A program made the translations under genes and the position numbers. A model generated the notes under the pieces. It had not been told where the DNA came from and ran no database searches. It saw only the letters and a program-made list of their open reading frames with translations. Below are positions 1 to 64,000 of a stretch of DNA of 64,000 bases, piece by piece. Source of the DNA: Riemerella columbipharyngis (GTDB taxonomy: Bacteria; Bacteroidota; Bacteroidia; Flavobacteriales; Weeksellaceae); contig NZ_FNAS01000003.1 in NCBI RefSeq assembly GCF_900101995.1, positions 1 through 64,000 on the forward strand, written 5' to 3'. The first letter of the stretch is position 1. Every line of letters begins with the position of its first letter.

Positions 1-95
1 AAATCTTTGTAAGCTTTCCTATTAGCTTCTTTCTCTTGTTCTCTACGCTTTAGCTCTGCGGAAAGCTGCTCTGTTGTTAGTTCTTGTAAATTCAT
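1..95 (-). CDS. Phage early protein of unknown function, partial (runs off left edge)
   Basis: An ATG at 93-95 on the minus strand opens a frame that stays open to the window edge and gives about 31 residues beginning MNLQELTTEQLSAELKRREQ. The start lies behind an A-rich stretch like the other starts in this cluster. It overlaps the last 53 bases of the gene before it, in another frame. The visible part is charged and probably helical. It sits downstream of the MuB-like and second ATPase genes, where Mu-like phages carry small early genes. I cannot name a family from this little sequence. Confidence 0.5.
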   Translation of the reverse strand, partial: MNLQELTTEQLSAELKRREQEKEANRKAYKD

Positions 96-384
96 TTTTT
101 ATTTTTTTGAGTTCTGTTGTTATTTTCTTGTTATTCTTTTGGTATTTCTCTATTGGATTCCAGCCTGTCCTTTCGTCCCAATAGTAAAGCAGTCTATCAT
201 CTCCGTAGCGGATACTTGGGGCTCTCCAGTTGTTATCGCTTACCCAAAAAATTACCCTTTCGGCTCTTAAGCTAAGCTCATCCGGAAGCCCCTTTATTCT
301 CCGGTGGATAGTAATTCTTTCGTCTAATGATAGCAGTCTGTAAATGCTATCCAGTGCAAGTGTTTCGTGTAGTATATTTCTCAT
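43..384 (-). CDS. Hypothetical phage early protein, 113 aa
   Basis: I do not recognise a family. The protein has a basic, helical N-terminal half (HETLALDSIYRLLSLDERITIHRRIKG-like), an aromatic stretch with DDRLLYYWDERTGW around residues 62-76, and a Lys/Arg-rich tail. It starts 10 bases after the end of the second ATPase gene and is read in the same direction, so it belongs to the early transcript of the Mu-like prophage. Its last 53 bases overlap the start of the following gene. An accessory role in phage replication or transposition is only a guess from position. Confidence 0.6.
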   Translation of the reverse strand: MRNILHETLALDSIYRLLSLDERITIHRRIKGLPDELSLRAERVIFWVSDNNWRAPSIRYGDDRLLYYWDERTGWNPIEKYQKNNKKITTELKKIKNEFTRTNNRAAFRRAKA

Positions 385-394
385 AATGTTTTAA

Positions 395-1012
395 TTAAAG
401 GTTTAAACCATGGTACATCATTGCTTTTTCTTCGTTGATGATATACTCGCCGCCGGGACACCGTCCTGTGATAGTTGCTTTCAGCCCTTCCACCCGGACG
501 ATAATTTTAGAGAGCTTCCGCCAAAACCGCCCCACTGCCGTGTCCGGAAGGTTCCTTTCTTCGTGGCTTAGGAACACAAACAGCTTGGCGGGGTGGTCTC
601 TCAGCAGTTTTTGAACTGCCGTTTTAGTCATCTCATCACGGTACACCGCAAAGTTGTCAATGAAGATTATCCGCTCGCATTTGCGTTTTTCCAACCGCTT
701 TTGTAAGTCCTCAAAACTCTCGTACTCGTGCAGCTTAATACTTTTGTTTTTCTCCGAAATACCCACCCGCTTCATCGTGGCAATGATATTGTCCGAGATG
801 CCCTCCTCAGCAGAGATATACAGCACTTTTTCAAAATGAGAAAGGTATTCCGCCAAGATGAGTGCAAAGGTGGTTTTGCCCTGTTTTTCCTTGCCCTGTA
901 TTATCCAGCCGCCGTTCTTTTCCGGATTACCCATCAGCTCCTGCCATTCTTCCGAAAATTCAAACTTGCTGAATCGTTTAGCGTAAGCCTGTTTTACCGA
1001 TATTGTCCTCAT
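395..1012 (-). CDS. P-loop ATPase of Mu-like prophage (RecA/AAA type), 205 aa
   Basis: A single-domain NTPase. The Walker A loop GKEKQGKTT lies at about residues 40-48 and a Walker B strand, RIIFIDN, at about 114-120; ISAEEG at about 66-71 resembles the segment after Walker A in RecA/DnaB-type ATPases. The start ATG overlaps the stop of the MuB-like gene as ATGA (1009-1012), so the two are probably translationally coupled. Position and fold suggest a role in DNA handling during phage transposition, possibly with the MuB-like protein. Two successive ATPases are common in Mu-like phages of Bacteroidetes, but the exact job of this one is unknown to me. Confidence 0.75.
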   Translation of the reverse strand: MRTISVKQAYAKRFSKFEFSEEWQELMGNPEKNGGWIIQGKEKQGKTTFALILAEYLSHFEKVLYISAEEGISDNIIATMKRVGISEKNKSIKLHEYESFEDLQKRLEKRKCERIIFIDNFAVYRDEMTKTAVQKLLRDHPAKLFVFLSHEERNLPDTAVGRFWRKLSKIIVRVEGLKATITGRCPGGEYIINEEKAMMYHGLNL

Positions 1013-1902
1013 GCCGCCTGTGTTTTTATGATGGTTTCCAAATACCTCAGCGATTTGATTTTATCGCTGTTTTTTGCCAAGCATTGCTTTACGATTTGGC
1101 TCACTTTACTTTTGTCGCTCATATTGGCGGCAGCCACATCACGCAGTAGCTTATCGTAAAACTCATATTTCTGCGATTTTTCATCGGGGGTAATGCCTCT
1201 GAACTCCGCCGAAAAACGGTCGAAAATTTCGCGGTAGCCCACCTTGTGGTTATTGATACCCCTTTTTATTTTAGCCCTCAGTCCGTCAGCGCCCATCATA
1301 TACCAGCCGCAGTTGCCTGCCGTTCCGTTGATAAGCCCTTTCAGCTCCAAGAATGCCGGGTAATCCAAATCACCCGCTTCGTCTATGCAGATAAAGCACC
1401 CCGACAAGGCATTGATATAGTACTTGATGTTTTCCAATATCTCGGTAAAAGTACCATCCGTGCCGCACCCGATTTCACGGGCTAAGGCTTTGATAAAATT
1501 GCGTTTCGTTTTGTGCTGGCTGGCATCTATGTAAAAGGCATTGCACATTTGCGAAATCAAGATTTTAGCCGAATAAGTTTTACCGATACCGCAGTCATCC
1601 ACCAGTATTAAAGATTTGGCATTTTGCTGGCAAAACTGGAAGTCGTCGCGTATTTCCAAATACACATCTGTTTCCACCGCTTTCCAAGTGTTTTTACCAA
1701 TAGTTACCTGCAATTTCCTGCCTATGTTCATCCATTGCGTAGCGGACAGTAAGCCCTTGCGTTCGCCTTTTTTGAGCCGTGAAAACACCGCACCGCTGAT
1801 GCCCAAGGTTTTAGCGTAAGCCTCTGCCGAACCGCCGTAATTATCACGGTTAGTCAACATCGCCTGTGCTATGGCTTCTCTTAGTTCGTTTGAAATATTC
1901 AT
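1009..1902 (-). CDS. MuB-like transposition ATPase, 297 aa
   Basis: The protein starts with a helix-turn-helix of the repressor type (AYAKTLGISGAVFSRLKKGE, about residues 28-47), followed by an AAA ATPase core with Walker A CGIGKT at about residue 104 and Walker B FICIDEAGD near residue 174. This layout, N-terminal HTH plus ATPase, is that of phage Mu B protein, which captures target DNA and activates MuA. It lies 11 bases downstream of the transposase gene, the Mu order A-B. Length is close to MuB (312 aa). The base composition here is visibly richer in G+C than the host genes further right. Confidence 0.85.
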   Translation of the reverse strand: MNISNELREAIAQAMLTNRDNYGGSAEAYAKTLGISGAVFSRLKKGERKGLLSATQWMNIGRKLQVTIGKNTWKAVETDVYLEIRDDFQFCQQNAKSLILVDDCGIGKTYSAKILISQMCNAFYIDASQHKTKRNFIKALAREIGCGTDGTFTEILENIKYYINALSGCFICIDEAGDLDYPAFLELKGLINGTAGNCGWYMMGADGLRAKIKRGINNHKVGYREIFDRFSAEFRGITPDEKSQKYEFYDKLLRDVAAANMSDKSKVSQIVKQCLAKNSDKIKSLRYLETIIKTQAA

Positions 1903-1913
1903 AATTCTTTTTT

Positions 1914-3959
1914 TTAATTAAAATTGCTAAATAGTGATTTGCTTCGTCTGCCGTTTTGTGCCGGTATGGGGTCTTTTTGCTCTTCCGTTTCTATCTCTAT
2001 AATGTTTGCCGGTTCCGATGCCGGTATATAGTCCTCCAAGCCCGGGATAACGAATTTGTGATTGAGCATTTTGCTCCTTCGGTCTATCACGCTCAGGCGG
2101 TCTATGTCGTTTTTACGCTCACACATAAAGCCTGTAACCGTGTTTTCGTAAGCACTCATTATTTGGCGGTTTACACGCCCTGCATCGTCCATCTCGTGGT
2201 AGGCACGGCTGTATGTCGGTTTAGGGATAAGCTCGCAGAGCATCATATCATCGTGGCAAATCATCGCTTTCAGCACGCCGCCGTCGTTGCCGTCCAGCCA
2301 GTAGACCTTGAAGCTTCTGCCCTCCACATATTTCATCAGCCTTATTAAATCCTCGCCGGTGCATATTTCGCCTCCCAAGCCCAACAGATATTCGGAACTT
2401 CTGAATTTCACGATGCCGGCGTTGCAGCTCGTAACGGTTTCCCTGCCGAGATGGGGCAGAATGGCGCGCCAGTTGGTGGGTTTCGTGTCCTTGCTCTGCA
2501 TCTCTGTGAACACCTCCCAGCGGGTTTTGCCTTTGTAGCGAGAATGCTCCATATTGTTCCACCGCTGTATGTCGTACAGGCTGTTGCGGATGATGGTTTC
2601 CTTTGGCAGGATAATGTCTGCACCGGCACCTTTTTGGTTGTCCTCTTTTCTTGCGAACGGACGACCGAGCCAGCCCTCTTTTTCTTTTTCAAACTCATAG
2701 CGGAGCTTACCGAAGTACCGCTCTATATGCTTAGCTCTTGCTTTGTTGGCTTCTATCCTCACGCGGTCAAACATGGCGCCGTTCATTAGGAAAGTATTCC
2801 TGTAATTGGCATTCAGCGCGCTTTCGCATTCTAATTCAAGGGGCAGGTTAAGCCCCCATTCGGTGTAGTTTCGTACCATTTGGCGGTAAAATTCAAGGAT
2901 AAGCCCCTCTTTGCTTTCGCCATAAACCCAAGTAACCCAAGCCTCGGAACCCAAATCAATGCCCATATAGAACCACATTCTTTTGCCTTTGTCGTAGAAA
3001 AACGGCGGCTGGCGGTCGTCAATAGAAATCAGAACGCCCGCTTCTTTCACTTTCTCTAAGGAGTGGTAAGGGATATATTGCGAGAGCAGCTCCTGCCGGT
3101 TGCCGCTTCGTTTAGCGTGAGTACCTATTCTGTGTTCCCATTTTCCTAACCATGCAATGATGGAATTTTCAGAAATCTCTCTGTATTTTCTACGGTCGGT
3201 ATGCTCGTAAACCTCGCCTGTGCTGTGATTGACAACCTCTACATTCCCCTCCAAAAATCCAAAGTACTTGTTCGCCACTTCCGTACGCGTAGGTTTGTAG
3301 TCCTGGCCAGCAAACATTGCGTTGAGCAGCTCTATCATCTCCTCGGTCATTACCCTTGCGTGGTTGTTCCGAAGTTTTTTAGAAATCAGTGAGGAAAAAT
3401 TAAAGTGGTTTTCATCGCCGTTTAAAAACGCTTTAAATAGCCTTACAAAATGCCTTTCGCTCACATTCATCGTGTGCCCTTGCAGGTGGATTTTCGGAAG
3501 TATATCGTTAAAAGTGATTAAGTCCTCCCAGAGTGTTTTCATTACCCCTGCTTTCTTTCCTCCGCGAAGCGAAAGCCTGTAATCTCTTAGGTTTTTAAGC
3601 GCAATAAGCACGCTGGCATTGGTAATATACTCGTCTATAAAATTTTGCTTCAGCGGCGTGCCGTCCTCAAACTCAAAAGTGGTGTAATACGCCGTTGCCA
3701 AGCTGTTTACTTCCCAATAATGCAGCAGCGGATGCTTCATCTTGCGCGGATCACCTATGCTGTCCTGCATTGCTTTGGGCAGCGTTTCAAAATTGATAAG
3801 CAACCGTCTGCCGTTACCTCCGGACTGAACTTTCTTAATGCCGTAAGGGAGCTTGCTATACCTTTGTATAGCCTTTTTCAGCGCGTCATAAGTCTTGTAA
3901 TACTTAGGCACCAGCTCGTCTACGGTTACGACTAATATGTTTCCCCAGAGGTGTGGCAT
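1914..3959 (-). CDS. Mu-like phage transposase (MuA-like, DDE recombinase), 681 aa
   Basis: This protein cuts and joins the phage ends during transposition. The catalytic core shows ISIDDRQPPF (first Asp, about residue 313), then GIDLGSEAWVTWVYG, then the acidic strand LELECES where MuA has its second Asp, and HIERYFGKLRYEFEKEKEGW with the third acidic residue. The segment YSKLPYGIKKVQSGGNGRRLLINFETLP at residues 34-61 is the N-terminal DNA-binding part seen in this family. Length is close to MuA (663 aa). The second catalytic position looks like Glu rather than Asp. It is followed by the MuB-like gene and preceded by a control region with hairpins. Confidence 0.88.
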   Translation of the reverse strand: MPHLWGNILVVTVDELVPKYYKTYDALKKAIQRYSKLPYGIKKVQSGGNGRRLLINFETLPKAMQDSIGDPRKMKHPLLHYWEVNSLATAYYTTFEFEDGTPLKQNFIDEYITNASVLIALKNLRDYRLSLRGGKKAGVMKTLWEDLITFNDILPKIHLQGHTMNVSERHFVRLFKAFLNGDENHFNFSSLISKKLRNNHARVMTEEMIELLNAMFAGQDYKPTRTEVANKYFGFLEGNVEVVNHSTGEVYEHTDRRKYREISENSIIAWLGKWEHRIGTHAKRSGNRQELLSQYIPYHSLEKVKEAGVLISIDDRQPPFFYDKGKRMWFYMGIDLGSEAWVTWVYGESKEGLILEFYRQMVRNYTEWGLNLPLELECESALNANYRNTFLMNGAMFDRVRIEANKARAKHIERYFGKLRYEFEKEKEGWLGRPFARKEDNQKGAGADIILPKETIIRNSLYDIQRWNNMEHSRYKGKTRWEVFTEMQSKDTKPTNWRAILPHLGRETVTSCNAGIVKFRSSEYLLGLGGEICTGEDLIRLMKYVEGRSFKVYWLDGNDGGVLKAMICHDDMMLCELIPKPTYSRAYHEMDDAGRVNRQIMSAYENTVTGFMCERKNDIDRLSVIDRRSKMLNHKFVIPGLEDYIPASEPANIIEIETEEQKDPIPAQNGRRSKSLFSNFN

Positions 3960-4132
3960 TTTTTTATTTTATATTGTTTTTTATAATTAAAGCCCTATGC
4001 TTTATGCTTACTGCTTAAGGTTTTATTTGTCGGTATACCGACCTTTGTTCCCGTCGGGGGCTTGAACCCCGATGCCTGCCTGTCGGGAGGGAATCACTAT
4101 ATTTACGGTGTCTAATCAAAAATTATAGTGAT
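3960..4132. promoter_or_regulatory. Palindrome-rich control region between transposase and a divergent gene
   Basis: This 173-base gap holds three inverted repeats. There is a perfect palindrome GTCGGTATACCGAC around 4029-4042; a hairpin CGGGG/CCCCG around 4055-4072 whose loop resembles a tRNA T-loop; and ATCACTATA (4093-4101) against TATAGTGAT (4124-4132), the second arm ending just before the ATG at 4133. Two diverging genes start from it. I infer operators or mRNA structures here but cannot say which protein binds. Confidence 0.5.
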
Positions 4133-4432
4133 ATGAATAATCATATTGAAGAGTTGAAAAATAATTTTGACACTTTATTTTTAGAACAAGCTAAAAATAC
4201 CGTCCATCTATTAACCCTTACTAAAGCATTTTGGGAGGTGTCGTCCGTGGTTTTGAATAAGGCTGAGTTAGCCAATTTGAAGTCCAAATACTATCATTCC
4301 TTATACGAGAAAACGCACGAGACATTAACTCAGAACGAAAGCGTGTTTTATCAGCCTTCAAAAATTCATTTTGCTCTTTTGGAGATGAAATCTGTGATTG
4401 ATGAGCTCCTTCGAGATGCTGAGGATGACTAA
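4133..4432 (+). CDS. Hypothetical phage protein read against the early operon, 99 aa
   Basis: Unrecognised. The protein is helical and acidic, with no membrane segment or signal peptide (MNNHIEELKNNFDTLFLEQ at the start, a run of DELLRDAEDD at the end). It is the only rightward gene inside the leftward early block, diverging from the transposase gene. The start is preceded by a hairpin arm rather than a ribosome binding site. Genes in this inverted position in temperate phages are often expressed in the lysogen, but nothing in the sequence proves that. The overlapping minus-strand frame at 4221-4463 has an unnatural composition and is treated as its shadow. Confidence 0.6.
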   Translation: MNNHIEELKNNFDTLFLEQAKNTVHLLTLTKAFWEVSSVVLNKAELANLKSKYYHSLYEKTHETLTQNESVFYQPSKIHFALLEMKSVIDELLRDAEDD

Positions 4433-4462
4433 ATCTAAGCGTAATTTCTATATTTATTTCCA

Positions 4463-4612
4463 TTATTTCAATGTTTTAAAAGTCTTTGATATTGTGAATC
4501 TTCCGAAGAGTATCCATTCTTCAGCTACTACCATATCTGCAAAGATGAAGCTCACAGCACTATGGCGGTACTTTAATACTCGGTGTGCTAATTTCTTGAT
4601 AGTCTTTTTCAT
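4463..4612 (-). CDS. Small basic phage protein, 49 aa
   Basis: A short frame, MKKTIKKLAHRVLKYRHSAV at its start, ending TISKTFKTLK. Its ATG overlaps the stop of the preceding 110-aa gene as ATGA (4609-4612), which argues for a real, coupled gene. The N-terminus is strongly basic; the middle (SFIFADMVVAEEWILFGRF) is hydrophobic. Function unknown. Confidence 0.45.
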   Translation of the reverse strand: MKKTIKKLAHRVLKYRHSAVSFIFADMVVAEEWILFGRFTISKTFKTLK

Positions 4613-4941
4613 AGTTTTATGTTTTTTAATTTCAAGTTTGCTAATGCTAAGCTTTCCATTTCGAGTAATATTATTTTTTTCTTTTCCACTTTGAAATGCT
4701 CAAATATGCTCATAAACAAATCCCTGTTTATTTCCTCAAAGTTCCCACCCTCTACTATCTCCTCTATATATGGCGTGCTCACATCTAAAATCATAGTATC
4801 ATCGAATGTAAAGGATATAGCGTTGAGAAAAGAGCCTTGAGGGGCTTCTGTACGCCCTGTTACATAATAATAGGAATTCCCATCTCTATAATATTTTCCT
4901 ATCTCTAACTCGCTTGCTTGTGTGATTTTCCTTGTTTTCAT
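4609..4941 (-). CDS. Hypothetical phage early protein, 110 aa
   Basis: Unrecognised. The N-terminal half is beta-rich (ELEIGKYYRDGNSYYYVTGR) and resembles small domains that bind ligands or fold as barrels; the C-terminal third is Lys-rich and helical. It starts 18 bases after the antirepressor-like gene and its stop overlaps the next small gene by ATGA, so it is part of the same leftward early transcript. Nothing points to a specific function. Confidence 0.6.
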   Translation of the reverse strand: MKTRKITQASELEIGKYYRDGNSYYYVTGRTEAPQGSFLNAISFTFDDTMILDVSTPYIEEIVEGGNFEEINRDLFMSIFEHFKVEKKKIILLEMESLALANLKLKNIKL

Positions 4942-4959
4942 TGTTTTAAATTTTAACTG

Positions 4960-5568
4960 TTATCGTTTTTTAAGTTCGTCCATTAGTTTTTGGGCTCCGC
5001 TGGCAGTGTAAAATTGGCTTTCCAGTATTTTGTTGCCTGTGCTTCGGGCGTAGAGGAGCTGGAGCATATAGGTGTCTTTTATTTCACCTCTTAGCACTTT
5101 CTCTACCTGCCATTCTGTAGTGCGGCATTGCTTGGCTACCAGTTTAATGTCCGTACGCGATAGATGACTCCCCACCTCCGAAAGCATCGCTTTTACTACT
5201 TTTTGTTCGGCACGGGCTTTGGCACGGTTCATAATTTTTGGGTCGGTGCTGTAAGTGCCATACTTGCGGATACTCGGTAACACTTCCGAAGTTACCCACT
5301 TGCGGAACTTGCGAGCTTCGGGTTTGTTGCTTCTCATTATTATTGTATAGAGACCGCTTTCGTTTACATAAAGTAAATTTTGGTACCCACCAGGGGTGTA
5401 AGTTTTTTCTACCCCCTTTTCGTCTTCATCTAATGATTTCGCTAAAGTATCTCTATGGTTTTGGATTTCAAGAAGAGTACATAAGTCCTTTGCACAAAAC
5501 CATACTTCGTTTTTTTTCTTCTTAATTCTAATTTCCCCAAATTGTGGGTGTGTAATTAAATTGCTCAT
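4960..5568 (-). CDS. BRO-N domain phage antirepressor, 202 aa
   Basis: Residues 1-105 match the BRO-N domain: GEIRIKKKKNEVWFCAKDLCTLLEIQN, then KGVEKTYTPGGYQNLLYVNESGLYTIIMRS, then ARKFRKWVTSEVLPSIRKYG. The last motif is diagnostic of BRO-family and antirepressor proteins. The C-terminal half (about 115-202) carries a second helical domain with SRTDIKLVAKQCRTTEWQVEKVLRGE, which could be another HTH. Such proteins counter the phage repressor and help switch to lytic growth. It starts 4 bases after the small HTH gene and is cotranscribed with it. Confidence 0.8.
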   Translation of the reverse strand: MSNLITHPQFGEIRIKKKKNEVWFCAKDLCTLLEIQNHRDTLAKSLDEDEKGVEKTYTPGGYQNLLYVNESGLYTIIMRSNKPEARKFRKWVTSEVLPSIRKYGTYSTDPKIMNRAKARAEQKVVKAMLSEVGSHLSRTDIKLVAKQCRTTEWQVEKVLRGEIKDTYMLQLLYARSTGNKILESQFYTASGAQKLMDELKKR

Positions 5569-5571
5569 ATA

Positions 5572-5775
5572 TTACTGATTTATTGTTTTTTGTATTGCGT
5601 GTTCAAACTCTCTACAGAGCATTTTATAATCTTTGATAATATTGTCAGGCATTATACCCTTGTGGTCTCCTTTTAGGCACATTCTTACATATCTTGGTGT
5701 AAAGCCGTATTTCTCAGCGACTTTATTCACAGCTATAGCATTGTGTTTCGCTCTTTTTTGATTACTTTTGTCCAT
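5572..5775 (-). CDS. Small HTH protein of prophage, 67 aa
   Basis: The segment AVNKVAEKYGFTPRYVRMCLKGDHKG at about residues 15-40 reads as a helix-turn-helix. It resembles the protein encoded at 5970-6179: both have a turn of the type GFTPRYVRM/GYTTDAIRM and end in a helix finishing QKTINQ/QKYQNQ. The two therefore look like paralogues within one control region. The gene overlaps the end of the AntA-like gene by 43 bases. A DNA-binding role in early phage control is likely; the target is unknown. Confidence 0.6.
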   Translation of the reverse strand: MDKSNQKRAKHNAIAVNKVAEKYGFTPRYVRMCLKGDHKGIMPDNIIKDYKMLCREFEHAIQKTINQ

Positions 5776-5966
5776 GTTTTATTATGTTCACCCGCTGGGA
5801 CTAAAAGGGCTAACGTTTCATAATCAACACCTTGCGTGTAACCATAACCGAGCATTCTTTTAATCCATTTCCCGAATTGCTCGTTACTTCCAAGAAATTG
5901 GTGTAGCTCCTTTGCACTCACGGTATTTTCTCCGTTTTTCTCTGTGATTTTGATTAAATTGTTCAT
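5733..5966 (-). CDS. AntA/AntB-type antirepressor, short form, 77 aa
   Basis: Residues 1-52 match the start of the AntA/AntB antirepressor domain: TVSAKELHQFLGSNEQFGKWIKRMLGYGYTQGVDYE. In longer members the domain continues with a conserved stretch ending in an AKELAM-type motif; that part is missing, and the frame closes with KKERNTML. It may be a deleted gene whose tail was replaced by the following small HTH gene. It starts 3 bases after the upstream gene and overlaps the next, so translation is probably coupled. Whether the short protein works cannot be told from the sequence. Confidence 0.65.
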   Translation of the reverse strand: MNNLIKITEKNGENTVSAKELHQFLGSNEQFGKWIKRMLGYGYTQGVDYETLALLVPAGEHNKTWTKVIKKERNTML

Positions 5967-5969
5967 AAT

Positions 5970-6179
5970 TTACTGATTTTGATATTTTTGTATTAAATTT
6001 TCCCTTGCATCTATCACTTCGTATAGAGCCTCGTAGGTGGCTTTGTCTTTTCTTGTAAGCCTCATTCTAATAGCATCTGTGGTATATCCAAACATTTTGG
6101 AAAGCGTCTGGATATCGCCAGTCTGTTTTTTCTGTTCGCAAATACGAACAATCTCGCTAAAATTCTTTACATTTGTCAT
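5970..6179 (-). CDS. Small HTH protein at the head of the phage early operon, 69 aa
   Basis: I chose the ATG at 6177-6179 (MTNVKNFSEIVRICEQKK); a longer frame begins at 6230, but those added residues would overlap the promoter at 6201-6230. The segment DIQTLSKMFGYTTDAIRMRLTRKDKA is an HTH-like pair of helices. It is the first gene of the leftward transcript, the place where Mu has ner and lambda has cro, so a Cro/Ner-like role in shutting off the divergent repressor gene is a reasonable inference. It is similar to the protein at 5572-5775. Confidence 0.6.
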   Translation of the reverse strand: MTNVKNFSEIVRICEQKKQTGDIQTLSKMFGYTTDAIRMRLTRKDKATYEALYEVIDARENLIQKYQNQ

Positions 6180-6200
6180 TGTTATGATGTTTTGATAATG

Positions 6201-6230
6201 CAAATATATAGTAAATAATCTAAATATCAA
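6201..6230 (-). promoter_or_regulatory. Early phage promoter, TTG-N19-TATATTTG
   Basis: On the minus strand TTG (complement of 6228-6230) is followed after 19 bases by TATATTTG (complement of 6201-6208), the Bacteroidetes -33/-7 pattern. It would start transcription about 20 bases before the small HTH gene at 6179. Confidence 0.6.
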
Positions 6231-6258
6231 GTAATAAATAGTATAAAATCTAAAATAT
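6217..6258. promoter_or_regulatory. Candidate operator pair between repressor and early genes
   Basis: The divergent region holds two similar boxes on the plus strand, AATCTAAATAT (6217-6227) and AATCTAAAATAT (6247-6258), about 30 bases apart. The first lies inside the early promoter. This spacing, three helical turns, fits a pair of operator sites for the repressor encoded at 6264, but binding is an inference. Confidence 0.4.
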
Positions 6259-6263
6259 TTTTA

Positions 6264-6656
6264 ATGATAGTTGATAGAATACTGAAAATCATAGAGTTAA
6301 AAAATATAAATAAAAGTATTTTTTATAGAGAAACAGGACTTTCTAACGGTTTTTTAGATAAGGTAAAGGATGTGGGAGCATCTAAAATAGAGAAAATACT
6401 CTCATCTTATCCAGAAATCAATCCGCTGTGGTTACTTACAGGCGAAGGCGAAATGCTTAAGGCTGGAATAAATAATAACCAAAAAATAAAAGGAGATGGT
6501 AATATTATGGCGGGTATCGGCTCTAATATTGAAACTGGAGACAGCAAACAGACCATTCTTCAATTGAAAAAAGAGATAAAAGAACTAAATAAAAGATTAT
6601 TAGAAAAAGACGAACAAATCAATAAACTCATAAATATTTTATCTAGTGGAAAGTAA
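6264..6656 (+). CDS. Phage repressor-type HTH protein with coiled-coil tail, 130 aa
   Basis: Residues 1-60 are a compact HTH domain (MIVDRILKIIELKNINKSIF, then GLSNGFLDKVKDVGASKIEKIL, then INPLWLLTGEGEML), the form usual in Bacteroidetes phage repressors, where the WLLTGEG motif closes the domain. Next comes a polar Asn/Gly stretch with NNNQKIKGDGNI (about 71-82), and then a heptad-like coiled coil (QLKKEIKELNKRLLEKDEQINKLINIL), probably for dimerisation. No peptidase domain follows, so cleavage by RecA is unlikely. It diverges from the early operon and overlaps the next gene by 11 bases. Confidence 0.8.
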   Translation: MIVDRILKIIELKNINKSIFYRETGLSNGFLDKVKDVGASKIEKILSSYPEINPLWLLTGEGEMLKAGINNNQKIKGDGNIMAGIGSNIETGDSKQTILQLKKEIKELNKRLLEKDEQINKLINILSSGK

Positions 6657-7212
6657 TAATCAAAAAATTAAAGGGAACAATAACATTCAAATTGGTGGAG
6701 ATTTTAATGGAAATGTTATAAAAACCGAGAAAGTTTATAACAGAACTAAAGTCATTCATGATCCTGATGAGCATATAACAACGGAGCAACAATTTGAAAT
6801 AAAGTCTCATATAGATGAACTTGTAAGAATGGTTTCATCCGTTGATACCAATACTGATAGTAGACCTAAATTGTATAAAAGAGAGTGGGGACTTTTTAAA
6901 AAGCAATTTAAAGTATCTGCATACCAAGTTTTACCCAAAAAAGATTACGAAGATGCCATTAAGTATCTTAAAAAAAGGATAGCATATTTAGGTAAACCCA
7001 AACAAAGAAGAGGAGATAATGATGCTTGGAGAAAAAATCAATATAAAGCAATCAATGCAAGAGCAACACAATTAGGAATGTCAAGGGATGAAAAACTTGC
7101 TTTTGCTACGGAAGTTTTAGGTTTAAAGACACCATTATTAAGCCTAAAAGATTTAAGTGATACAAGGCTCAACAACCTGTACAAAAAAATAATGGCTAAG
7201 AGGAAAAAGTAG
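6646..7212 (+). CDS. ORF6C-like phage protein, partner of the repressor, 188 aa
   Basis: The start is a GTG at 6646-6648 inside the end of the repressor gene, so translation is probably coupled. The N-terminus repeats the repressor's motif: NNQKIKGNNNIQIGGDFNGN. Residues about 75-140 (REWGLFKKQFKVSAYQVLPKKDYEDAIKYLKKRIAYLG) look like the ORF6C domain, found in phage and antirepressor proteins. The C-terminus is basic and ends KKIMAKRKK. Being paired with the repressor suggests a role in maintaining or releasing lysogeny. The shared Asn/Gly motif may let the two proteins assemble together; that is inference. Confidence 0.65.
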   Translation: MESNNQKIKGNNNIQIGGDFNGNVIKTEKVYNRTKVIHDPDEHITTEQQFEIKSHIDELVRMVSSVDTNTDSRPKLYKREWGLFKKQFKVSAYQVLPKKDYEDAIKYLKKRIAYLGKPKQRRGDNDAWRKNQYKAINARATQLGMSRDEKLAFATEVLGLKTPLLSLKDLSDTRLNNLYKKIMAKRKK

Positions 7213-7259
7213 AAAAACAGAGCCTAATCTATGGGTAGTGTATATTAATAGGTTAGGGT

Positions 7260-7424
7260 TTATCTATCCAACTTTTGCTCTTTTTTTATAAGGTATATCG
7301 TAATAATAGAAGCCAATATCAGAATAAATGATATTAACATATTTTCATAGCGCCTGATAAACGCAAACGCTATAGCACTTATTATCCCTATTACAAATAT
7401 AGCTTTAAAGTAGGTAATAATCAT
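7260..7424 (-). CDS. Small two-helix membrane protein, 54 aa
   Basis: A short frame from the ATG at 7422-7424 to TAA at 7260. It has two hydrophobic stretches (about residues 5-22 and 28-46) split by FIRRYENM, and a charged tail KKEQKLDR. The sequence TACTTTTG sits upstream on the minus strand as a possible -7 element. It converges with the ORF6C-like gene and may be the last gene of the prophage. Small membrane proteins next to phage repressors sometimes block superinfection, but the function here is unknown. Confidence 0.5.
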   Translation of the reverse strand: MIITYFKAIFVIGIISAIAFAFIRRYENMLISFILILASIITIYLIKKEQKLDR

Positions 7425-7650
7425 TCGTGTTTATTTTGGACAAAAGTATAAAAAAAAACAGATACGAGAACGTATTTTTAATAGGAAGTTTTGCTTTTTA
7501 AGGATATAAAACATTGTTTAACAGCTATATATGTGCAACTTGGCTTCTTTTTACCGTGTCCCTAAATATACTCAAATGTTTTATTTTGTGTAAAAAATAG
7601 CTATCTACTGAGCGTTTAATATATTTCAATCCGTTAAAATATATTTGAGA

Positions 7651-7686
7651 ATGTCCCCCCAAATGTCCCCCCAAATGTCCCCCCAA
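7651..7686 (+). repeat. Three perfect copies of a 12-base tandem repeat
   Basis: The unit ATGTCCCCCCAA is repeated three times without a mismatch (7651-7662, 7663-7674, 7675-7686). One frame reads CPPKCPPKCPPNF and stops; another reads MSPQ three times, then LLKGYF and stops. Both look like low-complexity tails of proteins, so this may be the scar of a lost gene end, for example an integrase. Stops just upstream show that no intact gene remains. Confidence 0.7.
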
Positions 7687-7828
7687 CTTTTAAAAGGGTA
7701 TTTTTAGGGGTAAAATGCACTCTCACTATTGCGCGGCTAAAAACCGTACTTTTAGCAATCCAATCATCGACTGTTTATTCGTGTCATTAGCTTTGTTTTA
7801 TGGGGTATTGCGTATTTCTGAGCACAAC

Positions 7829-7858
7829 AAAAAGCCCCAACGGTAGTTAGAGCTTTTT
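7829..7858 (+). terminator. Terminator-like hairpin
   Basis: AAAAAGC (7829-7835) pairs with GCTTTTT (7852-7858), with an inner AAC/GTT pairing. The arms of A and T make it usable on both strands. It would end transcription from the left or protect the DUF932-like genes on the right. Confidence 0.5.
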
Positions 7859-8021
7859 ATAGTGTTTTTATTTGTGTTTTTAGTGGTATTTCACTGGTAG
7901 TAAATAGTAGTTTTTACACATTTGGTATTTCTCTATCCTTTTACCCTTTTAGGCTTTCAATCCCTTTGTTAATAGGCCTTTTGGTGTTTTTACCCGCCTT
8001 TTTTATTTTGCCCTTTTTGTT

Positions 8022-8763
8022 TTATGCCCGGTACTGTGCCGTATTTATTCTTTGCTCAAAATTATAAGGGATGTAATTTTTACCCGAGAGGGTGTAGAGT
8101 ATCTCGAAAAGATTAGCCCATTCTCTGGTATTGAGTGCGCTTATGCGGTAAACTTCCTTGTAGAAAGAGCCTACGGAAAGGTTTTCGCAGACGATTCTTT
8201 TTTGAAGGATTTTCAATGTAATGCCTACCAAATTTACAATTAGACAAAACCCAAACTGAAAGGACTCCTCTCCGCCGAAATCGATGATGTCTTTTGAAGT
8301 CATGGCGGATGGTAAATCCGTTTTCCAATATTCCGTAGGAATTGTAGTCGATGTACTCTATTTTCATATCGAATTTTGCAATGATTTCCTCTACTAGTTT
8401 GAAAGAAAGTTCATAAGGAATAATTTCTTGTTCTACCGGAAAAGCCGAAACGATACTTTTACTTTCTTCATTGCCGATGAGTAGAATTTTCTTGCCGAGG
8501 ATTTTGCCGTTTGCCTGATTGAAGTAGTTATTAACGGCGATTTCTTCTTCCGCACCGCCGTGTTTTTGGATTAAATCTCTTTGGCGGTTGGTGAGTTTTC
8601 CCATTTCCTGAATGGTATGGATGGTGTTTTCCGTTGATGCAATGGGAATTCCTTCTACAGACAAAGTATTGTCGTCCAACAATTGTATGTTTTGCAAATC
8701 CACCTGATTGGCGATGATGGGACGATTGATAAGGGTTGTTTTAATATCGTTGTAATTTTCCAT
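8022..8763 (-). pseudogene. DUF932-like phage/plasmid gene with a frameshift
   Basis: The start codon is at 8763 and the frame ending at 8113 reads sensibly down to GILENGFTIR, then turns into an Arg/His-rich tail. The neighbouring frame, ending at 8022, carries on with SKDIIDFGGEESFQFGFCLIVNLVG and KRIVCENLSV, which look like the core of DUF932-type proteins (phage and plasmid proteins of unknown function). The break lies near 8285-8305 and a one-base change would join the two parts to about 247 aa. It follows the ATPase gene by 4 bases, so both form one unit. A sequencing error could give the same picture. Confidence 0.6.
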
Positions 8764-8767
8764 AATA

Positions 8768-9604
8768 TCAAGATTTAAATAAATTGCTAAAGTTTTTGAA
8801 CATTTCGAAGTTTTGTTTTTTGGCTTCTTTATTCATTTGATTGATTTCGATGCCTTTATGGTATCGTTCTTCGTCGTACCAGATGTTTTCTTCGCAAGAA
8901 AGGTCGTAGTAAAGCTTTTGCCCTACAACGCCACGGCGGTGCTTAGAGAATATAATGTATCTGTCCGAAAACGGATTTTTGGTATTGGTCAGTCGTAGCT
9001 CCATCATTGCCGTAATCATATGTTTTAATCTGTTGGAACCGACAAAAGCCCCCGATTTGGTTACCTGTTGAATGGTGATGAACGAGATGTTTTTTTCGGT
9101 TTTGTTTTTCCCGATGTTATGTTTTTTGATAAGGGTTAACAGCCAACTTTCCGCCGTCTTGTTGGTGATGCTTTCTTCCTCCTTTATGATGCCCTGAAGT
9201 TCCAAAAAAGAGTCTATCAAAACGATATCCCAGCCCTCGTCCAGTATGGACTGAATGTATTTGTGGTAATGGGTGTTTTGCGTAATATCGCTTTTTACAA
9301 AGAGGGTAGGGATGTTCCCAAATTTGCTGAAACGCTCAAGGTAAATAGAGAGGTCAATTTCATTCATCTCTGCACTGATGAACAAAACTTTTATACGAGG
9401 GTGGTTTCTGATGATATTCGCCACCATATCCAGCGCAACGGTGGTTTTGCCGGCTACCGGATCTCCGATGAGCATATAGTTTACGCCTTTGGGCAGTCCG
9501 CAGTGGGAAGAAAGAAGATGATCCAAAATCGTGGCGGTTTTGAATAGCTCGTATAGTTCTTTCTCCGGAATTTTTATATCCTTCAGCCGAATAATGCTCT
9601 GCAT
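8768..9604 (-). CDS. RecA/DnaB-like ATPase of a mobile element, 278 aa
   Basis: The Walker A motif GDPVAGKTT lies at about residues 47-55 and the Walker B strand WDIVLIDSF near 129-137, followed by SFITIQQVTKSG and an arginine-containing strand. The order and the ISAEMNE motif after Walker A match RecA/RadA/DnaB-type ATPases, close to the AAA_25 group found in phages and mobilisable islands. It probably acts on DNA during replication or recombination of an element that is now decayed. The start is the ATG at 9602-9604. The frameshifted DUF932-like gene follows directly, and a terminator hairpin lies upstream at 9674-9706. Confidence 0.7.
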   Translation of the reverse strand: MQSIIRLKDIKIPEKELYELFKTATILDHLLSSHCGLPKGVNYMLIGDPVAGKTTVALDMVANIIRNHPRIKVLFISAEMNEIDLSIYLERFSKFGNIPTLFVKSDITQNTHYHKYIQSILDEGWDIVLIDSFLELQGIIKEEESITNKTAESWLLTLIKKHNIGKNKTEKNISFITIQQVTKSGAFVGSNRLKHMITAMMELRLTNTKNPFSDRYIIFSKHRRGVVGQKLYYDLSCEENIWYDEERYHKGIEINQMNKEAKKQNFEMFKNFSNLFKS

Positions 9605-9640
9605 TGAATTTTAGTTTTCCGCAAAATTTGTTACGGGGTC

Positions 9641-9685
9641 GGACAAAATAGGTCTTTTAGATAAACAAAATAAAAAAAGAGATTA
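9641..9685. repeat. Direct repeat copy A (pairs with 12530-12570)
   Basis: GACAAAATAGGTCTTTTA followed by an A-rich run and GAGA matches the copy at about 12530-12570 in nearly all positions over roughly 40 bases. Both copies run straight into a terminator-like hairpin. Together they frame the block of broken genes. Confidence 0.6.
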
Positions 9686-9708
9686 TTTTTTTGGAATAAT
9701 CTCTTTTT
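9674..9708. terminator. Terminator hairpin, bidirectional
   Basis: AAAAGAGATTAT pairs with ATAATCTCTTTTT around a T-rich loop. It separates the broken nuclease gene (stop at 9742, read leftwards) from the ATPase gene. Confidence 0.65.
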
Positions 9709-9741
9709 ACAGTATTTAAGTTTTTGTTTTATAGTGAGTTA

Positions 9742-11190
9742 TTAGTCCATTCCTGCCTTTTTAAGTGCCAAAAGTATTTCCTCTATTCTTTCTGTACAAT
9801 CTTTGAAAAACTTATCACTGTTGTTAATAATCTCTTCTTGCCATCTTTCAACGGAAAGATAATCAAGATTGAAATAGAAAGGATACCAATCGTCTGAAGA
9901 AGGTTTATTAGTTCCTGAAATAAAATCTAATAATTTTTGTCTTTTTTCGTCTGTAATTGAGTAGTTTTCATGTTTGCAAAGCCCATAATGGTATTTTCTA
10001 TCTCTATCTCTATCATAGTGGAATTTTATCCAATAATTATTATCCCAATCATCTTTTATTAGATAGAAATCAATACAGTATTCTTTGCTACCATTAAATA
10101 CATACTTCAATCCTTTTTCTTTGGCAAATTTTTCCATATTAGGATTAAAATATTTTTCTGTAAGGTAATCGTAAACCTTATCGTAGTTTTGGTGGATATT
10201 TTTAGCAGGTTCTATATTTTCGCTGAGATACTCAATTATCTCTTTCTCGTTTTTAGTGTTTATGTCTTGATAGGTTAAAATTTTTAAATGATTAATATAT
10301 TGAACGAGTGTCTCTCTTACCAAAGGAAACCGAGAGGAAATGGCTACACATTTCTCAAGCCAAGTAATGATGTCTTCTTTGTATGAAATACGCAAGTAAG
10401 GAACTTCTTTGCCGTCTTCTTTACAGCTGTTTTCACTGGTATCATCACCAAAAAGAGTGAGGTATGCTAAGAGATGTTGCTTTTTATTATTTGCATACCT
10501 ATCATACCTTACAAGTTGCTTATCTTGGTCTCCGGCATAAACTTTATTTTCAATGATAAAGAAATTATCTTAATCATCTTCTATTACAATATCCATTCTG
10601 CCGTGCTCGGTTGAATATTCTGTATAAACTTTCGCTTTTTGATGGTTAAAATTTGCAAGGGTAAGCATATCGCTTAATATATCGTTAGCACACTTCCTAA
10701 TTTTAGATTTTAATTCACACATTTCATTGCAATTTAACAATTCAGAGTTGTTTTTTAATGTTTCGTCAATACTTTCTTTTAATCCGTATATTCCATTAGA
10801 ATTTAAAAATTCGGTGTTAGTTTTGATTTCTAAAGACTCAATAAAACTATTCAATATTTTGGATTTTGATTTGTTTGCTTCGTCGGAATTTAAAAATTCA
10901 GTATCGGCTTTATTTTTTAATGTTTCAATAAAACGCTCCAAAAAATTAGATTTCAAGTCATGTGTTTTTGTAGAATTTAAAAATTCAGCATTAGCTTTGT
11001 TTTTTAACATTTCAACAAAATATTCCAAAAACTTGGATTGCAATCCGTGGGTTCCCGTAGGATTTAAAAATTCCGCAATAATTCTTGAATGCGTATTCTC
11101 ATAATGATTTACCCTCAATAAACTAAAGATGTTAAAACGATAGCCTAAGATGTCCAAAAACTCATTGTTTTTCTTGTTTATGATGATCAC
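9742..11190 (-). pseudogene. PD-(D/E)XK nuclease-family gene, interrupted by an in-frame stop
   Basis: The frame reads as one protein of about 480 residues except for a TAA at 10570-10572. Before the stop stands THSRIIAEFLNPTGTHG, the N-terminal motif of the PDDEXK_4-type family, and GRMDIVIEDD with the catalytic Asp; straight after it in the same frame comes NFFIIENKVYAGDQ, the E-x-K part, and KQLVRYDRY. So the stop falls between the two catalytic motifs. Between residues about 40 and 170 a 29-residue unit (AEFLN...LKNKA) is repeated four to five times. The start may be this GTG or lie further upstream, because the frame stays open. It is a probable defence or restriction-type nuclease remnant. 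Confidence 0.7.
10700..11078 (-). repeat. Coding tandem repeat of an 87-base unit inside the nuclease gene
   Basis: Translated units start AEFLNPTGTHG, AEFLNSTKTHD, TEFLNSDEANK and TEFLNSNGIYG, then a weaker ELLNCNEMCE. The first three are 29 residues each, the fourth about 24. Each unit copies the conserved first motif of the nuclease family together with the helix after it. Confidence 0.75.
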
Positions 11191-11234
11191 CTGATTGAGT
11201 AAATTTTTAATTTTTTCTATTGGTATATGTTTTT

Positions 11235-12073
11235 TTATTCGTAATATTCATAAGCGTAAGTTGTTTCAAAATTAGCTATTCCATCTCTTAATACTGATTC
11301 TTTGGCTAAGTCTTGCTTTCCGTTGTACTCAAAAATGGTCAGTTTATTATCTTGTTCATTTAGACAGTATACTAATTTTGAGTCGTATGTATTTTTGAAA
11401 GTATCTGTATCATGGTAGTTTCTCTCCGTAATTTTATCTTTTAATTCTTGTTCTTCAAAAATTATATGTCCAAAATCGTCATAATTGAGAATATAGCTCT
11501 TTTTACGAGCACCTTCTTTGTATGTGGATTTTCGACTTAATAATAGTCCGTCCTCCTCCGGGGATGTTGTCATTTCCTGTCCGGGTTGATAATAAATTTT
11601 TTTGAGTATTAATATATCTTTTTCTGGTGCTTTCATAAAAGTTTCTGTATAGTCTAAATCTCCATTTTTGTAGTAAAGGACTTCGTAGAAGTATTCAGAG
11701 AAAAATCGTTCATTTATTTCTCTCTGGGGGCTGTGGGGTATATTTTCTTCGAGTAAGACATAATAACATCTCTAATGTTTTCTGTAACAAAGATATCAAT
11801 TTTTTCAAGTTTATTTTGAGCGTTGTAGGTAAATAATTTTCTTAATATGTTATTTAGGTTAAGCTTATCGTTGCAGCCTTGTATTGTCTCAGAAATAATT
11901 AGTCCTTCCTCGTTGATTATTGATGTTTTTTCAAGAGTCTAATGCGTGCTTTTACTCACTTTGTTTAGGCGTTTGATTTTTTTTGTTTTAAAAAACAATT
12001 TTTCCGAGTAATACTTAAGTTCTAAGTTATACTTCATATCTAAATTGTGCATTATTTTTAAGTTGTCTTTCAT
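11235..12073 (-). pseudogene. Unknown gene broken by one stop and one frameshift
   Basis: The ATG at 12071-12073 opens a frame of 44 codons (starting MKDNLKIMHNLDMKYNLELK) closed by TAG at 11939-11941; the same frame continues as TLEKTSIINEEGLIISETIQ and on to about 11750. Near 11735-11755, by a run of C residues, the reading shifts to the frame ending at 11235, which carries FFSEYFYEVLYYKNGDLDYTET and the longest open part, ending FETTYAYEYYE. The repeated Tyr/Asp/Gly pattern is like YD-type or immunity-like proteins, but I do not recognise the family. It overlaps the upstream end of the nuclease reading frame and is probably from the same lost locus. Confidence 0.6.
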
Positions 12074-12231
12074 AATTGAAAAAAATATAGATTAATATTT
12101 AGTTTACAATTTCACGATTTCTAAAACTTCTCTGGGGGCGGTTCCTGTTTTTGTACCATAATACATTCATAGTTTTATTGGTTCATTTTTACTTAAACAA
12201 AAAGGACACAGTACTTGCTTTTGTCCATATT

Positions 12232-12363
12232 ATTCGGTTGTGGGCTCTGGTAAGCCTGAGATGAAAATAGGAAAAAACAGCCTGCGTCCCTGTGAAGGGA
12301 GCATTTTTGCTCTTGCCCATTACACTTCATCTCTTAGTTTAAATTTACCAGATTTAGCCGAAT
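12232..12363 (+). ncRNA. Candidate structured RNA: long rod with bulges (6S-like shape)
   Basis: Distant segments pair in nested order: ATTCGG (12232-12237) with CCGAAT (12358-12363); TCTGGTAA (12246-12253) with TTACCAGA (12345-12352); GAGATGAA (12258-12265) with TTCATCTC (12326-12333). Inside, CCCT-GTGA-AGGG (12288-12299) has a GNRA-type loop on the plus strand, and GAGCA/TGCTC (12299-12312) makes an alternative hairpin. A rod with asymmetric internal loops is the general shape of 6S RNA, and flavobacterial 6S-type RNAs are known, but I did not recognise conserved bases. The strand is chosen only by the GNRA loop. Confidence 0.4.
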
Positions 12364-12529
12364 GAAATAATGGTAAGTATTTTATGCTTTTGTATGTCGT
12401 TTAAATGTTAGCTTCTTTTTATTAATTTATTTTTGACAACGATAAGAAAAAAACGACATATCGTCTGCAGGCTGAATTTTTTTATTTCATTAACATTTCA
12501 TTTTACCCTACAAAGATATCTTGCCAGAA

Positions 12530-12570
12530 CGACAAAAGAGGTCTTTTAAGTTAAGAAAATAAAAAAGAGA
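12530..12570. repeat. Direct repeat copy B (pairs with 9641-9685)
   Basis: GACAAAAGAGGTCTTTTAAG followed by an A-rich run and GAGA. See copy A. The hairpin directly after it differs in sequence between the two copies, so the similarity is not just that of two terminators. Confidence 0.6.
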
Positions 12571-12601
12571 CTGCTTGTGTCTTTAAGCAATCTCTTTTTT
12601 T
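12563..12601. terminator. Terminator-like hairpin downstream of the str operon
   Basis: AAAAAAGAGACTGCTT pairs with AAGCAATCTCTTTTTT with small mismatches. A second terminator lies nearer rpsJ, so this one may serve either direction. Confidence 0.55.
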
Positions 12602-12642
12602 GTGCGAAATTATAATATTTTATATTTCAAAAAAGGATTAAA

Positions 12643-12671
12643 AAAGACCGCTCTTTAGAGAACGGTCTTTC
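12643..12671 (-). terminator. Terminator of the rpsL-rpsG-fusA-rpsJ operon
   Basis: AAAGACCG (12643-12650) pairs with CGGTCTTT (12663-12670), about 20 bases beyond the rpsJ stop. It ends the operon after rpsJ. Confidence 0.75.
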
Positions 12672-12690
12672 GTCTTATGATAAGTAATGA

Positions 12691-12996
12691 TCATACTTTA
12701 ATTTCTACATCTACGCCACTTGGAAGTTCTAACTTCATTAGGGCATCCACAGTTTTAGAAGAAGAAGAGTAGATATCCATTAATCTTTTGTGAGAAGAAA
12801 GTTGGAATTGTTCTCTTGCTTTTTTATTCACATGCGGAGATTTTAGTACTGTAAAAATTCTTTTATGTGTAGGCAATGGGATAGGTCCATTCACTACAGC
12901 ACCAGTAGATTTTACTGTTTTCACGATTTTTTCAGCAGACTTGTCTACTAAATTATAATCGTAAGATTTTAGTTTTATTCTGATTCTTTGTGACAT
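12691..12996 (-). CDS. rpsJ: Ribosomal protein S10 (also NusE)
   Basis: The 101-aa protein has the S10 signatures [21 protein letters not shown] at the start and [28 protein letters not shown] in the middle. S10 is part of the 30S head and also acts with NusB in antitermination. Length is normal. It is the last gene of the str operon, 19 bases after fusA. In many bacteria S10 leads the large S10 operon (rplC, rplD and so on); here a terminator follows at once and no rplC is seen, so the two operons are separated in this genome. Confidence 0.95.
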
Positions 12997-13015
12997 TTTA
13001 ATTCGATTTTAAAGA

Positions 13016-15133
13016 TTATCCTTTTGCTTTTTCTATAACCTCTTCAGCGATATTCTGAGGAGCCGGTTCATATTTCTCAAATTCCATAGAAGAAGTTGCT
13101 CTACCGGAAGATAAAGTCCTAAGAGAAGTTACATAACCGAACATTTCAGATAGTGGAACAGATGCTTTTACTACCTTAGCATTGTTTCTGTCATCCATAC
13201 CGTTTATAGTACCTCTTCTTCTATTCAAGTCTCCTACAATATCCCCCATGTATTCTTCCGGAGTTACTACTTCTAGTTTCATAATAGGCTCCATAATTAC
13301 AGCTTTTGCTGCTTTACCAGCCGCTTTGAAACCAAGCTTAGCTGCTAATTCGAAAGAAAGTTGGTCGGAGTCTACTGCGTGGAACGAACCATCTTTAAGG
13401 GTAATCTTCATTGCTTCTACCTCGAATCCTGCCAAAGGACCATTCTTCATCGCCTCTTTGAATCCTTTTTCTACCGAAGGAATAAATTCTTTAGGAATGT
13501 TACCACCTTTGATTTCATTGATAAATTCCAATCCAGCTTTTCCTTCTTCAGCCGGTCCGATTTCAAATACGATATCTGCAAACTTACCTCTACCACCGGA
13601 TTGTTTTTTATAAACTTCTCTATGGTTGGCTGTAGCGGTAAGAGCTTCTTTGTACTCTACTTGAGGCTGTCCTTGGTTTACTTCTACTTTGAACTCTCTT
13701 TTCAGACGGTCGACAATAATATCCAAGTGAAGCTCTCCCATACCAGAAATAATAGTTTGTCCGGATGCCTCATCTGTTTTTACTTGGAATGTAGGATCTT
13801 CCTCGGCAAGTTTGGCAAGGGCGTTTCCTAATTTATCTTGGTCTGCTTTTGTCTTTGGTTCTACCGCGATACCGATTACCGGATCAGGGAAAATCATAGA
13901 TTCTAAAACGATAGGATTTTTCTCGTCAGAAAGAGTATCTCCTGTTTTAATATCCTTGAAACCTACTGCCGCACCAATATCTCCTGCTTCAATATATTCT
14001 ACAGGATTTTGTTTATTGGCGTGCATTTGGTAGATTCTTGAAATTCTTTCTTTGTTTCCAGAACGGGTATTAAGGACATAAGAACCAGCATCTAATCTAC
14101 CGGAATAAGCTCTAAAGAACGCTAATCTTCCCACAAATGGGTCTGTAGCAATCTTAAACGCCAATGCGGAGAAAGGATCATTTACATCTGGTTTTCTTGA
14201 AATTTCTTTATCCGTATTAGGGTCTGTTCCTTTAATATCGTCTTTATCCAAAGGTGAAGGTAAATATCTACAAACAGCGTCAAGCATAAACTGAACACCC
14301 TTATTTTTGAAAGAAGAACCACAAGTCATCGGGATGATAGATAGGTCTATTGTTGCTTTTCTCAATGCTTCATTGATTTCCTCTTCTGTAATAGAATCAG
14401 GATCTTCAAAGAATTTTTCTAATAGAGTTTCGTCGTATTCTGCTACAGCCTCTACAAGATTTTGTCTGTATTGAAGCACATCGTCTTTCATCTCATCAGG
14501 GATAGGCACAACATCAAAAGTAGCTCCTTGGGTTTCATCATGCCATATAATAGCTCTGTTTTTGATAAGGTCTACTACTCCTTTGAAATCCTCTTCAGCA
14601 CCTATTGGAAGTACAATTGGTACTGCATTAGAGCCAAGCATTTCTTTTACTTGGTTTACTACATTAAGGAAGTCTGCACCTTGTCTATCCATTTTATTGA
14701 CAAACCCCATTCTGGCAACTTTGTAGTTGTCTGCAAGTCTCCAGTTTGTTTCAGACTGAGGCTCTACACCATCTACTGCAGAGAACAAGAATACCAATCC
14801 GTCTAATACTCTAAGGGAGCGGTTTACCTCTACGGTAAAGTCTACGTGCCCCGGTGTATCAATGATATTGAAGTGATATTCTTTGGCATCGGCAGTTGGT
14901 TTTCCTTCGTGTCTTGGGAATACCCATGTACAAGTTGTCGCAGCAGAAGTAATTGTAATACCTCTTTCTGCCTCTTGTTCCATCCAGTCCATCGTAGCAG
15001 CACCTTCGTGTACTTCTCCGATTTTATGGGTTTTTCCTGTATAGAACAGGATTCTTTCTGTGGTTGTCGTTTTACCGGCATCAATGTGAGCCGCGATACC
15101 AATATTTCTAGTAAATTTAAGATCTCTTCCCAT
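13016..15133 (-). CDS. fusA: Elongation factor G
   Basis: The 705-aa protein is a translational GTPase that moves tRNAs and mRNA through the ribosome. The G1 loop [14 protein letters not shown] is at about residues 15-28, [10 protein letters not shown] marks switch [13 protein letters not shown] is G3, and NKMD is G4. The C-terminal domains IV and V follow, with [12 protein letters not shown] and [27 protein letters not shown]. The length fits bacterial EF-G. It lies 6 bases after rpsG in the str operon. No tuf gene follows it. Confidence 0.97.
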
Positions 15134-15139
15134 TTCTTA

Positions 15140-15616
15140 TTAGAATCTAAAGTGTGAAAATGCTTTGTTAGCTTCAGCCATTTTGTGAGTATCCGTTTTC
15201 TTCTTAACGGCTGCACCTTCTTCTTTAGCCGCGGCAATAATCTCTGCAGCCAGTTTCTGAGCCATAGACTTATCGTTTCTAGCTTTTGCATATTTGATAA
15301 GCCATTTCATCGCCATAGAGATTTTCCTATCCGCTCTAATTGGCATCGGGATTTGGAAGTTAGCCCCTCCGACTCTTCTTGAACGCACTTCTACATGAGG
15401 CATTACATTAGTTAGGGCATCTTTCCAAATTTCCAAAGAAGATTTTTCGTTATCTCCTTTTTTGGTTTCTACAATATCTAAGGCATCATAAAAAATTCTA
15501 AATGCTATAGATTTCTTACCATCTAACATTAGATTGTTCACGAATCTCGTTACCAATTGATCATTAAATTTTGGATCTGGTAACAACGGTCTTTTTTTCG
15601 CTTTCGTTTTTCTCAT
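15140..15616 (-). CDS. rpsG: Ribosomal protein S7
   Basis: The 158-aa protein starts [20 protein letters not shown] and contains [21 protein letters not shown] and [20 protein letters not shown], both typical of S7. S7 binds the 3' domain of 16S rRNA, nucleates the 30S head and contacts the E and P sites. It is 25 bases downstream of rpsL and 6 bases upstream of fusA, the standard str-operon order. Length is usual for Bacteroidetes. Confidence 0.97.
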
Positions 15617-15641
15617 TGTTCTGTTTCTTAAAATTTAATGA

Positions 15642-16022
15642 TTACTTTTTGTCTTTAGGTCTTTTGGCACCGTATTTAGATCTCCGCTGAAGTCTTCCAT
15701 TAACTCCTGCAGTGTCTAAAGCACCACGAACAATGTGATAACGAACTCCCGGTAGGTCTTTCACCCTTCCGCCTCTTACCAATACTATCGAGTGCTCTTG
15801 GAGATTGTGTCCTTCGCCCGGGATATAAGCGTTTACTTCTTTACCGTTAGAAAGCCTTACCCTTGCTACTTTTCTAAGTGCAGAGTTTGGTTTCTTAGGT
15901 GTTGTGGTATATACCCTAGTACATACCCCTCTCTTTTGTGGACAAGAATCCAAAGCAGCCGATTTGCTCTTCTTGGCAAGTGTGGCTCTTCCTTTTCTTA
16001 CTAATTGTTGAATAGTAGGCAT
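15642..16022 (-). CDS. rpsL: Ribosomal protein S12
   Basis: The 126-aa protein shows the S12 signatures [30 protein letters not shown] and [14 protein letters not shown]. It sits in the decoding centre of the 30S subunit. The two lysines most often changed in streptomycin-resistant mutants (in TPKKPN and VKDLPG) are both present as Lys, so the usual resistance changes are absent. It is the first gene of the str operon, with a promoter at 16053-16082. Confidence 0.97.
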
Positions 16023-16052
16023 TTAATTGCTTTTAATTATTTTTTCAAGGCG

Positions 16053-16082
16053 CAAATGTAGCTATTTTATTTCAAACTGCAA
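16053..16082 (-). promoter_or_regulatory. Promoter of the str operon, TTG-N19-TACATTTG
   Basis: On the minus strand TTG (complement of 16080-16082) and TACATTTG (complement of 16053-16060) stand 19 bases apart. The start of transcription would lie about 25 bases before rpsL. Confidence 0.65.
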
Positions 16083-16086
16083 AAGA

Positions 16087-16209
16087 TTATTGTATTAAAT
16101 TTATTGTCAGGTAGATAATTGCACCGGTTAATAGAAAATTGAATACATTCCATAAAGCTCTCTTAATTCTAACTGCTTTCGTAGCGTATGGTCTTTTAGA
16201 GTCAATCAT
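16087..16209 (-). CDS. Possible small membrane protein, 40 aa
   Basis: A short frame between the gcvP terminator and the str promoter. It begins MIDSKRPYATKAVRIKRALW, basic, and ends with a hydrophobic stretch, VFNFLLTGAIIYLTINLIQ, that could span the membrane once. Positive residues before a single hydrophobic helix are typical of small inner-membrane proteins. There is no other support, and chance is possible. Confidence 0.35.
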   Translation of the reverse strand: MIDSKRPYATKAVRIKRALWNVFNFLLTGAIIYLTINLIQ

Positions 16210-16287
16210 AAAAACATATGCAGTGTATATATCCGAATACGCTTCGGAACATATTTTTAGTAACCTCCATAATTTTTGTAAATAAAA

Positions 16288-16321
16288 AAAGGAGTAGAAC
16301 TAAATATAATTCTACTCCTTT
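16288..16321 (-). terminator. Terminator of gcvP
   Basis: A perfect 12-base stem, AAAGGAGTAGAA (16288-16299) with TTCTACTCCTTT (16310-16321), 15 bases beyond the gcvP stop. Confidence 0.8.
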
Positions 16322-16335
16322 AACTTAAATTATAA

Positions 16336-19194
16336 TTAAATATAGTTTTCTATCGGTACACAGGTGCATATAAGATTTCTATCCCCGTAAGCTTCATCTA
16401 TTCTGGAAACTGTGGCGAAGAATTTCCGCTCTCTTACCCACTCCAGAGGATAAGCCGCTTTTTCTCTGGAATAAGGTTTGTCCCAAGTATCGGAAATCAC
16501 GACTTGTTCCGTATGAGGTGCATTTTTAAGGACATTATTTTTAGCATCAGCCTTACCACTTTCTATTTCTTCAATCTCTTTCTTAATGTTGATTAAAGCT
16601 TCGGCAAAACGGTCTAGCTCTTCTTTGCTTTCGGATTCCGTAGGCTCTACCATCAGTGTTCCTGCTACAGGGAAACTCACCGTAGGAGCGTGGAAACCAT
16701 AGTCCATGAGACGCTTGGCGACATCGACAACCTCTATTCCCAAGGATTTGAATTGACGAAAATCTACAATGCACTCGTGGGCTACTCTTTCATTTTTATT
16801 ACTGTAAAGAATAGGGAAGTGCTCTTTTAGCAGGTCTTTCAGATAATTAGCGTTAAGGATAGCGTGTGCGGTGGCTTTCTTCAAACCTTTCGCACCTAAC
16901 ATTTTAATGTATGCGTAAGAAATATTGAGTACTAGTGTAGAACCATAAGGTGCTGATGAAATGGCATCTATCGCCTCACTGCCTCCTACTTTTATATTAG
17001 GATTGGAAGGTAAGAACGGTACCAAATGCTTAGCCACACATATCGGGCCTACGCCGGGACCACCGCCTCCGTGAGGAATAGCAAAGGTTTTATGAAGATT
17101 TAGATGGCATACATCTGCACCTATAAGCCCCGGGCTGGTAAATCCTACTTGGGCATTCATATTGGCTCCGTCCATATAGACCTGTCCGCCGTGCAGGTGA
17201 ATAAGTTCGGTAATCTCCCTTACATTATCATCAAAAAAGCCATAAGTAGAAGGGTAAGTAATCATCGCCGCTCCGAGGTTTTCACTATGCTGCTCTGCTT
17301 TAGCTTTAAGGTCGTTGAAATCTATTTCGCCGTCTTCCAAATTTTTTACCACTACCACTTTCATACCTGCCATTACCGCAGAAGCCGGATTGGTACCGTG
17401 TGCAGACTGTGGAATAAGGACAATGTTACGATGTCCTTCTCCGCGGGATTTATGGTATTCTCTAATGACCATTAGCCCTGCATATTCCCCTTGTGCTCCA
17501 GAATTTGGCTGAAGAGAAGTTCCTGCAAAACCTGTTATCTCGGCTAAATCTTTTTCTAATTCACGGATGAGCAACTGATAACCTTCTGCCTGCTCCGTAG
17601 GGACAAAAGGATGCATGGTTCCCCACTCTGCCCAAGATAGTGGCAACATCTCCGTAGCCGCATTGAGCTTCATTGTACAAGAACCAAGCGATATCATAGA
17701 ATGTGTAAGAGATAAATCTTTTCGCTCTAATCGCTTAATGTATCTCATCAGCTCCGTTTCGGTATGGTATTTATTGAAAACTTCATTTTTCAGAATTTCA
17801 TCTGTCCTTAAAAGTTCTTTCGGAATGGAATAATTTTCCTTAATGTCAATCCTAAAACTTTGTTTTGCCTTAAAGTTAGCAAAAGCATCTAACAGTTTCT
17901 GAAGTTTTTCTTCCGTAGTCGCTTCGTTTAGAGAAATACTTACGATACCTTCCGAAAAGTAATTAAGGTTAATATTCTGCCCTTGCATCAGTATCATTAG
18001 AAGTTTTTTCTCGTCTTCGCTCAGGCGGATTTTCACCGTATCAAAAACATAATCGTCCACCGTATCGTAGCCTAAAAGTCTGAGTGCATCGTGCAGTGCA
18101 TTGGTTTTGTAATGAATTCTATCAGCAATATCTCTTAGCCCATCAGCGCCGTGATATACACAATACATCCCTGCCATTACCGCAAGAAGTACCTGCGCCG
18201 TACAGATATTGGAAGTGGCTCTTTCTCTCTTGATATGCTGTTCTCTCGTCTGAAGTGCCATTCTTAGGGTTCTTTTGCCATACATATCCTGAGACACCCC
18301 TATAATTCTTCCGGGGATATCTCTTTTGTAATTTTCTACACAAGCAAAAAATGCAGCGTGAGGTCCGCCATATCCCATAGGAATACCAAATCTCTGCGTA
18401 GTTCCTACCGCACAATCCGCCCCCATCTCTGCAGGGGATTTCAGTCTTACCAATGCCATTGGGTCGCACGCTACGACTACTTGTAGATTGTGTGATTTAA
18501 ATTCTGAAATAGTAGAAGTATAATCTAAAACCACTCCGTTTTTACCAGGATACTGCAAAATAGCACCAAAGAAAGAGTTATCAATATTATGCGCCTCGTG
18601 GTTGCCTACTACAATATCTATCCCAAGGCCATCAGCTTTAGTTCTGAGGACAGCAATAGTCTGAGGTAATACCAAATCCGATACAAAAAACTTATTAGCA
18701 CCGGATTTCTTTTGTTCCTTAGTTCTATTTTCAAAGAACATATGCATTGCTTCTGCCGCGGCTGTTCCTTCGTCGAGTAGAGAGGCGTTGGCCAATGGAA
18801 ATCCTGTAAGGTCCGAAACTACGGTCTGGAAATTGAGCAAAGCCTCCAAACGCCCTTGGGCTATCTCAGCCTGATAAGGGGTGTAAGCCGTGTACCAACT
18901 TGGGTTTTCCAATATATTACGCTGGATCACAGAAGGTAAAATCACATTGTGATAACCAAAACCAATATAATTATCAAAAAGTAAATTTTTGGCAGCTAAA
19001 GCCTTAGAATGAGAAAGCATTTCGTACTCTGATAAAGGTTCTGAAATGCTTAAATCTTTTTTTGCTCTAATGCTTGAAGGGATAGTCTGGTCGATAAGTT
19101 CTTCCAAAGAAGATACTCCGATTTTTTTCAACATAGCCTGCTTATCGGTTTCATTGAGGCTTATGTGGCGGTTTACAAAGGCTTGTGTATTCAT
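16336..19194 (-). CDS. gcvP: Glycine dehydrogenase (decarboxylating), P protein of the glycine cleavage system
   Basis: The 952-aa chain decarboxylates glycine with PLP and passes the aminomethyl group to the lipoyl arm of the H protein. It is the single-chain form, holding both homologous halves that some bacteria split into two genes. The PLP-binding lysine lies in HLNLHKTFAIPHGGGGPG, at about residue 701. GYGGPHAAFFACVENYKRDIPGRIIGVSQD marks the N-terminal half. It is monocistronic here: a terminator follows and gcvT and gcvH are not in the window. LipB, encoded further right, supplies the octanoyl groups used to lipoylate GcvH. Confidence 0.96.
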   Translation of the reverse strand: MNTQAFVNRHISLNETDKQAMLKKIGVSSLEELIDQTIPSSIRAKKDLSISEPLSEYEMLSHSKALAAKNLLFDNYIGFGYHNVILPSVIQRNILENPSWYTAYTPYQAEIAQGRLEALLNFQTVVSDLTGFPLANASLLDEGTAAAEAMHMFFENRTKEQKKSGANKFFVSDLVLPQTIAVLRTKADGLGIDIVVGNHEAHNIDNSFFGAILQYPGKNGVVLDYTSTISEFKSHNLQVVVACDPMALVRLKSPAEMGADCAVGTTQRFGIPMGYGGPHAAFFACVENYKRDIPGRIIGVSQDMYGKRTLRMALQTREQHIKRERATSNICTAQVLLAVMAGMYCVYHGADGLRDIADRIHYKTNALHDALRLLGYDTVDDYVFDTVKIRLSEDEKKLLMILMQGQNINLNYFSEGIVSISLNEATTEEKLQKLLDAFANFKAKQSFRIDIKENYSIPKELLRTDEILKNEVFNKYHTETELMRYIKRLERKDLSLTHSMISLGSCTMKLNAATEMLPLSWAEWGTMHPFVPTEQAEGYQLLIRELEKDLAEITGFAGTSLQPNSGAQGEYAGLMVIREYHKSRGEGHRNIVLIPQSAHGTNPASAVMAGMKVVVVKNLEDGEIDFNDLKAKAEQHSENLGAAMITYPSTYGFFDDNVREITELIHLHGGQVYMDGANMNAQVGFTSPGLIGADVCHLNLHKTFAIPHGGGGPGVGPICVAKHLVPFLPSNPNIKVGGSEAIDAISSAPYGSTLVLNISYAYIKMLGAKGLKKATAHAILNANYLKDLLKEHFPILYSNKNERVAHECIVDFRQFKSLGIEVVDVAKRLMDYGFHAPTVSFPVAGTLMVEPTESESKEELDRFAEALINIKKEIEEIESGKADAKNNVLKNAPHTEQVVISDTWDKPYSREKAAYPLEWVRERKFFATVSRIDEAYGDRNLICTCVPIENYI

Positions 19195-19677
19195 ATTATC
19201 AAAAATTATTTTTACTTTTTAACGGTTGTAAAAATACGATAATTTCTTATATTTCACAATGTAAATTTATACTCTGGCAGATTTTTGTCAAACAGTACCT
19301 CGCTATCTTCTTTGTTGCTACGCAATTTTTGATGATAAGAAGAATTAATGGTCTTTTGAAATTTTTAAGGTCGGTTTTAATTATATTTTTTTTTGAAACT
19401 TTATTTTATAATAGGGGAGAATGTCGTTATTCAGATGTATATATATTCGGGCTTTTCTCGAATGGTTTTTATTAAAAAGAGATATTGAAAATCGGAGGTA
19501 GAGCAGTTTGGAAATTGGTTTCAAGTGCAGGTTATGATATTGATTTTGTTTAAGTTGTTAAGTGATTGTTTTTTATGAGTTTTCATGGCTTGTACTTGTG
19601 AAAATAAAAATGTTATTCTTCCTTTGCTTAAAAATTTATTTTATTACTTTTGGGCTTTAATAATTAAACTTAAATAA
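19195..19677. other. Gap between gcvP and the thioesterase gene
   Basis: No convincing gene. The rightward frame at 19185-19475 is hydrophobic, AT-driven and starts inside gcvP, so it is treated as chance. The gcvP leader and the thioesterase promoter (19624-19652) are the only signals I see. Confidence 0.6.
19624..19652 (+). promoter_or_regulatory. Promoter of the thioesterase-thiL unit, TTG-N18-TACTTTTG
   Basis: TTG at 19624-19626 and TACTTTTG at 19645-19652 fit the Bacteroidetes consensus and stand about 25 bases before the start codon. Confidence 0.6.
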
Positions 19678-20172
19678 ATGTCTGTATTTTATTATAAATT
19701 TGAAGTGAGGTGGAGCGATATAGATGCCAATCGTCATCTTGCAAACTCGGCTTATGTGCAGTATTGTGCTCAGACGCGTATGGGTTTTATGAATAAACAT
19801 AAAATGGGACTGGCACAGCTCAATCGTTGGGGGATAGGTTCTGTACTGCTACACGAGCGTTATTCTTTTTTCAGGGAAATCTATGCAGACCAGACGATCT
19901 ATGTGTCTTTGGAGGTTTCCGGATTGTCCGAAGACGGCGGGATTTATGCCTTTACGCATAAGTTCTATCTTTCGGACGGTACGCACTGTGCTACGGCAGA
20001 AGTTTTGGGCGTGTGGATAGATACAATGCTGAGGAAAAGTACAACGCCGCCTGATGATGTAATCCGAAATTTGGAGGGATACAAAACAGATAATACAAAG
20101 GTTTTAACAAGAGATGATATAAAGGGATTGCCTTTTAGACCGGAAAATATAGATCCTAAATTTCTAAAGTAA
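19678..20172 (+). CDS. Acyl-CoA thioesterase, hotdog fold (4HBT type), 164 aa
   Basis: The N-terminus FEVRWSDIDANRHLANSAYVQYCAQTRMGFM is the signature of 4-hydroxybenzoyl-CoA thioesterase-like proteins, with the catalytic Asp in SDIDANRH at about residue 17. A central strand-rich part and the whole length are usual for the family. It should hydrolyse an acyl-CoA in the cytoplasm; the substrate cannot be read. It is the first gene of a unit with thiL, which starts 6 bases after it, but the two activities have no known link. Confidence 0.85.
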   Translation: MSVFYYKFEVRWSDIDANRHLANSAYVQYCAQTRMGFMNKHKMGLAQLNRWGIGSVLLHERYSFFREIYADQTIYVSLEVSGLSEDGGIYAFTHKFYLSDGTHCATAEVLGVWIDTMLRKSTTPPDDVIRNLEGYKTDNTKVLTRDDIKGLPFRPENIDPKFLK

Positions 20173-20178
20173 TTGATA

Positions 20179-21231
20179 ATGTTGGAAGAGAAAAAAAAAC
20201 GGCTGACTCCTGTTTCGGAGTTGGGAGAGTTTGGGCTTATAAAACACCTTACGGAAAAATTTGAGCTAAAGAATATTTCTTCCCGATTGGGGATAGGAGA
20301 TGATGCGGCTGTCATTGATCCTAATAATAAAAAGATAGTGGTTTCCACCGATGTGTTAGCAGAGGGTGTTCATTTTAATCTTGGCTATGTGCCTCTCAAG
20401 CACTTGGGCTACAAAGCTGTTGTGGTGAATCTTAGCGATATTGCAGCGATGAATGCTGTGCCTACCCAGATATTGGTTTCCATAGCGGCTTCCAATCGTT
20501 TTCCTGTAGAGGCTTTTGAGGAAATCTATCAAGGGGTTTCATTGGCGTGCAGACACTATAATGTAGATTTGATAGGCGGAGATACAACAAGCTCCAATAG
20601 CGGTTTAGTCCTAAGTATTACGGCTATAGGCTTGGGGGAAGAAACCGAAATTATCAAAAGAGACGGTGTGAAACCAAATGATTTACTGGTGGTTACCGGA
20701 GATTTAGGGGGGGCTTATATGGGGCTTCAGATATTAGAGAGAGAGCATACTGTATTTCTTGCAAATCCCAATATGCAGCCAGAGATGGAGGGATATGATT
20801 ATATTTTAGAGCGGCAGCTGAAACCCGAAGCCCGTACGGATATCAAAAAGATTTTAGAGGAATTAAAGGTAAAACCTACTGCTATGATTGATATTTCCGA
20901 CGGCTTAGCTTCGGAGACGCTGCATTTGTCCGACCAAAGCAAAGTAGGATTTAGATTGTATGAAGAAAAAATTCCTTTGGATACGCTCACAATCACTACT
21001 GCTGGAGAGTTTAATCTCAATCCATCTACAGCTGCTCTTAACGGAGGAGAAGATTATGAGCTACTATTTACTATCGGTCCGGAGGATTATGATAAAATAA
21101 AAAACCACCCTGATTTTACAGTTATAGGCCACGCTGTGGAGCAAGAGCAGGGAAATCATCTCGTGCTGAGAGGCAGCGGACAGTTGGTTCCGCTCACGGC
21201 ACAAGGCTGGGACGCTTTTCTTAAAAAGTGA
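20179..21231 (+). CDS. thiL: Thiamine-monophosphate kinase
   Basis: ThiL makes thiamine diphosphate (TPP) from thiamine monophosphate and ATP, the last step of TPP synthesis. The sequence has the ATP and metal motifs of the family: LGIGDDAAVIDP near residue 39, STDVLAEGVHF, then VVNLSDIAAMNAVPTQILVSIA, and LIGGDTTSS. The C-terminal AIR-synthase-like half includes ISDGLASETLHL and NGGEDYELLFTI. I start at the ATG at 20179; a TTG two codons earlier would only add two residues. Length, 350 aa, is normal. The TPP riboswitch and receptor at 44.3 kb belong to the same pathway. Confidence 0.93.
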   Translation: MLEEKKKRLTPVSELGEFGLIKHLTEKFELKNISSRLGIGDDAAVIDPNNKKIVVSTDVLAEGVHFNLGYVPLKHLGYKAVVVNLSDIAAMNAVPTQILVSIAASNRFPVEAFEEIYQGVSLACRHYNVDLIGGDTTSSNSGLVLSITAIGLGEETEIIKRDGVKPNDLLVVTGDLGGAYMGLQILEREHTVFLANPNMQPEMEGYDYILERQLKPEARTDIKKILEELKVKPTAMIDISDGLASETLHLSDQSKVGFRLYEEKIPLDTLTITTAGEFNLNPSTAALNGGEDYELLFTIGPEDYDKIKNHPDFTVIGHAVEQEQGNHLVLRGSGQLVPLTAQGWDAFLKK

Positions 21232-21349
21232 AAACAATGTTTGATATTATGATAGAAATCAATGTTAATAAAAATTAATTCATTTTACTTTTATCTGTTT
21301 ACTTTTATTCGTAAATTCGCAACGAGTTAAACATATAAAAATTTAAAAA

Positions 21350-22192
21350 ATGAAAAAAATTTATTCTTTGATTGCTATCTCAGCAATGACAGCTACAATG
21401 AGTGCTCAACAAGCGAACGCTTTTACAGGTTCGGATTTTGAAAATTGGGACGAATTTGTTGAAGCTTTGAGAGAAAATAAGGCTTTAAAGGAGGTTAAAC
21501 AAGGTGTGGGTACAGGAGTGAATGGAACTAATTCATTAAATTTTACGACAGAAAAACAGCTTAAAAAAAACTTGTATTTGTTCTCTGTATTAGGGGGTAA
21601 AGGTAGTCCTATTAATGCTGAAACGGCGGATAAGTTGACTTTTATGATAAAAGGGAAAACTACTGGTAAATCGTTATCTATAAATGTTTATACTGCTGAT
21701 GATGAAACCTATAAAGCCTTCAATTTAGGTGATTTAGAAGGTGAGGATAAAAATTTATCATCATCTGAGAAGAATAATTATAATGGGACTATTGATACAA
21801 AAGGTAAATGGGTAAAAGTTACACTTGATATCAGTGGTATTGAGGGTATCAATTTCTCTGATAATAGTAGAAACTTCTTTGGAATAAAAGTAGGAAAGAG
21901 TGCAGACTATAACATTGATATTGATGATATCAAATTAGAAGGTGGAAAATTAGGGGTTTATGAATTAACTTCTAAAACAGCTAATTTAGTTAAAAATACA
22001 GTAGTATCTGACAAATTAGTTTTCGGAGCTAAATCTAATGTAGTTATCTTTAATGCTAATGGACAGGCGGTTAAGTCTGCTCAAGTTTCAGAAGGTTCTG
22101 TTTTGGATTTATCTTCTCTTCCAAAAGGAGTTTATATCGTATCAGGCTCTGTAAACAACAAAAGCGTTTCTCAAAAAATCGTTAAGAAATAA
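21350..22192 (+). CDS. Secreted protein with a type IX secretion C-terminal sorting domain, 280 aa
   Basis: A signal peptide (MKKIYSLIAISAMTATMSAQ) is followed by a domain of about 170 residues rich in beta strands. It includes DFENWDEF and the end IDIDDIKLEG, a pattern seen in carbohydrate-binding and other jelly-roll domains. The last 70 residues (NVVIFNANGQAV, then LDLSSLPKGVYIVSGSVNNK, then SQKIVKK) are a type A sorting tail, which sends the protein through the type IX system across the outer membrane. GldJ and PorX in this window belong to the same machinery or its control. No enzyme active site is visible; binding or adhesion is inferred. Confidence 0.8.
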   Translation: MKKIYSLIAISAMTATMSAQQANAFTGSDFENWDEFVEALRENKALKEVKQGVGTGVNGTNSLNFTTEKQLKKNLYLFSVLGGKGSPINAETADKLTFMIKGKTTGKSLSINVYTADDETYKAFNLGDLEGEDKNLSSSEKNNYNGTIDTKGKWVKVTLDISGIEGINFSDNSRNFFGIKVGKSADYNIDIDDIKLEGGKLGVYELTSKTANLVKNTVVSDKLVFGAKSNVVIFNANGQAVKSAQVSEGSVLDLSSLPKGVYIVSGSVNNKSVSQKIVKK

Positions 22193-22216
22193 CGATAATT
22201 GTACTTGATATTTTAG

Positions 22217-22250
22217 ACAAGGTGTATCCGTAGTGGTGCACCTTGTTTTA
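22217..22250 (+). terminator. Terminator of the secreted-protein gene
   Basis: ACAAGGTG (22217-22224) pairs with CACCTTGT (22239-22246), followed by a T-rich tail. Confidence 0.65.
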
Positions 22251-22292
22251 TTATATACCGTTTTTAGCGAAAGGGCTAATCATAATATTTCG

Positions 22293-22300
22293 TATATTTG
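22293..22300 (+). promoter_or_regulatory. -7 element TATATTTG before the HAD hydrolase gene
   Basis: TATATTTG matches TAnnTTTG 28 bases before the start codon. I see no TTG at the right distance upstream, so only half of the promoter is supported. Confidence 0.45.
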
Positions 22301-22328
22301 CATAATCAACTTATAACAAGAAAGACGA

Positions 22329-22760
22329 ATGATTAGTAATAAAAAATTAGCCATTGATTTTGACGGGACTATTGTAGAAGACGCCTATCCGGGGATTGGC
22401 AAACCTAAAACCTTCGCATTTGAGACATTGAAGAGATTGCAGGCAGAAGGGTATAGGCTTATATTATGGACTTACAGAAGCGGAAAAACATTGGACGAAG
22501 CGGTGGAATTTTGCAGAAAAAATGGGATAGAGTTTTATGCTGTCAATTCCAGTTTCGAAGGTGAAGTATTCGACCACGAAACCCAAAGCCGAAAAATAGA
22601 TGCCGATTTATTCATTGATGACCGTAATCTTGGCGGTTTCCCAGGGTGGGGAGAGGTGTATAATATCATTAAAAAGAAAATAGAGTTCCGAGTAGAGGGG
22701 AAAGAGGTCCTTGCTTATTCTAAACTTAAAAAAGAAAAAAGAAGATTTTTCGGATTCTAA
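22329..22760 (+). CDS. HAD-superfamily hydrolase, 143 aa
   Basis: Motif I of the HAD fold is AIDFDGTIV at about residues 8-16, with the nucleophile Asp and the general acid Asp. Motif II is LILWTYRSG, and the late acidic motif is DLFIDDRNLGGFP. There is no sizeable cap domain, and the protein is short, like BT0820-type Bacteroidetes proteins that act on small phosphate esters. The substrate is unknown. It is the first of three closely spaced rightward genes, HAD, map and lipB, which probably share a transcript. Confidence 0.8.
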   Translation: MISNKKLAIDFDGTIVEDAYPGIGKPKTFAFETLKRLQAEGYRLILWTYRSGKTLDEAVEFCRKNGIEFYAVNSSFEGEVFDHETQSRKIDADLFIDDRNLGGFPGWGEVYNIIKKKIEFRVEGKEVLAYSKLKKEKRRFFGF

Positions 22761-22775
22761 AAATTAAGAGAGTAT

Positions 22776-23585
22776 ATGATTAAGCTAAAAACCATAGAAG
22801 AACTAAGGCTGATGCGGGAAAGTGCCCAGCTGGTATCCAAAACATTGGGAATGCTTGCAAAGGAAATAAAGCCCGGTGTTACGACTAATCATTTGGATAG
22901 ACTCGCAGAGCAATTTATTCGCGATAATGGAGGGATACCTGGGTTTTTAGGGCTTTATAATTTCCCGAAGACGCTTTGCATCTCGCCAAACGAACAAGTG
23001 GTACACGGCATTCCAAACGATAACCCCATAGAAGACGGCGATATCTTGTCTGTAGATTGCGGCGTGCTGATGAACGGATTTTATGGTGACCATGCCTACA
23101 CTTTTGAAGTAGGAACGGTAGCACCTGAAATTAAAAAGCTACTGAAAATTACCAAAGAATCTCTCTATAAAGGTATTGAGCAATGTGTAAGAGGCAAACG
23201 CGTGGGGGATATCTCTGCGGCAATACAGAATTATTGTGAAGCCCACGGCTATGGTGTAGTGAGAGAGCTTGTAGGGCATGGGCTGGGCAGAGTGATGCAC
23301 GAAGACCCTCAAGTACCGAACTATGGCAGGAAAGGCAGCGGTAAGGTTTTGAAAGATGGCATTGCATTAGCCATAGAGCCTATGATCAACCTTGGTACAC
23401 ACGAGGTAATCATGCACGATGACGGCTGGACGATTACCACGAGAGACAACAAACCATCTGCACACTTTGAGCACGATGTATGTATCATTAAAGGGAAACC
23501 CGTACTGCTGTCCACTTTCAAATATATCTACGAGGCACTTGGCATTCATAGTAATGAAGAAGAACCGTTTATCACAGATTTTTAA
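22776..23585 (+). CDS. map: Methionine aminopeptidase, type I
   Basis: The enzyme removes the starting methionine from nascent proteins and uses two metal ions. The ligands and their contexts are visible: SVDCGVLMNGFYGDHAYTF holds the two Asp, GHGLGRVMHEDPQVPNYG the His, AIEPM the first Glu, and SAHFEHDVCI the second. HGIPNDNPIEDGD holds the substrate-binding His. The length of 269 aa fits type I without an N-terminal zinc extension. It follows the HAD gene by 15 bases and precedes lipB by 14. Confidence 0.95.
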   Translation: MIKLKTIEELRLMRESAQLVSKTLGMLAKEIKPGVTTNHLDRLAEQFIRDNGGIPGFLGLYNFPKTLCISPNEQVVHGIPNDNPIEDGDILSVDCGVLMNGFYGDHAYTFEVGTVAPEIKKLLKITKESLYKGIEQCVRGKRVGDISAAIQNYCEAHGYGVVRELVGHGLGRVMHEDPQVPNYGRKGSGKVLKDGIALAIEPMINLGTHEVIMHDDGWTITTRDNKPSAHFEHDVCIIKGKPVLLSTFKYIYEALGIHSNEEEPFITDF

Positions 23586-23599
23586 TTTGGTACATAGTA

Positions 23600-24322
23600 A
23601 TGAATCCGCAGTTAAATAAAAAAATTAAGTTTCAGGATTTGGGGGTGATGGATTATATGCCTGCCTTTGATTATCAAGAGTCTATGATGAAACAAATCAT
23701 TGACCTGAAACTAAAAAATAGAGACAGAAAAGACGGTATCTACGAGGTTACGCCCAACTACTTTCTTTTTGTAGAGCATCCGCATGTTTATACAATCGGG
23801 AAAAGCGGTGATGAGCATAATATGCTTATCAATGATGAAAAACTTAAAGAAATCAATGCTACCTATGTGAAAACCAATAGGGGTGGAGATATTACCTATC
23901 ACGGATTTGGGCAGATTGTAGGCTACCCTGTTATTGATTTGGATAACTTCAAAACAGATATTCACGCTTATATGAGGAGTCTGGAAGAGGTTATCATCCG
24001 TGTTATTTCAGAATATGGACTCAAAGGAGAACGCTCCGAAGGCGAGACCGGCGTATGGCTGGATGTAGGAACGCCTTTTGCAAGAAAAATATGTGCTATG
24101 GGTGTAAAGACCTCTAAGTGGGTAACGATGCACGGATTTGCACTCAATGTAAATACGGATCTTAAATATTTTGAGTACATTATTCCTTGTGGTATAAAGG
24201 ATAAATCCGTTACCTCTCTCAAAAGAGAGTTGGAGAGAGCATTTACTCCGGAAGAGATGGAAGAAGTAAAGCTTAAAATTAAAAAGCATTTCACCGAAGT
24301 ATTTGGCTCCGAGTTTATCTAA
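23600..24322 (+). CDS. lipB: Octanoyl-[ACP]:protein N-octanoyltransferase
   Basis: LipB moves octanoate from acyl carrier protein to the lipoyl domains of E2 and GcvH proteins. The motif TNRGGDITYHGFGQIVGYPVIDL, the lysine in AMGVKTSKWVTMHGFALNV and the catalytic Cys in IIPCGI are all present. The N-terminus is longer than in E. coli, as usual in Bacteroidetes, giving 240 aa. Likely clients in this window are the E2 protein at 25757-27079 and, indirectly, the glycine cleavage system. Its last four bases overlap the converging SanA-like gene. Confidence 0.94.
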   Translation: MNPQLNKKIKFQDLGVMDYMPAFDYQESMMKQIIDLKLKNRDRKDGIYEVTPNYFLFVEHPHVYTIGKSGDEHNMLINDEKLKEINATYVKTNRGGDITYHGFGQIVGYPVIDLDNFKTDIHAYMRSLEEVIIRVISEYGLKGERSEGETGVWLDVGTPFARKICAMGVKTSKWVTMHGFALNVNTDLKYFEYIIPCGIKDKSVTSLKRELERAFTPEEMEEVKLKIKKHFTEVFGSEFI

Positions 24323-24927
24323 ACTCCTATTATAAAGTATATTACAGCTTTTACGCGTGCTAAAAATTCACGGAAATGGTTCCTGTAATAGCTTCTGGGG
24401 CGGTATACATCTTCGGCTTCAAAGGCAAGTGCATTCATATTGAGGTTTCTCGCAAAAAACAACGCTCTGAGGTTATGAAACCCTTGAGATACGATGATAA
24501 CATTATTGGCGTGGTAGTGGCTTTTGCACCTTTTGATGCTGCTGATTGTGTTGAACCCTTTTGGGTCTTCGATAATGACATGCTCCGGAATACCCTCGTT
24601 AAAGATAAGATAGTTTTTCATCGCGAAAGGCTCGTCATAATGGGGGCTTTTCTCGCCGCTCACAATAATTTTTTGAATTTTACCATAATGGAATAGTGCC
24701 GCTACGGCGTCCATTCTTTTCGTAAAATAAGGATTGGCTGCACCGGATTTCATCTTTGGCGAAGTACCTAATACCAAAGCTGTTTCTCTCGCCGGTATCC
24801 GGCTTACTTTGGTATAAGTACGCCCATGGGTAAGGTTGTAAACCCAGATGTTGGACATCAGCATCATCAGAAGTCCCAGTTCTGCAAAAAGGGAGAAGTA
24901 ATTAAATATGTTGAGTATTCGTTTCAA
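24319..24927 (-). CDS. SanA/YdcF-like envelope protein (DUF218), 202 aa
   Basis: An N-terminal membrane helix (about residues 12-30) anchors a DUF218 domain with the family's landmarks: ARETALVLGTSPKMKSGAANPYFTKRMDAVAALFHYGKIQKIIVSG-type sequence and, later, NVIIVSQGFHNLRALFFAR. SanA of E. coli is linked to envelope barrier function and vancomycin tolerance at high temperature; its reaction is not known. The protein here is the SanA size. It converges on lipB with a 4-base overlap. Function beyond an envelope role is inference. Confidence 0.8.
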   Translation of the reverse strand: MKRILNIFNYFSLFAELGLLMMLMSNIWVYNLTHGRTYTKVSRIPARETALVLGTSPKMKSGAANPYFTKRMDAVAALFHYGKIQKIIVSGEKSPHYDEPFAMKNYLIFNEGIPEHVIIEDPKGFNTISSIKRCKSHYHANNVIIVSQGFHNLRALFFARNLNMNALAFEAEDVYRPRSYYRNHFREFLARVKAVIYFIIGV

Positions 24928-25140
24928 AATTCAAATGCTGTTAATGTCAATGTAGGAAATAGTTAAACAATAGAATCACTAATTATTATTATTTTTTTTT
25001 TATTTTATTTTCAAGTACTTCGGTGTGTTTTTCAAAATAAATTTTGGCTGGTTGCTATTTTTGAATTATCTTTATCCGTCCAATTCGGAAGTTATACCTC
25101 CGAAAAAACTATTCATTAACAACAAAGTTAAATAAAATTT

Positions 25141-25686
25141 ATGAAAAAAACATTATTGGGATTATGCATTGCCCTTGCAGTGGTCGCGTGTAAAAAGAAA
25201 GAAACGACAACGGAAATATCTGCCGGTACAGAAACCCAAGCCGAAAACACGCTTGTTTCCGAAAAAATTAAGGAAGTGAACACAGGGCATCTTAGAGAGC
25301 TCCTTAATCCTAAAAGTAAGGATACGCTCTATGTGGTGAATTTCTTTGCAACATGGTGCGGTCCTTGTATGGCTGAAATACCTCATTTTAAGGAGAAAAT
25401 AGAAGAACTGAAAGACCAACCTGTGAAATTCACTTTTATAAGTCTTGATGAAAAAGAAGATTGGGATACCAAAGTAAAGGATTTTGCTAAAGAAAACGGA
25501 CTTTTGGGCAAAGTATATACTTATAATGGTAAGGATTTTCCTTCTGATTTTTTCAAAGAAAATTTCAAAGAGTGGGACGGTAGTTCTATCCCTTTCACTA
25601 TAATGAAAAAGGGCGACAAATCCGAAGAAGTGGTAGGCAGTATGACCAAAGACTATATGGAAAAGCTATTCAAAGAATTTGAATAA
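25141..25686 (+). CDS. TlpA-like thioredoxin-fold lipoprotein, 181 aa
   Basis: The first 18 residues (MKKTLLGLCIALAVVACK) form a lipoprotein signal with the lipid-bearing Cys at 17. After a Thr/Glu-rich linker comes a thioredoxin fold with the redox site TWCGPCMAEIPHFKEKI at about residues 75-91. FISLDEKEDWDTKVKDFAKENG and SSIPFTIM with the cis-Pro follow as usual. TlpA-type proteins reduce disulfides in periplasmic proteins, for instance during cytochrome c maturation; the partner is not evident here. It converges with the E2 gene over a strong terminator. Confidence 0.87.
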   Translation: MKKTLLGLCIALAVVACKKKETTTEISAGTETQAENTLVSEKIKEVNTGHLRELLNPKSKDTLYVVNFFATWCGPCMAEIPHFKEKIEELKDQPVKFTFISLDEKEDWDTKVKDFAKENGLLGKVYTYNGKDFPSDFFKENFKEWDGSSIPFTIMKKGDKSEEVVGSMTKDYMEKLFKEFE

Positions 25687-25715
25687 AAAATCTTAAAGAA
25701 ACTTCTACCATCAAT

Positions 25716-25752
25716 AAAAAAGAGAGCTTTAATTCTAAAGCTCTCTTTTTTT
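25716..25752. terminator. Bidirectional terminator
   Basis: A perfect 16-base stem: AAAAAAGAGAGCTTTA (25716-25731), loop ATTC, TAAAGCTCTCTTTTTT (25736-25751), placed between two converging genes. Confidence 0.85.
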
Positions 25753-25756
25753 AGAT

Positions 25757-27079
25757 TTATATTTCGGTGTCTAAATCCCAATTTTCCAGATAGTCGTGGA
25801 CATGTTTTAGGAACATGCCTCCCAAGGAGCCGTCTACTACTCGGTGGTCGTAAGAGTGACTCATAAACATTTTCTGCCTTATTGCGATTACATCTCCATT
25901 CGGTGTTTCTAGTACAGCCGGTTTTTTCACAATTGCTCCAATCGCTAAGATGGCCACCTGAGGAAGTGGGATTATAGGCGTTCCCATTAGATTGGCAAAA
26001 GTTCCTACATTAGAGATGGTATAGGTAGCCCCTTGTGTATCTTCTGGTCTTAGTTTCTTATTTCTTGCACGGTGAGCTAAGTCGTTGATGGCTTTTGCCA
26101 AGCCGCTCAAAGACAGCTGGTCAGCATTTTTAATTACTGGTACAATGAGGTTTCCGTCTGGCAGAGCCGTTGCCATACCGATGTTAATATTTTTCTTTTT
26201 AATAATTTTATCACCATCTACAGAGACATTTATCATCGGGTAGTCTTGGATAGCTTTTACTACCGCTCTTACAAAAATAGGCATAAAAGTAAGTTTTTCG
26301 CCTTCTCTTTGCATAAAGCTGTTTTTATGTTTGTTTCTCCATTTTACTACATTAGTTACATCACTTTCTATGAACGAAGTGACATGAGGAGCGGTATGTT
26401 TGCTTCTCACCATAGAATCAGCGATGATTTTCCGTACTCTGTCCATTTGGATAATTTCATCACCGTCGGATACACTGATTGTGGCTGCAGGAGCAGTAGG
26501 AGCATTGGTTTTAGTCTCTGCTTTAGGGGCTTCTACAGTATGGCTCGGTACAGCCGGCTTGGTTTTTCTATTGGCCACAAATTCCAGAATATCTTCTTTG
26601 GTAATTCTGCCATCTAATCCGCTTCCTTTTATGGATTGAAGCTCTATTTCTGATATATTTTCTTCTTGAACAATGGATTTTACCAAAGGCGATAAATATA
26701 AATCACCTGAAAGCTCTACTTTTGGCTGGTTGAAAGGTTCTTCTATTGTTTGTTTAGTTTCTTGATCAGGAGTAGTGGTCTTTTCTGCTTGTACATAAGG
26801 TTTTTCTAGCGGAGTTTCCTCTGTGTCGCTGTTTTCTGCGTCAGTTTCCAAGATGGCAATAGGTTCGCCTACTTTTGCGACCTCATCTTTTTGTTTTAAT
26901 ATTTTCACAATTTTCCCCGAAACAGGTGTCGGTACATCAGAATCTACCTTGTCGGTAGCGATTTCTACCACACTATCGTCTTCGTTTACAATGTCTCCCT
27001 CGCTAAAGAGCCAAGAGATGATAGTCGCTTCCATAACGCCTTCTCCCATTGATGGAAGTAATAATTTATATTCTGCCAT
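25757..27079 (-). CDS. Dihydrolipoamide acyltransferase (E2) of a 2-oxoacid dehydrogenase complex, 440 aa
   Basis: Domains in order: a lipoyl domain (residues 1-77) with the lipoylated Lys in EIATDKVDSDVP; a Glu/Thr/Pro linker; a peripheral subunit-binding domain (YLSPLVKSIVQEENISEIELQ, then GSGLDGRITKEDILEFV); a second linker rich in Ala and Pro; and the acyltransferase core ending SHSYDHRVVDGSLGGMFL with the catalytic His and Asp. The form resembles branched-chain E2 (BkdB) more than SucB or AceF, but the substrate class is not sure. E1 and E3 genes are not adjacent. It depends on LipB-type lipoylation. Confidence 0.88.
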   Translation of the reverse strand: MAEYKLLLPSMGEGVMEATIISWLFSEGDIVNEDDSVVEIATDKVDSDVPTPVSGKIVKILKQKDEVAKVGEPIAILETDAENSDTEETPLEKPYVQAEKTTTPDQETKQTIEEPFNQPKVELSGDLYLSPLVKSIVQEENISEIELQSIKGSGLDGRITKEDILEFVANRKTKPAVPSHTVEAPKAETKTNAPTAPAATISVSDGDEIIQMDRVRKIIADSMVRSKHTAPHVTSFIESDVTNVVKWRNKHKNSFMQREGEKLTFMPIFVRAVVKAIQDYPMINVSVDGDKIIKKKNINIGMATALPDGNLIVPVIKNADQLSLSGLAKAINDLAHRARNKKLRPEDTQGATYTISNVGTFANLMGTPIIPLPQVAILAIGAIVKKPAVLETPNGDVIAIRQKMFMSHSYDHRVVDGSLGGMFLKHVHDYLENWDLDTEI

Positions 27080-27101
27080 TTTGCTTTTTTTTGAATTTCA
27101 A

Positions 27102-27132
27102 CAAAGGTAAAATTTTTGTTGGTTTTATACAA
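27102..27132 (-). promoter_or_regulatory. Promoter of the E2 gene, TTG-N20-TACCTTTG
   Basis: On the minus strand TTG (complement of 27130-27132) is followed after 20 bases by TACCTTTG (complement of 27102-27109), 22 bases before the ATG. Confidence 0.6.
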
Positions 27133-27218
27133 AGTATTTTTTCTATTTATTCGGTATGAGTATATTGGGCTAAATTAAAACAAAATAAATTTGTCTGAAA
27201 AGCTAAGCTACATTGGTT

Positions 27219-28493
27219 TTAGTTTATATCTTCCAATATTCTTTCTAAAGCAATGCCTCGCGAAGCTTTCAGCAAAATGTTTTTAGAAAGAATAGGGCTT
27301 GTTTTTAGGTATTCCGAGAGTTCTTTGGTATCATTAAACGCGGTGGTAGAATGATTGATTTTCTTAAAATGTTTCCCTACAGTAATGATGAGGTCAAAGT
27401 TTAGAGATTTGGCTTTTTCGAGTATATTGCGGTGTTCTTCTTCGGAGGCTTCTCCTAGTTCCAGCATATCTCCGATAATAATGGTTTTGGTTCCTTCAAA
27501 TTTGGAAAAGTTATCCAGCGAAACTGTCATACTACTAGGGTTTGCATTGTAGGTATCTAAAACCAAAGTTTTATTATTTTGGGTTAAGATTTGGGAACGC
27601 ATATTAGTAGGTGTATAGGCTTCTATTGCTTTTTTTATAAGAACAAAGTCAATTCCGAAATGTAGTCCCAAAGCTACCGCAGCAGAGAGATTTGTGAAAT
27701 TATAAACTCCGGTAAGCTGGGATAGAGCTGATGAATTTTGATAAACAATTCCTACATTATGGCCTTGATAGAATAGTTCAAAGTGATAATCGGAGTTTAG
27801 GTCTCCGAAGTGTAGGATTTGGGTATAGTTTTGAGATTTCTCTACTTGTATTTTATCATTATCATTTATCAAAATCATTTTTTTGTGAGCAATAAGATAT
27901 TGATATAATTCCGATTTTCCTTTGATGACGCCTTCGTACCCTCCGAAACCTTCCAAGTGAGCCTTGCCAAAATTTGTAATATAGCCGATATCTGGCATAG
28001 AAATTTCGCACAAAAATTCTATTTCTTTCTGGTGGTTGGCACCCATTTCCACTACGGCAATTTGATGCTCTGGCTTTATAGAAAGTATTGTGAGAGGCAC
28101 GCCTATATGATTGTTTAGGTTTCCTCTGGTGTACTGTACATTAAATTTTTCTGCCAATACAGCACTTATAAGTTCTTTTGTGGTTGTTTTTCCATTACTG
28201 CCGGTTAGTCCAATGATGGGGATAGATAGCTGTCTTCTGTGGTATTTAGCTAATTCTTGTAAAAAGGTTAGGGTAGAGGGAGTATAGAAAATATTTTTCT
28301 GTGGATTTTCAAATTCTTTTTGTTCCACGATTACGGCTAAAGCTCCTTTTTGTATGGCATAATCAGCCAAAGTAGCAGCGTTGAAATTCTCCCCCGAAAA
28401 GGCAAAAAATAGGTCATTAGGCTCAATAGTTCTACTGTCTATGGTAACTTTGTTGGCCTTCGTGTAAATCTGATAGAAGTCTTGTATATTCAT
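27219..28493 (-). CDS. murF: UDP-N-acetylmuramoyl-tripeptide--D-alanyl-D-alanine ligase
   Basis: MurF adds D-Ala-D-Ala to the UDP-muramoyl tripeptide, the last cytoplasmic step of the peptidoglycan stem. The ATP loop IGLTGSNGKTTTKELI is at about residue 95. NNHIGVPLTIL and AVVEMGANHQKEIEFL, containing conserved Mur-ligase residues, follow, and DTYNANPSSM is the C-terminal family motif. The length of 424 aa fits. It follows gldJ, an arrangement I know from other flavobacteria; a hairpin stands between them. Ddl, the maker of its D-Ala-D-Ala substrate, is encoded at 53048-54043. Confidence 0.94.
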   Translation of the reverse strand: MNIQDFYQIYTKANKVTIDSRTIEPNDLFFAFSGENFNAATLADYAIQKGALAVIVEQKEFENPQKNIFYTPSTLTFLQELAKYHRRQLSIPIIGLTGSNGKTTTKELISAVLAEKFNVQYTRGNLNNHIGVPLTILSIKPEHQIAVVEMGANHQKEIEFLCEISMPDIGYITNFGKAHLEGFGGYEGVIKGKSELYQYLIAHKKMILINDNDKIQVEKSQNYTQILHFGDLNSDYHFELFYQGHNVGIVYQNSSALSQLTGVYNFTNLSAAVALGLHFGIDFVLIKKAIEAYTPTNMRSQILTQNNKTLVLDTYNANPSSMTVSLDNFSKFEGTKTIIIGDMLELGEASEEEHRNILEKAKSLNFDLIITVGKHFKKINHSTTAFNDTKELSEYLKTSPILSKNILLKASRGIALERILEDIN

Positions 28494-28507
28494 AAGTCAA
28501 AAATAAA

Positions 28508-28535
28508 AAATCCTTTCCAATTAAGGAAAGGATTG
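28508..28535 (-). terminator. Terminator or attenuator between gldJ and murF
   Basis: AATCCTTTCC (28509-28518) pairs with GGAAAGGATT (28525-28534); on the minus strand the stem is followed by a T-run. It is only about 15 bases before the murF start, so it may limit rather than stop read-through. Confidence 0.7.
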
Positions 28536-28553
28536 TGAAAATTAAGATAAAAG

Positions 28554-30167
28554 TTATCTTTTTGATCTTTTGTTTGCATTGTCTTTAGCATCTTGAGCCA
28601 CACGGAATCCGATCCAATTGTAAGCTTTGCTTTCTTCTTTGTAGCGTCTTTGTCCCGGATCCAGCCAATAAGCAGCATCTTTCCAAGAGCCTCCTTTTAC
28701 TACCTTTACGGTATTGGTAACTTCGCTGGTTCTCATTTTTTTATCCTTTTCTAAGACCACTCTGCCTTTAGAATCAACATAGAATTTTATACGCGGCGAA
28801 TTATACATATTGTATTTAGCTTCTTGTGCACTATCAGGGACTTTTCCGTTGTAAGCGTTTAGGGAAGAGCTGTAATCACCGTCTCTGTAATTTCTATAGT
28901 CTCCTACTACTTCTTCTTTGTAGTGTCCCGGTAGATTTTTATAAATAAGTCTGCCGTCTGCCAAAGTATCGTATTTTATTTGTGCTGGGTCTACTTTCTC
29001 GTAGCTGCCGTCGGCATTTCTTACTTTTTTGCGGACAACATTTCCTCTGTAATAATCAAAATCACTGGCATCTTCATCTATGATAGGTCTGTAAACATCG
29101 GCTGTCCATTCTGCTACATTACCGTACATATCGTACAGACCTAAGTCATTAGAAGGGTATTGTTTTACATCGGAAGTCATTGCAGAGCCGTCGTTATTCC
29201 AGCCTGCTACACCGGAATAGTCTCCTTGTCCGTATTTGAAGTTTTGGAGGAACATTCCTTTATTTCTTCCTTTTCTTCCTCTAATGTTACCAATGACAGG
29301 GGTTTTACCTTTGTAAAGATTATAATTTCTGTCTTTTTGAAGACCTAAAGCGGCAAATTCCCATTCCACCTCTGTAGGAAGTCTAAATTTCGTTACGATT
29401 CCCGAAGTGGCATTTCTATTAACTGCCAATATTCTCTGGTTGGTGGTTTTTATTCCCGAAGATTTTTTAAGTCTTTGTTCATTGATGTAAGCCTTCATTT
29501 CAGGGTCATTGGCTTTATATTTATCAAGCGTAAAAGAAGCTTGTCCCTGATTGTTATTGGAGTTTACATACAAATCTTTGGAGATGACTCCTTGGTCCAT
29601 CAATGCTTTTTCATTGGCTCTGTCTGTAAGCCATTCGCAGTATCTAGATGCTTGTAGCCAAGAGACTCCCACTACAGGATAGTAATCAAACTGAGGAGAG
29701 CGGAAATAGGTTTCGGAATAATCGTTTCTGGATAATTTATTACTCCACACCAATGTGTCCGGCAAAGCACCGTTATAAACATCTTTGAACTGAGGATCGG
29801 AAGGCGGGAATACATATTTAAGCCAAGTGACATACGAGCGATAGTCGTAGTTGGTGGTTTCGGTTTCGCCTATGAAAAAAGAACTTACCTGCATTCTGTG
29901 CGGGGTATTGTTCCAGTCGTGCATCACATCGTCTTTTACTTCCCCCATTGTGAAGGTACCCCCTTGCACATAGACCATTCCTGGCCATGCCTTTGGCTTT
30001 TGTTGTTTTCCGGAGAAGAACCATCCTTTGGCATCGTTGGGCTTCCATCCGGTTTGGCTTACGAATTTTCTGGTTCCGCCGCCTCTCTTAGTATTATTGC
30101 CCCCACAGCTTACTAATACAAGGGAGGAGCTTACTACGAATAATGAAAATACTTTCAGTTTTTTCAT
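28554..30167 (-). CDS. gldJ: Gliding motility lipoprotein GldJ (SUMF1-like fold)
   Basis: A lipoprotein signal (LVLVSCGGNN, lipid Cys near residue 21) precedes a domain of the formylglycine-generating/SUMF1 type. Recognisable parts are PGMVYVQGGTFTMGE, GETETTNYDYRSYVTWL, PVVGVSWLQASRYCEWL, KFRLPTEVEWEFAALG, YDMYGNVAEWTADVY and a C-terminal VVKGGSWKDAAYWLDPGQRR plus WIGFRVAQ. GldJ works with GldK, L, M and N in flavobacterial gliding and type IX secretion, placed in the periplasm on the outer membrane. The neighbour murF and the 537-aa length support GldJ rather than its paralogue GldK. Motility itself cannot be inferred, because non-gliding relatives also keep it. Confidence 0.88.
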   Translation of the reverse strand: MKKLKVFSLFVVSSSLVLVSCGGNNTKRGGGTRKFVSQTGWKPNDAKGWFFSGKQQKPKAWPGMVYVQGGTFTMGEVKDDVMHDWNNTPHRMQVSSFFIGETETTNYDYRSYVTWLKYVFPPSDPQFKDVYNGALPDTLVWSNKLSRNDYSETYFRSPQFDYYPVVGVSWLQASRYCEWLTDRANEKALMDQGVISKDLYVNSNNNQGQASFTLDKYKANDPEMKAYINEQRLKKSSGIKTTNQRILAVNRNATSGIVTKFRLPTEVEWEFAALGLQKDRNYNLYKGKTPVIGNIRGRKGRNKGMFLQNFKYGQGDYSGVAGWNNDGSAMTSDVKQYPSNDLGLYDMYGNVAEWTADVYRPIIDEDASDFDYYRGNVVRKKVRNADGSYEKVDPAQIKYDTLADGRLIYKNLPGHYKEEVVGDYRNYRDGDYSSSLNAYNGKVPDSAQEAKYNMYNSPRIKFYVDSKGRVVLEKDKKMRTSEVTNTVKVVKGGSWKDAAYWLDPGQRRYKEESKAYNWIGFRVAQDAKDNANKRSKR

Positions 30168-30197
30168 CTGATTTTATCTTTATAATTTATAAACACA

Positions 30198-30214
30198 CAA
30201 TGGTTTTACCATTG
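30198..30214 (-). promoter_or_regulatory. Hairpin in the gldJ leader
   Basis: CAATGGT (30198-30204), a TTT loop and ACCATTG (30208-30214) form a perfect small hairpin 31 bases before the gldJ start. It lacks a T-run, so it is more likely a leader structure or operator than a terminator. Confidence 0.35.
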
Positions 30215-30407
30215 AAAAATGATTCACATTCAATCCGCAAAGAAAAATAAATTATTCTACTTTACAAAATAGAACGGTAAGTTTTTTTTGAAAGAACGAA
30301 AATTAATTGAGTTTATTGTCTTTGAGATAAAGATAAATTTGTGTTTTTTAGCTCTAATGAGAGTAGTGTGAAAAAATATTCCTATTTTTACGACAAAATT
30401 TAATGTT

Positions 30408-31244
30408 ATGATTGACTGGAAAACTGTAAAAGAATACGAAGATATTACTTACAAAAAATGTAACGGTGTAGCGAGAATTGCGTTCAACAGACCCGAAGTA
30501 CGTAATGCTTTTCGCCCTAAAACGACTTCAGAGCTTTATGACGCTTTTTATGACGCTTACGAAGATTCTTCAATAGGCGTAGTGCTTCTCACCGGCGAGG
30601 GGCCAAGTCCCAAAGATGGCGGCTGGGCGTTTTGTAGTGGCGGAGACCAAAGGGCAAGAGGTAAAAAAGGTTATGTGGGTGAAGACGGCAGACATAGACT
30701 CAATATATTGGAAGTTCAGAGGTTGATACGGTTTATGCCTAAAGTTGTGATAGCTGTGGTTCCGGGTTGGGCTGTAGGGGGCGGGCATTCTCTCCATGTG
30801 GTTTGCGATTTGACTTTGGCTAGCAAAGAGCATGCGATTTTCAAACAAACCGATACCGATGTCGCCAGTTTTGACGGAGGCTATGGTTCTGCTTACTTAG
30901 CGAAAATGGTGGGGCAGAAAAAGGCACGAGAGATATTCTTTTTGGGCAGAAATTACTCGGCTCAGGAAGCTTTTGAAATGGGAATGGTAAATGCCGTAGT
31001 GCCGCACGCAGAACTGGAAGATACTGCGTACCAATGGGCACAAGAGATTTTGGCTAAATCACCGACGGCAATCCGTATGTCTAAATTTGCAATGAACCTC
31101 ACCGATGATGGTATGGTAGGGCAACAAGTTTTCGCAGGAGAAGCTACCCGATTGGCTTATATGACAGATGAGGCGAAGGAGGGGAGAGACGCTTTCTTAG
31201 AAAAAAGAAAACCAAACTTTGGGGATGACCAATGGATATCCTAA
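30408..31244 (+). CDS. menB: 1,4-dihydroxy-2-naphthoyl-CoA synthase
   Basis: MenB closes the second ring of the naphthoquinone head of menaquinone, the respiratory quinone of this group. It is a crotonase-fold enzyme. FCSGGDQRARG around residue 77 forms the oxyanion region, VPGWAVGGGHSLHVVCDLTLAS the next active-site part, and FKQTDTDVASFDGGYGSAYLAKMVG holds the residues typical of MenB rather than other enoyl-CoA hydratases. The C-terminus EKRKPNFGDDQWIS is also family-specific. Its length of 278 aa is usual. No other men genes are in the window, so it is a detached member. Confidence 0.94.
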   Translation: MIDWKTVKEYEDITYKKCNGVARIAFNRPEVRNAFRPKTTSELYDAFYDAYEDSSIGVVLLTGEGPSPKDGGWAFCSGGDQRARGKKGYVGEDGRHRLNILEVQRLIRFMPKVVIAVVPGWAVGGGHSLHVVCDLTLASKEHAIFKQTDTDVASFDGGYGSAYLAKMVGQKKAREIFFLGRNYSAQEAFEMGMVNAVVPHAELEDTAYQWAQEILAKSPTAIRMSKFAMNLTDDGMVGQQVFAGEATRLAYMTDEAKEGRDAFLEKRKPNFGDDQWIS

Positions 31245-31249
31245 ATGTA

Positions 31250-31590
31250 ATTGTTGAATAAAAGATATGACCAATGCCTTGTTTTTTGGGGTAGTGTTAA
31301 CTATGGCGAGTACGATGGCGTTTTAGGAGGATGGGTAAATTATCTGAAGTGGTATTTTCATGGAGGTACTACGATGGCGGTGTCCGAGAGGTCAATATTT
31401 TAATTTAGAAATAGGCGGAAAGATCATACTGTGGGGTAGCTTAGTCGGCTGGGAAATGAACTGAAAGCAAGGCTTTATGAAGAGCATAATATTGTCTTTC
31501 TATTTTATGGGGCAAATGATTTGGCGATATGAAAAGGGGGACAAAGCAATAGGCGAGGAGGTAAAAAAGCATTTAATCCAATATTTATGA
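31250..31590 (+). pseudogene. Decayed gene of unknown family
   Basis: No single frame is open, but protein-like pieces follow each other in different frames: RYDQCLVFWGSVNYGEYDG..WVNYLKWYFHG from about 31264, YYDGGVREVNIL, then RLGNELKARLYEEHNIVFLF, then GDKAIGEEVKKHLIQYL ending with TGA at 31588-31590. Several frameshifts and stops would have to be repaired. I do not recognise the parent protein. Confidence 0.45.
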
Positions 31591-32951
<1,361 letters not shown>

Positions 32952-32970
32952 GCGATTATGAGGTAAAGTT

Positions 32971-33005
32971 AAAAGGCAATTCTTTCTTAGAGTTGCCTTT
33001 TTTTA
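32971..33005 (+). terminator. Terminator of gapA
   Basis: AAAAGGCAA (32971-32979) pairs with TTGCCTTTT (32993-33001), followed by a T-run. It can also serve the converging DUF4286 gene. Confidence 0.8.
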
Positions 33006-33314
33006 TTAGTTCCCTCTCCTCTTAGAATTTAATATGGTTACAAAAATCATTACTTTATCGGAGAATGTTTCTTTAATACTTTCCGCAAAATCAGCAAAAT
33101 AATCATTCAAAAAAGATTCTCTTTCAATAGGGGATTTAAAATCTAACAAAATATTAAAATTCTTTCCTTCTTGCAGCATTTCTGTTTCCACTTCGGATAT
33201 AATATAGGAGTGTCCCCATTTTTCTACCCGAGAAATCATTTCTCCACTCATATAAGCTTCCCACTTCGGAAGTGCATTGTTTTCACAATGAAAAGTAACA
33301 CTAAGTAAACTCAT
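33006..33314 (-). CDS. DUF4286-family protein, 102 aa
   Basis: A small cytoplasmic protein, starting MSLLSVTFHCENNALPKWEA and with KNFNILLDFKSPIERESFLNDYFADF in the middle. This pattern, alternating strands and helices like a ferredoxin-type fold, fits the DUF4286 group, widespread in Bacteroidetes and of unknown function. It converges with gapA over the shared terminator and diverges from gyrA, 135 bases away. No catalytic residues are obvious. Confidence 0.7.
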   Translation of the reverse strand: MSLLSVTFHCENNALPKWEAYMSGEMISRVEKWGHSYIISEVETEMLQEGKNFNILLDFKSPIERESFLNDYFADFAESIKETFSDKVMIFVTILNSKRRGN

Positions 33315-33449
33315 TATTAACGATTTTTATGACTTATTTAAGACAAAAATCGGTATTTTTTTTGTAATTTAGCCCATCAATATTTTTTGGAGAGATAAAA
33401 AGAAGTTAAATTTATTTTATCTTTCTGATTATCAAATAATAATAAAATT

Positions 33450-35972
33450 ATGCATAAAGAAGGAGAAAGATTGATCCCCATCAACATTGTTGATGAAATG
33501 AAGTCATCTTATATTGACTACTCTATGTCGGTTATCGTATCTCGAGCTTTACCAGATGTGAGAGATGGGCTGAAACCCGTTCATAGAAGGGTTTTGTACG
33601 GAATGTACGGACTAAATGTTTTTTCTAATAAAAAACACCTGAAATCTGCCAGAATCGTAGGAGATGTATTGGGTAAATACCACCCACACGGTGACAGCTC
33701 TGTATATGATGCTATGGTGCGTATGGCACAGCCGTGGAGTCTTAGGTATCCTCAGGTAGATGGGCAGGGAAACTTCGGTTCTATGGATAACGACCCGCCT
33801 GCGGCAATGCGTTATACCGAGGCAAGACTCAAAAAAATATCCGATGAAATCTTATCCGACCTCGATAAGGAAACCGTAGATTTTCAAAATAATTTTGACG
33901 ATAGTCTGCAAGAGCCTACCGTATTGCCTACAAAAATTCCCAATCTTTTAGTTAATGGAACTTCGGGGATTGCTGTGGGTATGGCGACTAATATGGCACC
34001 GCACAACCTCTCGGAGAGTGTAGATGCTATCTGTGCTTATATTGATAATAAAGAGATTGAGATCGATGAGCTGATGAAGCACATTATCGCACCGGATTTT
34101 CCTACCGGAGGTATCATCTACGGATACGACGGCGTGAGAGATGCATTCCACACAGGGCGGGGAAGAATTGTCCTGCGTGCAAAAGTTAATTTTGAAGAGG
34201 TGCATAATAGAAATGCCATCATCGTTACAGAAATTCCTTACCAAGTAAATAAGGCAGAAATGATTTCCCGTACTTCGGAATTGGTAAAAGATGAGAAAAT
34301 CACCGGAATATACGACATCAGAGATGAATCAGACCGTAGAGGTCTGCGTATTGTGTACGAGCTTAAACACGATGCTATCCCTAATGTGGTGCTCAATTTG
34401 CTTTACAAATACACCGCTCTGCAAACTTCGTTTAGTGTCAATAATATTGCATTGGTTAAAGGAAGACCTCAGCAGCTTAACCTTAAAGATATTATCGCTC
34501 ACTTCGTGGAACACCGCCACGAAATTGTGGTCAGAAGGACGAAATACGAGCTCAAAAAAGCCAGAGAAAGAGCTCATATTTTGGAAGGGCTAATGAAAGT
34601 CATCGCCACAGAAGACTCTCTTGACCTGGCGATTTCTATCATCAAAAATTCCAAAACGCCGCAGATGGCAAAAGAAGGATTGATGGCAGAGTTTGAACTT
34701 TCCGAAATTCAAGCACAAGCCATTCTTGATTTGAGATTGGCAAGGCTTACCGGAATGGAATTGGATAAAATCCGTGAAGAGTATAAAGCTATAATGGATT
34801 TAATCCACGACTTAGAAGACATTCTAACCAACGAACCAAGACGCTACCAAATCATTAAAGATGAACTTCTGGAAATTAAAGAAAAATACGGAGACGAAAG
34901 AAGAACTGAAATTGATTATTCAGGCGGCGAAATGTCCATAGAAGACTTTATTCCTAACGAAGATGTCGTGCTTACCATATCTCACGCGGGATATATCAAA
35001 AGAACTTCGTTATCCGAATATAAAACGCAAAGCCGTGGCGGCGTAGGAAACCGTGCAGCTTCTACCCGTGACGAAGACTTCCTGGAATACATAGTCTCTG
35101 CTACCAATCACCAATATATGCTTTTCTTTACCGAAAAAGGAAAATGCTACTGGCTAAGGGTATTCGAAATTCCGGAAGGCTCCAAAACGGCTAAAGGAAG
35201 GGCGATACAAAATCTCATCAATATAGAACCGGATGACAAAATAAAAGCCTATATCCGAACCAACGACCTGAAAGACGAGGCGTATGTGAAACAAATGTAT
35301 GTGGTAATGATTACTAAAAATGGTACCATCAAAAAAACCACTCTCGAAGCTTACTCGCGTCCAAGAACCAATGGTATCAATGCCATTGAAATTAGGGAAG
35401 ACGACCAACTACTCGGTGCAAGACTTACCAACGGAAATTCTGAAATAATGATTGCCACCAAAAACGGTAAATGCATCCGTTTCCCTGAGGAAAAAGCCAG
35501 AGCTGTGGGTAGAACTTCTATCGGAGTAAGAGGTATTTCATTGGAGGATAATGACGAAGTTATCGGTATGATAGTTGTAAATGATATTGAAAACGAAACC
35601 GTTCTTGTGGTATCCGAAAAAGGCTATGGTAAGAGAACGGCGGTGGAAGACTATCGTGTGACCAACAGAGGTGGAAAAGGGGTTATTACTCTAAACATTA
35701 CCGAAAAAACAGGTCATCTCATCGCTATCCAATCTGTCGTAGATGGCAATGACTTGATGATTATCAACAAGTCCGGAGTGGCCATCAGAATGTCTGTAGA
35801 TAATATGAGGGTAATGGGTAGAAATACACAAGGGGTAAGGCTTATCAATCTTAAAAATAACGATGAGATTGCCGCCGTAGCTAAGGTAGAAGCTGAAAAA
35901 GTAGAAGAAGAAACAGAAGACAGCGAAACTGCCGAAAACACCGAAGCTGAAGAACAAACTAATAATGAATAA
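33450..35972 (+). CDS. gyrA: DNA gyrase subunit A
   Basis: GyrA cuts and rejoins DNA during supercoiling. The breakage domain is complete: [22 protein letters not shown], then [21 protein letters not shown], and the catalytic Tyr in AMRYTEARL at about residue 121. The quinolone-determining stretch GDSSVYD keeps the usual Ser and Asp, so no common resistance change is seen. The C-terminal beta-pinwheel has six blades and includes the GyrA box QSRGGVG, which marks gyrase rather than ParC. The acidic tail ([21 protein letters not shown]) is typical of GyrA. The length of 840 aa fits; it is followed by a TPR gene 21 bases later. Confidence 0.96.
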
Positions 35973-35993
35973 AATTAAAAACAATTAAACAAT

Positions 35994-37376
35994 ATGAAAA
36001 AAGTAATTTTAAGCGTAGCCGTTTTTTCAATGGTTATGGGATACGCTCAAAAAAGAGAAATACATAGAGCTTTTGACGCTGCACAAAGTGGCAATATCGC
36101 CGATGTGAATACAGAACTTGCAAAGGCTGACTCTGAAATCAATAACGACCTAAGCCTTCTGGAACCAAGTCTATTGGAAGAATATTATTTTGCAAAAGGT
36201 ACGGCACTTCTTAAATCCAATAAAACTTTGGAAGGTGCTGATATGCTTTCCAAAATTATAGATTTAGGAAAAGAAAAAATCTATAAAGGTAAAAATGCCA
36301 ATAGAGACAGGGTCTATTTCGTAGGTAAGGAAGCTGCTGGAAAAAGCGGATTAAGCGGGCTAAGCGAAGACACTTATTCACCAAAAACCTTAGATAAAGT
36401 AAATGCACTGATCAACCCCTTGCTGAAGGCAACAGGAGATGCAGCATTCACTGCTTATAAGAATAAGGATTACGCTAAAGCAGCCGACAAATATTTAGAA
36501 GTGTATAATTTGCTCAAAGCAACAGGGAATGTTGATAAAGTTTATAAATACTATAGTGCTCTCAACTATGCTTTGGCAAATGATAAAGAGAATGCAATCA
36601 AGATGTACACAGACCTCATAAACTCCGGCTATACGGGCGTAACTACACAATATAAAGCCAAAGATAAAGATGGGCAAATAGTAAACTTAGATAAAAAATC
36701 TTACGATATGCTAAGTAAACTCGGTACCTCTTCCGGATATTCTGATTTCAAAACAGAAACGACGCCAAGCGTAGAAAAAGAACTCTACGAAACAACTACA
36801 AGGCTTTTGGTAGATGCCGAAAAATATGACGATGCTCTTACTATTATCAACAAAGGCTTACAGAAATTTCCACAGAATAGTATCTTATTAGACCTGCAAG
36901 GGACAGCTTACTTCAAAGCCGGAAAGACAGAGCAGTTCTTGCAATCGTTACAGCAAAAAGTAGCTCAAGACCCAAGCGATAAAGTAAGCTGGTATAATCT
37001 CGGAGTTCTTTACAGTAAAGACGATTCTAAGTTTGGTGATGCCGAGAATGCATTCAAAAAAGCATTGGAAGTAGATCCTAATTATATCCCTGCCCTGCAA
37101 GGTATTTTCTATAATGTCTATATGCAAGGTGATGACAGCAAGGCTATAAACCAGGCCGAAGCAGCGAGAAAAAGCAAGAATATGGATTTATTCAACAAAA
37201 TCTTGAAAGAAAGACGCGAACGCTTTGCCAAAGGACTTCCTTACCTTGAAAAATGGTATTCTTTGGAACCGAAAAACAAAGAGATTGTTTCATTGCTAAA
37301 AGGTGTTTATCTGTCTTTACACAAAGAGGATAAATTCAAAGAAATGAAAAAAGTAGAAGAATCTTTGGAAAAATAA
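35994..37376 (+). CDS. TPR-repeat periplasmic or secreted protein, 460 aa
   Basis: A signal peptide (MKKVILSVAVFSMVMGYAQ) leads into helical repeats. Clear TPR-like units are DAALTIINKGLQKFPQNSILLDLQG-like around 280-310, KVSWYNLGVLYSKDDSKFGDAENAFKKALEVDPNY around 335-370 and the following helices up to KYLEKWYSLEPKNKE. TPR proteins hold partners together; the partner is not known. The gene directly follows gyrA (21 bases), so the two are probably cotranscribed, which I know from other flavobacteria only as a neighbourhood. A weak terminator follows. Confidence 0.78.
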   Translation: MKKVILSVAVFSMVMGYAQKREIHRAFDAAQSGNIADVNTELAKADSEINNDLSLLEPSLLEEYYFAKGTALLKSNKTLEGADMLSKIIDLGKEKIYKGKNANRDRVYFVGKEAAGKSGLSGLSEDTYSPKTLDKVNALINPLLKATGDAAFTAYKNKDYAKAADKYLEVYNLLKATGNVDKVYKYYSALNYALANDKENAIKMYTDLINSGYTGVTTQYKAKDKDGQIVNLDKKSYDMLSKLGTSSGYSDFKTETTPSVEKELYETTTRLLVDAEKYDDALTIINKGLQKFPQNSILLDLQGTAYFKAGKTEQFLQSLQQKVAQDPSDKVSWYNLGVLYSKDDSKFGDAENAFKKALEVDPNYIPALQGIFYNVYMQGDDSKAINQAEAARKSKNMDLFNKILKERRERFAKGLPYLEKWYSLEPKNKEIVSLLKGVYLSLHKEDKFKEMKKVEESLEK

Positions 37377-37396
37377 ACTCTAAAATAAACAATAAA

Positions 37397-37433
37397 TAAA
37401 AGCTGTCCTTTCATATTCTGAGGCGGCTTTTTG
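37397..37433 (+). terminator. Terminator-like hairpin after the TPR gene
   Basis: AAAAGCTGTCC (37398-37408) can pair with GGCGGCTTTT (37422-37431) using G-T wobbles, followed by TTG. Weaker than the other terminators. Confidence 0.5.
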
Positions 37434-37455
37434 TGGCAATAAACTTATCAGTAAA

Positions 37456-39990
37456 ATGGAAAAAACTTATCGTGTTTTGGGAATGACTTGCAGCGGCTGT
37501 CAAAAGAAAATATCCGAAACACTTAATAATATAAAAGAACTCACTGCAATCGTAAATTTGGAGGAGGCAACGGTTACTCTAAAATCAGAAAAGTCTATTG
37601 ATTTAGCTTCCATCAATAAAGCATTGAAAAAAGCAGGCAGCTATATTTTAGAAGACCCCGATGCCCCAAAAAATACGGATTATATTCCGCCGCAAGACCG
37701 AGTGTCGCCCAGTTCCGTATATTATTGCCCTATGGAATGCGAAGGAAGTAAAGTCTATTTTCAGCAAGGTAAAAGATGCCCCGTCTGCAATATGTACCTT
37801 GTCCCGATAGAAGAGAGAACACAAGCCAAAGATACGCATACCCATGAACACCATCAGCATAAAATATACACAGCAAACAATACCGGAAAGTACTACTGCC
37901 CTATGTTTTGCGAGGGAGATAAAGTATATGACTCTAATGTAGGCTGCCCTGTTTGCGGTATGGACCTTGTCCAAATTCCAATAGCCGGTGAAGAAGCGAA
38001 AGACGATAACTTTGAAATCCTGAAGAGAAATCTAATCACGGCTATTATTTTTACAATCCCTGTTTTTATCCTATCTATGGGCGGAATGTTTGTCCATTAT
38101 AACATTGATCCTTTGCTGAAAGGCTGGATAGAGTTGGCATTGTCCTTACCCGTTATTTTCTATTCAGGGTGGTTTTTATTAAAGAGAGCTTGGGTTTCGT
38201 ACAAAACCATGAATCTAAATATGTTCAGTCTCATTGGTTTGGGGGTAGCAGCTGCATTTTTATTTAGTTTAGCACTTCTTTTATTCCCAGAGAGTCTTCC
38301 GAAAGAGTTTGAAAATAAGGTAAATCATTATTATTTTGAGTCTGTTTGTGTTATTATCACGCTTGTGATTATTGGCCAGGTAATGGAAGCCAAAGCTCAT
38401 AAAAAGACCGGTGATGCCATCAAAAAACTAATGAGTTTATCGCCTGCCGAAGCACATATTGTTAGGGATAATGAAGAACATACGATTCCCCTCTCTGAAG
38501 TGAAAAAAGGAGATATCCTCCGAGTGAAAGCAGGTGAAAAAATTCCGGTGGACGGTACCATTACAGAGGGGAGTGCTTTGATTGATGAAAGCAGCATTAC
38601 CGGAGAACCTATCCCAATTGAAAAACAAGTCAATAACAAGGTAATAGCCGGTACTCTGAACGAAAAGCATTCCTTCCTGATGAAAGCCGAAAGGGTAGGC
38701 AGCGAAACGCTTTTAGCCCAAATCATAAAAATGGTAAACGATGCCGGCAGGAGCAAAGCCCAAATTCAAAAATTAGCCGATAAAGTTGCAAAAGTTTTTG
38801 TTCCTGCAGTTGTCTCAATTTCTGTGCTTACTTTTATTTTATGGTATATATTTGGCGGGGAGAGCCGGTTGAGTTTAGCGGTAATGAATGCCGTAGCGGT
38901 GCTTATTGTGGCTTGTCCCTGCGCTTTGGGGCTTGCTACGCCTATGAGCCTGATGGTAGGTATAGGCAAAGGAGCCAGGAATGGTGTTTTAATCAAAAAT
39001 GCAGAAGCTCTGGAAAAGATGAACAATATTGATGTTCTCATAACGGATAAAACAGGCACGCTCACAGAAGGCAAACCTACTCTGGCTGAAATCATTACCG
39101 CAGAGGGATTTTCCGAGCAAGAAGCCATTGCCATTGCCGCAGCTCTTAACCAAAATGATACCCATCCTTTATCCAAAGCTGTTATAGCAAAGGCTAAACA
39201 ACAAAAAATAACAATTAGCAAAGTCCATCACTTTGAAAGTATCGCGGGAAAAGGCATTACAGGAGTTATTAACCATGAAAAGTACGCCCTTGTTAATCAA
39301 GCTTTTATTGATGAGCATCATATTTTTACAGATAGTATAAGAAGTAAAATTCAATGTTTTGAAAATCAAGCTTTTACGCAATCTTTTTTAGTTAAAAACA
39401 ATACGGTATTAGCTTTATTTTGTTTTGAAGACCTTGTAAAATCCAATGCCAAAAAAGCCCTAAATTTCCTTAACGAAAAGAACATAGAAGTCGTGATGAT
39501 GACCGGCGATAATGAAGCCGCAGCCAGAGCCGTGTCTGAGAAACTGGGCATAAAATATTATAAGTCTCAATGTATGCCGAAAGATAAAATGGACGAAATA
39601 AAAAAACGACAAATGCAAGGTCAAAAAGTTGCAATGACAGGAGACGGTATAAACGATGCACCAGCCCTTGCACAGGCAGACATCGGAATAGCAATGGGGA
39701 CAGGTACGGACATTGCCATAGATAGTGCCGATATTATTTTATTAAAAGGCGATATCAACGGCATTACAAAAGCTCTAAAACTAAGCCGGAATTTGATAAA
39801 AAACATTAAAGAAAATTTATTCTTTGCTTTTGTTTATAATGCTGTGGGCATTCCTATCGCAGCGGGGTTACTTTATCCTATTTTTGGGATTTTACTAAGT
39901 CCTATGTTTGCAGCTTTGGCAATGAGTTTCAGTTCTGTGTCAGTTATTTTAAACTCATTAAGATTAAATAAGGTAAAATTAAATAATTGA
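37456..39990 (+). CDS. copA: Copper-type P1B ATPase with duplicated metal-binding cysteine domains, 844 aa
   Basis: This membrane pump uses ATP to export soft metal ions, most likely Cu(I). In order: an HMA domain with GMTCSGC (residues 9-15); two short Cys-rich domains, YYCPMECEGSKVY..CPVCNMYLV (about 90-115) and YYCPMFCEGDKVY..CPVCGMDLV (about 150-173), separated by a His-rich linker (HTHEHHQHK); membrane helices; the actuator loop SSITGEP; the ion site CPC in VACPCALG; the phosphorylated Asp in DKTGTLTEG; and GDGINDAPALAQADIG. CPC with these parts fits the CopA class. It stands alone. Confidence 0.9.
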   Translation: MEKTYRVLGMTCSGCQKKISETLNNIKELTAIVNLEEATVTLKSEKSIDLASINKALKKAGSYILEDPDAPKNTDYIPPQDRVSPSSVYYCPMECEGSKVYFQQGKRCPVCNMYLVPIEERTQAKDTHTHEHHQHKIYTANNTGKYYCPMFCEGDKVYDSNVGCPVCGMDLVQIPIAGEEAKDDNFEILKRNLITAIIFTIPVFILSMGGMFVHYNIDPLLKGWIELALSLPVIFYSGWFLLKRAWVSYKTMNLNMFSLIGLGVAAAFLFSLALLLFPESLPKEFENKVNHYYFESVCVIITLVIIGQVMEAKAHKKTGDAIKKLMSLSPAEAHIVRDNEEHTIPLSEVKKGDILRVKAGEKIPVDGTITEGSALIDESSITGEPIPIEKQVNNKVIAGTLNEKHSFLMKAERVGSETLLAQIIKMVNDAGRSKAQIQKLADKVAKVFVPAVVSISVLTFILWYIFGGESRLSLAVMNAVAVLIVACPCALGLATPMSLMVGIGKGARNGVLIKNAEALEKMNNIDVLITDKTGTLTEGKPTLAEIITAEGFSEQEAIAIAAALNQNDTHPLSKAVIAKAKQQKITISKVHHFESIAGKGITGVINHEKYALVNQAFIDEHHIFTDSIRSKIQCFENQAFTQSFLVKNNTVLALFCFEDLVKSNAKKALNFLNEKNIEVVMMTGDNEAAARAVSEKLGIKYYKSQCMPKDKMDEIKKRQMQGQKVAMTGDGINDAPALAQADIGIAMGTGTDIAIDSADIILLKGDINGITKALKLSRNLIKNIKENLFFAFVYNAVGIPIAAGLLYPIFGILLSPMFAALAMSFSSVSVILNSLRLNKVKLNN

Positions 39991-40084
39991 TAATAAGGTG
40001 GTTGTTGATTATTTTCAAATTAAACAAAAAAATTTGTAACCTTTTGAAGATTGAATTCGTATAATATAAAAATTTACAAAGACA

Positions 40085-40951
40085 ATGAGACAATTAAAAA
40101 TTACAAAACAGGTAACCAACAGAGAAACAGCTTCTTTGGATAAATATTTGCAAGAAATAGGCAAAGTAGATCTCATCACTGCCGACGAAGAAGTGGAACT
40201 GGCACAGAAAATAAAAGCAGGTGATAAAGTAGCTTTGGAAAAACTAATAAAAGCCAACCTTCGTTTTGTAGTTTCTGTTTCTAAACAATATCAGAATCAA
40301 GGGCTTTCGCTTCCGGATCTTATCAACGAAGGAAACCTTGGGTTAATGAAAGCCGCGAAACGGTACGATGAAACCAGAGGGTTTAAATTTATTTCTTATG
40401 CTGTGTGGTGGATTCGCCAGTCTATTCTCCAAGCATTGGCAGAGCAGTCCAGAATCGTAAGGCTTCCTCTGAATAAAATTGGCTCTATTAATAAAATTAA
40501 CAAAGCTTATGCACATTTAGAGCAAGAGAATGAAAGACCGCCTTCTGCAGAGGAACTATCGGAGGTTTTGGAAATGAGTGCCGAAGACATTAAAGAATCT
40601 ATGAAGCACAACGGAAGACACCTCTCTATGGATGCCCCTTTGGTAGAGGGAGAAGACTCCAATCTTTATGATGTGCTTCGCTCGGGAGAATCGCCAAGCC
40701 CTGATAAAGACTTAATGTTGGAATCTTTACAGATTGAAATAGAGAGAGCTCTTCAAACTTTGACGCCGAGGGAGGCAGATTTGGTGCGTCTTTACTTTGG
40801 GTTAAACGGCAAACACCCTATGACATTGGAGGAAATAGGCGAAACTTTTGACCTCACAAGAGAGCGTGTCCGTCAGATTAAAGAAAAAGCTATAAAGAGA
40901 CTGAAACACCACTCTCGAAGCAAAATTCTAAAATCTTATTTAGGTAAATAA
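40085..40951 (+). CDS. rpoD: Primary sigma factor RpoD, Bacteroidetes short form, 288 aa
   Basis: The housekeeping sigma factor. Region 1.2 appears as [25 protein letters not shown], region 2 as [56 protein letters not shown], region 3 follows, and region 4 ends with [28 protein letters not shown]. Region 1.1 is missing and the chain is about 290 aa, exactly the known form of Bacteroidetes primary sigma factors, which recognise TTG..TAnnTTTG. That matches the promoters listed in this window. A terminator-like hairpin follows. Confidence 0.95.
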
Positions 40952-40956
40952 TCTAT

Positions 40957-40990
40957 AAGGGTAGCGGATATTCCGTTATCCTTTTTTCAT
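40957..40990 (+). terminator. Terminator after rpoD
   Basis: An imperfect hairpin, AAGGGTAGCGGA with TCCGTTATCCTT, and a T-run directly after. Confidence 0.65.
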
Positions 40991-41010
40991 AAAACATTAA
41001 AAAAATATTG

Positions 41011-41661
41011 ATGAAAATTAAACGAATAGCTCCCTCTATGCTTTCGGCGGATTTTGGAAATCTGCAAAGAGATATTGAAATGATTAACAAAAGTGATGCC
41101 GATTGGTTTCATGTAGATGTAATGGATGGACGCTTTGTCCCTAATATTTCATTTGGATTTCCTGTTTTGAAAACTATAAAAAAACACGCCGAAAAATTTA
41201 TAGATGTACATTTGATGATTGTAGAGCCGGAAAAATATGTGGAAGAATTTATTGCACAAGGTGCAGATTTGGTTTCTGTACACTACGAGGCTTGCATTCA
41301 CCTGCATCGCACCATTTCTTTCATTAAGGATAAGGGTGCTCAGGCTGGGGTAGTTCTCAATCCTTCTACGTCTGTGGCAATGCTGGAAGACATTATTTCT
41401 GATGTAGATTTAGTATTGCTAATGAGCGTAAATCCTGGGTTTGGAGGACAAAAATTCATTGAGAATACTTACAAAAAAATTACACAAACTAAGGAACTCA
41501 TTGAAAAATATAATTCTAAAGCCTTAATAGAAATAGACGGTGGCGTAAATACCAAGAATGCCTCTCTCCTTTTTGAGGCAGGAGCCGATGTTTTAGTCGC
41601 AGGGAATGCTGTATTCTCGTCCCCTACACCGGAAGAAACTATCAGACAGTTGAAATATTAA
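41011..41661 (+). CDS. rpe: Ribulose-phosphate 3-epimerase
   Basis: A TIM-barrel enzyme of the pentose phosphate pathway that interconverts ribulose 5-phosphate and xylulose 5-phosphate. IAPSMLSADFGNL begins the barrel; HVDVMDGRFVPNISFG and VDVHLMI hold metal ligands; VNPGFGGQKFI is the phosphate loop; ALIEIDGGVN carries the second catalytic Asp. Length is standard, 216 aa from the ATG at 41011 (a TTG one codon earlier is not needed). The small membrane-protein gene starts 16 bases after it. Confidence 0.95.
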   Translation: MKIKRIAPSMLSADFGNLQRDIEMINKSDADWFHVDVMDGRFVPNISFGFPVLKTIKKHAEKFIDVHLMIVEPEKYVEEFIAQGADLVSVHYEACIHLHRTISFIKDKGAQAGVVLNPSTSVAMLEDIISDVDLVLLMSVNPGFGGQKFIENTYKKITQTKELIEKYNSKALIEIDGGVNTKNASLLFEAGADVLVAGNAVFSSPTPEETIRQLKY

Positions 41662-41677
41662 ATAGAACCACAATAAG

Positions 41678-41836
41678 ATGAATAACCAAAACCACAATCC
41701 TCAAGAGAAGTCTAACTTGAAAAAATGGTTTGCACGAGTAGGTTGGTTAGGATTGACTTTCTTTACCATTAAAGGGCTAATGTGGCTGGCTGTATTTTAT
41801 TTCGGTGCAGAATCTATTAAAAGCTGTTTTAGCTGA
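41678..41836 (+). CDS. Small single-helix membrane protein, 52 aa
   Basis: Starting MNNQNHNPQEKSNLKKWFAR, a polar and basic segment, the protein turns into one long hydrophobic helix (VGWLGLTFFTIKGLMWLAVFYF) and a short polar end, AESIKSCFS. It follows rpe by 16 bases in the same direction and is probably cotranscribed. The layout, charge before a single helix, suggests an inner-membrane protein with the N-terminus in the cytoplasm. I do not know its function, but the gene reads well and is likely real. Confidence 0.6.
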   Translation: MNNQNHNPQEKSNLKKWFARVGWLGLTFFTIKGLMWLAVFYFGAESIKSCFS

Positions 41837-41912
41837 ATCATAAGCGATGATTATATCAAATAAAAAAACATTGTAAGAGAAAGATTAGTCCAAAATACTT
41901 AAATTTTTAGGC

Positions 41913-41920
41913 TAACTTTG
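41913..41920 (+). promoter_or_regulatory. -7 element TAACTTTG before deoC
   Basis: TAACTTTG fits TAnnTTTG, 36 bases before the deoC start. No TTG is seen at the right distance. Confidence 0.45.
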
Positions 41921-41956
41921 CAATTCAATTTCTAATTATAAAAAAAATCAAACAAA

Positions 41957-42700
41957 ATGAACATACAAGATTATTTAGATTCTACTTATCTGAAAACTCC
42001 TGAACAAGCAGGAATAACATTGCAAGAAACCCAAAAAAAGGTAATAGAACTTACCGATGAAGCCATAGATAACAATCTGTTCGCAGTAATGATACGTCCC
42101 AATTTTGTAAAAGAAATAAGAGAATACTTAAATGAAAAAAATAGCAAAGTTCTTTTAGGAACTGTAATCAGTTTTCCTGAAGGTATAAACTCTGTAACCG
42201 AAAAACTTACAGAAGCTGAAAAGGCAATAAGCGATGGTGCTGATGAATTGGATTTTGTAGTGAATTATAAAGAATATCTTCAAGGGAATCTCCATCTCGT
42301 AAAAGAGGAATTTGTGAAAGGGACAAAATTGTGCCTTGACCACAATAAAGTAGCTAAATGGATTATTGAAATTGCCGCTTTGAACGATATTCAAATTGCA
42401 GACTTGACAAAACACTTATCCACTTGGGCAGAAGAAAATTTCAAGTCCGAAGATTTGGCGAAAATATTTGTGAAATCTTCCACAGGCTTCTACAAAACCG
42501 AAAACGGAAAACCAAACGGAGCAACTTTTGAAGGAGTGAAAATAATGCTGGATAATGCCGGAAAACTTCCCGTAAAAGCAGCAGGAGGCGTAAGAACTCC
42601 GGAAGATGCCAAGAAAATGATAGAAATGGGAATAAAAAGAATAGGTACTTCTTCTGCTATGGCTTTAGTAAAAGGAGACGGAAAAATAGGAGGGTATTAA
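41957..42700 (+). CDS. deoC: Deoxyribose-phosphate aldolase
   Basis: DeoC splits 2-deoxyribose 5-phosphate into glyceraldehyde 3-phosphate and acetaldehyde, feeding deoxynucleosides into glycolysis. It is a class I aldolase: the Schiff-base Lys lies in KIFVKSSTGFY, the second active-site Lys in LPVKAAGGVRTPEDA, and the Asp in DELDFVVNY. The 247-aa chain is complete. The gene stands alone with its own -7 element; the other deo genes are not in the window. Confidence 0.93.
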   Translation: MNIQDYLDSTYLKTPEQAGITLQETQKKVIELTDEAIDNNLFAVMIRPNFVKEIREYLNEKNSKVLLGTVISFPEGINSVTEKLTEAEKAISDGADELDFVVNYKEYLQGNLHLVKEEFVKGTKLCLDHNKVAKWIIEIAALNDIQIADLTKHLSTWAEENFKSEDLAKIFVKSSTGFYKTENGKPNGATFEGVKIMLDNAGKLPVKAAGGVRTPEDAKKMIEMGIKRIGTSSAMALVKGDGKIGGY

Positions 42701-42860
42701 ACTTTATTTAATTAACTTTTTAAGCAAATAACAATATTTTAGGTGCTTTAGAGTAGGTATAAAACCATCTGCTCGGGGCATAGGCAATATTTTTTGATAA
42801 ATATACTTTAAAAATAAACATTTTTTTTTTACTTTTGTCGGATAATAAAAATATCAATTA

Positions 42861-44195
42861 ATGAAGGTTACGAGTAAAAATCACGATGAAGTAAGCGCTT
42901 TGCTTACGGTAACTTTGGACAAAAAAGATTATAAAGACAAAGTTGAAAAGCAATTGATTAACTACGCTAAAAATGCTAACATACCAGGCTTCAGAAAGGG
43001 GAAAGCACCTCTTGGAATGATTCGTCGTCAGTACGAAGGAGGACTTACCTATGAAGAAATTAACAAGCAAGTTTCTGAGGGATTGGACAAATATATTACA
43101 GAAAATAAAATAAGATTGATTGGGCGTCCTATTCCTGTGCCTGTAGAGGAGCTGGATACAAATAAAGAGCAGATAGAAATATCATTCGAAATAGGATATG
43201 AGCCTGATTTTAGTATAGATTTATCTAAATATGAAGCTCCTCATTATAAGGTAGAAGCAGGAGAAAAAGAAGTAGGGAAGAGCATAGAAAATATGCAAAA
43301 AAGATTTGCGGATAGAGAAGAGCAGGATAAAGCAACCAAGGATTCTTACGTAGCTTTGGAAGTAAAACAAGTAGTGGAAGAAGACGTAGAGGGTGTTCAT
43401 AATCATCCACCGAAAAATGTAGTTGTTAGCAAAGAAACCAAAGAGGCTTTTGAATTGGTAAAAAAACTAAAAAAAGACGAATCTTTGGAAATCTCTAAGG
43501 AGGATATTCAGAAAGACGAGAATTTAGCTAAGCAATTAGGTTTCTCAAAAGACGAAGCAGAGCATCTTCATCACGATAAATTGTCAGTAACGGTTAAGGA
43601 TATTTACAAATTGAACCTTGCAGAGCTAAATCAAGAGCTTTTTAATAAAGTCTATGGAGAAGGCGAAATAAAATCTGAAGAAGAGCTTAAAGCTAAAGTG
43701 AAATCTGAACTTGATGAGTATTTCCAGCAAAATGCAGATATTCACTTTGTAAATAAGATTTTGGAGCAGATTACGGAAAAAGAAGAAGTAAAACTTCCGG
43801 AAGAGTTTCTCGTAAAATGGCTTATGTTTTCTAATGAAAATATCAATACTAAAGAACAAGCTGAAGAAGTTTATGCAGCAGAAAAAAATGCTTTAAAATA
43901 TCAAGTGATAGAAAGTAAACTGATTAGTGATAATGGAGTAAGTATAGACTATACAGATCTTCTTTCACAAGCAGAACAGTTGGTAAGAAATCAGCTTGCT
44001 ATCTATGGAATTCATCATTTGCCCGATGAAGAGGTGCAGAAATACGCTGTGGAAATGATGAAAAATCAAGAGCAAGTGAGACAGATTTCTTCGGAAGTAG
44101 CGATGGCTAAACTTAGAGATGTGATTTTAGAGAAAGCGGCTAAAAAAGAAGAGAAAATATCTCACGATGATTTTATGAAAAAAATAGAAGAATAA
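42861..44195 (+). CDS. tig: Trigger factor, Bacteroidetes type without a clear PPIase domain
   Basis: A ribosome-bound chaperone for nascent chains. The ribosome-binding motif is visible in IPGFRKGKAPLGMIRRQYEGG, around residues 36-57. The C-terminal chaperone arms follow, with long acidic helices. The middle, where other trigger factors have an FKBP-type prolyl isomerase domain, is replaced by a Lys/Glu-rich stretch (VVVSKETKEAFELVKKLKKDESLE) with no FKBP motifs. This divergent middle is the usual state in Bacteroidetes as far as I know. Length 444 aa is normal. A strong terminator follows. Confidence 0.9.
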   Translation: MKVTSKNHDEVSALLTVTLDKKDYKDKVEKQLINYAKNANIPGFRKGKAPLGMIRRQYEGGLTYEEINKQVSEGLDKYITENKIRLIGRPIPVPVEELDTNKEQIEISFEIGYEPDFSIDLSKYEAPHYKVEAGEKEVGKSIENMQKRFADREEQDKATKDSYVALEVKQVVEEDVEGVHNHPPKNVVVSKETKEAFELVKKLKKDESLEISKEDIQKDENLAKQLGFSKDEAEHLHHDKLSVTVKDIYKLNLAELNQELFNKVYGEGEIKSEEELKAKVKSELDEYFQQNADIHFVNKILEQITEKEEVKLPEEFLVKWLMFSNENINTKEQAEEVYAAEKNALKYQVIESKLISDNGVSIDYTDLLSQAEQLVRNQLAIYGIHHLPDEEVQKYAVEMMKNQEQVRQISSEVAMAKLRDVILEKAAKKEEKISHDDFMKKIEE

Positions 44196-44232
44196 TTGTA
44201 TTTTTCATGGTTTTTGATTTTTTAGGTTGAAC

Positions 44233-44262
44233 AAAAAGTTGGTCTTTTGACCAGCTTTTTTT
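44233..44262 (+). terminator. Terminator of tig
   Basis: AAAAAGTTGGTC (44233-44244), loop TTTT, GACCAGCTTTTT (44249-44260): a nearly perfect 12-base stem with a T-run. Confidence 0.85.
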
Positions 44263-44290
44263 GTTAATGTCAGTAAAAGTATTATTTTTG
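44261..44290 (+). promoter_or_regulatory. Promoter of the riboswitch-receptor transcript, TTG-N19-TATTTTTG
   Basis: TTG at 44261-44263 and TATTTTTG at 44283-44290. Transcription would start just in front of the TPP aptamer. Confidence 0.6.
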
Positions 44291-44301
44291 CAGGCGAAAT
44301 T

Positions 44302-44372
44302 TAAGGGGTGCTGTAACAGGCTGAGATTATACCCAATGAACCTGGAACAGGTAATGCTGTTTAGGGAGTTTT
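44302..44372 (+). promoter_or_regulatory. TPP (thiamine diphosphate) riboswitch, THI box
   Basis: The conserved THI-box elements come in order: GGGGTGCTG (44305-44313), CTGAGA (44321-44326), ACCC (44331-44334), GAACCTGGAACAGGTAATGC (44338-44357) and TTAGGGA (44361-44367). Downstream, ACCCCTT (44400-44406) is the exact complement of AAGGGGT at 44303-44309 and could form the alternative structure that hides the start of the receptor mRNA when TPP is bound. TGCTC/GAGCA makes a small hairpin between. TPP should lower expression of the receptor. Confidence 0.9.
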
Positions 44373-44444
44373 TGCTCATCGGGAGCATTGTATAATTGTA
44401 CCCCTTTTATTCAAACTAAATTTTAACCTTAAAAATTTATAAGA

Positions 44445-46565
44445 ATGAAAGGATTTGTTTTTTCAGGGCTTTTCGTAAGCTCACTTTGCTTGGCTCAGCA
44501 GATGCCAAAGGATTCCACAAGAACGACAGATGTGGAAGAAATCAAACTACTCAAGAGACTGCCTGTCTCTAAGGAAATTATCAATGTTGATAAAGATTTG
44601 AAGTCAAAGAATTTGGGGCAAGATTTACCTATTTTGCTTAGAAATCAGATGTCCGTTATCACGACTTCCGATGCCGGAAACGGGGTGGGGTACACAGGCT
44701 TCAGGATTAGAGGTACTGCGGGAACTTCTATCAATGTGATAATGAATGGAGTACCTTACAACGATTCGGAGTCGCAGGGGACTTTCTTCGTGGATGTGCC
44801 GGATCTAGTGAGTTCTGCTTCTCAAGTAGTTATCCAGCGTGGGGTAGGTACTTCCTCTAATGGTGTTTCTGCTTTTGGTGCGAGTGTAAATGTTATTTCA
44901 AAAGAACCGAGTAAAAAATTTTATGTAAAAACAGATGACAGCTATGGCTCTTTTAATACTTATAAATACTCGGCAGAAGTGGGCAGCGGACAGTTTCTGG
45001 ACAACCAGCTGTTTATAATGGCAAGATACACCAAAATACATTCTGACGGATATATAGATCGTGCATTTTCCAATCTTGATTCTTATAATGTTACGGCACT
45101 TTTCCAAAGAAACCAAACAATGCTGAGGCTGATGGCTTTTGGCGGAAAAGAAAAAACCTATCAAGCGTGGAATGGTATAGATGCGGAAACTATGGCAACT
45201 AATAGGAAAGCTAATAGCTGTGGTGCTATTTATAATGAAGATTGGTCTAAAATAATAGGCTACTACGATAATGAGACAGACAACTATCGCCAGAATCATT
45301 ACCAATTCCTTTGGAAACAAGAACTAAATAATGATTGGAGATTAGAAACGACTCTGCATTACACGAAAGGAAAAGGATATTATAGAAATTACAAACAAGA
45401 TAAAAAATTTTCTAAATACAATCTTCCTAACTTGGTTGTCAATGGAAACGAGGTGAAAAGAGATGATTTCATCAGGGATAAATGGCTGAATAACGATTTC
45501 TATGGTCTTGTTTCTACACTTTACGGGCATTTGGAGAATATGGAGCTTAATTTCGGGTTGGTGGCAAACCAATATTACGGAAGGCATTATGGCAATGTGT
45601 CGGGCGTAAAGTTCAAAAACATTGTGGAACACGAATATTATCGCAATCGTTCTTTGAAGAATGAAGTATCGGGATTTGCAAAGGCTGTTTTGAAACTAAA
45701 TAAATGGAATTTATTCGGAGATTTACAACTAAGAAAAATTAGTTATGATACTAAGATTTTGACAGCAGGAGATGATGAGGGGCTTGACCTTGATAAACAA
45801 TGGAATTTTTTTAATCCTAAAGTAGGCGTAAGCCACAGACTAAAAAATGGGAAAGTTTATTTTTCTTTTGCAGTGGCAAACAGAGAACCCAATAGAGATA
45901 CATTCAAAAATAATATAGATGCCAAGCAGGAAAAACTTTATGATTGGGAATTAGGATTAGAAAAATCTTGGGAGGACATATCTTTTACTGCCAATGCCTA
46001 TTATATGGATTACAAAAATCAACTGGTGTATTCCGGGGTAATTAATGATGTGGGAGATTTTGTGCAAATGAATGTACCTGAAAGCCATCGTATGGGAATA
46101 GAATTGGGTACCGAAGCCGTATTGTCGTCGTCTTTGCGTTTGACGGCGAATGCTACGCTTAGCCAAAATAAAATAAAACATTTGGAGGCCCAAGATGAAA
46201 ACAAAAAAACGATTGTACTTAGCAATACGGATATAGCACTATCCCCGAATTTTATAGGGAATTTGGGATTGCAGTACCAGCCGTTCAAAAATTTTGAATT
46301 AGGTATTACTCAGCAGTTTATAGGTAAGCAATACCTGGATAATACGCAAAATAAAAATTATAAACTTAGAGATTATGCCCTTACGGATTTTAATGCAAAA
46401 TATACACTCAATCTGCATAGAACAAGTATTGATTTTAATCTTTTGGTGAATAACTTATTTGACAAATCTTATGTAAGTAACGGCTATGTCTATGGGACTA
46501 CGCCATATTACTTTGCTCAAGCAGGGACCAATTTTATGTTTGGGGTAAGTGTTAAGTTTGAGTAA
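44445..46565 (+). CDS. TonB-dependent receptor under TPP control, predicted thiamine-compound importer
   Basis: An outer membrane receptor of 706 aa. The signal peptide ends near CLAQQ (residue 18-19). A plug domain follows with LGQDLPILLRNQMSVITTSDAGNGVGYTGFRIRGTAGTSINVIMNGVPYNDSE-type sequence and VVIQRGVGTSSNGVSAFGASVNV. The 22-strand barrel fills the rest and ends with the aromatic FMFGVSVKFE. It lacks a carboxypeptidase-like extension. The substrate is inferred only from the TPP riboswitch in front: receptors in this position are regarded as thiamine or TPP importers in Bacteroidetes. It is monocistronic; the inner-membrane transporter must lie elsewhere. Confidence 0.88.
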   Translation: MKGFVFSGLFVSSLCLAQQMPKDSTRTTDVEEIKLLKRLPVSKEIINVDKDLKSKNLGQDLPILLRNQMSVITTSDAGNGVGYTGFRIRGTAGTSINVIMNGVPYNDSESQGTFFVDVPDLVSSASQVVIQRGVGTSSNGVSAFGASVNVISKEPSKKFYVKTDDSYGSFNTYKYSAEVGSGQFLDNQLFIMARYTKIHSDGYIDRAFSNLDSYNVTALFQRNQTMLRLMAFGGKEKTYQAWNGIDAETMATNRKANSCGAIYNEDWSKIIGYYDNETDNYRQNHYQFLWKQELNNDWRLETTLHYTKGKGYYRNYKQDKKFSKYNLPNLVVNGNEVKRDDFIRDKWLNNDFYGLVSTLYGHLENMELNFGLVANQYYGRHYGNVSGVKFKNIVEHEYYRNRSLKNEVSGFAKAVLKLNKWNLFGDLQLRKISYDTKILTAGDDEGLDLDKQWNFFNPKVGVSHRLKNGKVYFSFAVANREPNRDTFKNNIDAKQEKLYDWELGLEKSWEDISFTANAYYMDYKNQLVYSGVINDVGDFVQMNVPESHRMGIELGTEAVLSSSLRLTANATLSQNKIKHLEAQDENKKTIVLSNTDIALSPNFIGNLGLQYQPFKNFELGITQQFIGKQYLDNTQNKNYKLRDYALTDFNAKYTLNLHRTSIDFNLLVNNLFDKSYVSNGYVYGTTPYYFAQAGTNFMFGVSVKFE

Positions 46566-46579
46566 TATTAAATCATAAT

Positions 46580-46627
46580 AAAAGCGGTTTGTTTTTGAAA
46601 ATAATCTAAAAATAAACCGCTTTTTTG
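46580..46627 (+). terminator. Terminator of the receptor gene
   Basis: AAAAGCGGTTT (46580-46590) pairs with AAACCGCTTTT (46614-46624) across a 23-base loop, followed by T residues. Confidence 0.75.
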
Positions 46628-46844
46628 TGAAAAACACTTTGTTTTGGTTGTGGGAGGCTTTGTGTGTTTAATTAAAAGTCTTTATTTAGATTTAATGTTC
46701 CGTATGGTTTAATTTATATTATATGTTTTAAATCATATTTTTTATCGGATTTAATTTGTTAAATTTGTGTAGTGTTAATTATCATTATTTTTACGAAAGG
46801 TAATTTCTAAATACATGAAAGAAACAATATAAATCTATGTATAA

Positions 46845-47891
46845 ATGAAAAAGAACATTGTAATTTTTGAAGCAGAAGGTGGTTCCGACAAATGGATTGA
46901 CGGGCACCGAAAAGATACAATGCCTATTCTCAACGCCATAAAGGCGAAAGGGTGGGGCTGTGAAGTAGTCTACTTCCGAGATGAATGGAAAGATGTCATC
47001 TTGGACTATGCGAAAGATAAGTTTGATGCATATATCAGCCGCATCAATCCGGGAAACCTTCCAAATGGAGAAAAAGAGTATTTCAATACTTTGAAAGAAC
47101 TGACTAAAGCAGGGCTTATAGGAATGTCTTCTCCAGACGCGATGCTCAATTTCGGAGCAAAAGATGCTTTAGTGAAGTTGGCAGACACCAGTTTGGTACC
47201 GGATGATACCTATGCGTATTATGACATTAAAACATTTAGAGATACTTTTCCAAAGAGTTTGTCTTTTGGGGAGAGAGTGTTAAAACAAAACAGAGGAAGT
47301 ACGGGAGAGGGGATTTGGAGAGTGCAAATCGCTGATGAAATCTCGTATAATCCGGGAGATAGTATTCCGTTGGATACCAAGCTGAAATGTACCGAGGCAG
47401 TGGATAATCATGTGGAGTATAATACTTTGGGAGATTTTATGACGATGTGCGAGAAATACATTGTGGGCGACAATGGTATGCTGGTAGATATGAGGTTTAT
47501 GCCGAGAATTAAAGAGGGAGAAATCAGAATTTTGATGGTGGGCTCTAGGCCTATCTTTGTGGTTCACAAAAAACCGGCAGATACGGAGGATGCTTTCTCG
47601 GCAACATTGTTCTCCGGAGCCAAGTATACTTACGATAAACCTGAAGATTGGCAAAATCTAATGGATATGTTTAATAAAACATTACCTATTATCTCCCAAA
47701 AATTAGGAGAACAGGAGGTCCCATTGATTTGGACTGCAGATTTTATGTTGGATTGGGACAAAGATGGAAACGATACTTATGTATTAGGAGAAATAAACTG
47801 CTCTTGCGTAGGTTTCACTAGCCATTTAGATCAAGGAATTCAAGAAGTGGTTGCAAACGAGGTTGTTCGCAGAGTAGAGCAAAGAGGATAG
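46845..47891 (+). CDS. ATP-grasp-like protein of unknown function, 348 aa
   Basis: The N-terminal part (IVIFEAEGGSDKWIDGHRKD, VYFRDEW) is a pre-ATP-grasp fold. ERVLKQNRGSTGEGIWRVQ around residue 145 resembles the phosphate-loop strand of ATP-grasp enzymes, and YVLGEINCSCVGFTSHLDQG near the end holds the E-x-N motif that binds the metals of ATP. LMVGSRPIFVVHKKP adds the middle. The protein resembles the group named after Campylobacter Cj0069, of unknown role. It would join a carboxylate to an amine or thiol, but the substrate is unknown. It is monocistronic, with a terminator behind. Confidence 0.7.
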   Translation: MKKNIVIFEAEGGSDKWIDGHRKDTMPILNAIKAKGWGCEVVYFRDEWKDVILDYAKDKFDAYISRINPGNLPNGEKEYFNTLKELTKAGLIGMSSPDAMLNFGAKDALVKLADTSLVPDDTYAYYDIKTFRDTFPKSLSFGERVLKQNRGSTGEGIWRVQIADEISYNPGDSIPLDTKLKCTEAVDNHVEYNTLGDFMTMCEKYIVGDNGMLVDMRFMPRIKEGEIRILMVGSRPIFVVHKKPADTEDAFSATLFSGAKYTYDKPEDWQNLMDMFNKTLPIISQKLGEQEVPLIWTADFMLDWDKDGNDTYVLGEINCSCVGFTSHLDQGIQEVVANEVVRRVEQRG

Positions 47892-47927
47892 TTTGAGGCA
47901 GTATTTTATTCTATCATTGAAGAAATT

Positions 47928-47965
47928 AAATATAGGTGGCTTTTTAGTTGCCTATATTTTTTTGT
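47928..47965 (+). terminator. Terminator of the ATP-grasp gene
   Basis: AAATATAGG (47928-47936) pairs with CCTATATTT (47951-47959), then T residues. Confidence 0.65.
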
Positions 47966-47983
47966 TTGCAGAGGTTGATTATT

Positions 47984-48674
47984 TTATGGTTCAGATAATT
48001 TAAGAGGATTATTTCGTATCAATTTACATAAACAAAGATATAAATTTTTATCTCTATTGTTATATCTAAATTCACATTCCTTTAGATGGTAATAAAACTT
48101 ATGCTTATGAATACCTCTAAATCGAGATAATCTTACTTTACAGAGTCCCTCAAAAGTTTTCTATTCCGTTGATATGATTCCTCCCTAAGGCAAATTCATT
48201 ATCACTATGTTTAATACGATAATGCTTCTTGTATCCAAAATCAGCAAGTCCGTCGTAGGTTTTAAATCCGTCCGTATAAAGCGTTGATTCTTTATCTACA
48301 TTTTGTTTTATAATAGGCAGTATCTCAGCCATTGAGCAGTTTTTTTATAATTTGAGATATACCTTTCCTTCTCTTTTTAACCTGCCAAAAACAGGTATTT
48401 TGCCCTTCGCACCTCTTCCTTTTTTTCCTCGAACTCGTTTGGCTCCGAAATAACTCTCGTCAAGTTCTATTTCATCTTTTCTAAGTGATGAATCTTTTTC
48501 GCATTCTTCTGCAATAAGTTCTCTTATTTTATCAAACATTTTATTAATAGTTGGGCGTGAAACACCGGTAATCTCACTTACTTTTTGGGCTTCAATATCA
48601 ATACAAAATAGAATTAAAATTTCTCTAAATTTTGCTTCAGAAATTCTTGAACAGACAATATACTTATTTTTCAT
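47984..48674 (-). pseudogene. IS1595-family transposase, inactivated by a stop and a frameshift
   Basis: The intact reading would give about 230 aa: an HTH part with AQKVSEITGVSRPTINKMFDKIREL, then the DDE core with IELDESYFGAKRVRGKKGRGAKGKIPVFG and STLYTDGFKTYDGL, then NHINGIENF and, in another frame, CKVRLSRFRGIHKHKFYYHLKECEFRYNNR. These are the ISXO2/IS1016-type motifs of the IS1595 family. An in-frame TAA near 48348 splits the frame after KVYLKL, and an extra base near 48140-48150 shifts it after GIENF (W and G should follow). The frame ends just outside the left inverted repeat. It cannot make an active transposase. Confidence 0.85.
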
Positions 48675-48725
48675 TGATTAAGAATGATTTACAAAGTTAT
48701 AAGTCCTCTTAAATTATCTTGAAGC
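47988..48725. mobile_element. Dead IS1595-family insertion sequence, about 740 bases
   Basis: The ends carry inverted repeats: AGATAATTTAAGAGGA at 47993-48008 is matched perfectly by its complement at 48704-48719, and the match extends outward with GGTTC against GCTTC apart from a one-base offset. I could not find a clear 8-base target duplication, so the flanks have changed or the true ends differ by a few bases. It inserted just beyond the porX terminator. Confidence 0.8.
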
Positions 48726-48738
48726 AAAATTAAAATAA

Positions 48739-48765
48739 AAGCGGAGAAATTACGATTCTCCGCTT
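48739..48765 (-). terminator. Terminator of porX
   Basis: AAGCGGAGAA (48739-48748), loop ATTACGA, TTCTCCGCTT (48756-48765); on the minus strand a T-rich tail follows. Confidence 0.75.
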
Positions 48766-48802
48766 AGTAAAAACAAATAAATTATGAAAACAAAAAAACA
48801 AA

Positions 48803-50347
48803 TTATTTAGGTTCTAAAATACTTATCGGGATGATACATTCTTCCAGAGAAATACCCCCGTGTTGATAGGTATCTTTGTAATAATTGACATAGTGGTTGT
48901 AGTTTTTAGGATAAGCTAAGAAAATGTTGTTTTTAGCAAAAATATACTTACTGCTCAGGTTCCCTTTTGGGAGGAAGAGTTTTTCTGGAGCAGTTATAGC
49001 CCACACATCGTTGTTGTCGTAGTTTAGGCTTTTGCCTGTTTTATAGCGTATGTTGGTAGAGGTTTCTTTATCTCCTACTACTTTGCTTGGTTTTTTTACA
49101 TATATGGTTCCGTGGTCGGTAGTTATCACGAGTTTGTACCCGCTCTCGGCAGCGAGTTTTATGATTTTCATCAATGATGAATTTTCAAACCAATTGTAGG
49201 TGAGCGAACGAAAAGTTTGGTCGTCTCTAATAAATTGGCTTACAATATTGTTGTCCGTTTTAGCATGAGAGAGAATGTCAATGAAATTATAAACAATAAC
49301 CACCAAATCATTTTTCTTTATCTGCTGAAAGTCGTCAAGGGTTTTTTTTTCAAAATCGGCATTGAGTATTTTTACATACTTCATAGACTTAGAAGACAGC
49401 CCAAGCCTTTTCATTTGGTCTTCGAGGAAATCTCTTTCGTAGTCGTTTTTATTGCCTTCTTCATTATCATTGAACCATTTGTTTGGAAATCTTTTCTCGA
49501 TTTCAGAGGGTAGTAATCCCGAGAAAAAGGCATTCCGAGCGTATTGGGTCGTCGTAGGCAAAATGCTGTAATAGTAGTCTTCCGAGATTTTGTTATAGAA
49601 CTTGGTGAACAGTGGCTCTATCACACGCCATTGGTCGTAGCGGAGATTATCAATCATCAGGAGGAGGACTTTTTCCTTCTGAACTTCCGGCTTTACTTTT
49701 TCTTTGAACAAGGTATGGCTCATCAGCGGTTTTTCGTTGGAATTGAGCCAGTCTTCATAGTTCTTCTCTATAAATTTGGCAAATTGTATATTCGCTTCTT
49801 CTTTTTGAGATTGAAGAAGGTCTTTGAATTCGTTATCAAAGACTTTATCAAATTTAATTTCCCAGTTGATGATTTTTTTGTAATAATCTGCCCATTCTTC
49901 ATAGCTTCTAATATACGATACTTCAAGGCTTAGATTTCGAAATTCCTGCTGGTATTCTAGTTTGGTTTTTTGTTCCACCAGATCATCACTCTGAAGGTTT
50001 TTTTTCAGCGAAAGCAGAATTTGATTGGGATTAACGGGTTTCAGTATATAATCTGCAATCTGCGAACCGATGGCCTGTTCCATAATCTGTTCTTCCTCGC
50101 TTTTGGTAACCATCACGATTTTGGCGGAGCTGTCTTTGTGTTTAATCATAGGAATGGCTTCCAGTCCGGATATACCGGGCATATTCTCATCCAAGAGAAC
50201 CAAATCGTATTTCTTTTGACTCATGATTTCCAAGGCTTCATTTACATTGTTGACTGGGGTTACTTGGTATCCTTTGTTTGTCAAAAATACAATGTGTGGT
50301 CTCAGCATATCCACTTCGTCATCTATCCATAGAATTTTTCCTGCCAT
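48803..50347 (-). CDS. porX: PorX-type response regulator with PglZ/alkaline-phosphatase-like domain
   Basis: A two-part protein of 514 aa. Residues 1-120 are a receiver domain: WIDDEVDM with the acidic pair, the phosphorylated Asp in LVLLDENMPG at about residue 53, and the conserved Lys in DYILKPVNP. The C-terminal two thirds is a PglZ domain of the alkaline phosphatase superfamily, with LLLMIDNLRYDQW, ILPTTTQYARNAFFSGLLPSEIEKRFP, LVVIVYNFIDILSHAKTDN and KLVITTDHGTIYVKKP as metal-site strands. PorX, with the kinase PorY, controls type IX secretion genes and can cut cyclic oligonucleotides in P. gingivalis. PorY is not in the window. A terminator follows. Confidence 0.9.
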   Translation of the reverse strand: MAGKILWIDDEVDMLRPHIVFLTNKGYQVTPVNNVNEALEIMSQKKYDLVLLDENMPGISGLEAIPMIKHKDSSAKIVMVTKSEEEQIMEQAIGSQIADYILKPVNPNQILLSLKKNLQSDDLVEQKTKLEYQQEFRNLSLEVSYIRSYEEWADYYKKIINWEIKFDKVFDNEFKDLLQSQKEEANIQFAKFIEKNYEDWLNSNEKPLMSHTLFKEKVKPEVQKEKVLLLMIDNLRYDQWRVIEPLFTKFYNKISEDYYYSILPTTTQYARNAFFSGLLPSEIEKRFPNKWFNDNEEGNKNDYERDFLEDQMKRLGLSSKSMKYVKILNADFEKKTLDDFQQIKKNDLVVIVYNFIDILSHAKTDNNIVSQFIRDDQTFRSLTYNWFENSSLMKIIKLAAESGYKLVITTDHGTIYVKKPSKVVGDKETSTNIRYKTGKSLNYDNNDVWAITAPEKLFLPKGNLSSKYIFAKNNIFLAYPKNYNHYVNYYKDTYQHGGISLEECIIPISILEPK

Positions 50348-50709
50348 TACAGATTGTTTTTCTATTTTTGTATAAGCAAAGATATAGCCAAACTATTCAC
50401 TTTGTCCTCTAAATTAAAGATAAAAAAAGTTAAATTTGGTTAAACCCGCATTCAGGAGTATATTTTTTTTATTTTTGGGGCATATCGGCATCCCTCACCA
50501 AGTCTACCGACCGCCAAGTCCGCCAAGTTTGCCAACCGCAGGTTTGCCGTCGGGCTATCCGTTGCAATCTTTTTGTGAGGCACGAGCAAAAAGGATTTCC
50601 ACTTCTATTTCTCACGCGATCACCCGCACAAGCCCAAGAGGGTGCGTCCGTGAAAGAAAAAGATTTGATTAAAATTTAAACAGGTTCTAAATATGATTCA
50701 GCTATAAGC
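50348..50709. other. Gap between porX and hutH, holding a GC-rich repeat element
   Basis: No gene. About 170 bases in the middle are unusually rich in G+C for this genome; see the repeat entry. A short rightward frame here reads without any family pattern. Confidence 0.6.
50487..50655. repeat. GC-rich intergenic repeat element with hairpins
   Basis: The block contains phrases I associate with a repetitive intergenic element of Chryseobacterium-type genomes: GGGCTATCCGTTGCAATC, CAAAAAGGATTTCCACTTC and CACGCGATCACCCGCACAAG. Internal pairings are AATCTTTTTG (50566-50575) with CAAAAAGGATT (50587-50597, one bulge), GGGCT (50552-50556) with AGCCC (50631-50635), and CACCC (50621-50625) with GGGTG (50640-50644). 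No coding potential is seen. That it is multicopy is remembered, not shown here. Confidence 0.6.
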
Positions 50710-52203
50710 CTAAACCTCTACCTTGAATTTTCTTTGTCTAATCATCTCGGCGATTTTCAGAATATCTTCCCCGATGAGGCGGTCGTCCTCAAGTTTTGGT
50801 ACTTCCGAACGAATAAGCGCAATTGCCTCTTCTATAATAAGCGAAGATTTTGCAGGACGGCGGAATTCTATTCCCTGAGCGGCAAACATAAGCTCTATGG
50901 CAAAGATATTCACGAGATTGTCCAAAACTCTATTGAGCTTCCTGCCGGAGATACTGCCCATAGAAACATGGTCTTCTTGCCCTAAGCTGGTGGGAATAGA
51001 GTCTGCCGAAGCAGGGAAACAGAGTGTTTTGTTTTCGGTTACTAAAGCGGCTGAAGTATACTGTGGGATCATAAAACCAGAATTGAGTCCGGAGCTTTCG
51101 GTAAGGAGTCTTGGCAATCCGAATTTTCCCTCTAAAAGGAGGTAGCTTCGTCTATCCGAAATATTCCCCAGTTCAGCGGCGGCTAATGTAGCGTAGTCTA
51201 ATGGTAACGCCATCAGCTGTCCGTGGAAATTGCCACCGGAGACACTTTCCTCGGCACTGAGGACGATAGGGTTATCCGTTACAGAATTGAGTTCCGTTTC
51301 TGCCATTTCTTTCAGATGCTCGTAGGCGTTTCTACTTGCACCGTGTACCTGGGGCACACATCGCATAGAGTAGGGGTCTTGCACACGATTACAATTTTCA
51401 TGGGCTTTCATATTCTCCGAATGGTTGAGAAGTTTAAGCATTCTTGATGCCGTTTTTTTACTGCCTCGGAAAGGTCTTATTTTATGCAATTCTTTTTTGA
51501 AAGGACTTTTAGAGCCTCTGTAAGCCTCAATGCTCATCGCTGCCGAGAGGTCTGCCAGGTTTAGCAGATAGTTCATTTTTTCTAAAGCGACTATGGCGTG
51601 AGCGAGGATAAACTGCGTTCCGTTAATGAGTCCGAGTCCTTCCTTTGGCCCTAATTTTAGAGGCTCTATACCGTGTTTTTTTAGTACAGGTGCTGTATCT
51701 GTGGGGGTATCTTTGTCCCAAACTTTACCTAAACCGATAAGCGGAAGCACTAAATGCGACAGCGGAGCCAAATCCCCTGAAGCCCCTACGGAGCCTTGTT
51801 CTGGTACTACGGGGATGATGTCTTTGTCAATCATAAAGATAAGCCTCTCTATCATTTCTAAGGAAACCCCTGAGTATCCTTTGGATAGGGCGTGTACCTT
51901 TGCAATCATCATCAGTTTTGATATTTTTTTATCAATTGGTTTCCCTACGCCCACAGCGTGGCTGATGATAAGGTTGTGCTGCAGCTGTGCCGTTTCTTCC
52001 TTGGAGATTTTCGTATCGCATAGTGGCCCAAATCCTGTATTGATACCATATACAGTGCGGTCTGATGCTACTATTTGAGCAACATCGTCTTGAGATTTCA
52101 GGATTTGAGTTTTGCTTTTTTTATTAAGTTTTGCTTTTTTCGTTCCTTGAGCGATAGCTAAAATATCATCTATACTAAAGCGGTCTATTCCGTAGATAAG
52201 CAT
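50710..52203 (-). CDS. hutH: Histidine ammonia-lyase
   Basis: HutH removes ammonia from histidine to give urocanate, the first step of histidine breakdown. The self-made MIO cofactor comes from ASG in GSVGASGDLAPLSHLVLPL, at about residue 142-144. YGINTGFGPLCDTKIS with the catalytic Tyr, NGTQFILAH, VQDPYSMRCVPQVHGASR and NFHGQLMALPLDY are all present. The length of 497 aa is right. The rest of the hut pathway is not beside it, so the gene is isolated here; an aromatic amino acid lyase of other use cannot be fully excluded, but His fits best. Confidence 0.92.
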   Translation of the reverse strand: MLIYGIDRFSIDDILAIAQGTKKAKLNKKSKTQILKSQDDVAQIVASDRTVYGINTGFGPLCDTKISKEETAQLQHNLIISHAVGVGKPIDKKISKLMMIAKVHALSKGYSGVSLEMIERLIFMIDKDIIPVVPEQGSVGASGDLAPLSHLVLPLIGLGKVWDKDTPTDTAPVLKKHGIEPLKLGPKEGLGLINGTQFILAHAIVALEKMNYLLNLADLSAAMSIEAYRGSKSPFKKELHKIRPFRGSKKTASRMLKLLNHSENMKAHENCNRVQDPYSMRCVPQVHGASRNAYEHLKEMAETELNSVTDNPIVLSAEESVSGGNFHGQLMALPLDYATLAAAELGNISDRRSYLLLEGKFGLPRLLTESSGLNSGFMIPQYTSAALVTENKTLCFPASADSIPTSLGQEDHVSMGSISGRKLNRVLDNLVNIFAIELMFAAQGIEFRRPAKSSLIIEEAIALIRSEVPKLEDDRLIGEDILKIAEMIRQRKFKVEV

Positions 52204-52243
52204 AATCTTTAAGATTTTTGGTTAATGATTTCAATGATAATAA

Positions 52244-52282
52244 AAAAAGTCCTACCTAAAAAAATAAAGTAGAACTTTTTGT
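52244..52282 (-). terminator. Terminator of the ferritin gene
   Basis: AAAAAGTCCTAC (52244-52255) pairs with GTAGAACTTTTT (52269-52280) with one mismatch. Confidence 0.65.
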
Positions 52283-52320
52283 TTGAAAACTAAAATAATT
52301 GTAAATCAATATTTTGATGA

Positions 52321-52830
52321 TCATTCAGCTGTAGTATCTTGTAATTTTCTTTGTGCCAATTCTTGGTCAAATAGGAAAAGAGCAGAATTGTTGTCTTTTA
52401 CCATTTTGATTTTTACCAAAAGTTGAGAGGCACTTGCCTCTTCTTCTACCTGCTCGTTGATAAACCATTGGAGAAAAGAAACCGTAGCATAGTTCTCTTC
52501 ATCATTAGCTGTTTTATAAATATTGAAGATACTTTTAGTAACTTCTTTTTCGTGTGCTAAGGCTCTTTCAAAAATATCTACAGCATCTTTGAAATCGTGA
52601 GGCGGAGCATCTACTTTGGACATAATAACAGTACCGCCAATGTTATTGATAAAATCAAAAATTTTATCGGCGTGTGCCAATTCTTCTTTAGCCTGTACAC
52701 GGAAATAGTTTGCAATACCGTCTAAATCCTGCGTGTAAAACCAAGCTGCCATAGCCAAATAATATTGTGCAGCATATTGTTCCTTTGCGATTTGCTCGTT
52801 TAGCAATTTTTCTATTTTTTCACTAATCAT
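52321..52830 (-). CDS. ftnA: Bacterial non-heme ferritin
   Basis: Ferritin stores iron as ferrihydrite in a 24-subunit shell. The chosen start is the ATG at 52828-52830 (MISEKIEKLLNEQIAKEQYA); the frame extends nine codons further upstream, but that part is not family-like and would run over the promoter. Ferroxidase residues stand in NEQIAKEQYAAQYYLAM, EELAHADKIFDFI and QWFINEQVEEEASASQLLVKI. Length 169 aa is normal for FtnA. The -7 element TATTTTTG is at 52855-52862. The Fur-family gene at 60.9 kb is a possible regulator, but no Fur box was identified. Confidence 0.93.
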   Translation of the reverse strand: MISEKIEKLLNEQIAKEQYAAQYYLAMAAWFYTQDLDGIANYFRVQAKEELAHADKIFDFINNIGGTVIMSKVDAPPHDFKDAVDIFERALAHEKEVTKSIFNIYKTANDEENYATVSFLQWFINEQVEEEASASQLLVKIKMVKDNNSALFLFDQELAQRKLQDTTAE

Positions 52831-52854
52831 AATCGTATAATATTTAATATGATG

Positions 52855-52862
52855 CAAAAATA
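52855..52862 (-). promoter_or_regulatory. -7 element TATTTTTG before ferritin
   Basis: The complement of 52855-52862 reads TATTTTTG, 25 bases before the chosen ATG. The -33 region has TTT instead of TTG. Confidence 0.4.
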
Positions 52863-53020
52863 CTGAATAAAGTATCCCGTGTAAAGAGCGTGTGCTAATT
52901 TTTTTTTATTGTAAATATACATAAAGTGTTGCTGGATTTCAAAATGGGCTGTGGGATTATGTTTGAATGCTAAATTAGAATATCTATAAAAAATAATAAT
53001 GAATTATCCTTCAAAATTTT

Positions 53021-53028
53021 TACATTTG
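53021..53028 (+). promoter_or_regulatory. -7 element TACATTTG before ddl
   Basis: TACATTTG fits the consensus and stands 20 bases before the ddl start. No TTG is found at the usual distance. Confidence 0.45.
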
Positions 53029-53047
53029 CAGGACTAAATATTTACCA

Positions 53048-54043
53048 ATGTCAAAGAAAAGTGTAGCCGTAGTAATGGGCGGTTTTTCCGATGAGTATGA
53101 GGTTTCTCTAAAGAGTGGACAGTTGATATTTGATTCTTTAGACCGCAGTCTTTACGAGGTTTATAAAGTTCATATTCTGAAAGAAGGTTGGTTTTTTGTC
53201 GATGAAAATGGGCAAAGGTATCCTATTGATAAAAGTGATTTTTCCGCAACATTGCCAAGCGGAGCGTCTATTAAATTTGATGTTTGTTTTAATACGATAC
53301 ACGGTACACCAGGGGAGAATGGACTGATGCAGGGCTATTGGGATATGATTGGGCAGAGATATACTGGCTGTTCTTTCTATGCCAGCGCATTAACTTTTAA
53401 TAAAAAAGATACTTTGGCAGTACTTTCTAAATACGATATTCCTTCGGCAAAGAGTGTTTATATTAGGAGAGGAGATTGCTATAATGAAGATGATATCGTA
53501 AAAGAACTCGGTCTTCCTCTATTTGTGAAGCCTAACCAAAGCGGATCGTCTTTAGGTGCGTCTAAGGTAAACGAAAAAATAGAGTTGAATGCGGCTATAG
53601 AAAGAGCATTCGAACAAGATGACGATGTCCTTATAGAGGCATTCTTGGAAGGGACAGAGGTTTCGGTAGGCGTGCTGGACTATCAAGGAGAAACGATAGT
53701 TTTGGGAATCACAGAGATTGTTTCGGAAAACGAATTTTTTGATTTTGATGCAAAATACAACGGAGAGTCTCAAGAGATTACGCCGGCACGATTAGACGAT
53801 AGCACAAAGGAAAAAGTAGAATGTATTGCCAAAAGAGCCTATAAAGCACTTAATATGAGTGGGTTTTCTCGTAGTGAATTTATCATTATAGACGGAGTGC
53901 CGTATATGCTCGAGATGAATACAAACCCGGGATTTTCTCCTGCAAGTATATTGCCGCAGCAGGCAGGCATCTATGGAATTTCTATAAAAGACCTTTGCGG
54001 AAATGAAGTGGAGAAGGCATTAGCAAAAAATAATAAACACTAA
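53048..54043 (+). CDS. ddl: D-alanine--D-alanine ligase
   Basis: Ddl joins two D-alanines with ATP, making the dipeptide that MurF adds to the peptidoglycan precursor. It is an ATP-grasp enzyme. VVMGGFSDEYEVSLKSGQ begins the first domain with the substrate Glu; FNTIHGTPGENGLMQGYWDMIG follows; PLFVKPNQSGSSLGASKV is the ATP loop; and YMLEMNTNPGFSPASILPQQ holds the E-x-N metal site. In the active-site region the sequence SKYDIPSAKSVY precedes the ATP domain. The length of 331 aa is normal. It is followed by coaD after 12 bases. Confidence 0.95.
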   Translation: MSKKSVAVVMGGFSDEYEVSLKSGQLIFDSLDRSLYEVYKVHILKEGWFFVDENGQRYPIDKSDFSATLPSGASIKFDVCFNTIHGTPGENGLMQGYWDMIGQRYTGCSFYASALTFNKKDTLAVLSKYDIPSAKSVYIRRGDCYNEDDIVKELGLPLFVKPNQSGSSLGASKVNEKIELNAAIERAFEQDDDVLIEAFLEGTEVSVGVLDYQGETIVLGITEIVSENEFFDFDAKYNGESQEITPARLDDSTKEKVECIAKRAYKALNMSGFSRSEFIIIDGVPYMLEMNTNPGFSPASILPQQAGIYGISIKDLCGNEVEKALAKNNKH

Positions 54044-54055
54044 ATAAAGATAAAA

Positions 54056-54514
54056 ATGAAAATTGCAGTGTTTCCGGGGTCTTTTGATCCGATTACTCTT
54101 GGGCATTATGATATTATAGAGAGGGCTTCGGGGCTTTTTGATAAACTGATAATTGCCATCGGACACAATTCTCAAAAAAAATATATGTTTCCTCTTGAAA
54201 AAAGAATGGAGTTTATCTTGGATTCTGTAAAAAAGTTTGATAATGTAGAGGTTGATTCTTTCGAAGGGCTTACAGTGGATTATTGCATGGAGAAGAATGC
54301 CCAGTTTATTCTAAGAGGGCTTAGAAATCCGGCAGACTTTGAGTTTGAAAAAGCCATTGCACATACCAATAGAACCATTGCTCATAAGAAATTGGAAACG
54401 GTTTTTCTCCTGACTTCTTCGGGGAAATCGTTTATCAGTAGCAGTATAGTGCGGGAAATCATTGGGCACGGAGGTAATTACAGACTTTTGGTTCCGGATG
54501 CGGTAAGGGTTTAG
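54056..54514 (+). CDS. coaD: Pantetheine-phosphate adenylyltransferase
   Basis: CoaD transfers AMP from ATP to 4'-phosphopantetheine, the fourth step of coenzyme A synthesis. The nucleotidyltransferase motif GSFDPITLGHYDIIERA, with the T/HxGH signature, is at residues 8-24. EGLTVDYCMEKNAQFILRGLRNPADFEFE is the family's substrate segment, and FISSSIVREI (ISSSxVRE) closes the active site. The 152-aa length is standard. It shares a transcript with ddl, with which it has no direct metabolic link. Confidence 0.96.
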   Translation: MKIAVFPGSFDPITLGHYDIIERASGLFDKLIIAIGHNSQKKYMFPLEKRMEFILDSVKKFDNVEVDSFEGLTVDYCMEKNAQFILRGLRNPADFEFEKAIAHTNRTIAHKKLETVFLLTSSGKSFISSSIVREIIGHGGNYRLLVPDAVRV

Positions 54515-54524
54515 TTTTTACTTT

Positions 54525-55037
54525 TTACTTCTTTTTGAATATAGGGACATTGCTGCACGCTTCACCGAACATTAACGATTTCACGATAGGGAGTAGTCTT
54601 TCTACCAATTCTATATAGGCATTTTCCGGTATTGGTTTGTCCGAGCAGCCTTTTACCAAAACTCTCTTATCCTCAAAGTCCGAAAAGTCATAATTTTTAA
54701 TGGCATCGTGGAGGAGTATTGTTTCCAAATCTTGTTGCGTTCCGAAAACTATTTTTTGGGTAACGGGGGAGAGCTTGGCGGTGATCAAGAAGTAAGACCA
54801 CAGCGGTACAATGGCATCTGCGGAGTTATAGACATAGACAAAAGCGTCCTGATACAGCTCTGCTGACAACTCTGCCACGCTATTGCGAAAATCTTTTTCT
54901 TTAAGGATAAGCCCCTCGTATAGGAAGTCTTTTAGGTCTATTCCTATTCTTTTTCCTTTGGGAATGAGGTCGGACAAGTCGAAGTTTATCAATCCGCTTG
55001 TGGCTACTTTATTTTTTATTTCAAATTCTTTTTCCAT
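54525..55037 (-). CDS. DUF2480-family protein, 170 aa
   Basis: A cytoplasmic protein without signal or membrane segment. The starting part KNKVATSGLINFDLSDLIPKGKRIGIDLKDFLYEGLILKEKDFR and the segment DAFVYVYNSADAIVPLWSYFLI, ending in KGCSDKPIPENAYIELVERLLP, are what I know from DUF2480 proteins, small conserved Bacteroidetes proteins of unknown function. KGCSDKPIP places a conserved Cys in a loop. It converges with coaD, 10 bases apart. No reaction can be suggested. Confidence 0.75.
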   Translation of the reverse strand: MEKEFEIKNKVATSGLINFDLSDLIPKGKRIGIDLKDFLYEGLILKEKDFRNSVAELSAELYQDAFVYVYNSADAIVPLWSYFLITAKLSPVTQKIVFGTQQDLETILLHDAIKNYDFSDFEDKRVLVKGCSDKPIPENAYIELVERLLPIVKSLMFGEACSNVPIFKKK

Positions 55038-55118
55038 TTTTTCAATGATTAGAGACTACAAATATAATGAGAGTTCGGATTTATTGAATGAAATTTTAAT
55101 AGAGTTTAAAGATAATGA

Positions 55119-55271
55119 TTATCTTATCCAAGTCATTCTTTTCTCTATGGGATTGTTGTGGGTTTTTCGGAAGTCTTCGGCTTCTTTGGTTACTCTATCG
55201 AATAGTTCTTTCCCTGACATTTTTTTTCTTTGGCTATCGTACATCGTTACTCCTTTGTTGTTGTTTTTCAT
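55119..55271 (-). CDS. Possible small charged protein, 50 aa
   Basis: The frame begins MKNNNKGVTMYDSQRKKMSG and runs on with KELFDRVTKEAEDFRKTHNNP to IEKRMTWIR. Composition looks protein-like and soluble. The opposite strand offers a hydrophobic frame of about 90 aa over the same DNA, so the call is uncertain. It lies in the degenerate stretch between DUF2480 and the outer membrane protein, so it could also be a remnant. Confidence 0.35.
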   Translation of the reverse strand: MKNNNKGVTMYDSQRKKMSGKELFDRVTKEAEDFRKTHNNPIEKRMTWIR

Positions 55272-55411
55272 AAATGTTTTTCTGGTAAATAGTGCGGGGT
55301 TTTCTAATAACTTTTTTTAGGTTGGTCTTTTCCCATTTTATTGTGGGGGTATCCTTTACCAAAATTTTTTGTGTTAATATTTTGTCTTTCAGGTAAAAAT
55401 GCCATTATAGT

Positions 55412-55636
55412 TTATAAAAGGGATATTTCCAGTTTTTTTAAATCAGTTTCCCTTTTTGCATTCTTTGTCATTTTCCACTCAGAAAGATTATTGTCTATTA
55501 TGAGCTGATATTCCAGATGTGTATTGATATTTTTGAAAGAATAATAAAACACTTGGGTATTAATTTTATAATTATGAAAAATAAAGTAAATAGAATTGTA
55601 TTTCTCGTTGAATGATAATTTATAGCGAAATATTTT
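55412..55636 (-). pseudogene. C-terminal remnant of an unknown gene
   Basis: A 75-codon open stretch with no start codon at its head (it follows TGA at 55637-55639). It contains YKLSFNEKYNSIYFIFHNYK, YYSFKNINTHLEYQLIIDNN and LSEWKMTKNAKRETDLKKLE. The alternation of aromatic and polar residues looks like real protein. Parent family not recognised. Confidence 0.4.
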
Positions 55637-55867
55637 TCATTTATCTATTAATTAATCTCGTCTTGATCTTGAACTGAAGCCATAGCTAAATATCTGATCT
55701 TTTTCGCAGCACAATCGTACGCTTCTTCGTAAGTTGTTCTATAGTAAGTAATATCAATTATAAGTATAATTTTTATATACGGTGTTTTTTTTGTAGAAAA
55801 AATTAAGATATGATATTGTATTTTTATTAAATGTTCTTTAATAAAGGTAATTATATAATACCTTGTA

Positions 55868-55948
55868 AAAGATTATATGCTTAATGGCTACAATCGAACA
55901 CCGAATGAGGGTTTGATATTTTTTAGGTCTTTTTCGGCATCTTTCGGA
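55868..55948 (-). pseudogene. Duplicated fragment of the 3' end of the SPOR-domain gene
   Basis: This stretch matches 58601-58680, the end of the SPOR gene, including 27 identical bases (55911-55937 against 58640-58666) and CTTAATGGCTACA. Translated it gives LPKDAEKDLKNIKPSFG, close to TPKDTEKDLKNIKRSFG in the complete gene, and then breaks. The rest of the SPOR domain is not found beside it. Confidence 0.7.
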
Positions 55949-56289
55949 AGTTTTAGGGTCCTTTAATTATTTTATAGAATGGGTTTTTTGTTATAATTTT
56001 TTAGTTACAGATATTTTATCATTAGATAGAGTAGCTTCAAAGGCATCTGTAAAAATATCGGTCTATATCAATATAAGATCAATGGATAAGGCTTATTAGT
56101 AAAATCTTTTAGGATAGAAAATATTGATTGTAGACATATTCATATCTTTCATATTACTAAATGCTTATTGAAATTGAATATTTGGTTGTGGATAGGATAA
56201 AAACAGTAAGTGAATTTAGATAAAAAAAGAGAATAATGTTTTTTAAAATATTGTAAATGAGGTGTATTATAAAAAAAATATATAATTTT

Positions 56290-56317
56290 TTGTTTTTTAA
56301 ATATATATATATATTTG
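56290..56317 (+). promoter_or_regulatory. Promoter of the outer membrane protein gene, TTG-N17-TATATTTG
   Basis: TTG at 56290-56292, TATATTTG at 56310-56317. A leader of about 100 bases follows before the ATG at 56422. The AT repeat in the spacer makes chance matches more likely. Confidence 0.5.
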
Positions 56318-56421
56318 CAAGAATTAAACAACAAAAATTAAAATTGGGGAGTACATATATTATTTAATCTATTTTTTTTGTTTATTATCTTTAATTTTAT
56401 ATATAATCTAATATTACCCTA

Positions 56422-58344
56422 ATGAAAAGTAAATTTATCAGTCTTATTATGGTAGCCATTTGTGGTAGTTTTCTATATGCACAAGTAAAGGATAGCCTTT
56501 ACAAAAAGGAAATAGACACTGTGGTAATAAAACAATTGAAAAATACTTCGGAGAAAGCGTCTTATCGTATAGATAATCGCAGATTTGTGAAAAATGCCAA
56601 TTTTTCTGATGGAATTACTCGTGTGGAATATGTAACGGCGGCAAGTAATAGTAAGACACTTTTTTATAAAGGAAAAAAAATAGAGCTTTTTCTCTTGAAT
56701 GGAGTAAAATCCACGATGGACGAGATAAGTAATATCCCTATAAAAAGCATATCAGGTATAGAAATTTTGTATAATTATATAGATCCCTCTACTGGTGAGG
56801 GTATGCTAGCAATGAATGTGAAATATCGGGAAAAAATGGGGGTCAATGGCTATTTAGATGTGAGCAATGGCATAGGGCAAGAGTTTTTTAATGAAGGAGC
56901 AGGTGTGTTTTTAAAAAAGCAAAAAACTTTCATTAATTTTTCACATAATAATCTTTGGAATAGTAATTATGGTAGAATATTTCAAAGTTATCTCAACTCT
57001 ATTACAAATTATAATTTAGATAGAAATCTTCATCAGTCGTTTAATTTATTTAGTGTAACGCAACATTTAGATGATAAGCAGTCTGTTAGTTTTAAGTTTT
57101 TTTATTCTGGAATAAATGAAGATAATAAAAGTGATAACAATGTGATAAATAATGGTATGAATATGGATTCTTATAATTCTAATTTTTTGTATGATAAGAA
57201 ATTTGGTAAATATTCTTTTAAGCTTAATTCAGATTTTATTATCAATAAAAACGATTATTCCAATTCTTTGAATAGCAATTCTATGCAGACATTTAGGGAA
57301 CTTGCGATAAGCCCGGTTTTAAATAAAAAAATCGCAAAAGGAAATTTGGGGCTTGCCTTTGTCTATACGCATCGTAATTTTGAGGCTGAAAATACCATTG
57401 CCAATGTAATAAACAAAAGAGAAAAATACCAAGAAGTCTATAATATTATTTTGTCTTCCAATTTAAATATACTAAAAGGATTATCACTTTCATCAAGTTT
57501 TAGATACCAAATATATCGTGATAATTTTAGCGAAAACAAATATTTTTTGCCTTATTTGAGAGCGGTAAAGACATTTAATAATTTAGAAATAGAGGCGATG
57601 TATAGAAGACAGGTTTATAATCCCAATATTTACTCACTATCTGGTGGTATATATCAAGAAAATAATGGTAGTATAGTATATACAAATCCGTATTTAAAGC
57701 CTCAAAAAACAGATTTTTTATCGGTATCTGTTTCCCCAGAAATCAAAAAAGGAAGTCTGTCTTTAGGTGTAATTTATGAGAAAAATAAAGATCAGGTCAA
57801 TACTTTTAGCTATATAGAAAATAATCAATTGGTAGATAGAATAGTAAATATTAATAGTGAAGAAAAAGGTTTAGATTTTTCTTTTTCTTATCCATTATTT
57901 GAGAATTTTAGTATAAATGGCTACTATCGATTGATGTTTATAAAATCTACTTTTCAAAATTTTGAAATGAGAGACAAATATCATATAGCAGGGCTATCGG
58001 TGAATGGTCGTTTTTTTGAGAACTATAACCTATCTATCGATTCTGATTATAGAAATAAAAACTACCAAGCTAATTATTTTGTGAAAATAAAACCTGACAT
58101 TTCCATTAGTGTTTCTCGCAGTATAGCGAAAGAGGTATACGCTAGAATCACACTACGAAATATCTTGGATAATGATTATAAAAGAGAGTTCTTAATACCC
58201 GATCAGAACCATAATTTACTGAAAAATAATAGCTATTCACCATCTCGAATGTTACTTCTATCTTTGTCTTACAACTTTGGTAAGAATTTTAGATCTGATA
58301 GCAAAAATCTAATGAATATAAATAATGATATCTTACCAAAGTGA
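56422..58344 (+). CDS. Outer membrane beta-barrel protein (TonB-receptor-like), 640 aa
   Basis: A signal peptide ending near LYAQ (residue 21) leads into a short plug-like part (IDTVVIKQLKNTSEK, LFLLNGVKSTMDEISNIPIKSISGIEILYN). The remainder is a long series of amphipathic strands such as NLGLAFVYTHRNFEAEN and FSINGYYRLMFIKSTF, ending in MLLLSLSYNFGKNF. It lacks the carboxypeptidase-like start common in this family (OMP_b-brl_3) and is shorter than SusC-type receptors. Its role, transport or adhesion, is not evident. The gene is AT-rich and stands alone after a long degenerate stretch. Confidence 0.75.
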   Translation: MKSKFISLIMVAICGSFLYAQVKDSLYKKEIDTVVIKQLKNTSEKASYRIDNRRFVKNANFSDGITRVEYVTAASNSKTLFYKGKKIELFLLNGVKSTMDEISNIPIKSISGIEILYNYIDPSTGEGMLAMNVKYREKMGVNGYLDVSNGIGQEFFNEGAGVFLKKQKTFINFSHNNLWNSNYGRIFQSYLNSITNYNLDRNLHQSFNLFSVTQHLDDKQSVSFKFFYSGINEDNKSDNNVINNGMNMDSYNSNFLYDKKFGKYSFKLNSDFIINKNDYSNSLNSNSMQTFRELAISPVLNKKIAKGNLGLAFVYTHRNFEAENTIANVINKREKYQEVYNIILSSNLNILKGLSLSSSFRYQIYRDNFSENKYFLPYLRAVKTFNNLEIEAMYRRQVYNPNIYSLSGGIYQENNGSIVYTNPYLKPQKTDFLSVSVSPEIKKGSLSLGVIYEKNKDQVNTFSYIENNQLVDRIVNINSEEKGLDFSFSYPLFENFSINGYYRLMFIKSTFQNFEMRDKYHIAGLSVNGRFFENYNLSIDSDYRNKNYQANYFVKIKPDISISVSRSIAKEVYARITLRNILDNDYKREFLIPDQNHNLLKNNSYSPSRMLLLSLSYNFGKNFRSDSKNLMNINNDILPK

Positions 58345-58580
58345 TGTTGTGATCTGATCAGAAGAGTATTGGATTATGTAATGGAAAAATAGATTTCTTC
58401 CTAATATTTATTGTATTTGAGCATTTTGATGAGTATAGTTGGAATTATGAAATGTATGGAAAATGTTAAATATTATACACAATAAGTATTTTTTAGTAGT
58501 TAATTGTCATCTTTATCTCTCTAATTAGGAATAATGAAATGAAGTCGTAATTTATTAAATATGCTTGGACAAAGCTAATT

Positions 58581-59093
58581 TTATAATGCTTCTACGCAAA
58601 AAATCATATACTTAATGGCTACAGCGGAGCCAAATGAGCGTTTGATATTTTTTAGGTCTTTTTCGGTGTCTTTCGGCGTGAAATAGCTCCCCGCCAATAC
58701 TCTATAATAAGGCCTCATAGAACCGTCCTGCAAAACTTTGATATAAGGAAATTTTTTTCTAAAATCTAATGTGATTTTATCGGCATCAGATTTAGATTTT
58801 ACCATAGCAATTTGAATTTTGTAGCCTAATAATCTTGGATGCTGTCTGCAAATATTGGTTTTGGATAATGTTCTTTTACTGGTAGAAACGATATTGTTAT
58901 TGGTATTGTTGGGGTTTTGTTTGTAAGAGTTTTGTTTGCAATTGTTTTCTTGTTTGTTCAGAAGAGAGGCTATTCTATTATCCATAGTCATGGTATAGCC
59001 GTTTACAGAATCTTTTTGTGATATTATGGTCTGGGCTTGGGATAATAATGTATCGCTGATGATAAATAAGAATGCTAACAAAAATCTTTTCAT
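58581..59093 (-). CDS. Secreted SPOR-domain protein, 170 aa
   Basis: The signal peptide (about residues 1-20, ending SQAQ) is followed by an Asn/Gln-rich spacer and a SPOR domain at about residues 92-165: LGYKIQIAMVKSKSDADKITLDFRKKFPYIK, then MRPYYRVLAGSYFTPKDTEKDLKNIKRSF. SPOR domains bind peptidoglycan stripped of stem peptides, often at the division site. The gene is read leftwards, 46 bases downstream of the OstA-like gene, and may share its transcript. A scrap of its 3' end is found again at 55868-55948. Confidence 0.82.
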   Translation of the reverse strand: MKRFLLAFLFIISDTLLSQAQTIISQKDSVNGYTMTMDNRIASLLNKQENNCKQNSYKQNPNNTNNNIVSTSKRTLSKTNICRQHPRLLGYKIQIAMVKSKSDADKITLDFRKKFPYIKVLQDGSMRPYYRVLAGSYFTPKDTEKDLKNIKRSFGSAVAIKYMIFCVEAL

Positions 59094-59139
59094 TTCTAAA
59101 ATTTTTACAAAAGTAATAAAATCTTTCCAAAGGGAAGTG

Positions 59140-60897
59140 TTATTCTTTATGTTTACGGTGAGGTTTTTTAGACATTTCTTTTTCTTCTGATTTTTTCTTG
59201 ATTTCTAAGGCTTTATCGTATAGGCTATCATCGGATATATATTGAGTTTTGGGATATCCGGGGGTGTCTAAGAATATGTCGGTCCATTTTTTAGGACGGT
59301 CTTTGGTATTCCAATTAAAGTCCGGGAAAAATCTCTTTTCTTTTGGAACCATACTCATAGGGTGTATGTCCGTTTGTGCCCCTATATTGCAAGACACGAT
59401 TTGCAGATGTTTTTCTTCAAATAAGGCTTTTATTTCTCCGCAGGTGGATAATGCCAGTCCTATTCTATCCATTGTTTTGGTCTTGTTATTTTCAGAATCC
59501 ACATAGGTTATGGACTGGGCATTATTCAGAACCTTAGCTCTTTTGATTTCTCCGTTTTCAAAAATAGCCGTCATAGATTTTCCTTTGATTTGATTAAATT
59601 CATCTTTCATATTTAATGAATCGGCTTTACTAATAGCGAAAGCGTGTCCTATCACGCGGATAGAATCTACAGAATCTGCATTTTTATTAAGGTATGTTCT
59701 AATGGTGTCGCCTGATATCTGTTTGGTTCCGCTCCAGAAAATAGGTTTGCCTATGGCGTGTATAACGGCTTCTGTTTCGTTATAACTAATAGAATCTGTT
59801 CTTCCTTGGAGGTTTGTTTTGAAAATTCTGGCTTGTTTGTAGGCTTTTACGAAACTCTTCTTAGAGCCTGTACTGTCTGGTTTTTGGTAGGTAATGATTT
59901 TTTGAGCACCGAAGTATAACGAATCTGTTTTGAATATTTTTACGGCATAAGGATTTTTGGTAATCATTGCAGAATCTTGATGTTCAAAGATTTCGCCATA
60001 TCCGCCCTTTATGTATCGGTTTTCATTGGGGGCGTCTAATGTTACATTGCCTTCACCTTTTCCAAAACCGGTCGTTTGGTTGAAATAAAGCTGGTCTCCT
60101 GCAAGAGTCTTGCCGTTGTAGTATATTTTTGAATTTTTCTCCAAATAGACTTCCTTAGTCGTCATTAGGTACCGCCCTTTTTCGGTATAGACATAGTTAG
60201 ACGGATTTTCTTTGTTGATGATTCTCGTTGATCCGGAAAATACAGCCACATTGGTATTTTGATTTTGCTGGATATTGTTGCCTTCAAGTCGGTATTTATC
60301 GTTATCGATTCGTACATTGCCGGTTACATCTACCACTTTTGTGTTAATGAAATAAGTGGCAGTCTGCGTCCAGATGGTATTTTTCCCGTTGTATATCGTT
60401 CCTCCGGAGTTAAAATAAGCAGTATTCGGAACTCTGTCGTAGTAAAGTGTTTCGGTTTTAATGGTTTGTTTTGGGTCTGTAAGGACTACATTACCTTTTG
60501 CAATACCTTTTTCGGTATTACCATCGTATTCCATTTCGTCTGAGGTTAGGCGGTCGCCGTCAGCCGTCACCAAAATCACATTGCCAATAGCTTTTACAAA
60601 ATTATCTTCTTGGTAGAAGATGACTTTGTCCGCTGTAAGTACAGCCCCTTTATGCTCGAATTTTACATTGCCGTAAAAAACGGGATTCCCCTCAAAATCA
60701 TCAGGCTTTCGAGAAAGCGAATCTGAATGGACGAGACGGATTTTCTCATTGACTTCAGGGCTGTTTTTTTGTTCCGAAACCTTGAAATAAGGATCTTTGG
60801 CAATTGGGCGTTTTTGTTCTTTATTAGACTGGGCTACTACCTGAATGCCCAGCCCGATAAGAAAAATGAGCCAAAATATTTTACTTTTTATGACCAT
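59140..60897 (-). CDS. OstA/LptA-like periplasmic protein, 585 aa
   Basis: A signal peptide (MVIKSKIFWLIFLIGLGIQVVAQ) is followed by repeated OstA-type beta strands: GNPVFYGNVKFEHKGAVLTADKVIFYQEDNFVKAIGNVILVTADGDRLTSDEMEYDG-like units, then AKGNVVLTDPKQTIKTETLYYDRV and further copies. OstA-type domains of LptA, LptC and LptD pass lipopolysaccharide through the periplasm. The protein is much longer than LptA and lacks the LptD barrel, the form usual in Bacteroidetes. Its C-terminus is Lys-rich. Its start overlaps the Fur-family gene by 17 bases, so the two are translated together. Confidence 0.82.
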   Translation of the reverse strand: MVIKSKIFWLIFLIGLGIQVVAQSNKEQKRPIAKDPYFKVSEQKNSPEVNEKIRLVHSDSLSRKPDDFEGNPVFYGNVKFEHKGAVLTADKVIFYQEDNFVKAIGNVILVTADGDRLTSDEMEYDGNTEKGIAKGNVVLTDPKQTIKTETLYYDRVPNTAYFNSGGTIYNGKNTIWTQTATYFINTKVVDVTGNVRIDNDKYRLEGNNIQQNQNTNVAVFSGSTRIINKENPSNYVYTEKGRYLMTTKEVYLEKNSKIYYNGKTLAGDQLYFNQTTGFGKGEGNVTLDAPNENRYIKGGYGEIFEHQDSAMITKNPYAVKIFKTDSLYFGAQKIITYQKPDSTGSKKSFVKAYKQARIFKTNLQGRTDSISYNETEAVIHAIGKPIFWSGTKQISGDTIRTYLNKNADSVDSIRVIGHAFAISKADSLNMKDEFNQIKGKSMTAIFENGEIKRAKVLNNAQSITYVDSENNKTKTMDRIGLALSTCGEIKALFEEKHLQIVSCNIGAQTDIHPMSMVPKEKRFFPDFNWNTKDRPKKWTDIFLDTPGYPKTQYISDDSLYDKALEIKKKSEEKEMSKKPHRKHKE

Positions 60898-61354
60898 AGA
60901 AATACAGCGTATGGCTGTCTATTTTTACCCCAAAAATCTCTTCTATGGAGTCCTTTATTCCTTGTATTCTTGGGTCACAAAATTCAACTATTTCTTCTAT
61001 ATCCTTATCGGAATTTTTTTTGTAAATCACAAGATGATCGTGCTGTTTGTCGAAATAAGATTTTTCGTAAGAAGATGAAGAATTGGTTTTTTCTCCAAAT
61101 TGATGCTTACGGATAAGCCCTGCATCCAAAAAGATTTCAATAGTGTTGTAAATCGTAGCTTTACTTACCTGATATTTTTTTTGGATCATTTTGAGGTACA
61201 AATCATCTACATTGAAGTGATGGTCCAGCTTGTATATTTCCTCCAATATAGTGTATCTTTCCGGAGTATTTCTGAATTTATTTTCTTGCAAATAATTTTT
61301 TAGAACATCTTTTATAATATCAAGGTGCTTGTCTAAGTGATTATCATTATCCAT
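60881..61354 (-). CDS. Fur-family metal-dependent regulator, 157 aa
   Basis: The N-terminal winged helix is clear: NTPERYTILEEIYKLDHHFNVDDLYLKMIQKKYQVSKATIYNTIEIFLDAGLIRKHQFGE. The C-terminal dimer and metal domain has KQHDHLVIY and IVEFCDPRIQGI. The paired cysteines that hold structural zinc in most Fur proteins (CxxC after HDHL) are absent: HDHLVIYKKN stands there, and only the Cys of EFCDPR is seen. It is therefore a divergent Fur, possibly without the zinc site. Whether it senses iron or another signal is open. It leads a leftward unit with the OstA-like gene. Confidence 0.85.
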   Translation of the reverse strand: MDNDNHLDKHLDIIKDVLKNYLQENKFRNTPERYTILEEIYKLDHHFNVDDLYLKMIQKKYQVSKATIYNTIEIFLDAGLIRKHQFGEKTNSSSSYEKSYFDKQHDHLVIYKKNSDKDIEEIVEFCDPRIQGIKDSIEEIFGVKIDSHTLYFYGHKK

Positions 61355-61365
61355 AATATCTCGTT

Positions 61366-63354
61366 TTATTTTTTGGAATTAATTGATTTCTGCTGAATGC
61401 GGCGGTCTCCGATAGGGGTATACATTAGCGGAGCGGATTCTACTGCAACATTGTGGGTGGCCAATCCGAATGCGGTAAAATCATCGCTACCCAATCTCCT
61501 TACAAAGTTATAAACATTCATTATTACTTTTTCTTTAACTGTCAATAAATTATCATTGATATAAATATTATCTATAATAACATATCTCAAATCCGGTGGT
61601 ACATTGTGGCTCCTTAGAGAAGGGTGACTGCTTCGGTTGGGTATTATATCCTGCTCCATCATATCGTCTAGCACATCTTGGAAATAATCGTTAATTCGTC
61701 TGTCCACTTTAAATCCTAAATGGAAATTGATTCTATAAATAGTTCCGGGAAGAACCTCGTCTATATTATAATAAAAAGAATAAGGGTCTTCTTTGTTAAT
61801 AATATTTAGAATGAAATAGTGGTCGGCACGTTTAGGTTGGGAGCGTATGATGGAATAGATGATTTTGGATTCTACATCTTCATCATTTTTGGCACGGCTA
61901 AAGAAAGCTAAATTGGTAGCATATTTTGGAATGGTCTCGTCTAATTTCATATCCTTGATGGTGGAAATGTAATTTTTAAGCTTTACAAATTTAATAAACT
62001 TAGTTTTAATAGCTCTACCATTAAACCAAGCGTACATACATATTCCGATAAAACCTCCTAATACGACGGTTATCCAACCTCCTTCTTCGAATTTGATAAT
62101 ATTGGCACTAAAGAATCCCAACTCAATTACGACATAAACAAATAAGAAAAGACCTATCACATATTTTTTTGTACGCTGTTTCACGAGATAGAAGCCTAAT
62201 AAAATTGTTGTCATCAGCATGGTAATGGTAATGGACAGACCGTAGGCTGCTTCCATCTTGTTAGACTCCTTAAAGTAGAATACCACCACTAAACAGAATA
62301 ATAGTAATCCCCAATTGATTTTTGGGATATACATTTGTCCCTTTACTCCGGAAGGGTAGTCAATTTCTTGAATAGGCCAAAAGTTGAGAGACATAGCTTC
62401 GGAAAATATGGTAAATGCCCCTGTAATCAAAGCTTGGCTGGCAATGATAGCCGCAGCCGTAGCTAAGATGACGGCAGGTACTACAAACCAATCCGGCATC
62501 ATGGCAAAAAAAGGATTTTTACCTCCTAATGACAATTCTTTGTTTTGTAAAATCCAAACGCCTTGGCCTAAATAGTTGATAATAAGCATTACTTTTACAA
62601 ATATCCAGCTTGCTCTAATATTTTTTGCTCCACAATGCCCAAGATCGGAATACAATGCCTCTGCTCCGGTAGTACAAAGAAATACAGCTCCTAAGATTAT
62701 AATGGCACTTGGAGAATTGATGATTAGCTTTACAGCAAGATAGGGGTTGAATGCTTTCAGAATACTGAAATCTTGAATAAGATATACAAAGCCAGTAATA
62801 CCAAGTACAGCAAACCAAACCATCATCACAGGTCCGAAAAACTTCCCAATGGAAGCCGTACCGAACTGCTGAACAAAGAAAATTCCTACTAAAATAATAC
62901 AAGTAATGAAAACAACAGGTGTATGAGGATTATAAATTTGCAACCCTTCAATAGAAGACATTACCGTAAGGGAAGGAGTGATCACACCGTCTGCTACGAG
63001 GGCAGATGCCCCTATTATAGCCACCAAATACAGCCACTTTTTTTTGAATTCCTTAACGATTGAAAACAATGCCAATATACCACCTTCGCCTTTGTTGTCG
63101 GCTTTTAGGGATATTAGTACATATTTTATTGTGGTCTGGATTGTCAGAGTCCATATTACGCAAGACAATGCCCCCTCTATATATTCATCAAAAGGAAGTT
63201 GTCCGCCGCCGTGTCTGGCACTTACAATAGCTTTCATCACATAGAGAGGCGATGTTCCGATATCTCCAAATACAATCCCTAATGATACGATAACCCCAAT
63301 AAAGGTTAGTTTTTTAGTGTCAAGATGAACAGCCCCGTCTTGATAATTTGACAT
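61366..63354 (-). CDS. kup: Kup-family potassium transporter, 662 aa
   Basis: A low-affinity K+ uptake system driven by protons. I start at the ATG at 63352-63354 (MSNYQDGAVHLDTKKLTFIG); the longer frame would need a TTG. GIVFGDIGTSPLYVMKAI near residue 30 is the family signature, and TEALYSDLGHCGAKNIRASWIFVK and DWFVVPAVILATAAAIIASQALITGAF follow. About 12 membrane helices fill the first 440 residues; the rest is a cytoplasmic domain. Length is normal for Kup. The -7 element TAAATTTG is at 63373-63380. It lies 11 bases before the Fur-family gene, read in the same direction. Confidence 0.92.
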   Translation of the reverse strand: MSNYQDGAVHLDTKKLTFIGVIVSLGIVFGDIGTSPLYVMKAIVSARHGGGQLPFDEYIEGALSCVIWTLTIQTTIKYVLISLKADNKGEGGILALFSIVKEFKKKWLYLVAIIGASALVADGVITPSLTVMSSIEGLQIYNPHTPVVFITCIILVGIFFVQQFGTASIGKFFGPVMMVWFAVLGITGFVYLIQDFSILKAFNPYLAVKLIINSPSAIIILGAVFLCTTGAEALYSDLGHCGAKNIRASWIFVKVMLIINYLGQGVWILQNKELSLGGKNPFFAMMPDWFVVPAVILATAAAIIASQALITGAFTIFSEAMSLNFWPIQEIDYPSGVKGQMYIPKINWGLLLFCLVVVFYFKESNKMEAAYGLSITITMLMTTILLGFYLVKQRTKKYVIGLFLFVYVVIELGFFSANIIKFEEGGWITVVLGGFIGICMYAWFNGRAIKTKFIKFVKLKNYISTIKDMKLDETIPKYATNLAFFSRAKNDEDVESKIIYSIIRSQPKRADHYFILNIINKEDPYSFYYNIDEVLPGTIYRINFHLGFKVDRRINDYFQDVLDDMMEQDIIPNRSSHPSLRSHNVPPDLRYVIIDNIYINDNLLTVKEKVIMNVYNFVRRLGSDDFTAFGLATHNVAVESAPLMYTPIGDRRIQQKSINSKK

Positions 63355-63372
63355 AAGCAATGATTTTGTCCG

Positions 63373-63380
63373 CAAATTTA
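63373..63380 (-). promoter_or_regulatory. -7 element TAAATTTG before kup
   Basis: The complement of 63373-63380 reads TAAATTTG, 18 bases before the chosen kup ATG, which supports that start. No TTG at the right place. Confidence 0.45.
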
Positions 63381-63569
63381 ATCTAAAATCCTCATAAATA
63401 AAAGTTAATGATTGTTTAATTGAATGAGTATGATTGTAAGTTTTTGATAGTCAGTTGTTGTTTGTGTGTAGAAGGCTTTTATGGGAGTCCGTAGAACTTA
63501 ATGTTTTGTAGAATTGGGAATAGAATCGTACTTAAAGTAATCTAAATAATTATTGTTAATACAAACTTT

Positions 63570-63599
63570 TTGTCGGCATATGTTTAATGCTTAATTTTG
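63570..63599 (+). promoter_or_regulatory. Promoter of the ABC-F gene, TTG-N19-TAATTTTG
   Basis: TTG at 63570-63572 and TAATTTTG at 63592-63599, about 35 bases before the GTG start. Confidence 0.6.
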
Positions 63600-63633
63600 C
63601 ACTTTATTATTTTTAACATAAAAAAACAATAAA

Positions 63634-64000
63634 GTGCTTTCAGTTCAGGGATTAGGATTACACCATTCGGGGAATTATCTATTTAGAGATGTTAATTTTA
63701 CGATTAAAAAGGAGGATAAAATCGGTCTGGTAGGGAAAAACGGTGCAGGGAAATCTACGCTTCTAAAGATGCTGTCGGGAGAAATAAATTTTTATGAAGG
63801 CGATGTAGTACCGGAGGGAAATATCAGCATAGGTTTTCTGAAGCAAGATTTGGATTTTGTAAAGGGAAGAACGGTGTGGAATGAAACGATGCAGGCTTTT
63901 GAGCAAATCAATGCTATGAAAGCCGAATTAGACGAGGTAAATCACCAGCTGGCGACGCGTACAGACTACGAAAGTGAAGTGTATCACCAGCTCATCCACC
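63634..64000 (+). CDS. ABC-F family ATPase, partial (runs off right edge)
   Basis: The frame starts with GTG at 63634 (LSVQGLGLHHSGNYLFRDVN follows) and stays open to the window edge, about 122 residues. The Walker A loop GLVGKNGAGKSTLLKMLSGE is at residues 30-49, and ISIGFLKQDLDF is the Q-loop region. The long charged helix after it (NAMKAELDEVNHQLATRTDYESEVYHQL) is the arm or insert typical of ABC-F proteins, soluble ATPases that act on the ribosome. Without the C-terminal half I cannot tell which subgroup it belongs to. Confidence 0.85.
   Translation, partial: MLSVQGLGLHHSGNYLFRDVNFTIKKEDKIGLVGKNGAGKSTLLKMLSGEINFYEGDVVPEGNISIGFLKQDLDFVKGRTVWNETMQAFEQINAMKAELDEVNHQLATRTDYESEVYHQLIH

What the first reader, a model, noticed from the sequence alone, without database searches (positions are those of the whole stretch)
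12232..12363. Rod-shaped RNA candidate
Three nested perfect helices of 6, 8 and 8 pairs, separated by asymmetric loops, and an apical GNRA hairpin are very unlikely by chance in a gap without genes. The shape recalls 6S RNA, which flavobacteria are known to have in a divergent form; it could also be another small RNA.
Basis: partly seen in the sequence, partly recalled or inferred. Interest (0 to 1): 0.6.

Follow-up and report, generated by a model that had tools for sequence, protein, structure and literature searches.

The report
Undescribed RNA switch before accessory operons
The spot encodes a real, previously unlisted folded RNA that sits at the start of many unrelated, often horizontally acquired gene clusters in flavobacteria and seems able to flip between two shapes, one of which would stop transcription before the genes are read.

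Summary
The finding is real, but the RNA most likely lies on the minus strand and is not 6S RNA. Its 131-nt core is conserved in Riemerella and Bergeyella. A covariance model finds it in 69 of 320 family genomes (E<=0.05); a refined model in 87 of 395 order genomes (E<=0.001) and 19 of 296 phylum genomes (E<=1e-4), up to eight copies per genome. No Rfam 15 match in the loci tested. Covariation is overwhelming: 42 of 46 pairs change on both sides. The 'middle helix' is better read as a 6-bp kissing interaction between two small covarying hairpins. A Bacteroidota-type -7 box lies just upstream in 35 of 64 loci; the first downstream gene is in sense in 64 of 66. The 3' strand of the central stem can pair instead with a segment just downstream (z below -2 in 53 of 59, 5'-strand control 1 of 59), and a U-tract follows (47 of 59). 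Best reading: a riboswitch-like transcription attenuator, folded core as antiterminator, alternative pairing as terminator. Downstream genes vary: defence, toxin-like, T9SS, SusC/TonB. Effector unknown. In this window the first downstream gene is a decayed remnant.

The parts
12437..12444 (-). Degenerate -7 box TATCGTTG (relatives: TATCTTTG, consensus TAnnTTTG), about 75-80 nt before the folded core; a second candidate, TATCTTTG, lies at 12511-12518
   Evidence: Sequence. Family-wide TAnnTTTG starts at -75..-35 in 35 of 64 loci; in the four Riemerella relatives at -82 or -85; the own copy has one mismatch and is not among the hits.
12356..12363 (-). P1, 5' strand (closing stem; one C-A mismatch in this copy)
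   Evidence: 8 of 8 pairs show a change on both sides across the family
12341..12355 (-). Hairpin A: AAAU[CUGGUAA]AUUU; loop CUGGUA is the 5' kissing strand (12346-12351)
   Evidence: 2 of 4 stem pairs covary, 99.1% of cells paired; loop-closing pair forms in 58 of 58 distinct copies counted
12294..12333 (-). P3/P4 central stem, 5' strand (R)
   Evidence: Each of the 31 P3/P4 pairs has at least one sequence changed on both sides
12258..12290 (-). P3/P4 central stem, 3' strand (S), the switching strand; holds GGGACGCAGGCUGUUU, invariant in the six Riemerella/Bergeyella copies
   Evidence: Pairs with R in the folded core or with D downstream
12243..12256 (-). Hairpin B: GGCU[UACCAG]AGCC; loop UACCAG is the 3' kissing strand (12247-12252)
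   Evidence: Stem pairs covary; loop pairs with hairpin A's loop, 99.7% of cells, with compensated variants
12232..12239 (-). P1, 3' strand
12204..12231 (-). D segment: alternative partner of S (terminator 3' strand); in this copy it also has a small hairpin of its own (GGACA/UGUCC)
   Evidence: S:D duplex -25.1 kcal/mol, z -3.5, 0 of 100 shuffles in this copy
12199..12203 (-). U-tract (UUUUU) following D
   Evidence: Sequence; at least 5 T in the 9 nt after D in 47 of 59 loci, against 10% of background windows
12465..12474 (-). Upstream CAGCCTGC, complementary to S (GCAGGCUG); in the six Riemerella/Bergeyella copies
   Evidence: Alignment; S:upstream z -2.0 to -3.2 in these six; role unexplained
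12100..12170 (-). Decayed remnant of the first downstream gene (begins MNVLW..., resembling the LWRVT.K small proteins downstream in relatives)
   Evidence: Alignment with the relatives' start region; no match to the 70-aa protein in this genome

Best explanation
It is a cis-acting leader RNA that works as a transcription attenuator of riboswitch type. SHOWN by comparative sequence analysis: a conserved folded core made of P1, hairpin A, central stem P3/P4 and hairpin B, with a 6-bp A-B kissing interaction; a Bacteroidota -7 box just upstream in about half of the loci exactly and in others nearly; a downstream segment D able to pair with the 3' strand S of the central stem; a U-tract after D; and a sense gene next. 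INFERRED: during transcription the core folds first and holds S, so polymerase reads on into the operon (ON). If the core does not form or is opened, S pairs with D, making an intrinsic terminator (with hairpin B in its loop), and transcription stops (OFF). INFERRED and not known: the signal that shifts the balance, a small molecule, protein or elongation factor recognising the invariant kissing region CUGGUA/UACCAG. In this window the promoter box and first gene are degenerate, so this copy is probably an orphaned leader that at most makes a terminated RNA of roughly 200-250 nt.
For: Conservation: 4 of 5 other genus genomes at 87-90% DNA identity plus Bergeyella at 70%; the fifth found by covariance model. 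Distribution: 69 of 320 family, 87 of 395 order, 19 of 296 phylum genomes. Covariation on 57 sequences: 93.7% of cells paired against 65.8% shuffled, 42 of 46 pairs changed on both sides, 0 of 500 shuffles as high; slid registers 36.6-48.2% paired. Kissing hairpins: the fourth stem pair of A pairs in 56 of 58 copies (shuffled 43.7) and the second of B in 58 of 58 (shuffled 47.5), 0 of 2000 shuffles each; loops complementary in 88 of 89 by pattern (the exception, L213, is a pattern artefact), including CUGGCA/UGCCAG twice; a second L259 copy has CCGCUA/UAGCGG. Leader position: first gene sense 64 of 66, preceding gene 38 sense and 28 antisense; sense start codon 73-93 nt after the core in 41 of 66. 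Promoter: 35 of 64 against 32 of 701 control windows. Alternative pairing: 53 of 59 z below -2, control strand 1 of 59; in 17 distinct loci not used to build either model 14 of 17, control 1 of 17. U-tract 47 of 59 and 14 of 17.
Against: No transcript, reporter or binding data. In six leaders folded, the core is predicted far more stable (-44 to -55 kcal/mol) than the fold that starts at S (-29 to -36), and all six whole-leader folds keep the core, so at equilibrium the switch would sit ON; kinetics or a factor must be invoked. The terminator loop is long, and the simple terminator scan of the window (stem-loops with loops of 3-8) lists nothing at D. S with its own D beats D segments of loci with dissimilar S only partly (mean -6.3 kcal/mol; own D in the best 5% for 34 of 89), because S and D share a consensus. 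Six of 59 and 3 of 17 copies miss the z threshold, and 12 of 59 and 3 of 17 lack the U-tract by my count. In the Riemerella copies D has a small hairpin of its own before the U-tract, so an ordinary terminator would also fit there. The covariation alignment was fitted to the model. Downstream genes are so diverse that no ligand is suggested.
Confidence: 0.68

Rival explanations
1. A trans-acting small RNA that ends at the terminator; its position before accessory genes reflects insertion beside islands.
For: A hairpin with UUUUU of its own at the end of the Riemerella copies; several copies in many genomes; the own copy lacks an intact gene directly downstream.
Against: First gene sense in 64 of 66 while the preceding gene is near random; sense start codon 73-93 nt after the core in 41 of 66; by eye, sequence up to the start codon is similar in many Chryseobacterium-type copies.
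Confidence: 0.15
2. A processive antitermination or polymerase-recruiting leader (put/EAR/ops-like in use): the folded RNA modifies polymerase so that long, foreign, Rho-prone operons are read through.
For: Diverse accessory operons, some long, downstream; invariant kissing motif and variable stems suggest recognition by a general factor rather than a metabolite.
Against: A terminator partner D right after the core is better explained by local attenuation; many downstream runs of sense genes are short; no cognate factor looked for or identified.
Confidence: 0.12
3. A DNA-level recombination site (attC or integron-like) that folds as single-stranded DNA.
For: Variable genes downstream; integrases, resolvases and transposases frequent nearby.
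Against: The core's end plus leader is not repeated between successive genes: only weak hits of 18-58 nt in 17 flanking stretches; one core per locus in 65 of 66 loci (L259 has two); -7 box upstream and U-tract downstream are RNA logic.
Confidence: 0.03
4. 6S RNA.
For: Rod-like appearance.
Against: 6S-Flavo candidates elsewhere in 6 of 6 genus genomes; no 6S model match here; kissing hairpins; several copies in many genomes.
Confidence: 0.01

Closest known systems
Riboswitches with an intrinsic-terminator platform (antiterminator/terminator strand exchange)
   Same: Compact conserved folded core in a 5' leader; loop-loop tertiary pairing near a junction (as in purine riboswitches, recalled); one strand shared by core and terminator; U-tract; gene follows.
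   Different: Ligand unknown; downstream genes are functionally diverse accessory operons; the core itself holds the antiterminator strand; no Rfam class matches the loci tested.
6S-Flavo RNA (RF01685) and Bacteroidales-1 (RF01693)
   Same: Structured RNA of similar size in the same genomes.
   Different: Different sequence, structure and locus; the 6S candidates lie elsewhere.
Flavo-1 motif (mentioned in passages of PMC9723704)
   Same: RNA motif said to be widespread in Flavobacteriaceae.
   Different: Rfam searches that should include it gave no match here; Flavo-1 hits are described there as lying indistinctly sense or antisense, this RNA is oriented to genes.
RfaH/ops, LoaP and EAR-type antitermination of accessory operons (recalled; abstracts in search listings)
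   Same: Leader-located control of diverse horizontally acquired operons.
   Different: No NusG paralogue or ops-like DNA was looked for; a local terminator pairing is present.

Membership tests
6S RNA (6S-Flavo RF01685) | Matches the family covariance model | tested here: not met
   No match at gathering score nor at E 10 on the core in 12000-12700
6S RNA (6S-Flavo RF01685) | The genome's 6S candidate is this locus | tested here: not met
   Candidates elsewhere in 6 of 6 genus genomes, all below the gathering score
Riboswitch / transcription attenuator | Conserved folded domain in the 5' leader | tested here: met
   Covariation, promoter box, sense downstream genes; no transcript seen
Riboswitch / transcription attenuator | Mutually exclusive alternative pairing with an expression platform | tested here: met
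   In silico: S:D pairing and U-tract; not shown biochemically
Riboswitch / transcription attenuator | Effector binding changes read-through | not testable with these tools
   No ligand candidate
Riboswitch / transcription attenuator | Downstream genes share a metabolic theme that names the ligand | tested here: not met
   The commonest mainly-downstream gene families occur in 9 of 66 loci each; functions diverse
Leader-peptide attenuator | Conserved short ORF in the leader | tested here: not met
   ATG within -42..+18 of the core's start in only 4 of 100 copies; GTG/TTG starts and the rest of the leader not examined
Any Rfam 15 family | cmscan match | tested here: not met
   Window at gathering: 0 matches; 17 and 13 homologous loci: 0 matches at E 0.5
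Integron/attC site | Recombination site repeated between cassettes | tested here: not met
   Only weak 18-58 nt hits

The most novel reading that the evidence does not exclude
A new class of signal- or factor-responsive RNA switch, built round an invariant kissing loop, that flavobacteria and some other Bacteroidota use to gate accessory operons (anti-phage defence, polymorphic-toxin-like proteins, T9SS cargo, SusC/TonB receptors, ECF sigma factors): one RNA logic controlling many unrelated, horizontally moving gene clusters, like an RNA counterpart of the RfaH/ops system.
Probability: 0.3. Interest if true: 0.9.

Novelty: new variant of a known kind. Interest (0 to 1): 0.74.

Why it matters
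A leader RNA found in 87 of 395 sampled genomes of the order, with no Rfam 15 match in the loci tested, would be a sizeable addition to the regulatory RNAs known in Bacteroidota. If it gates defence, toxin-like and nutrient-receptor operons with one switch, it points to an undiscovered signal or elongation factor that tells these bacteria when to express accessory genes. The kissing-loop motif and the S/D pairing make precise mutants possible at once.

Tried and rejected
6S RNA: rejected. GNRA tetraloop: present on the + strand of this copy, loop variable in relatives. Six further BLASTN matches in the family (one at E 7e-5, five at 5e-4 to 6e-4): in the three I read (L036, L037, L040) I saw none of the element, so I treated all six as chance; L038, L039 and L041 were not read. 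Phage or virus origin: no match in phages or plasmids for the window copy or one Chryseobacterium-type copy; the DUF6140-like protein found no relative in viral contigs; the 16-mer GGGACGCAGGCTGTTT hit three viral contigs, whose surroundings did not resemble the element. The same 16-mer in genome contigs gave 107 stretches, 80 of them listed; only the Riemerella anatipestifer and Bergeyella zoohelcum records were used, the others were not examined. DUF6140-like protein as the RNA's partner: intact relatives follow the RNA in 3 of 6 genus genomes, with a similar start region in Bergeyella, but it scores below Pfam's cut-off (17.9 against 27 bits) and forms a cluster in only 3 of 66 loci (cluster 22); the Pfam family itself is above cut-off in 3 of 320 genomes, and in the two such loci I read no copy of the RNA was recognised directly upstream. 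WYL regulator as partner: cluster 17, 4 of 66 loci. Integron-like cassettes. Leader peptide. Literature: searches listed no paper that I recognised as describing this RNA; most listed papers were seen as title and start of abstract only. Of PMC9723704 (F. psychrophilum transcriptome) I read found passages: it reports 64 structured 5' regions and mentions Flavo-1; its supplementary tables were not seen, so an overlap is possible. PMC11109978 was searched for six terms with no occurrence.

Rows and data dropped: one search listed 82 matches; 66 were taken into (6 via) and 16 weaker or edge ones were not fetched. A10 used 56 of those 66 sources, near-duplicates left out by eye, giving 57 matches, one of them the weak second L259 copy. 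A7 included four opposite-strand hits and was not used for counts. Searches used 59 distinct sequences of 66 (58, L229 lacking the loop pattern). One search used 64 distinct upstream stretches. Of 119 first and second genes A8 used 105, and of 93 further genes A9 used 54. In one search nineteen new R2 loci were read, of which 17 distinct were tested; fifteen more were read. In one search two of 91 distinct copies (L229, L297) failed the loop pattern and were left out of the count; by eye L229 has one mismatch and L297 a 5-bp loop pair with a compensated change. The script found only one of the twelve loci it asked for.

Full report
OBSERVATION. The stretch folds better than shuffles on both strands, more so on the minus strand (z -4.7, 0 of 200; plus strand z -2.5, 2 of 200). 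No tRNA or tmRNA is in the window and no Rfam family reaches its gathering score in it. Within 12000-12700 the E<=10 list contains nothing on the core; all its entries start at 12465 or beyond.

RELATIVES. The stretch has one full-length match in its own genome, the rest being 14-22 nt hits. In the same genus four of five other genomes hold it at 87-90% identity and a genome of another genus at 70%. Equal contig lengths identify G001 as Riemerella anatipestifer CCUG25054 and G018 as Bergeyella zoohelcum ATCC 43767, so the window is from genus Riemerella (inference). The sequence just outside the core is also conserved on the minus-strand 3' side, ending in a hairpin and UUUUU, while the genes around it differ between several of the genomes.

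A LARGE FAMILY. A covariance model of the six copies (R1) found matches at E<=0.05 in 69 of 320 family genomes, including the fifth genus genome; 79 of the 82 listed matches are full length, the other three are partial matches in G306 (stricter filters, so weak copies are lost). A refined model (R2) found 87 of 395 order genomes at E<=0.001, with up to eight copies in one, and 19 of 296 phylum genomes at E<=1e-4, four of them from other orders of the class and one from outside the class. The three samples overlap, and E-values from these models are rough. Seventeen and thirteen homologous loci show no Rfam match at E 0.5.

STRUCTURE. On 57 distinct sequences 93.7% of cells pair (shuffled 65.8%), 42 of 46 pairs have a change on both sides, and none of 500 shuffles matches any of the five measures; sliding the partners by one to three columns drops pairing to 36.6-48.2%. 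The alignment was fitted to the model, which favours it, but RNAalifold on the same alignment predicts 36 pairs, 31 with changes on both sides, and the stems differ widely in sequence between clades. The middle helix CUGGUA/UACCAG barely varies, and its two strands sit in the loops of small hairpins: A, (G/A)AAU[CUGGUA N]AUU(C/U), and B, GGYU[UACCAG]ARCC, with an A/U-swapped variant in one group. The stems covary outside the positions they share with the middle helix: fourth pair of A 56 of 58 (shuffled 43.7), second pair of B 58 of 58 (shuffled 47.5), 0 of 2000 shuffles. The loop strands are complementary in 88 of 89 copies by pattern, the exception being a wrong pattern match; two copies carry CUGGCA/UGCCAG, and the second L259 copy carries CCGCUA/UAGCGG. 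So the RNA is a junction of P1, hairpin A, central stem P3/P4 and hairpin B, tied by a kissing interaction, rather than a plain rod. The kissing reading is inference from covariation; no 3D evidence exists.

A LEADER. In 64 of 66 loci the first gene after the core is in sense, in 41 of 66 with its start codon 73-93 nt from the core's end, while the preceding gene is sense in 38 and antisense in 28. The genes are ATG-started ORFs of at least 60 aa chosen by length, so single calls may be wrong; in one of the two exceptions (L050) the antisense ORF looks like an IS transposase. The Bacteroidota -7 box TAnnTTTG (the consensus is also given in PMC9723704) starts at -75..-35 in 35 of 64 distinct upstream stretches, against 32 of 701 control windows; by eye many others carry near-versions. 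In the four Riemerella relatives it is at -82 or -85; the window's own copy has one mismatch. Only 4 of 100 copies have an ATG around the start of the core, so leader-peptide attenuation is unlikely.

THE SWITCH. The 3' strand S of the central stem can pair instead with segment D directly after the core: -18 to -34 kcal/mol, z below -2 in 53 of 59 distinct copies; the 5' strand does so in 1 of 59, and S with upstream DNA in 7 of 59, mostly Riemerella/Bergeyella copies, which have an extra complementary stretch there. After D come at least five T in nine in 47 of 59 copies (background 10%). In 17 distinct copies not used for either model the numbers are 14 of 17, control 1 of 17, and U-tract 14 of 17. 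Folding from S onward in six leaders gives a long S:D hairpin with a small hairpin in its loop and ending at the U-tract. S:R and S:D exclude each other, hence core = antiterminator and S:D = terminator. Against: in the same six leaders the core is predicted much more stable (-44 to -55 against -29 to -36 kcal/mol) and whole-leader folds keep it, so an OFF state needs kinetics or a factor; S prefers its own D over foreign D only partly (best 5% in 34 of 89); and a simple terminator scan of the window lists nothing at D.

WHAT IT CONTROLS. The commonest mainly-downstream gene families occur in 9 of 66 loci each. Among 54 further genes of the downstream runs, 2 match type IIG restriction-modification models and 2 match KAP-NTPase, QatA, PDC-S20 and PifA models (probably the same two proteins), 5 carry a T9SS sorting domain, and single ones match RHS/DUF6443 and Tae4; among 105 first and second genes few families recur, with two IS1595 transposases and two sigma-70 factors. 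In the Flavobacterium-like and neighbouring groups, four of ten genes scanned are TonB receptors with a plug domain, two are sigma-70-type and two are response regulators. An IS1595 transposase cluster (19 loci), an integrase-type cluster (10 loci) and a resolvase-type cluster (5 loci) recur nearby. In three Riemerella relatives small DUF6140-like proteins follow, and the window keeps only what looks like a decayed start of one.

VERDICT. A real, previously unlisted structured leader RNA family, most likely a riboswitch-like transcription attenuator with unknown effector. Membership in the riboswitch kind is not claimed beyond architecture: effector binding was not testable, and the gene theme does not name a ligand.

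Noticed in passing
12465-12474 (minus strand): CAGCCTGC about 100 nt upstream of the core, complementary to the switching strand S; present in all six Riemerella/Bergeyella copies and not general elsewhere.
   Followed up: partly
1-8000: Genes resembling a Mu-like transposable prophage (681-aa transposase-like and 297-aa ATPase-like ORFs; recognised by eye, not by a search).
   Followed up: no
8113-11636 (minus strand): Run of short or broken ORFs downstream of the RNA: PD-(D/E)XK nuclease fragment (PF14281) and a weak DnaB/AAA-like ATPase, perhaps a decayed operon once read from this leader.
   Followed up: partly
12561-12600 and about 12640-12672: Two hairpins with T tracts between rpsJ and the RNA, likely terminators of the ribosomal protein operon; the terminator scan lists the first only.
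   Followed up: no
G000:C32:48861-48965: 6S-Flavo candidates in this genus score 46-57 bits, below Rfam's gathering score of 85: the family model may be too narrow for Riemerella.
   Followed up: partly
L053:6235-9074: DUF6140-like small protein followed by two GTPase-like genes (the first with MMR_HSR1 and DUF697); by eye a DUF6140 gene with a GTPase-like gene also occurs in L061: possible defence module. No paper in the library mentions DUF6140.
   Followed up: partly
L051:10107-12327 and L053:10406-12589: RNA-ligase-domain protein (PF09414) and WYL/WCX regulator downstream in two Riemerella genomes (Pfam run on the L051 copies only).
   Followed up: no
L259:4001-4116 and 5571-5693: Two copies 1.5 kb apart in one locus, the second with a compensated kissing loop (CCGCUA/UAGCGG).
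   Followed up: no
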